20,238 nucleotides of DNA from Deltaproteobacteria bacterium (GTDB lineage Bacteria; Desulfobacterota; DSM-4660; Desulfatiglandales; HGW-15), in assembly GCA_016926135.1 (NCBI GenBank), contig JAFGPH010000321.1, positions 1 to 20,238 of the forward strand. Reading direction: 5' to 3'. The notes below the pieces were generated by a model that was not told the origin of the DNA, did no database searches, and was given only the letters and a program-made list of their open reading frames with translations. Position 1 is the first letter of the stretch, and each line of letters begins with the position of its first letter. This document shows positions 1 through 20,238 of this stretch, one piece after another. The position numbers and the translations under genes are program-made.

Positions 1-129
1 CCCGGAATTGTCAAAGAGAATCCCTCCTCGTCGGATTCACCTTTTCTCCGTCGCCTTCTGCCGCCTTCCTCTGCGCCATATCCTCCACCGCGTTTCAATT
101 CCCCTCGGAATACTACTCTAAAATACCCA

Positions 130-149
130 TCCCGCTGACTTCTGCGGGA
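130..149. other. Short hairpin downstream of the small antitoxin-like gene
   Basis: TCCCGC at 130-135 pairs with GCGGGA at 144-149 around an 8-nt loop. On the minus strand it lies just past the 30-codon reading frame that ends at 192 and is followed by a short, interrupted T-rich stretch. It could be a weak terminator for the minus-strand unit that starts near 480. The rest of 1-190 shows no gene I can support. Confidence 0.3.
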
Positions 150-191
150 CGAATTCCCCTGCTGAACAGAATTGCAGGGATCCTTGTTGAC

Positions 192-284
192 TCACCCGTC
201 ACTGATGCCGGAGGCTCGCAGATCGGCGACGATGACAGAAAGCTGGCGAGGGTCGTCCCGCAGCCATCTGGTATTGATGACCAT
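192..284 (-). CDS. Possible 30-residue peptide after the DUF1778-like gene
   Basis: A 30-codon frame begins with ATG one base after the stop codon of the antitoxin-like gene, so the two could be translationally coupled. The peptide begins MVINTRWLRDD and ends ASGISDG. I do not recognise it. A DUF1778 antitoxin is usually followed by a GNAT acetyltransferase toxin of about 160-180 residues, and no acetyl-CoA-binding motif is present, so this is not an intact toxin. It may be the remnant of one, a new small protein, or a chance frame. The only support is its position and spacing. Confidence 0.25.
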   Translation of the reverse strand: MVINTRWLRDDPRQLSVIVADLRASGISDG

Positions 285-285
285 T

Positions 286-462
286 TCAGCCGGAGTGGTG
301 TTCCTGGTGCGTCTTGATTGTCTCTACCAGGGTGGGAATGGGACGCCCGGGTCGGTTCAATGCCTCCAAGAGGCGGTCTCGATCGCGATCCGACAGGGTG
401 ATGTTGCGATGCCGGTCCACCACCTCGGATGACGCCCGGGTATTTACGGTTGAGCTTTCCAT
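286..462 (-). CDS. Short DUF1778-like antitoxin (58 aa), probably truncated
   Basis: The 58-residue product ends with a stretch typical of the C-terminal half of DUF1778 (TacA-type) antitoxins: ITLSDRDRDRLLEALNRP followed by a Pro-rich turn and a terminal helix. In that family this part wraps and neutralises the toxin. The N-terminal ribbon-helix-helix DNA-binding part is missing: family members are about 85-95 residues, and here only about 20 unrelated residues precede the domain. Expression signals nevertheless look intact, with AGAAGG 5 nt before the ATG and a near-consensus promoter just upstream. No GNAT toxin gene follows. It may be a decayed toxin-antitoxin locus or an orphan antitoxin. 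The family assignment is by eye from a short sequence. Confidence 0.5.
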   Translation of the reverse strand: MESSTVNTRASSEVVDRHRNITLSDRDRDRLLEALNRPGRPIPTLVETIKTHQEHHSG

Positions 463-488
463 GGGTACCTTCTCTTGATCGTGGAGGG

Positions 489-517
489 ATTATAGTGCAT
501 CCGTCGTCTTATGTCGA
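489..517 (-). promoter_or_regulatory. Sigma-70-type promoter for the antitoxin-like gene
   Basis: Read on the minus strand, TCGACA (512-517) is separated by exactly 17 nt from a perfect TATAAT (489-494). That is 5/6 and 6/6 matches to the housekeeping consensus. The predicted start of transcription falls about 20 nt before the ATG at 462, leaving a short leader that contains the AGAAGG ribosome binding site. Confidence 0.6.
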
Positions 518-626
518 TCCGATACGCAGATTTCAACGTATCCCTTCTTCAGGACACCCCATCATGGTCTTACTGAACGCACATGACCAGAGTAGTACTT
601 CTTGCCACCCCCGGGGATGAAAATCC

Positions 627-654
627 CCCTCTCCACCCAAGTGGGGGGAGAGGG
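627..654. terminator. GC-rich hairpin after the MBL-fold gene
   Basis: CCCTCTCC (627-634) pairs with GGAGAGGG (647-654). The minus-strand gene ending at 671 runs into it, and on that strand the hairpin is followed by GATTTTCAT, so it may terminate that transcript. The same kind of GC-rich CCCTCTCC/GGAGAGGG palindrome is scattered between genes in many proteobacteria, so it may instead be a dispersed palindromic repeat. There is only one copy in this window. Confidence 0.45.
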
Positions 655-670
655 TCGGGGGGGTGTATTT

Positions 671-1816
671 TCACGGTAAATCCTGCCGTATGTCACCATT
701 TGGCAACATGTTATCCGGATGGTATTGCCCTCTTTCTTCCATCTGATACCGAACACAATGCTTGTTGTTAACCAGGCAATACTCTTCAATCCAGTGCCTT
801 TCCAGTTTCCCCGTGTCCGTGTGTACCTTAACCGGGCAGGCATAATACCATTTACATGGTTTGATTTTGCCATTGGCGATCAAGACCTCGCAACCCTTGA
901 TTCGGTAATCACCAAAATCGACTTTCCCTTGTCTGTAGTCCTCGTGCCAATCTTTACAGACCGGAAGCCATTCATACAATTGCTTTCGCCAGGCCTCAAG
1001 GAAGATGGCTTCCCTTTTCATGTAATCTGCCGCGCAATAGACCTTGTTTCCCGAAGAGTGTTTCAGTCTTGTCAGCCAATCTATCCCTTCTTCGGACCTC
1101 AAGAGATGATGGTCAATAATCACCGTATCCACATGGCTGGAGAGCTTCCTTGCATTTTGCCAGGCTTTTTCCCCCAGGGCATCAAATGACGAACCGGAAT
1201 AATGATACAGAGGAGGTCCCGAGACCAAGAGAACATCCGGTTTCCAATCCAGAATGACTTCTATGGTTTTCTCCTCCAGGAGCTGTGTATCCGAGGCATG
1301 AACAAAGGTCTCTCCCCCCTCTTCGATTCTGCACATCATTACCATGTTTTCTGCCGCGCCTTGTTGCCCATGGGGGACAGGAGCGGAGAATTCCAATGGA
1401 CCATGTTTCATTCCTTCGGGACTCTGCAAACCCTTCCCTGCTGTTTCGGCCAATTCCTTTCTTCTTCTTTGCTGGGTCGGCGGAGAATTATTCGGACCCC
1501 TAGCCCAGATCAGGCAATCTGATAGACTATCCTCTATGTCATGGTTCGCTAACTGATACGGATTTGGATTACGCAAAGGACAGTGGTCTCCATCAAAATG
1601 GGTGAAAATGATGTCACTTGCGCCCTTCAATGCCTCAATAATTTTCTCTCTAATCCCTGCCCCGATCGCGATCTGAAAAGGATGGGGCAAAAAACCATAA
1701 CGGGACCAGCCCAAGGCTATGCCGGGGTCGATGTATATTTTCCGGCTCTTCAATTCAACCGAACAAGAAAGCCCACGGACCCCTAAAGACTCAGCGCCGA
1801 AAATCTTAATGATCAT
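671..1816 (-). CDS. UPF0282-like metallo-beta-lactamase-fold hydrolase with a Cys-rich C-terminal tail
   Basis: The 381-residue product opens like UPF0282 proteins (IFGAESLGVRGLSC, then IDPGIALG at 29-36), a family of mostly archaeal predicted metal-dependent hydrolases of unknown substrate. Metal-ligand motifs follow in beta-lactamase-fold order: THFDGDH at 72-78, H149, D176 in HASDTQ, and H237 in DHH. After about residue 300 comes a segment that I do not associate with the family, with C321, C327, C347 and C354 and a terminal HPDNMLPNG motif, suggesting a small metal-binding domain. The ATG at 1816 is kept because family similarity starts at once, although the ribosome binding site (AGGAAGGG) is unusually far upstream. 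The gene is visibly more AT-rich than the catabolic genes to its right. It stands alone, and its substrate is unknown. Confidence 0.8.
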   Translation of the reverse strand: MIIKIFGAESLGVRGLSCSVELKSRKIYIDPGIALGWSRYGFLPHPFQIAIGAGIREKIIEALKGASDIIFTHFDGDHCPLRNPNPYQLANHDIEDSLSDCLIWARGPNNSPPTQQRRRKELAETAGKGLQSPEGMKHGPLEFSAPVPHGQQGAAENMVMMCRIEEGGETFVHASDTQLLEEKTIEVILDWKPDVLLVSGPPLYHYSGSSFDALGEKAWQNARKLSSHVDTVIIDHHLLRSEEGIDWLTRLKHSSGNKVYCAADYMKREAIFLEAWRKQLYEWLPVCKDWHEDYRQGKVDFGDYRIKGCEVLIANGKIKPCKWYYACPVKVHTDTGKLERHWIEEYCLVNNKHCVRYQMEERGQYHPDNMLPNGDIRQDLP

Positions 1817-1910
1817 GGGTTTTAAGATGTCCCTTCCTCATGTTCGGACTATAGGAAATCCCGCCCTTATGGGTCAAGAAAGGAATGGACACATCGCATG
1901 AGGAGTCCGC

Positions 1911-2063
1911 ATGCGCAGGATCATGATCGAAACCCTTGCGTGGTTGGGTTACAGGGAGCTTATTCTGGCCGTGCGGAATGCATTCGGGAAGTTCGATGCG
2001 GAAGGCATGATCGATTTCGGGAAGTACCTGTTGACCTTGATCAATGGATCGCGTTATCTTTAA
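1911..2063 (+). CDS. Candidate small protein, 50 aa
   Basis: A 50-codon frame starts with ATG 5 nt after a perfect AGGAG ribosome binding site (1901-1905) and ends at TAA 2061-2063. The product begins MRRIMIETLAWLGYREL and has an alternating hydrophobic pattern that suggests two amphipathic helices. It has no Cys motif, membrane segment or signal peptide. I recognise no family. It sits alone in the divergent space between the MBL-fold gene and the DJ-1/PfpI gene. The ribosome binding site and sensible amino-acid composition favour a real gene; shortness and lack of homology argue for caution. Confidence 0.4.
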   Translation: MRRIMIETLAWLGYRELILAVRNAFGKFDAEGMIDFGKYLLTLINGSRYL

Positions 2064-2234
2064 AAGAAGAGTGCACAAAACCCGTCTCCTGTTCCAATAG
2101 ACCTGCTGTGGGCCGACAGTACATGCCAACGAGCGGGGAGAGGGTTAGCTCAGCACACGGCCTCCTGCTTCAGCGGGGGCTCAACATCCTGCGCCGGTGG
2201 TCCGTTCACGGGGCTCAAAGAAAGGGGGGAACGG

Positions 2235-2864
2235 ATGGAGAGGAAGCGTGTCGGGATCGTCCTTTTTGAGAACATTGAAGTTCTCGATTTCTGCGGCCCC
2301 TTCGAAGTGTTCTCTGTAACCCGTCTGAACGAAGACAAACGCAGAGAAGAACCTTCACCCTTTGAAGTATGGTTGGTGGCTGAGGGCCCTGGGCCTGTAA
2401 CGACGACAGGCAACATGAAAGTCATTCCTCATTACACGTTTGAAGATTGCCCTCCACTGGATATCCTTGTTGTGCCCGGGGGCTGGGGTACACGCAGGGA
2501 AATGAACAACCCCGTCATGCTGGAGTGGCTTCGCACACGCGCAGCAGAAGTCGAAATCCTGACCTCCGTCTGCACGGGATCCATGCTTTTGGGATTCGCT
2601 GGGCTACTGAACGGACTGCATGCCACCACTCATTGGAGATCGTTAGACTGGATGCGGGATTCCTTTCCAGAGGTGAGCGTGGAGTTCGAAAAACACGTGG
2701 TCGAGGACGGCCGTGTGGTCACGTCGGCAGGCATCTCAGCGGGCATCGATATGGCGCTCAAGGTGGTTTCCCGAACCTTTGGCGAAGATATTGCCCGGAC
2801 CACGGCCCGGCACATGGAATACCCTTATCCGGAGAGCAACGAACGCAGGGTACGCCTTATGTAA
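2235..2864 (+). CDS. DJ-1/PfpI family protein, isonitrile hydratase-like
   Basis: The 209-residue product is a single glutamine-amidotransferase-like (DJ-1/PfpI) domain of usual length. It shows the DFCGPFEVF start (18-26) with Glu24, the VVPGG strand-turn (79-83), and the nucleophile elbow SVCTGS with Cys113, then TTHW with His133 and SAGISAGID. This pattern matches the branch containing bacterial isonitrile hydratase (isonitrile to N-substituted formamide) and the N-terminal half of GlxA-type AraC regulators. No AraC DNA-binding domain follows, so it is an enzyme-type member. A purine-rich stretch (AAAGGGGGGAA) precedes the ATG. The true substrate cannot be read from sequence. It lies upstream of the TAXI transporter but is separated by about 300 bp and a possible promoter, so a shared function is unproven. 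Confidence 0.85.
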   Translation: MERKRVGIVLFENIEVLDFCGPFEVFSVTRLNEDKRREEPSPFEVWLVAEGPGPVTTTGNMKVIPHYTFEDCPPLDILVVPGGWGTRREMNNPVMLEWLRTRAAEVEILTSVCTGSMLLGFAGLLNGLHATTHWRSLDWMRDSFPEVSVEFEKHVVEDGRVVTSAGISAGIDMALKVVSRTFGEDIARTTARHMEYPYPESNERRVRLM

Positions 2865-2871
2865 TCGGCGA

Positions 2872-2900
2872 TTGACATGCAAAGAGATTTCTGTTAAAAA
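2872..2900 (+). promoter_or_regulatory. Possible promoter for the TAXI-TRAP unit
   Basis: A perfect TTGACA (2872-2877) is followed after 17 nt by TAAAAA (2895-2900), which carries the extended -10 dinucleotide TG at 2892-2893. The -10 box itself is weak (4/6). It would give a leader of about 250 nt before the TAXI receptor ATG. In the rest of 2901-3150 I see no gene and no convincing operator or riboswitch. Confidence 0.35.
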
Positions 2901-3161
2901 AGTCTCCCAAAACCCGCAAAAGACAATTCCCTATTATTATCTCTAACATCGTCCGCTTTGTTTGTCGCGGTTGAGAGGACGTGTGTCGGCACTATCCGGG
3001 ATTGCCGGTAAGGACCGCCGCGCACCTGATCCGATGTCGATAGCATTACGGGCCGCGTGCCGCTGACCGCTGCCGGGGATGGCCATCAGGGCCCAGTGCC
3101 GGATGCGGGGATTGGCACGCCGTTTCATTCATTGTACTCAAAGGAGGGAAGGAGGAGAGTG

Positions 3162-4202
3162 ATGTTAAAGATGAGACCAGGTTACGCTTTTGGGGTGTTC
3201 GCAGCAGCCATTGCCGCAGTTTTTGCCTTCTCGGCGATCAACCCGGCCGATGCACAGGAGCGAAAGTCGATTCGCTGGGCCACGTCCAGCACGGGTTCTT
3301 ACGGGTACAAGGTCGCAGCCTCCATGGTGAAAATTCTGGAAGATGCGCTCGGCGGTCAATACACGGTCACCGTCAATCCATATCCCTCGACGACCGCCGC
3401 CATGAAGTCCACGATGGACGGAGGAGGGGAGATCGGCTACACGGCCGATGTGGGGATGGTGCCTCTCTATGCCGGTGAAGGGAGCTTCAAGGACTACAAA
3501 CCTGCCAAGTCGCTGCTGGTGCATACCTGGTATGCCTATCCCATGGAGTCCTTCATGGCTACGAACGCCTCGAGGGCCGGCGAGTTCAAGAGCTGGGGTG
3601 ATTTCAGCGGCAAGCCCGTGTTTTTCACCCCGGCCGGTTACATGAACTGGCTGAATTTCCATCGTATCTTCAAGGCGCTTGGCTATAAATTCAACCACGT
3701 CCAGATCGATACCGCAACCCAGGCGGACGCGCTTCAGTCCGGCTCCATTGTCGGCGCCGTTGCCTATACGACCGCCGGCCGGTCCCTGGCATCCTATTGG
3801 CGAGAGACCGAGCTGCGCGCGGACATCAAGGTGATCAACCCATCTGCGAAGGAAGTGGAAAAGCTGAAGGCTGCCGACCTCGAGCCCGTTGAGGTGGACG
3901 CCACGAAGGCCTTCAGCAAGGACGTGGGCGTGAAGACGATCCTGGGCGTGCCGATCCTTTTCGGCTACAACGTGCGCGTGGACATGCCCGAGGAGGTGGT
4001 CTACAAGATGCTGAGCGCGTTCTACAAGCAACGCGAAGACCTGGCCAAGGTTGATCCGGGCTTCGGGCCCATGGCTCGCAACTTCGTCGGCATGCAGGTG
4101 GGCGGCATCAAGGCCGGGCCGCATATCCCGGTCCATGCGGGACTGGCAAGATTCCTGAAAGAGCACAAGGCCTGGAACGACAAGTGGAAGATCGCCAAGT
4201 GA
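3162..4202 (+). CDS. TAXI family TRAP transporter solute-binding receptor
   Basis: The 346-residue product has a lipid-free signal peptide (basic MLKMRPGY, hydrophobic core, cleavage likely after ADA near residue 30) and then a type 2 periplasmic binding fold of the TAXI class. IRWATSSTGSYGY and the following glycine- and threonine-rich segment are characteristic. TAXI receptors capture organic acids or amino acids in the periplasm and hand them to a fused DctQM-type permease, here the next large gene. The start chosen is the ATG directly after GGAGGAG; a longer in-frame version from 3057 would place non-signal sequence before the signal peptide. The gene opens a unit with the permease and an MmgE/PrpD enzyme, so the ligand is probably that enzyme's substrate or a precursor. 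The ligand itself cannot be deduced. Confidence 0.93.
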   Translation: MLKMRPGYAFGVFAAAIAAVFAFSAINPADAQERKSIRWATSSTGSYGYKVAASMVKILEDALGGQYTVTVNPYPSTTAAMKSTMDGGGEIGYTADVGMVPLYAGEGSFKDYKPAKSLLVHTWYAYPMESFMATNASRAGEFKSWGDFSGKPVFFTPAGYMNWLNFHRIFKALGYKFNHVQIDTATQADALQSGSIVGAVAYTTAGRSLASYWRETELRADIKVINPSAKEVEKLKAADLEPVEVDATKAFSKDVGVKTILGVPILFGYNVRVDMPEEVVYKMLSAFYKQREDLAKVDPGFGPMARNFVGMQVGGIKAGPHIPVHAGLARFLKEHKAWNDKWKIAK

Positions 4203-4266
4203 TCTCGCCAATGGATTGCCAGGGGTGAGAAACCGGCCCGGGATCACTAGGGATTACGAAGATACA

Positions 4267-4378
4267 ACTTGGACAAGTACACGGCCAGGCTCGTTCATGC
4301 TGAGGTATCGAAGCATGAACGGGACCTTCGCCCTTCGATACCTCAGGGCGAACGTTTGATGGACTGTTTTGTCCAAGT
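4267..4378. repeat. Nested palindromic element between receptor and permease genes
   Basis: The core is a perfect 14-bp inverted repeat: CTGAGGTATCGAAG (4300-4313) and CTTCGATACCTCAG (4333-4346). Outside it CGTTC (4292-4296) pairs with GAACG (4349-4353). A competing hairpin is possible because CGTTCATGC (4292-4300) also pairs with GCATGAACG (4313-4321). The block is framed by a third inverted repeat, ACTTGGACAA (4267-4276) and TTGTCCAAGT (4369-4378). It resembles dispersed REP/BIME-like or MITE-like palindromes of bacterial genomes. The rest of the 4203-4596 gap contains no gene I can support. Confidence 0.7.
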
Positions 4379-4596
4379 GATCTTTGGGCAGACCCTTACC
4401 GGTTCTCATCCCTGCGCAGTTACCGGTTTGAAGACCACATTGTACGCCGCGTGTTTCCTGCAACAGCCTACGCGAGAACAGCGGAGAGAAGAGCCTTGCG
4501 TGCTATCACCCTTGTTTTCGCCGGGCGAAGGCAATTGTCCCATCGACGCGGCCGCCTGGAAGGCGTGAGACACCTTGGATCAAAAGGGAGATAGCC

Positions 4597-6558
4597 ATGC
4601 TGAGTGAACGCCTCAAGCAGCACATCAGTCTCAAGAACCTGCAATTCATCTTGTCGCTCATCATGTTCGTGTGGCTGATCTGGTATTTTTACACCGGCTT
4701 CGGCGGCCCGAGCGAACTCGTGGCCTATCTCTTGCCGATCGCCCTGGTGATTCAGATCCTGTCCATGTACCGGGAAGACTATTTTTACAAGCGACTGCCT
4801 CCGGTGGTGAACCATATCCTGGTCGTGTTCTATGTGGGTATCTGCGCGTTTGCCTTCTATCATTTTTACATGGAGTACGACCAGATCTCGATCTGGCGGC
4901 AGGGATCCTACACCACGAGGGACTATATCGCCGGTCTGCTCATATTCCTTCTGGTCATGGAGCTGTCGCGGATGGCCCATCCGGTCCTGTTCTGGTTGAA
5001 CGTGGTTCTGGTCTTCTACACCCTGTGGGGCTATCTGAGCCCGCTCGACTTCTTCTGGCACCCGGGGACCACCTTCTACCGGATCGTCACCTCCAGCACG
5101 GTCGAACTCGCCACGGGCATCTACGGGCTCTATTCTCAGATTGCCCTGACGGTGGTCGCGGCGTTCCTGCTTTTGGCGGCGGTGGCACGGGGGTTTGAGG
5201 CCCAGAGCGCGATGGTCATGGTCATGCGGCGGCTGGCCGGGCGGTCGCGGCATACCATCCCGCAGACTGCGGTGCTGGCCTCGGTCTCGGTCGGCATGGT
5301 GAGCGGCAGCGGTTCGGCCAATGCGGCGGTCACCGGCAGTTTCACCATCCCGTTGATGATGCGCTATGGCGTGCCGGGCGCCTTTGCGGCCGCGGTGGAA
5401 ACCTCGGCGTCCATGGGCGGACTCATCATGCCGCCCCTCATGGCGGTGGCCGGTTTCCTGATGTCCGAGTTCCTCGGTGTTCCCTATTGGGACGTGGTGG
5501 TCCGCGGTTTCGCCATTTCTTTTGTCTACTTTAGTACCCTCTCCCTCGCCATCTATCTCCTGAGTGTCCGCGTGTTGCCCTCCGAACCTGTTGCAGCGCC
5601 CTCGGTGGCGCTCTATGACAAGGTCAAGACCGCCATCTTCTTTGTCGGGATCGGGTATCTCGCCGTGCTGATGGGGTGGCTCAACTACGGGGCCCTGCGC
5701 GCTGCGCTCTACACGGGCACCTTCATGTTCATCCTCTTGTTTCTCGGCTTCCTCTGCTTCAAGTACGTGCGGAAGGACCCGGTTGTGGAAAAGGAGAAAT
5801 TCTTCAAGAACATGTTCATCATGATCGAGACCCATGCCGGAATGACGTCCTATCTGACGCTTCTGCTGGCCACCCTCGGCATCATGATCGGCCTGTTCAC
5901 CGTGACCGGCTTCATCAACCGTATGGGGGCCATGATGCTGGAGGTCGGGGCCTGGAGCGTGGTGGCCACCATCCTGATGGCCTGGGTCTTCGGCTGGCTT
6001 GCGGGCGCCGGCCTTCCGCCGACCGCCACGTACATTATCATGGCCATCATCGTGGTGGACCCGATCGTGAAACTTGGCGTCAACCCATGGGTGGCCCACT
6101 TCTTCGCCTTTCTGATTGCGATCTGGGGGGAATTGTCGCCGCCCACCTCGCTCACGGCCGCGGTCACCGCGCAAATAGCGGGTGCCTCCTTCATGCGGAC
6201 CATGTATGAGGCCGTGAAATTGTGCCTGCCCATCACGTTCATGTCTTTTGCCGTATTCACCCGCTCCGGCATGGTGGAGGAACCTGGATGGCATCAGGTC
6301 GCGGACACGCTGCTGGTGGCGATTTCCACCTGCGGCATCTCCACTGCGATGTTTGCCCGATTCTCGAGAAAGAAGGGGGCAGACATCCTTCTCCGGGCGC
6401 TGCTGGCTTTCGCCTCCTTCGTGGTGATGCTCCACCCGGACGGCAATGTGGCGCTGGCGGTGGCCGTGATCGTGTTGCCGGTAACGGTCTGGGGAGTCTT
6501 TCGTCACCGGGTGATCAGCCCGCCGAAGGGCGAACTGCAGCCGGGAACCGCAACGTAG
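4597..6558 (+). CDS. TRAP transporter fused permease (TAXI type, DctQM fusion)
   Basis: The 653-residue product is almost entirely membrane-embedded. The N-terminal segments (about residues 15-125) correspond to the small DctQ-like subunit and the remainder to the large DctM-like transport subunit. Its hallmark segments are GMVSGSGSANAAVTGSFTIP with the following METSASMGGLIMPP region in the first half, and AGAGLPPTATYI with GELSPPTSLTAA in the second. This length and layout are usual for TAXI-associated permeases, which use an ion gradient to import the receptor-bound acid. An AGGGAG ribosome binding site lies 7 nt before the ATG. The gene is separated from its receptor by 394 bp holding a palindromic element and is followed after 37 bp by the MmgE/PrpD gene, which supports co-expression of uptake and metabolism. 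Confidence 0.95.
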   Translation: MLSERLKQHISLKNLQFILSLIMFVWLIWYFYTGFGGPSELVAYLLPIALVIQILSMYREDYFYKRLPPVVNHILVVFYVGICAFAFYHFYMEYDQISIWRQGSYTTRDYIAGLLIFLLVMELSRMAHPVLFWLNVVLVFYTLWGYLSPLDFFWHPGTTFYRIVTSSTVELATGIYGLYSQIALTVVAAFLLLAAVARGFEAQSAMVMVMRRLAGRSRHTIPQTAVLASVSVGMVSGSGSANAAVTGSFTIPLMMRYGVPGAFAAAVETSASMGGLIMPPLMAVAGFLMSEFLGVPYWDVVVRGFAISFVYFSTLSLAIYLLSVRVLPSEPVAAPSVALYDKVKTAIFFVGIGYLAVLMGWLNYGALRAALYTGTFMFILLFLGFLCFKYVRKDPVVEKEKFFKNMFIMIETHAGMTSYLTLLLATLGIMIGLFTVTGFINRMGAMMLEVGAWSVVATILMAWVFGWLAGAGLPPTATYIIMAIIVVDPIVKLGVNPWVAHFFAFLIAIWGELSPPTSLTAAVTAQIAGASFMRTMYEAVKLCLPITFMSFAVFTRSGMVEEPGWHQVADTLLVAISTCGISTAMFARFSRKKGADILLRALLAFASFVVMLHPDGNVALAVAVIVLPVTVWGVFRHRVISPPKGELQPGTAT

Positions 6559-6595
6559 CTGTCTCCGGTCGAAAACAGGGTGACGGGACTGCCTG

Positions 6596-7984
6596 ATGGA
6601 GGAGACAAGGAATCTGGTAGAAAAATGTCATGAGCTCGGGTTTGACCATCTTCCCGAGCAGGTGGTCGATCGCGTCAAGTACCTGCTCCTGGATTACCTG
6701 GGCGTGGCCGCCAGGGGGGCGTTGAGCGACTCCAGCGTGCCCGTCCGCAGGGTCGTCAAGAACATGGGAAGAACCGGAGAAGGGGCCGTGGTCATCGGCA
6801 CGAACATGAGGGCGGACCCGGTCTGGGCCGCCCTGGCCAACGGCACAGCCGCACACTCCCTTGAGCTCGACGACGTGGTCAACGAGGGATCGCTTCATCC
6901 CGGTGTGGCCATCATGTCTGCGGCCCTGGGCGCAGGCCACATCGCGGGCTGTTCGGGCAGGGACCTGATCGAAGGCATCGTCGCGGGCTACGAGGCGGCA
7001 ATCAGGCTGGGTTTCACGCTGGACCCCGCGGCCCACTATGCCCGGGGCTTTCACCCGACCGGCACCTGCGGGACCATGGGATCGGCCATCACGGCGGCCA
7101 AGATTTTGAAGCTCGACCGAAGAGGGATGGCAAACGCCCTGGGCATCGCCGGGAGCCAGGCGGCAGCCTCCATGGAGTTTCTGGCGGACGGGGCTTTCAC
7201 CAAACGCCTCCATCCCGGATGGGCGGCCCACAGCGGGATCATTGCAGCCCTGCTTGCAGGGGAGGGCTTTACCGGTCCCGGATCCATCCTGGAAGGAAAG
7301 TACGGGTTCCTTCACGCCTATTCAGATGGCTCCATGCCTTCCCGATTGATGGAGGAATGGGGTGCGCCGTACAGGATCATGCGGACCAGCATCAAACCCC
7401 ACTCCTGCTGCCGCTACAAACAGGGCCCGATTGACGGCATCCTGGATATTGTGCAGGGGCACCGATTGAAGACCTCGGATATAATAAAGGTGAGGGTGGG
7501 CATCCTGAGGGCAGGATTTCCCATCGTGGCCGAACCGGAGGAGCTCAAATACAACCCGAAGACGGTGGTGGATGCCCAGTTCAGCATGCCATACGGGGCT
7601 GCAGTGGCCATTCTCTTCGGTCGGGCCTCATTGAACGAATATACCCGGGAAAAGATGGAATCCAGGGAGGTCAGAGAGATGATGGGGCGCATTTCTTGCG
7701 TGCATGATCCGGATCTGGAAAAGGATTTCCCGAAAAGGTGGCCGGCCTCGGTCTCCATCGTGACGAGAAGCGGTGAGGAGTTCAAGACCCACATAGACTA
7801 TCCCAAAGGGGATCCGGAAAACCCCCTGACCTGGGAGGAACTCATCCGGAAGTTCAAAGACCTGAGCGCTCCGATCTTCGAGGAATCCGTACGGATTCAG
7901 ATTGTGGATCGGGTCCGCGGCCTGGAGGCGGAAAGGGACCTGGAGAGGCTTGCCGGGCTTCTGCCGGGAAGGGATAGCGCCTGA
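6596..7984 (+). CDS. MmgE/PrpD family enzyme (dehydratase/hydratase or decarboxylase)
   Basis: The 462-residue product is full length for the MmgE/PrpD family, which includes 2-methylcitrate dehydratase, cis-aconitate decarboxylase (itaconate-forming) and iminodisuccinate epimerase. All act on small di- or tricarboxylates. Positions corresponding to the active site described for cis-aconitate decarboxylase appear intact: Asp92/Asp93 in LELDD, His101 in LHPG, Lys203 and His206 in KRLHPGWAA, and His269 in IKPHSC; HPTGTCG (153-159) is also typical. These residues do not by themselves tell decarboxylase from hydratase. The gene directly follows the TRAP permease and precedes an acid:CoA ligase unit, so the substrate is probably the imported acid or its oxidation product. 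A decaying homolog of prpD from a methylcitrate cycle is unlikely because no prpB or prpC is nearby. Confidence 0.92.
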   Translation: MEETRNLVEKCHELGFDHLPEQVVDRVKYLLLDYLGVAARGALSDSSVPVRRVVKNMGRTGEGAVVIGTNMRADPVWAALANGTAAHSLELDDVVNEGSLHPGVAIMSAALGAGHIAGCSGRDLIEGIVAGYEAAIRLGFTLDPAAHYARGFHPTGTCGTMGSAITAAKILKLDRRGMANALGIAGSQAAASMEFLADGAFTKRLHPGWAAHSGIIAALLAGEGFTGPGSILEGKYGFLHAYSDGSMPSRLMEEWGAPYRIMRTSIKPHSCCRYKQGPIDGILDIVQGHRLKTSDIIKVRVGILRAGFPIVAEPEELKYNPKTVVDAQFSMPYGAAVAILFGRASLNEYTREKMESREVREMMGRISCVHDPDLEKDFPKRWPASVSIVTRSGEEFKTHIDYPKGDPENPLTWEELIRKFKDLSAPIFEESVRIQIVDRVRGLEAERDLERLAGLLPGRDSA

Positions 7985-8048
7985 GGGCACGGCTTCACTC
8001 CCCTTTGCCCGGATGCCCCGTTTGAAAGCACGGGGAGGAATGGCGACA

Positions 8049-8087
8049 GGCGTTGTCAGCGTTTCATGAAACGGGACGCCGTTTTTT
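8049..8087 (+). terminator. Intrinsic terminator after the MmgE/PrpD gene
   Basis: A two-tier hairpin is formed by GGCGT (8049-8053) with ACGCC (8076-8080) outside and CGTTTC (8060-8065) with GAAACG (8068-8073) inside. TTTTTT follows at 8082-8087. This would close the transporter-MmgE/PrpD transcript only 4 nt before the -35 box of the next promoter. Confidence 0.7.
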
Positions 8088-8090
8088 GTA

Positions 8091-8120
8091 TTGACAAGCG
8101 CGGGAACAGGGCCTTACATT
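8091..8120 (+). promoter_or_regulatory. Promoter of the CoA ligase-oxidoreductase operon
   Basis: TTGACA (8091-8096, 6/6 match) is followed after 18 nt by TACATT (8115-8120, 4/6 match). It lies directly downstream of a terminator and directly upstream of the first ligase gene, with a predicted leader of only about 25 nt. A 12-bp palindrome overlaps the -10 box and the predicted start point. Confidence 0.6.
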
Positions 8121-8129
8121 GTCGACAAT
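8118..8129. promoter_or_regulatory. Palindromic operator, probable site for the operon's GntR regulator
   Basis: ATTGTCGACAAT is a perfect 12-bp palindrome fitting the T-GT-N3-AC-A type sites bound by FadR/FCD-class GntR repressors. It overlaps the -10 box and likely transcription start, where a bound dimer would block RNA polymerase. The fourth gene of the same operon encodes an FCD-type GntR protein, so autoregulated repression released by a pathway acid is the simple model. No equally good second copy was found before the TAXI gene. Confidence 0.6.
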
Positions 8130-8150
8130 CGACATTACAGGGAGAAGACC

Positions 8151-9338
8151 ATGAGGCTTCTGGAATACGAGGCAAAGGAGATCCTGGGGCGCTACAAGAT
8201 TCCGATTCCCTCCGGTTATGTGGTTGAATCGGCCGCCGAGATCCGAACCCCGGACCGCCCCGTCATGCTCAAGGCGCAAATCCCACTGGGTAAAAGGGGC
8301 AAGGCCGGCGGCATTCTGGAAGCCGCCTCCCTGGAGGCGGCCAGAGACGGAACGGGACATCTCCTTTCCTCCCGGACCAGGGGCTACACCCCCGGAAGGG
8401 TCCTTGTGGAGGAGAAGACTGCGGTGGCCCGGGAGGTTTTCATGGCCATTACCTATGACACGGTGGCCAAAGAGCCTCTGGCGATCTTTTCCCTGGAGGG
8501 CGGGGTGGATGTGGAGGAGTTGGCCGCAACCAAACCGGAGAAGGTGATCCGGGAGCGGTTTTCGGTTCGTGGGGGGCTGCCCCCGTATCGTGCCAGGGAG
8601 ATCGTCTCCGAGGCGGGTGTTTCGGGAGGCATGCTCCTGGGCCTGGGGGCCATCCTTTCCGGCCTTGCGGACATGTTTCTGGACTATGATGCCACGGTCG
8701 CTGAAATCAATCCCCTGGCCCTCACGGGTGACGGGAAATGGGTTGCCCTGGATTGTCACATCGAGATCGACGATGACGCCCTCTTCCGGCACAGGGATGT
8801 GGCGGAAAAGCAGGCGGATGAAAGCCGATATGCCGGTGGAAGGACGAGTACGGATTTCGAGCGCAGGGCTGCGGATATTGATCGCCTGGATCATCGTGGG
8901 GTTGCAGGGCGCGTGATCGAATTCGACGGTTCACTGGGCTTGATCATCGGGGGAGGTGGTGCTTCCCTCACAGCGTTTGATGCGGTGAGGCAGAATGGTG
9001 GAAGACCCGCCAATTACTGCGAAATCGGCGGCAACCCTTCCGTTCTCAAGGTGAAGGAACTGACCAGGCACATCCTGTCCAAGAGAGACGTCGAGAAGAT
9101 CGCCGTTATCATGAACGTGGTGAGCAATACCAGGGTGGATCTCGTGGCCCGCGGCGTTGTGAAGGGCATCCTGGAGGCTGGCAAGATCCCGTCGGAAACG
9201 CTGGCTGTTTTTCGGGTTCCCGGGGCCTGGGAAGAGGAGGGGTTCAAGATCCTTTCAAAGTACGGTGTGGTTTACTGCGACCGAAGCGTTTCCATTGACG
9301 GCGCGGCCGAGATGGCTGTGACGAGAACCCGGAACTGA
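8151..9338 (+). CDS. Acid:CoA ligase beta subunit (SucC/MtkA-like, ADP- or GDP-forming)
   Basis: The 395-residue product is the size of succinyl-CoA synthetase beta. It opens with the family signature LLEYEAKEILGRYKIPIP. It has an ATP-grasp domain with Lys41 in LKAQ, GKRGKAGGI (47-55) and EINPL (185-189), then a C-terminal ligase domain with GLIIGGGGASL and EIGGNPS (291-297). With the next gene it forms a two-subunit ATP-dependent ligase. Relatives use succinate, malate (malate-CoA ligase) or itaconate. The start at 8151 follows GGGAGAAG and matches the family N-terminus; the longer frame from 8091 would run through the promoter. The usual IGGGA motif region reads EIGGNPS, so preference for a non-succinate acid is possible but unproven. 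Confidence 0.92.
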   Translation: MRLLEYEAKEILGRYKIPIPSGYVVESAAEIRTPDRPVMLKAQIPLGKRGKAGGILEAASLEAARDGTGHLLSSRTRGYTPGRVLVEEKTAVAREVFMAITYDTVAKEPLAIFSLEGGVDVEELAATKPEKVIRERFSVRGGLPPYRAREIVSEAGVSGGMLLGLGAILSGLADMFLDYDATVAEINPLALTGDGKWVALDCHIEIDDDALFRHRDVAEKQADESRYAGGRTSTDFERRAADIDRLDHRGVAGRVIEFDGSLGLIIGGGGASLTAFDAVRQNGGRPANYCEIGGNPSVLKVKELTRHILSKRDVEKIAVIMNVVSNTRVDLVARGVVKGILEAGKIPSETLAVFRVPGAWEEEGFKILSKYGVVYCDRSVSIDGAAEMAVTRTRN

Positions 9339-9359
9339 GCAGCACCCAAGGGAGACGAG

Positions 9360-10259
9360 ATGTCCATACTGGCGGAGAAAGACGCGAGGGTGATCATTCA
9401 GGGGATCACCGGAAGAGAGGCTGCCTCTTTTACGAAGGACATGCTGGATTACGGGACCCGTGTGGTTGCCGGGGTCACCCCCGGCAAGCAGGGACAGGCG
9501 GTCTACGGCGTACCCGTGTACGATACGGTTCGTGGGGCACTGAGGGATCACCCGGCCGATGCGGCGGTGATCTCGGTTCCACCGGGTATGGTGAAAGGGG
9601 CCGTGCTGGAGACCCTTGAAAATGGAATACAGCTTCTGGTGGTGGTCACCGAGCGTGTGCCCAGGAAAGACGTCGTGGAGTTCCTGGAAACGGCGAGGGA
9701 AAAGGGTGCCCGCGTCATCGGTCCCAACACGCTCGGCCTGATCTCTCCGGGCAAGATCAAACTGGGCATGGCAGGGGGACCGGCGGAGGACGTGAGGAAG
9801 GCCTACATGCCGGGACGCGTGGGGATAGCGTCCCGAAGCGGGGGCATGACCACGGAGATCGCCAACCTGCTCAGCACCCACGGCATCGGACAGAGCACCT
9901 GCATCGGGGTCGGGGGCGACCCGGTCGTGGGTTCCAACTTCCTGGATCTCATCCCCCTGTTCCATGAGGATCCGGAAACGGATGGCGTTGTCCTATTCTG
10001 TGAACCGGGGGGTGTCATTGAGGAGAGCCTTGCGGAGATGGTCGTTTCCAGGGGGATCACCATGCCCATTGTGGCTTTCGTGGCCGGTCGCTTCGTGGAT
10101 GAGATGCCCGGGGTAAGGTTCGGCCATGCGGCCACCATTGTGGAAGGCGAAAAGGGGACCGCCAAGGGCAAGGTCGAGAGCTTCTGGAAAGCCGGTATCC
10201 ATGTGGCGGAGAGGTTCTCCGATATCGTTCCCCTGCTCAAGAAACACCTTTCATCGTGA
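9360..10259 (+). CDS. Acid:CoA ligase alpha subunit (SucD/MtkB-like)
   Basis: The 299-residue product has an N-terminal CoA-binding Rossmann domain (VIIQGITGREAASFTKDML, 11-29, then AGVTPGKQG) and the C-terminal ligase domain. GPNTLGLISPG (121-131) and GIASRSGGMTTE (155-166) are diagnostic. His256 in the GVRFGHAATI loop is the histidine phosphorylated in this family, so the enzyme should be active. The reaction is acid + CoA + ATP (or GTP) to acyl-CoA + ADP (GDP) + phosphate. It begins 21 nt after the beta subunit with an AAGGGAGACGAG ribosome binding site. A CitE-like lyase converging from the right fits a malyl- or citramalyl-CoA product better than a Krebs-cycle role. Confidence 0.93.
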   Translation: MSILAEKDARVIIQGITGREAASFTKDMLDYGTRVVAGVTPGKQGQAVYGVPVYDTVRGALRDHPADAAVISVPPGMVKGAVLETLENGIQLLVVVTERVPRKDVVEFLETAREKGARVIGPNTLGLISPGKIKLGMAGGPAEDVRKAYMPGRVGIASRSGGMTTEIANLLSTHGIGQSTCIGVGGDPVVGSNFLDLIPLFHEDPETDGVVLFCEPGGVIEESLAEMVVSRGITMPIVAFVAGRFVDEMPGVRFGHAATIVEGEKGTAKGKVESFWKAGIHVAERFSDIVPLLKKHLSS

Positions 10260-10274
10260 ACACCGAGGCGGGAG

Positions 10275-10508
10275 ATGGGCGAGTTCATCAGCATCGAAGT
10301 GGATTTTTCAAAATGCGCAGGCATCGCCGCGTGCGGCGGGTGTGTGAAGGTGTGTCCGGTGAACATCTTTGCCGGGGAGGAGGGCAGTCCATCCATCGTC
10401 CCGGAAAACGAGGATGAATGCACCCTGTGCGATTTGTGCAGGCAGGTCTGCAGTCCATCGGCGATCATCATCCATAAGCGATACGAAGAACATGCCCGGA
10501 ATGAATGA
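10275..10508 (+). CDS. 2[4Fe-4S] ferredoxin
   Basis: The 77-residue product is a bacterial-type ferredoxin. The second motif is canonical (C49-x2-C52-x2-C55-x3-C59). The first is stretched: C14 is followed by five instead of two residues before C20-x2-C23-x3-C27-P, so the first ligand is either displaced C14 or missing. It starts 15 nt after the ligase alpha gene, and its end overlaps the regulator gene, so it is co-expressed with the pathway. A likely role is electron transfer to or from the SDH/FRD-like complex encoded two genes downstream, or to another redox partner. The stretched loop may alter cluster potential. Its partner cannot be read from sequence. Confidence 0.85.
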   Translation: MGEFISIEVDFSKCAGIAACGGCVKVCPVNIFAGEEGSPSIVPENEDECTLCDLCRQVCSPSAIIIHKRYEEHARNE

Positions 10509-11187
10509 CCGGTTGCGGGGCCTGGATTTCAAACCCGCGGGTCTGGCGGAGAAGGCCTCCGAAACCCTTCGCCAAGCCATTCTGGAAGGCCTTTTGAAGG
10601 GCGGGGAGCAGCTGCTCGAGGTGCAGCTCCAGAGGCAGTTTGGGATCAGCCGCTCTCCCCTGAGGGAGGCCTTCAGGGATCTCGAGAAGAAGGGCCTCGT
10701 GGTCATGGTCCCCAGGAAAGGGACCTTCGTCAAGAGCATATCCAGAAAGGACGTCCAGGACAATTTCCCGGTGCGCGCCGTTCTCGAAGGTCTTGCGGCT
10801 CGAATGGCCTGCAGGAACATGGGGCAGAGAGATCTGGCGGCATTGGATCAGTCCCTGGAAGGGATGAAAAGATCGGCAAAGGCAGGGGATGCCAGGGGAT
10901 TCATGGAGCACCATATTGCCTTTCATGAGACCTTTATCCGGGCATCGGAAAACGATGTGCTCATTCGGGTCCTGGAGAACCTGCGCATGCACAGCATCTG
11001 GCATCGATTCTCGTACCAGTATTACAAGGAGGATTTCCAGAAGTCTCTGGCCATTCACCGAAAGATCCTGGCTCTTTTCAGGGAAAAGGACCCTGATGAA
11101 GAGGTGATTGAAAGAACGGTCAGGCAGCACATCGAAGTGGCCCTGAAGAGATTTTTGCTTTACTTGCAGGAGCAAGTCCACAGGTGA
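10492..11187 (+). CDS. GntR family transcriptional regulator, FCD domain
   Basis: The 231-residue product has an N-terminal winged helix typical of GntR proteins (roughly residues 14-80; LQRQFGISRSPLREAFRDLE is the helix-turn-helix, followed by the wing GLVVMVPRKGTFV). An all-helical FCD effector domain follows, with the metal or carboxylate ligand histidines in EHHIAFHETF, HRKILALF and RQHIEVAL. FCD regulators commonly sense organic acids such as lactate, citrate or C4-dicarboxylates. The ATG at 10492 overlaps the ferredoxin end; the ATG at 10501 is equally possible and neither has a strong ribosome binding site. Its likely target is the palindrome at 8118-8129 in the promoter of its own operon. 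Confidence 0.9.
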   Translation: MPGMNDRLRGLDFKPAGLAEKASETLRQAILEGLLKGGEQLLEVQLQRQFGISRSPLREAFRDLEKKGLVVMVPRKGTFVKSISRKDVQDNFPVRAVLEGLAARMACRNMGQRDLAALDQSLEGMKRSAKAGDARGFMEHHIAFHETFIRASENDVLIRVLENLRMHSIWHRFSYQYYKEDFQKSLAIHRKILALFREKDPDEEVIERTVRQHIEVALKRFLLYLQEQVHR

Positions 11188-11199
11188 CGGGATTTCCCC

Positions 11200-12000
11200 A
11201 TGGGTAGCGAAATCATGAGAAAGAGACTTGAAGCCGCCCTGATTTCCGGGCTCCAGAGGTTGCCCTGTGTGCCCTTCTATGCCGGGACCAGGGGTTGGTA
11301 CTTTATCGTGAGCTGGTGTCACAGGCTCTCGGGCATTCTTCTGGTGCTCCTGGCCCTGTTTCATATCTATACCCTTGAATCCATCCCGGAGACCGGCAGG
11401 TCTTTTCTTCTCATGTTCTTCCAATGGGCATTGAGCATTCCGGTGATCTTCCATGCCTTCAATGGTGCGCGAATCATTCGATACGAATGCTATGGGGGCC
11501 GTGAGGATGAAAAGATGCTTCGATGGGTCTTCAGCCTCCTGTGCGTTTTCGTCCTGCTCCTGGCCGTGTTGATGGTCCTGGGGAGACATCGGGTATCCCC
11601 ATTCTTCTACTGGATGTTGATGGGACCTGCGGCCCTGGTCAGCGGGTATACCCTCGGGGCGAGGATCTGGAACAAGGGGCATTCCCTTTTCTGGAAGCTA
11701 CAGAGAATCAGCGGCGCTTTCCTGCTGGTCATGATCCCCGCCTATATGCTGTTCCTCCAAATCCAGCCGTCCCTCAACGTGGAGGCCAACGTGGTGGTGC
11801 GCGGGATCCAGTCGTTCTCGATCAGGGCGATCTATTCTTTGCTGCTTCTTGCGGTTCTCTTGCACGGGGGTTACGGGGCATGGTCCGTGGCGAATGATTA
11901 TCTGTCATCGCGGAACCAGGGCCGAGTCCTGGCTGTGGGCATCGCGTGCCTATTCCTGTTTTTTCTCTGGATCGGCTTAAGGATGATCCTCCGGATCTGA
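11200..12000 (+). CDS. Membrane anchor/cytochrome b subunit of an SDH/FRD-like complex
   Basis: The 266-residue product has about six hydrophobic helices (near 33-58, 68-93, 108-128, 168-188, 206-230, 243-263). The first part (CHRLSG at 40-45, His55, HAFNGAR at 85-91) and the later part (LQRISG at 167-172, LHGGYGAW at 221-228) match landmarks of single-polypeptide B-type anchors such as Bacillus SdhC. By that alignment His85 and His222 would bind one heme. His55 would be one ligand of the second heme, but its partner position is occupied by Ala181/Tyr182 instead of His. There is also an extra helix between the two halves, so a fusion of SdhC- and SdhD-like units is an alternative reading. It would anchor the following two subunits and exchange electrons with quinone. 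Confidence 0.85.
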   Translation: MGSEIMRKRLEAALISGLQRLPCVPFYAGTRGWYFIVSWCHRLSGILLVLLALFHIYTLESIPETGRSFLLMFFQWALSIPVIFHAFNGARIIRYECYGGREDEKMLRWVFSLLCVFVLLLAVLMVLGRHRVSPFFYWMLMGPAALVSGYTLGARIWNKGHSLFWKLQRISGAFLLVMIPAYMLFLQIQPSLNVEANVVVRGIQSFSIRAIYSLLLLAVLLHGGYGAWSVANDYLSSRNQGRVLAVGIACLFLFFLWIGLRMILRI

Positions 12001-12020
12001 TCAACCAGAGGGGTTTTCAC

Positions 12021-13817
12021 ATGGCTCACCCGTTTCGAATATCTTCCACCCTGAAGTGTGACGTGCTGATCATCGGCGCAGGCGGTGCAGGCCTGCGTTG
12101 TGCGGCGGAGATTCTGGAGAGAAGACCGGGGGCTGAAGTAGTCGCTGTGACCAAGGTGGCCAGTCCCCAGAAATCCCATACCCAGACCGCACAAGGGGGC
12201 ATGGCGGCTGTTGATCCGAGGGACACCGTAGACAGGGCCGTCTTTCACATGTTTGACACATGGAAGGGTTCGGATTGCACCGCAGATCAGAACGTCATCC
12301 GAAAGATCATCGAGGCGGGTTGGGAGCAGGTCCTCTGGATGGAAAGACACGGCATGCATTTCAGTCGCCGGGAAGACGGCAAACTCAGTAAGAGAACCTT
12401 TGGCGGGCATACCCTCCATTTCGGTGAATCCCTGGCCTATCGATGCGTCTTTGAGGCCGACAGAACGGGCAAGGGCATCATGGATCACGTATGGGGGGAG
12501 AGTCTCAAGGGGGGTGCCCGTTTTATCAACCAGGCCGTCGCCACAGAGCTCCTGTTCACGGACGGGGCATGTGTGGGGGCCGTCCTGTTCCGGCAGAAAG
12601 AGGGGGAGTTCGTTCGGGTCATGGCCAAGGCCACCGTATTGGCCACGGGGGGGAACGGGCAGGTCTTCAGGGTTACGACAAACTGCCGTCAAAACACGGG
12701 GGATGGAAACGCCTTGCTTCTCATGGCCGGACTGCCGGTCATGGACCCCGAGGCGATCCAGTTCCATCCCACCGGGATTGTGGGGCCCGGCATCCTTGCC
12801 AGTGAGACCTTGCGTTCCGTGGGGGGTATTTTGAGGAACAGGGAACTGGAGCCCTTCATGGAAAGATATGCACCGAAGATGAAGGAGCTGGCGCCGAGAG
12901 ACCTGGTGGCCCGGGCCATTGAAACGGAGGTTCGCGAGGGCAGGGGTATCCTGAACTCGGATCATCAGATTGAACACGTCTGGATCGACCTGAGGCACCT
13001 TCCCGATTATGTCCATGATGTGGAACTGCCGGAGGTGTCGAGTTTCTTCAGGAAGTTCATCAATCTCGACCCCAAAAAGGACCTCTGTCCTGTTCGGCCG
13101 AGCAATCACTACCAGATGGGTGGAATACCCACCAACGAGTTTGGAGAAGTCCTGCGCGGCCCCGGAGAGACGGTTCCCTGCCTCTATGCGGTGGGAGAAT
13201 GCGCAGCCGCAAGTTTTCACGGCTTCAATCGGCTTGGAACCAATTCTCTCCTAGAGCTGATCACCATGGGCAAATTTGCGGGCGAGAGGATCGCCGGGTG
13301 CCTCCGGGAGGGGTTGACCGAAGCGCAAGCGGATGCCGGCGAAAAGACCTTTGCAGCCTTTTCACGATACCTGGGAGCAGGGGGGAGGGACAATCTCGGC
13401 AAGATCCGTGAAGAGATGCGCAATCTCATGACCGAGAAGGTGGGTGTCTTTCGCAAGGAGGACGGCATTCAGGATGCGATTGAGGCGCTCCGGGGACTCA
13501 AAGAGAGGGCTGAAAAGGCCGCCTTGTCGGGTCGAAGCCTGGTCATGAATCAAGATCTTTTTCAACGGTGGGAACTGGATAACCTGCTGGGCAACGCCAT
13601 GGTCATAGCGACGGGCGCCCTGAACAGGAGGGAATCAAGAGGGGGACACTTCCGGGATGATTTTCCGGAGCGGAGCGATACGTTCCACTATCATACCCTG
13701 GCTTACATGACCGAGTACGGAGAGGTGAGGCTTGGGGAACGCCCTGTGGACATGAGCCTGTTCGATGCGAAGGGTGAACACTGCGAACGATTCGGAATGA
13801 TTGAGCGAAAGTACTGA
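12021..13817 (+). CDS. SDH/FRD-like flavoprotein subunit (FAD)
   Basis: The 598-residue product carries the FAD-binding GAGGAGLRCA motif (19-28) and KSHTQTAQGG, whose His53 is the usual covalent FAD attachment site. Catalytic positions of fumarate reductase/succinate dehydrogenase are mostly present: His249 in QFHPTG, Glu262, Arg293 in APRDLVARAI, His363 in NHYQMGG and Arg404 in NRLGTNSL. Two normally near-invariant stretches differ: RGEGG reads RSVGG (265-269) and the GERFM stretch reads LEPFM (276-280). These line the capping-domain side of the active site, so an altered substrate such as a substituted succinate is plausible. The start at 12021 follows AGAGGGG. It lies 20 nt after the anchor gene and before the iron-sulfur subunit gene. 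Confidence 0.92.
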   Translation: MAHPFRISSTLKCDVLIIGAGGAGLRCAAEILERRPGAEVVAVTKVASPQKSHTQTAQGGMAAVDPRDTVDRAVFHMFDTWKGSDCTADQNVIRKIIEAGWEQVLWMERHGMHFSRREDGKLSKRTFGGHTLHFGESLAYRCVFEADRTGKGIMDHVWGESLKGGARFINQAVATELLFTDGACVGAVLFRQKEGEFVRVMAKATVLATGGNGQVFRVTTNCRQNTGDGNALLLMAGLPVMDPEAIQFHPTGIVGPGILASETLRSVGGILRNRELEPFMERYAPKMKELAPRDLVARAIETEVREGRGILNSDHQIEHVWIDLRHLPDYVHDVELPEVSSFFRKFINLDPKKDLCPVRPSNHYQMGGIPTNEFGEVLRGPGETVPCLYAVGECAAASFHGFNRLGTNSLLELITMGKFAGERIAGCLREGLTEAQADAGEKTFAAFSRYLGAGGRDNLGKIREEMRNLMTEKVGVFRKEDGIQDAIEALRGLKERAEKAALSGRSLVMNQDLFQRWELDNLLGNAMVIATGALNRRESRGGHFRDDFPERSDTFHYHTLAYMTEYGEVRLGERPVDMSLFDAKGEHCERFGMIERKY

Positions 13818-13850
13818 CAGCATCTTTTCACGATCCTGATGGGGCTACAC

Positions 13851-14570
13851 ATGCAGACCACCTATGACATTACCCTGAAGATCAGGCGCTATGACCCGGA
13901 CACCGGGAAGCGCTGGGTTCAGGATTACCCTTTGAAGGCGGGGAGGATCCTTCGGTTTACGGATCTCTTTCGAAAGATCAACAATGAATTGGATCCCAGC
14001 CTGGCCTGGAACTCGTCCTGTGAGCATGCCCAGTGCGGCACCTGTGCGGTGAAGATCAACGGGAAGCCGATGCTTGCCTGCGAACTCCTTGTTGAAAACG
14101 CGGTGCATCACTTTGGGACCTCCGTCTTTCAGGTGGAGCCTATTCCCGTTGCACCGGTGGTTCGTGACCTCGTGGTGGATCTGGAGAAGGCCTATGAAAA
14201 AGTTCATAAAGCCAAGCCTTACATCATCGAACCAAAAGAGAAACCGGACCAGGGAAACGCCTATCCGATTTCTCCGCGAGAGATCGAGTATTACGTGGAT
14301 GCTACCCGCTGCATCAACTGCTTCTGTTGCGCCGCCGCCTGCATGAGCAGCCAGAGAAGCTTCCTGGGGCCTAATGCGGTCATGGCCAGCATTGTCCGGC
14401 TCATGGATCCCCGGGAAAACGCCAAAGAAGAGAGGTTGGAGCTCCTCTACAGCGAGGAGGGCATCTACCGATGTCATACGTCCAAGGCCTGTTCCTTCGT
14501 CTGCCCGAAAGAGATCGACGTGGCCCATTTCATTGCGCTGGCTAAGGAAGGCAGGTTCCGGTCCTCATGA
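13851..14570 (+). CDS. SDH/FRD-like iron-sulfur subunit
   Basis: The 239-residue product is normal length for SdhB/FrdB. Cysteines for three clusters are visible: [2Fe-2S] C57, C62, C65 and C77; [4Fe-4S] C154, C157, C160 and C164; [3Fe-4S] C208, C214 and C218. The usual Pro after the fourth [4Fe-4S] cysteine is replaced by Met. It passes electrons between the flavoprotein and the membrane anchor. The ATG at 13851 was chosen because GGGG lies 6 nt before it; an in-frame ATG at 13839 would add four residues and has no ribosome binding site. It is the last gene of the plus-strand operon, and its stop abuts the first of two palindromic repeats. Confidence 0.92.
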   Translation: MQTTYDITLKIRRYDPDTGKRWVQDYPLKAGRILRFTDLFRKINNELDPSLAWNSSCEHAQCGTCAVKINGKPMLACELLVENAVHHFGTSVFQVEPIPVAPVVRDLVVDLEKAYEKVHKAKPYIIEPKEKPDQGNAYPISPREIEYYVDATRCINCFCCAAACMSSQRSFLGPNAVMASIVRLMDPRENAKEERLELLYSEEGIYRCHTSKACSFVCPKEIDVAHFIALAKEGRFRSS

Positions 14571-14682
14571 AGGCATCCTAGAAACAGTTGCGGCCTGTAC
14601 GACCACCCCCCAAGGCCCTCTCGGAGACGGCGTTCACTGCTGCTGAGGGCCGTGGGGGGGGTGGTCTCTCAGGACCGCAACT
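14571..14682. repeat. Palindromic repeat, copy 1
   Basis: This copy starts directly after the iron-sulfur subunit stop codon. AGTTGCGG (14586-14593) pairs with CCGCAACT (14675-14682), and GACCACCCCC...GGCCCTC pairs with GAGGGCC...GGGGTGGTC inside. It shares sequence with copy 2 from the preceding CATCCTAGAAA-like stretch through the loop (GTTCA-TG region). It is therefore a real repeat family and not merely two similar hairpins. It probably also acts as a bidirectional terminator at this convergent junction. Confidence 0.8.
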
Positions 14683-14814
14683 GATCTTTTGCATTGCCGA
14701 TTACCGCCCCGCAGTATCGAAATTTTTACCGTTGCAGGGACAGGAATGTATCCCGTTTCAGGAGTCGCAGCCTGGGGCTGCTTGTGGAAAGTGCAGAACC
14801 CGGGTCCCGTCTTG

Positions 14815-14936
14815 GAGGTATCGTAGAAATAATTGCGGCCTGTACGACCACCCCCCCACGGCCCTCACAAAGATGGTGTTCATTGATGAGGAGGGCCGTG
14901 GTGGGGTGGTCACAGCGCCGCGACTCAGGATACCAG
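14815..14936. repeat. Palindromic repeat, copy 2
   Basis: This is a second, diverged copy in the same orientation. TTGCGGCCTGTACGACCACC (14833-14852) is identical to the corresponding part of copy 1, as is GAGGGCCGTG at 14891-14900. Its outer ends GGTATC and GATACC form the base of the palindrome. The right end contains the stop codon and last codons of the CitE-like gene. The 130 bp between the copies hold only a small GCAGCC-TGG-GGCTGC hairpin (14767-14781) without a T-run, and no gene. Confidence 0.8.
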
Positions 14937-15785
14937 GGAGAGTAAGCGACGCGCCCGTTCGAACACGGGGCGGTCGATCATCTGTCCGTTGAGGGCCACG
15001 GCCCCCTTTCCTGATTTCTCCCCCTCTTCAAATGCCGAAACAACGGCACGAGCCTTGGAAAGCTCTTCTTTGGTCGGGGAGAGCAATTCATTGACCACTG
15101 CCACCTGTTTTGGGTGGATGACCTGTTTGGCGCGAAAGCCCATGCGACGTCCGGCCTGCGTGTTGGCGATGAGCCCCTGCCGGTTGTTTACGTCGGGAAA
15201 GACCATGTCAATGGCCTGGACTCCTGCAGCCCGCGCAGCCACGGCAATGCTCTGGCGTGCATAGCTTAACTCCTCCGCGCCTTCCGTTCGTTGGAGATCG
15301 AGGTCCAGGGCGTAATCCTCGCCTCCCAGGGCCACGCCCAAGGTCCTCTCGCCAACCTTCAGGATGGGGTATGCCTGAACCAGGCCCAAGGCGCTTTCAA
15401 TCATCACGATGAGCCCTAGGGCGCCATCAGGCAATCCCCGTCTCCTCTCCGCCTCCTTCATGATGGCTTCCACAACGGGGATCTGCTGTGGCGATTCGAT
15501 CTTCGGCACGCAGATCCCCGTGAGAGGGGTGTCGGCAACAGAGAAAAGATCGTCCACAAAGTGGTCGGTTCCGACGCCATTCACCCGCACGAAGAGGGCC
15601 GCACGGCTTCTTCTGGCTATGTCCGGCAGGGCCTTGCATACCATCCCCCTCGCTCTCTCCTTTTCTGCAAAGGGAACGGAGTCTTCCAGGTCCAGGATAT
15701 AGGCGTCGGCGCCCCGCTCGGGCGCCTTGGCGAGCATCCCCTCCTGAATGCCCGGCACATACATGTAGGTGCGAAATATGTTCAT
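14925..15785 (-). CDS. CitE-like CoA-ester lyase (HpcH/HpaI aldolase superfamily)
   Basis: The 286-residue product is full length for the CitE/malyl-CoA lyase family. It shows YMYVPG (7-12), LDLEDSVP (31-38), RVNG with Arg67, PKIES (94-98), MIESALGL with Glu130, GGEDYALDL with Glu156/Asp157 at the metal site, and the FRAKQVIHPKQV segment (217-228). Members cleave or form beta-hydroxyacyl-CoA esters: malyl-CoA to acetyl-CoA + glyoxylate, citramalyl-CoA to acetyl-CoA + pyruvate. No citrate lyase alpha (CitF) or acyl-carrier (CitD) gene is nearby, so a stand-alone CoA-ester lyase is more likely than citrate lyase. GGAGG lies 6 nt before the ATG. It converges on the ligase-oxidoreductase operon and probably performs the final cleavage. 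Confidence 0.9.
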   Translation of the reverse strand: MNIFRTYMYVPGIQEGMLAKAPERGADAYILDLEDSVPFAEKERARGMVCKALPDIARRSRAALFVRVNGVGTDHFVDDLFSVADTPLTGICVPKIESPQQIPVVEAIMKEAERRRGLPDGALGLIVMIESALGLVQAYPILKVGERTLGVALGGEDYALDLDLQRTEGAEELSYARQSIAVAARAAGVQAIDMVFPDVNNRQGLIANTQAGRRMGFRAKQVIHPKQVAVVNELLSPTKEELSKARAVVSAFEEGEKSGKGAVALNGQMIDRPVFERARRLLSLVS

Positions 15786-15799
15786 CTGAATCCTCCATT

Positions 15800-16105
15800 T
15801 CAGCCAAAGTGAATCTTAGGGTATCCCAGGTTCCTCAATTCGTCCAGCCAGAGCTTCAGGAGGTCCAGCCTGAGCTTGTTGTCCGTTTGGGGGAGTTGGC
15901 CCGTGGCCAGAGAAGGGACCAGCCATTTCAAGGAAGTGCGAACATCTTCCACGGTCACGGTCTGGCCGGTGGATTGCAGGATGTGGTCCCGGAATAGAAG
16001 GGTGGACTTTACGAGCAAGGCGAAGACCCTTCCAACATCGTCTCCCTTCTGGACCGAATGCTGCGCCGCCTTCAGGAACAGTCTGGTGATGTGCTCTTCT
16101 TCCAC
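15800..16105 (-). CDS. Unknown 101-aa helical protein upstream of the CitE-like gene
   Basis: The product starts at GTG (16105) after AAGGAAAGG, and no in-frame ATG is available upstream before a stop. It is predicted to be all-helical and rich in Leu, Asp and Lys, with no Cys, membrane segment or recognisable motif; the end reads LGYPKIHFG. I do not recognise the family. It ends only 14 nt before the CitE-like start codon and overlaps that gene's ribosome binding region, so the two should be co-transcribed and perhaps coupled. A chaperone or accessory role for the lyase is only a positional guess. Confidence 0.6.
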   Translation of the reverse strand: MEEEHITRLFLKAAQHSVQKGDDVGRVFALLVKSTLLFRDHILQSTGQTVTVEDVRTSLKWLVPSLATGQLPQTDNKLRLDLLKLWLDELRNLGYPKIHFG

Positions 16106-16155
16106 TGCAGAGGCCTTTCCTTGAACCCTGCACCCCGGACCTTACACCCGTTCTC

Positions 16156-16359
16156 CTAGACCTTCCCGGACTGGACAAGACGAGCAAAGTGCTCAAAGGA
16201 GCGGTCATAGGTGGCCTCAGCGGACTTGGTAAAACAGCAGCCCGGCAACTGCCTCATCTTCAGATGATAGGAGATGCACTCACAGCAGACCCCTTTCCTC
16301 GAACAGGGGTCATAGGTGCAGTTGCAGCCTGCGAGATTTTGCTCTTTGCGACACTCCAT
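16156..16359 (-). CDS. Cys-rich DUF6485-type small protein (67 aa)
   Basis: The product begins [14 protein letters not shown] and carries the paired pattern C-x-[14 protein letters not shown], then LPGCCF and a closing [12 protein letters not shown] helix. I associate this layout with the small DUF6485 family seen in anaerobes. The eight to nine cysteines suggest zinc or iron-sulfur binding; no function is known to me. The ATG at 16359 has AAAGGAGA 7 nt upstream, and the family N-terminus starts exactly there, so the longer frame reaching 16485 is rejected. It lies 50 bp upstream of the unknown helical gene on the same strand. Confidence 0.8.
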
Positions 16360-16503
16360 GGATTGGTCTCCTTTCCTCCACCCTAAGTACACCTTTTCAT
16401 AAATACGTTGACCGAGGCCCATTAATGAGTGACTAGCCCCAGGTGTCGGGAGAGATCCGGCCCATTCGTCACCCCTCAGTCCCAAGCCATGGGTGCGGCC
16501 TCG

Positions 16504-16668
16504 TCAGTCCTGTTTCGGCCGGTCGAGGTCGTGCAGGAATTCCCTGAACCATGGGGGATTGACAAGGAGTATATAGCCAAGAAAGAGGGCGGTCAACGGC
16601 ACGAAAAAGACCACAAGGTCCACGCAGACGATGCCTGCTGCCAGGAGGACGCGATTAGTGATGCCCAT
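16504..16668 (-). CDS. Tiny membrane protein (54 aa)
   Basis: The product, starting MGITNRVLLAAGIVC, has one long or two closely spaced hydrophobic segments (about residues 7-40) followed by a short polar tail, NPPWFREFLHDLDRPKQD. I recognise no domain. The ATG at 16668 is used because the frame upstream of it is made of repetitive, non-protein-like sequence. The ribosome binding site is weak (CCAGGT). It is first on the minus strand of the group leading to the CitE-like gene, 144 bp before the DUF6485-type gene, so co-transcription is possible but unproven. Confidence 0.5.
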   Translation of the reverse strand: MGITNRVLLAAGIVCVDLVVFFVPLTALFLGYILLVNPPWFREFLHDLDRPKQD

Positions 16669-16694
16669 AGGGGTACCTGGAATGATGGGATGAT

Positions 16695-16753
16695 GGAATA
16701 CTGGAGCAGTGGAACAGTGGGGCGGATGATCGTTTCCGACATTCCAGTATTCC
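16695..16753. repeat. Inverted repeat in GGAATACTGGA-type sequence
   Basis: GGAATACTGGA (16695-16705) and TCCAGTATTCC (16743-16753) form an 11-bp perfect inverted repeat with a 37-nt loop. Surrounding bases repeat degenerate GGAAC-AGTGG and ATTCC-AATATTCC units. It lies upstream of the tiny membrane protein gene. I see no gene in 16669-17085; 16844-16849 reads TATAAT on the minus strand but lacks a matching -35 box. Confidence 0.6.
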
Positions 16754-16975
16754 AATATTCCGATTTCTTACACCCATAACGCTTATGGGCCTCGAATGCA
16801 TTGCCTTGTCCTGAAGATGATTTTGAGGACCAATGATCTGAAATATTATAAAAAAGTCAATCGTAATCATGGTGGTGTGTCCTGTGGCGCCACTTTCGGG
16901 TTGCCGGGGCTTCAGCGCCCTTCTCTTTGACAGGTTCAAAAGCGCAAATCCACTGTAGTTTTGAGGAGTTTTTTC

Positions 16976-17004
16976 TTGACAACGAAGAAGTGTTCAATTA
17001 TTGA
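16976..17004 (+). promoter_or_regulatory. Promoter of the polysaccharide regulator gene
   Basis: TTGACA (16976-16981) is a perfect -35 box. At 17 nt spacing lies TATTGA (16999-17004), a weak -10 box that falls inside the first palindromic operator. The leader to the ATG at 17086 would be about 75 nt. Confidence 0.5.
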
Positions 17005-17006
17005 AC
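16992..17006. promoter_or_regulatory. Operator 1 of the winged-helix regulator (15-bp palindrome)
   Basis: GTTCAATTATTGAAC has perfect 7-bp arms around a single central base. It overlaps the likely -10 box and has a sister site 25 bp downstream. The gene it precedes encodes a winged-helix protein, so negative autoregulation is the natural reading. Confidence 0.65.
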
Positions 17007-17016
17007 GATCACTAGT

Positions 17017-17031
17017 GTTCAGTTTTTGAAC
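17017..17031. promoter_or_regulatory. Operator 2 of the winged-helix regulator
   Basis: GTTCAGTTTTTGAAC keeps the GTTCA/TGAAC arms and is centred 25 bp from operator 1. Both sites sit in the larger context AGTGTTCA-n7-GAACG. A spacing of about two and a half helical turns would place the two dimers on roughly opposite faces unless DNA bends. Confidence 0.6.
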
Positions 17032-17085
17032 GCACTCGATTCACACGTAGTGTTTAACTCAGAGCCAAGGAGCTTCCCGGCCAGG

Positions 17086-17664
17086 ATGCAAAAAGAAGAT
17101 CTCCATATCCTCCGCCTCATGGGAGAGATCGACCGGGTGGAGAACCACAGCCAGAGGGAGCTGTCCAAGAGCCTGGACATCTCCCTCGGCCTGGTGAACA
17201 CATTTCTCAAGAGACTGGTGAACAAGGGTTATTTCAAGGTCAAGACGATGCCCAGGAACAGGGTCAAGTACTTCCTCACACCGGAGGGATTGGCCAGGAA
17301 GAGCAAGCTGACTGCAGAGTTCTTGCGGTATTCATTGAATTTTTACAGAGATATCAAACACCTTCTCCTGGAGAAATACTCGGAGATGGAGGAAAGGAAC
17401 GTCAAGTCGATCCTTTTCTGCGGTGCGGGCGAGGTGGCTGAACTCGCCTATCTCTACCTGCAACTCTCCCAGGTCCAGTTGGTGGGGATCATCGACGAGA
17501 GGCAGCAGGGAAAAAGCTTCTTCCACTTCAAAATCTCAGGACTTGACCGGCTGGAGAAAGCAGATTGGGATATGGTTCTCCTGACACGACTGGAGGATAC
17601 GGAGACCGCCATAACCGCGCTCCTGGAAAAGGGCGTGGGGGAAGGCAGAATCGCAACCATATGA
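17086..17664 (+). CDS. Winged-helix regulator with sensor-like C-terminal domain, polysaccharide-associated
   Basis: The 192-residue product has a MarR-like winged helix (residues 5-70): HSQRELSKSLDISLGLVN is the helix-turn-helix, and KTMPRNRVKYFLTPEG the wing. A Rossmann-like segment from about 103 (SILFCGAGEVAELAYLYL, then LVGIIDER) is reminiscent of the nucleotide- or sugar-binding fold of PglD-type proteins. This two-part layout is known next to exopolysaccharide clusters. The ATG at 17086 is preferred over a TTG at 17026, because 17026 lies inside operator 2 and the added residues look non-conserved. The stop overlaps the start of the NusG-like gene (ATGA), so the two proteins are translationally coupled. 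Confidence 0.82.
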   Translation: MQKEDLHILRLMGEIDRVENHSQRELSKSLDISLGLVNTFLKRLVNKGYFKVKTMPRNRVKYFLTPEGLARKSKLTAEFLRYSLNFYRDIKHLLLEKYSEMEERNVKSILFCGAGEVAELAYLYLQLSQVQLVGIIDERQQGKSFFHFKISGLDRLEKADWDMVLLTRLEDTETAITALLEKGVGEGRIATI

Positions 17665-18173
17665 GTTCTGAATCAGCCAAATGGTATGCCCTTCACACCC
17701 GCAGCCACTTCGAACAGAAGGTCTTTGACGGTATCGCGGGAAAATCCATCGAGGCATTCCTGCCAAGGGTTCAGGTCATGAGCAGGCGGAGGGACAGACG
17801 AAAGAAGATCCTTATCCCCCTGCTCCCGGGATATGTCTTCGTACACTTCGAGATGGAGCCCGAGATCTACTGGGAGATCATCAAAACCGTTGGTGTCGTT
17901 CGAATGGTGGGCTTCAGGGGGACGCCCACCGCGGCCAGGGAGGAAGAAATCTCCTCCTTGATGATCTTGAACGGCACGGACCGTACGGTACAGAATCGGT
18001 CCTACATGAAGACCGGGGACAGGGTCATGATCATGGAAGGGCCTCTGAAGGGCCTGGCGGGGTTCTATGTGCGCCACAAGGGCCACTCCGACAAGGTGGT
18101 GGTCAGCGTAGAACTCCTGCAGCGCTCCCTGGCTGTGGAGATCGAAGACTGGGCGCTCGAGAAAATCGCTTGA
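17661..18173 (+). CDS. NusG/RfaH paralog (UpxY-type transcription antiterminator)
   Basis: The 170-residue product has an NGN domain (KWYALHTRSHFEQKV, 7-21; FLPRVQV; LLPGYVFVHFE, 53-63) and a C-terminal KOW domain (GDRVMIMEGPLKGLAGFYV). It is a specialised NusG paralog, because polysaccharide loci carry such proteins (UpxY, RfaH, LoaP) as their first genes to let RNA polymerase read through long clusters. The ATG at 17661 overlaps the regulator stop codon. Its expected target would be the leader of the genes that follow; a hairpin with a conserved tail begins 2 nt after its stop. Confidence 0.88.
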   Translation: MSSESAKWYALHTRSHFEQKVFDGIAGKSIEAFLPRVQVMSRRRDRRKKILIPLLPGYVFVHFEMEPEIYWEIIKTVGVVRMVGFRGTPTAAREEEISSLMILNGTDRTVQNRSYMKTGDRVMIMEGPLKGLAGFYVRHKGHSDKVVVSVELLQRSLAVEIEDWALEKIA

Positions 18174-18174
18174 T

Positions 18175-18213
18175 AAAACTGCTGCGCAGTTTTATATAAC
18201 GCGGCTCCGCCGC
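18175..18213 (+). repeat. Hairpin plus conserved tail element, copy A
   Basis: AAAACTGC (18175-18182), loop TGC, and GCAGTTTT (18186-18193) form a perfect 8-bp stem 2 nt after the antiterminator stop codon. It is followed by ATATAAC (18194-18200) and GCGGCTCCGCCGC (18201-18213). The tail recurs almost unchanged at 19516-19535 behind a stem of different sequence. It could be a terminator, an antiterminator recognition element or a dispersed repeat. The remainder of the gap to 18529 shows short degenerate repeats (CACTATG, TTACT) but no gene. Confidence 0.7.
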
Positions 18214-18529
18214 TCAGCAAGAGAAGGTTTTGTGCGCCCCATGTTCCGCGGGTGTCAGGGAGCCGGAATCCAGGTTCCAGACCGCGGATGCGGACAAAAA
18301 AGAAAGTAAACCAGGCACGTTAACGAAACCGGGCGGATGGTACCGAAGGGGCGGAGCTGTGAGATTGCACCGTAATCTCAAGTCTGCAGTGAGCACTATG
18401 CACTATGGAGTGCAGTCGAATCCGAAAAGAAGTTGTGGCTGCTTACTCCTTACTACTTACTGCCCGCTCCGAAAGACCACGAAAAGTCATGGAGCTGTCG
18501 CGGACCGGCTCTGTTGAGGGAGGGAAGAG

Positions 18530-19489
18530 ATGCGAGCGTTAGTCACTGGCGGTGCCGGGTTCATCGGGTCCCATCTGGCGGAAAGACTGCTGGAATCGGG
18601 TCACGATGTTTTTGTCATTGACAATCTATGGACGGGCAAACTTGCGAACCTTTCCAAGATTCAGAACAACAAGCGACTCCACCTGGTGGTGGACACGATC
18701 CTGAATGAATCGGTGATGAATGAGCTGATCTTCAAGGTCGATCACATCTATCACCTGGCCGCTGCGGTGGGGGTGCGCAATATCATGGATCACCCGGTCG
18801 AGACCCTGGACATCAACGTGAAAGGGACGGAGACGGTTCTAAGGCTGGCCAACCGCTTCAAGAAGAAGGTGCTCATCGCCTCCACGTCGGAGATCTACGG
18901 CAAGCATGTGGAGCATTCCCTGCAGGAGGACGACAACAGGGTTATGGGCACGGTGAAGAAGAGACGGTGGGCCTACGCCTGCTCCAAGACCCTGGATGAA
19001 TTCCAGGCTCTTGCCTATCACGACGAGAAGAAGCTTCCGGTCGTCATAGCGCGACTCTTCAACACGGTGGGTCCCAGACAGACGGGGCAGTACGGGATGG
19101 TGCTTCCCAACTTCGTGCAGAGCGCCCTTTTGGGCAAGCCGATCACCGTCTTTGGCGACGGCACGCAGAGCCGGAGCTTCACCCATGTGCTGGATGTGGT
19201 GGACGCCCTCACGAAGCTCATGGCCGAACCCAAGGCGGAGGGTGACATATTCAATGTGGGCAATGATCACGAGGTGACGATCGAAGACCTGGCACGGAAG
19301 GTCAAGGAAATGACGGGAAGCAAATCGGAGATTGAATATCTCTCCTATGAGAAGGCTTACGGGCCGGGGTTCGAGGACATGGAGAGACGTTGTCCGAACA
19401 TCGAGAAGATCAGAAAACTCATCGGATTTGAACCGAAGCACGATCTGGATGCCATCATCCAGAGCGTGATCGACTATTTCAAGGAATGA
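18530..19489 (+). CDS. NAD-dependent epimerase/dehydratase (extended SDR, NDP-sugar)
   Basis: The 319-residue product has the NAD-binding GGAGFIGSH (7-15), the DxIYHLAA strand (71-78), the catalytic Ser/Thr region ASTSEIYG (117-124) and the YxxxK pair Tyr149/Lys153 in RRWAYACSK. RLFNTVGPRQ and FGDGTQSRSFTHV at the sugar-nucleotide site place it among UDP-glucose 4-epimerase/UDP-glucuronate decarboxylase relatives. RW-Y-x-SK resembles the UDP-glucuronate decarboxylase branch, but substrate and product cannot be fixed. GAGGGAGGGAAGAG precedes the ATG. It lies between the antiterminator and an oxidoreductase gene and is flanked by both copies of the hairpin-tail element. Confidence 0.9.
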   Translation: MRALVTGGAGFIGSHLAERLLESGHDVFVIDNLWTGKLANLSKIQNNKRLHLVVDTILNESVMNELIFKVDHIYHLAAAVGVRNIMDHPVETLDINVKGTETVLRLANRFKKKVLIASTSEIYGKHVEHSLQEDDNRVMGTVKKRRWAYACSKTLDEFQALAYHDEKKLPVVIARLFNTVGPRQTGQYGMVLPNFVQSALLGKPITVFGDGTQSRSFTHVLDVVDALTKLMAEPKAEGDIFNVGNDHEVTIEDLARKVKEMTGSKSEIEYLSYEKAYGPGFEDMERRCPNIEKIRKLIGFEPKHDLDAIIQSVIDYFKE

Positions 19490-19535
19490 TGAAATCCCAC
19501 CGGGAGCGGGATTTCATATAACAGGGCTCCGCCGC
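19490..19535 (+). repeat. Hairpin plus conserved tail element, copy B
   Basis: TGAAATCCC (19490-19498) pairs with GGGATTTCA (19508-19516) over a 9-nt loop, starting directly after the epimerase stop codon. The tail ATATAAC, AGG, GCTCCGCCGC matches copy A at 18 of 20 positions, while the stem sequence is unrelated. Confidence 0.7.
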
Positions 19536-19647
19536 CACGAAGGGCATCAGCCGCGTCAAGAAGACACAAGAGGATGCTTCGCGCACTGCGTGATTTTCGT
19601 GATGAGGCTTTGGCTGTTGAACCTTTGATCAGAAAGCTGCACATCCA

Positions 19648-20238
19648 ATGGGAAAAGAAGTGAATGTCGCCGTAGTCGGTGCCGGATACTGGGGGAAGAA
19701 TCTTGTGCGTAATTTCGACGCCCTGGGCGTCCTGGCAGTCATCTGTGACAGCAGAAAGGAATCTCTGGATGGGTTTGCCGGGCTCTACCCACGCGCAGAA
19801 AGGACGGCTTCCTTTGAGAATGTGCTCAAGAATCCTTCCATTGACGCCATTGCGATTGCCAGCCCGGCGGAATGGCACTACCGCATGGTAAAGGAGGGCC
19901 TGCTGGCGGGCAAACACGTCTTTGTGGAGAAACCCCTGGCTCTGCGGGAAGAAGAAGGGGTGGAACTCCATGAACTGGCCCTTCAGGGGCAGAAGACCCT
20001 GATGGTGGGACACCTGCTCCAGTACCACCCTGCCGTCATCAAGCTGAAGCAGCTCGTATCGGAGGGGGATCTGGGCAAGATCCAGTATATCTACAGCAAC
20101 CGCCTGAACCTGGGCAAGATCAGGCGGGAGGAGAATATCCTCTGGAGCTTCGCACCCCACGACCTATCGGTCATTCTTGCGCTGACAGGGGAGATGCCCG
20201 ACCAGGTAGTCACGGTGGGCGCCAACTATTTGCACCAG
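19648..20238 (+). CDS. Gfo/Idh/MocA family oxidoreductase, partial (cut by window end)
   Basis: The reading frame is open to the window end (197 codons visible). The N-terminus MGKEVNVAVVGAGYWGKNLV is the Rossmann NAD(P)-binding motif. AIASPAEWHYRMVKEGLLAGKHVFVEKPLAL contains the EKP signature with its catalytic lysine, and VGHLLQYHPAV starts the substrate domain. Such enzymes oxidise or reduce sugar nucleotides; in this setting a WbpB-like UDP-sugar dehydrogenase (forming a 3-keto sugar for later amination) is likely. An in-frame stop at 19618 makes this ATG the first possible start; its ribosome binding site is weak (AGAAAG). It continues the polysaccharide cluster beyond the window. Confidence 0.88.
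   Translation, partial: MGKEVNVAVVGAGYWGKNLVRNFDALGVLAVICDSRKESLDGFAGLYPRAERTASFENVLKNPSIDAIAIASPAEWHYRMVKEGLLAGKHVFVEKPLALREEEGVELHELALQGQKTLMVGHLLQYHPAVIKLKQLVSEGDLGKIQYIYSNRLNLGKIRREENILWSFAPHDLSVILALTGEMPDQVVTVGANYLHQ

Follow-up and report, generated by a model that had tools for sequence, protein, structure and literature searches.

Gene content and conservation of the locus

The window, the whole stretch of 20,238 nucleotides analysed here, carries all the genes that a first-pass annotation of this DNA had named, namely a TAXI-TRAP importer, an MmgE/PrpD-family enzyme, a ligase pair, a ferredoxin, an FCD-GntR regulator, a complex resembling succinate dehydrogenase/fumarate reductase (SDH/FRD) and a CitE-like lyase, each with support from Pfam or NCBIfam. 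The importer is made up of a TAXI-family TRAP solute receptor (3162..4202, plus strand; TIGR02122, 84.5 bits, barely above the cut-off of 84.35) and a fused TRAP transporter permease (4597..6558, plus strand; TIGR02123, 334 bits), and relatives of both are found in loci L092 and L102 (receptor 61% and 37%, adjoining the same complex; permease 59% and 39%). Directly upstream of the named set is a gene for a DJ-1/PfpI-family protein (2235..2864, plus strand; PF01965, 77.8 bits), which may belong to it; relatives of this gene adjoin genes of the set in three other loci, L102 (82%), L092 (34%) and L139 (66%, beside PrpD2). The FCD-GntR regulator (10492..11187, plus strand; PF07729, PF00392) has relatives of 50-64% that adjoin the complex or the ligase pair. 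Scans of the window gave no excess over shuffled sequence (2 promoters against 4.2 expected, 13 terminators against 12.1 expected), the region upstream of the TAXI gene yielded no inverted repeat, and an Rfam search of the window gave nothing above the gathering score.

Conservation in other genomes had been named in the first-pass annotation as the check to make, and the gene set, or module, does recur in them, which places it far beyond chance. An MmgE/PrpD gene lies in the same stretch as the SdhCDAB-like complex in 20 of the 22 genomes having that complex, the other two (G003 and G014) holding gene fragments only, at contig ends; in G014 the SdhA fragment is accompanied by LigAB, with no PrpD match. 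The ligase pair shares a locus with the complex in 13/22 genomes, and LigB of the module family is absent altogether from four (G040, G078, G101, G114) despite the presence of PrpD and the complex. Gene order is interrupted by runs of 100 N in G003 and L098, and in G016 between PrpD2 and the GntR-Sdh genes.

The MmgE/PrpD enzyme and the hydration step

The MmgE/PrpD-family enzyme (6596..7984, plus strand) was described in the first-pass annotation as having its active-site residues, and indeed H87, E90, H101, Y148, H153, K203 and K267 correspond, by position and motif, to the seven residues published for (S)-(R)-methylsuccinate isomerase (PMC12290011, available part). The closest structure to the model of the window protein is iminodisuccinate epimerase, and of the family members compared the 2-methylcitrate dehydratases lie furthest from it, in structure as in sequence (21% identity); its scores against NCBIfam PrpD models, 64.6 bits against 950 and 27.1 against 575, are both below cut-off. 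The published isomerase is described in the accessible sections of PMC12290011 as inactive on mesaconate, itaconate and the aconitates. Based on the residues, the closest structure and this enzymology, the window PrpD looks like an isomerase/epimerase, predicted to act on a 2-substituted succinate, and not like the hydratase that the first-pass annotation took it for. It is, however, only 32% identical to an Azospirillum protein from a five-gene methylsuccinate-type cluster, which has Asp and His at positions where the window protein has Glu and Tyr. According to the same portion of PMC12290011, methylsuccinate isomerases always adjoin an acyl-CoA dehydrogenase and 96% of them are in Pseudomonadota; no acyl-CoA (methylsuccinyl-CoA) dehydrogenase was found among the 20 window ORFs scanned, where a complex II paralogue is present instead.

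The hydratase is more likely to be a class I fumarase/mesaconase, an enzyme treated in the available text of PMC4682846, which also reports the Syntrophobacter fumaroxidans fumarase as negative for mesaconate. A class I fumarase gene adjoins the complex in the loci of several relatives; none was found among the window ORFs scanned or near the module in most relatives, and the only class I match is of 33-34% in genomes G005, G012 and G020, with none in G016. With PrpD resembling an isomerase/epimerase, and with several copies of the locus flanked by a class I fumarase, an alkylsuccinate route, which was said to need no missing enzyme, probably requires one encoded beyond the window.

The ligase, the complex II paralogue and the lyase

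LigB (8151..9338, plus strand; PF08442), a SucC-like ATP-grasp beta subunit, and LigA (9360..10259, plus strand; PF02629/PF00549), a SucD-like CoA-binding alpha subunit, are the two halves of one acid-CoA ligase. The SucCD motifs SRSGTLTYE and NIFGG are replaced in LigAB by SRSGGM and NVVSNTRVD. The SRSGGM motif of LigA, together with a 6-residue insert, is as in ATP-citrate lyase and unlike SucD, and the motifs DHRGxAG, GGNP and NTRxD are common to LigB and CcsA (6hxq), the comparison with CcsAB being to a single CcsA sequence. LigB also matches the citrate-binding family PF16114 (28.1 bits, cut-off 26.8). LigAB falls short of the NCBIfam SucCD cut-offs and of the malate-CoA ligase MtkAB model NF010647 (188.3 bits, cut-off 604). 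Despite the shared motifs, in overall similarity LigAB is no closer to CcsAB and ATP-citrate lyase than to SucCD (CcsA 225.5 bits versus up to 256.1 for SucC; CcsB 253.0 versus up to 326.9 for SucD), and it differs from the former in its link to a ferredoxin-like gene. LigB forms a clade of its own (99/99) and an ordinary SucC is present alongside it in 5/5 genomes checked. By these sequence characteristics the enzyme is not SucCD, in keeping with the first-pass annotation, which had foreseen a ligase for an acid other than succinate. We argued its specificity from motifs, since the literature gave no usable list of succinate- or citrate-site residues, and on these citrate would be no worse a fit than citramalate. 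The small ferredoxin-like protein (10275..10508, plus strand; PF12838, 30.9 bits) comes after LigAB in 69/80 loci; the four cysteines of one cluster are kept in 65/65 relatives and the other four in 19-21 of the 65. LigAB and its iron-sulphur partner constitute a wider family that extends over several other phyla.

The complex is encoded by a fused SdhC-SdhD-like membrane anchor (11200..12000, plus strand; PF01127, with TIGR02968 below cut-off on the C-terminal half), an SdhA-like flavoprotein (12021..13817, plus strand; PF00890, PF02910) and an SdhB-like iron-sulphur subunit (13839..14570, plus strand; TIGR00384, 187.5 bits, cut-off 88). It shares with SDH/FRD complex II the subunit make-up, the FAD histidine and the catalytic residues, whereas its SdhA is a separate, PrpD-linked clade of complex II flavoproteins (99/94) on a long stem, with an active-site loop, SETLRSVGG, that is altered in most copies; the loops of L004, L083, L086 and L087 are nearer the canonical one. 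The substrate of the window SdhA is predicted to be a 2-substituted succinate. Stop codons flagged in two SdhA copies raised the possibility of recoding, which we rejected because there is no stop within the aligned part of either; the copy in L101 is open to the contig end and that in L007 meets a 100-base N run. Other SDH-like matches are ≤34% or lacking in module genomes G001, G005, G012, G013, G016 and G020, in which the complex may therefore double as succinate dehydrogenase. By contrast, G002, G004, G008, G011 and G015 have separate SDH/FRD-like flavoproteins of 35-41%, and G007, G010 and G017 an SDH of the sister clade.

The CitE/citramalyl-CoA-lyase-type gene (14925..15785, minus strand; PF03328, 172 bits) is convergent with the module genes and is therefore not in the same transcript. 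Its best NCBIfam model is citE, below cut-off, and in a tree with long branches it groups with E. coli CitE (97/86), apart from the module lyase and outside the Ccl and RipC rows; no match to the CitD acyl carrier or the CitF subunit of citrate lyase was found among the 20 window ORFs scanned. Other copies of the locus carry a CitE-type lyase between LigA and the ferredoxin, of which the window gene is not an orthologue. Thus the CitE-like gene of the first-pass annotation is there, but the conserved lyase of the other copies is a different one, for which it could possibly stand in.

Predicted pathway and alternatives

We propose that Desulfobacterota use the module as an operon to break down a 2-substituted succinate, methylsuccinate being the likeliest, a reading to which we assign a probability of about 0.46; the substrate, the direction and all of the activities, including the hydration, are predictions. 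The acid would be imported by the TRAP transporter, here of the TAXI type, and its two mirror forms interconverted by MmgE/PrpD; the complex II paralogue would oxidise the free acid to an alkylfumarate (mesaconate), passing electrons to quinone. Citramalate would then be formed by a mesaconase of the class I fumarase type, whose gene adjoins the complex in some relatives and in this host is expected at another place in the genome. LigAB, with its ferredoxin-like partner, would convert this to citramalyl-CoA at the expense of ATP and a CitE-type lyase would split it into acetyl-CoA and pyruvate. Of the alkylsuccinate route in the first-pass annotation this retains a substituted succinate and a final lyase, and drops PrpD as the hydratase and the window CitE as the conserved lyase. 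Weighing against it are the low identity of PrpD to the Azospirillum protein, the lack of an acyl-CoA dehydrogenase and of a fumarase among the window ORFs scanned, the mesaconate-negative fumarase of Syntrophobacter fumaroxidans, the genomes without LigB or PrpD matches, the near-canonical SdhA loops of some copies, the genomes with no better SDH match than the complex, and ligase motifs that suit citrate too. More tentatively, the respiratory complex II paralogue may be a methylsuccinate:quinone oxidoreductase whose product goes on to a citramalate-CoA ligase with its own iron-sulphur partner, which would make this a path from branched C5-dicarboxylates to acetyl-CoA and pyruvate that has not been described before. 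Among the open-licence PMC titles and abstract starts listed, we found none describing a methylsuccinate-acting complex II paralogue or this operon, which is not proof of absence. Methylsuccinate can be formed anaerobically by itaconate reduction and no itaconate-fermenting bacteria are known (PMC12290011, available part); a conserved oxidation operon in Desulfobacterota, if real, would be a sink for these acids. It would give uncultured relatives of sulfate-reducing bacteria a new way of degrading an acid that has been little studied, with a new substrate class for complex II and a new family of acid-CoA ligases.

The citrate-like features of the ligase raise the possibility that the substrate is tricarballylate (carboxymethylsuccinate), oxidised by the complex to aconitate, hydrated by PrpD to citrate/isocitrate, activated by LigAB to citryl-CoA and cleaved by the CitE-like lyase to acetyl-CoA and oxaloacetate. 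This would explain the substrate-site motifs common to citryl-CoA-forming enzymes, the citrate-binding match of LigB and the citE affinities of the window lyase, and would require no additional hydratase. However, tricarballylate is achiral and leaves no role for the isomerase that PrpD resembles, fumarate-type substrates better match the class I fumarase adjoining several copies, and the CitE grouping lies on long branches while the lyase of other copies belongs to a different clade; we consider it unlikely, and the tricarballylate/itaconate route of the first-pass annotation is likewise less likely than the methylsuccinate reading. Somewhat less probable again is that an alkylsuccinate is used with PrpD itself as the alkylfumarate hydratase: PrpD accompanies the complex far more regularly than fumarase, which is beside it in few genomes only, and 2-methylcitrate dehydratases of the same fold carry out a related dehydration, but these are the relatives furthest from the window protein and the substrate range published for the isomerase argues against it.

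The complex could also serve ordinary C4 metabolism as a succinate dehydrogenase, with the ligase and lyase splitting malate via malyl-CoA into acetyl-CoA and glyoxylate. Some module genomes have no other clear SDH, in L094 the complex is adjoined by a fumarase and two malate-dehydrogenase-type genes, in L099 the sister SdhA clade adjoins a fumarase and a carboxyltransferase, and LigAB relatives in other phyla lie near malyl-CoA-lyase-like genes. We regard this as more doubtful still, in view of the separate or sister-clade enzymes of other module genomes and of the recurring PrpD, known for substituted C4 acids as substrates, which it would leave unexplained. Very improbable, in our view, is a reductive use, in which the complex would be a mesaconate/itaconate reductase in branched-acid respiration and the ligase and lyase would oxidise another share of the substrate. 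The direction of an SDH/FRD is not readable from sequence, and Eggerthella is an anaerobe known to reduce itaconate to methylsuccinate (cited in the available part of PMC12290011), but no feature of the module specifically favours it and a cell that excretes methylsuccinate would gain little from an isomerase for it.

On the methylsuccinate reading, the operon would be a variant of known branched-C5-dicarboxylate catabolism, for which the pseudomonad itaconate/methylsuccinate cluster of Ict, Ich, Mcd, Msi and Ccl (PMC12290011, PMC9875883, both in their available parts) is the comparison. The two have in common an isomerase-type MmgE/PrpD enzyme, a CitE-type lyase, an importer and, as predicted products, acetyl-CoA and pyruvate. 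In the pseudomonads an acyl-CoA dehydrogenase acts on the CoA ester, whereas the module is predicted to oxidise the free acid by the complex II paralogue, and it has an ATP-dependent ligase in place of a CoA transferase, together with the ferredoxin-like partner; neither an itaconate CoA transferase nor a MaoC-type hydratase was found among the 20 window ORFs scanned. Some relatives of the module also share with the pseudomonad cluster a small glyoxalase-family gene, that of L007 being left out of the adjacent genes owing to an intervening 100-base N run.

Recurrence of the gene set

The plus-strand row opens with a DJ-1/PfpI gene (start 2235), followed by genes for a TAXI receptor, a fused TRAP permease and MmgE/PrpD, then by LigB and LigA, the beta and alpha subunits of an acid-CoA ligase, a small ferredoxin and an FCD-GntR regulator, and it closes at 14570 with a fused SdhCD anchor, SdhA and SdhB. 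Intergenic gaps are at most 21 bases throughout from LigB to SdhB, and 166 bases separate PrpD from LigB. Convergent with the row is a CitE-like gene on the minus strand (14925-15785). Between SdhB and CitE, within 14588-14930, there are two similar copies of a palindromic element (inverted repeats 14606-14659 and 14846-14911), which carry an identical 17-base hairpin at a spacing of 245 bases.

By tblastn with the window proteins, desulfobacterial loci show the same neighbours, and the closest relatives found by ligase sequence are Desulfobacteraceae/Deltaproteobacteria MAGs (loci L001 and L002; identity 75-76% for LigB, 81-82% for LigA and 79% for SdhA), so that the DNA probably comes from one of the Desulfobacterota. 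LigB was scanned once against a collection of 84,980 species; 132 relatives came up, and the top 80 loci were kept. SdhA, the second anchor, was searched in a phylum sample of 395 genomes (E <= 1e-180, with up to three candidates in each genome being scored) and matched nine, seven in the PrpD-linked clade and two in its sister clade. When both anchors and a survey of SdhA homologues were pooled, a module-type complex was found in 22 genomes, and in 20 of them MmgE/PrpD lies in the same stretch, counting G016, where a 100-N gap separates PrpD from the complex, and G009, whose contig ends after SdhCD, the sole part of the complex visible. These MmgE/PrpD genes fall into two subfamilies (one of them termed PrpD2), with identities to the window gene of 58-69% and 32-40%. 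The two genomes without an adjacent PrpD are fragments: in G003, SdhA is split in two pieces beside N runs and PrpD homologues elsewhere are only 31-35% identical, and in G014 an SdhA piece (56%) stands at a contig end and a search of the assembly for PrpD gave no match.

LigAB and the complex share one locus in 13 genomes; in G013 and G017 a contig end apparently separates them, LigAB is located elsewhere in the genome in G015, and it is also present in G003 and G014. A LigB search of G040, G078, G101 and G114 gave no match. Among the 395 genomes, PrpD2 occurs in 11, including six of the seven SdhA genomes (Fisher p 6e-10), and LigB in nine, three of them shared with the SdhA genomes (p 3e-4), both p values being inflated by kinship of the genomes. 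The importers differ among relatives (TAXI, DctP or branched-chain ABC).

The 'chromosome' MAG records CP070697 and CP070673 (L003, L007, L098, L106, L107) contain 100-N runs every few kilobases in places, and neighbourhoods spanning these runs may therefore be artificial joins. Loci L139, L140, L141, L142 and L143, with PrpD2 or LigAB-CitE but without the module SdhA, are variations on the module's theme; their neighbours are other SDH/FRD-superfamily flavoproteins, class I fumarase, or CoA transferase with acyl-CoA dehydrogenase.

The ligase and its ferredoxin-like neighbour

LigAB is a separate clade (17 rows in the LigB tree, 99/99), and ordinary SucC coexists with LigB in all five genomes checked, with NF010647 scores of 490-547 bits for SucC versus 175-195 for LigB. 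LigA contains SRSGGM and a six-residue insert, both common to ATP-citrate lyase; for a 53-residue piece around them the top PDB chain was human ACLY (30.3 bits, versus 20.8 for E. coli SucD). LigB carries DHRGxAG, GGNP and NTRxD, the same as in citryl-CoA synthetase 6hxq. Scored over the full length, the chains come no closer to CcsAB than to SucCD. From its sequence we read LigAB as a ligase that would activate a 2-hydroxy acid, not succinate; both citramalate and citrate fit.

A ferredoxin-like gene follows LigAB in 69 of the best 80 loci (of 132), across several phyla. The 11 others comprise four without a LigA match and seven with LigA and no ferredoxin match; most end or have a gap nearby, L018, L023 and L056 have room, and in L056 an ORF belonging to the ferredoxin cluster was detected. 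Cysteines 27, 49, 52 and 55, those of one cluster, are kept in 65/65 aligned sequences versus 19-21/65 for the other four, which makes this basically a one-cluster protein; the window copy (10275-10508) retains all eight. The protein is perhaps a partner of the ligase instead of a free electron carrier, and a possible iron-sulphur subunit for an acid-CoA ligase.

Among L019-L080 (Chloroflexi, Myxococcota, Solirubrobacterales and others) there are many loci in which LigB-LigA-ferredoxin recurs in the vicinity of malyl-CoA-lyase-like genes, acyl-CoA dehydrogenases or a MaoC/mesaconyl-CoA-hydratase-like gene; the ligase family apparently has a second use here.

Proposed oxidation, hydration and cleavage, and the likely substrate

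In SdhA the histidine that binds FAD is conserved, as are the catalytic residues, which align with His242, Glu255, Arg286, His354 and Arg399 of the E. coli protein. In the window and most copies the substrate loop TEGCRGEGG is replaced by SETLRSVGG and GANRLG by GFNRLG; the loop is closer to canonical in L004, L083, L086 and L087, and GFNRLG is found too in three ordinary flavoproteins compared. In the SdhA tree 15 PrpD-linked sequences form one clade (99/94), next to a sister clade of five sequences not linked to PrpD (L098, L099 and L100, from G007, G010 and G017; L088 and L089), and a stem 1.76 long leads to ordinary SDH/FRD. The sister-clade SdhA, which adjoins fumarase and a carboxyltransferase in L099, is perhaps the housekeeping succinate dehydrogenase of propionate metabolism. 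Additional SDH/FRD-like flavoproteins (35-41% identity) are encoded in G002, G004, G008, G011 and G015; in G001, G005, G012, G013, G016 and G020 further SDH-like matches are at most 34% identical or none.

Genes for a class I fumarase of two subunits separate SdhB from PrpD in L008 and adjoin SdhB in G003 (L107, unbroken stretch) and PrpD2 in L141. They are found farther off in L094 (about 3 kb from SdhB), in G011 (about 10 kb from the module) and in G015 (L144; 9-10 kb from LigAB). An alpha-subunit homologue was present in 17 of the 18 genomes searched, usually as a single copy elsewhere in the genome (only 33-34% identical in G005, G012 and G020), and none was found in G016. In E. coli and Burkholderia, class I fumarases hydrate mesaconate, but the Syntrophobacter fumarase was reported to be negative with it (PMC4682846).

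In other copies a conserved CitE-type lyase (14 sequences, one set, 97/97) has its place between LigA and the ferredoxin, and it is missing from this position in L004 and the window. In the tree the window CitE and that of E. coli cluster, with long branches. The window gene may stand in for the conserved lyase, or the true lyase may lie beyond the window. A DHDPS-family gene adjoins the complex or PrpD in L012, L016, L092, L094, L095 and L139, and a small glyoxalase-family gene is found in L005, L009, L027 and L102; at the level of family, the pseudomonad itaconate/methylsuccinate cluster likewise has a glyoxalase gene.

The simplest reading employing every recurring gene, for which we infer each activity, is that the substrate would be isomerised, oxidised to quinone, hydrated, activated with ATP and cleaved. 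Methylsuccinate is favoured as this substrate for two reasons: an isomerase requires a 2-substituted succinate that is chiral, and methylsuccinate is what the published pseudomonad cluster, which has the same pair of isomerase and lyase, handles (PMC12290011, PMC9875883). The citrate-like motifs of the ligase keep tricarballylate as the main rival.

The Pfam scan took in 20 of the window's ORFs and gave nothing at E 0.001 for a 381-aa ORF at 671-1816 (minus strand), in which FTHFDGDHC, judged by eye, suggests a metallo-beta-lactamase-like hydrolase. The stretch 17026-20238, where an unrelated gene cluster for a polysaccharide perhaps begins, encodes an HTH/MarR-type protein, a NusG-like factor, an NAD-dependent epimerase and a further ORF leaving the window.
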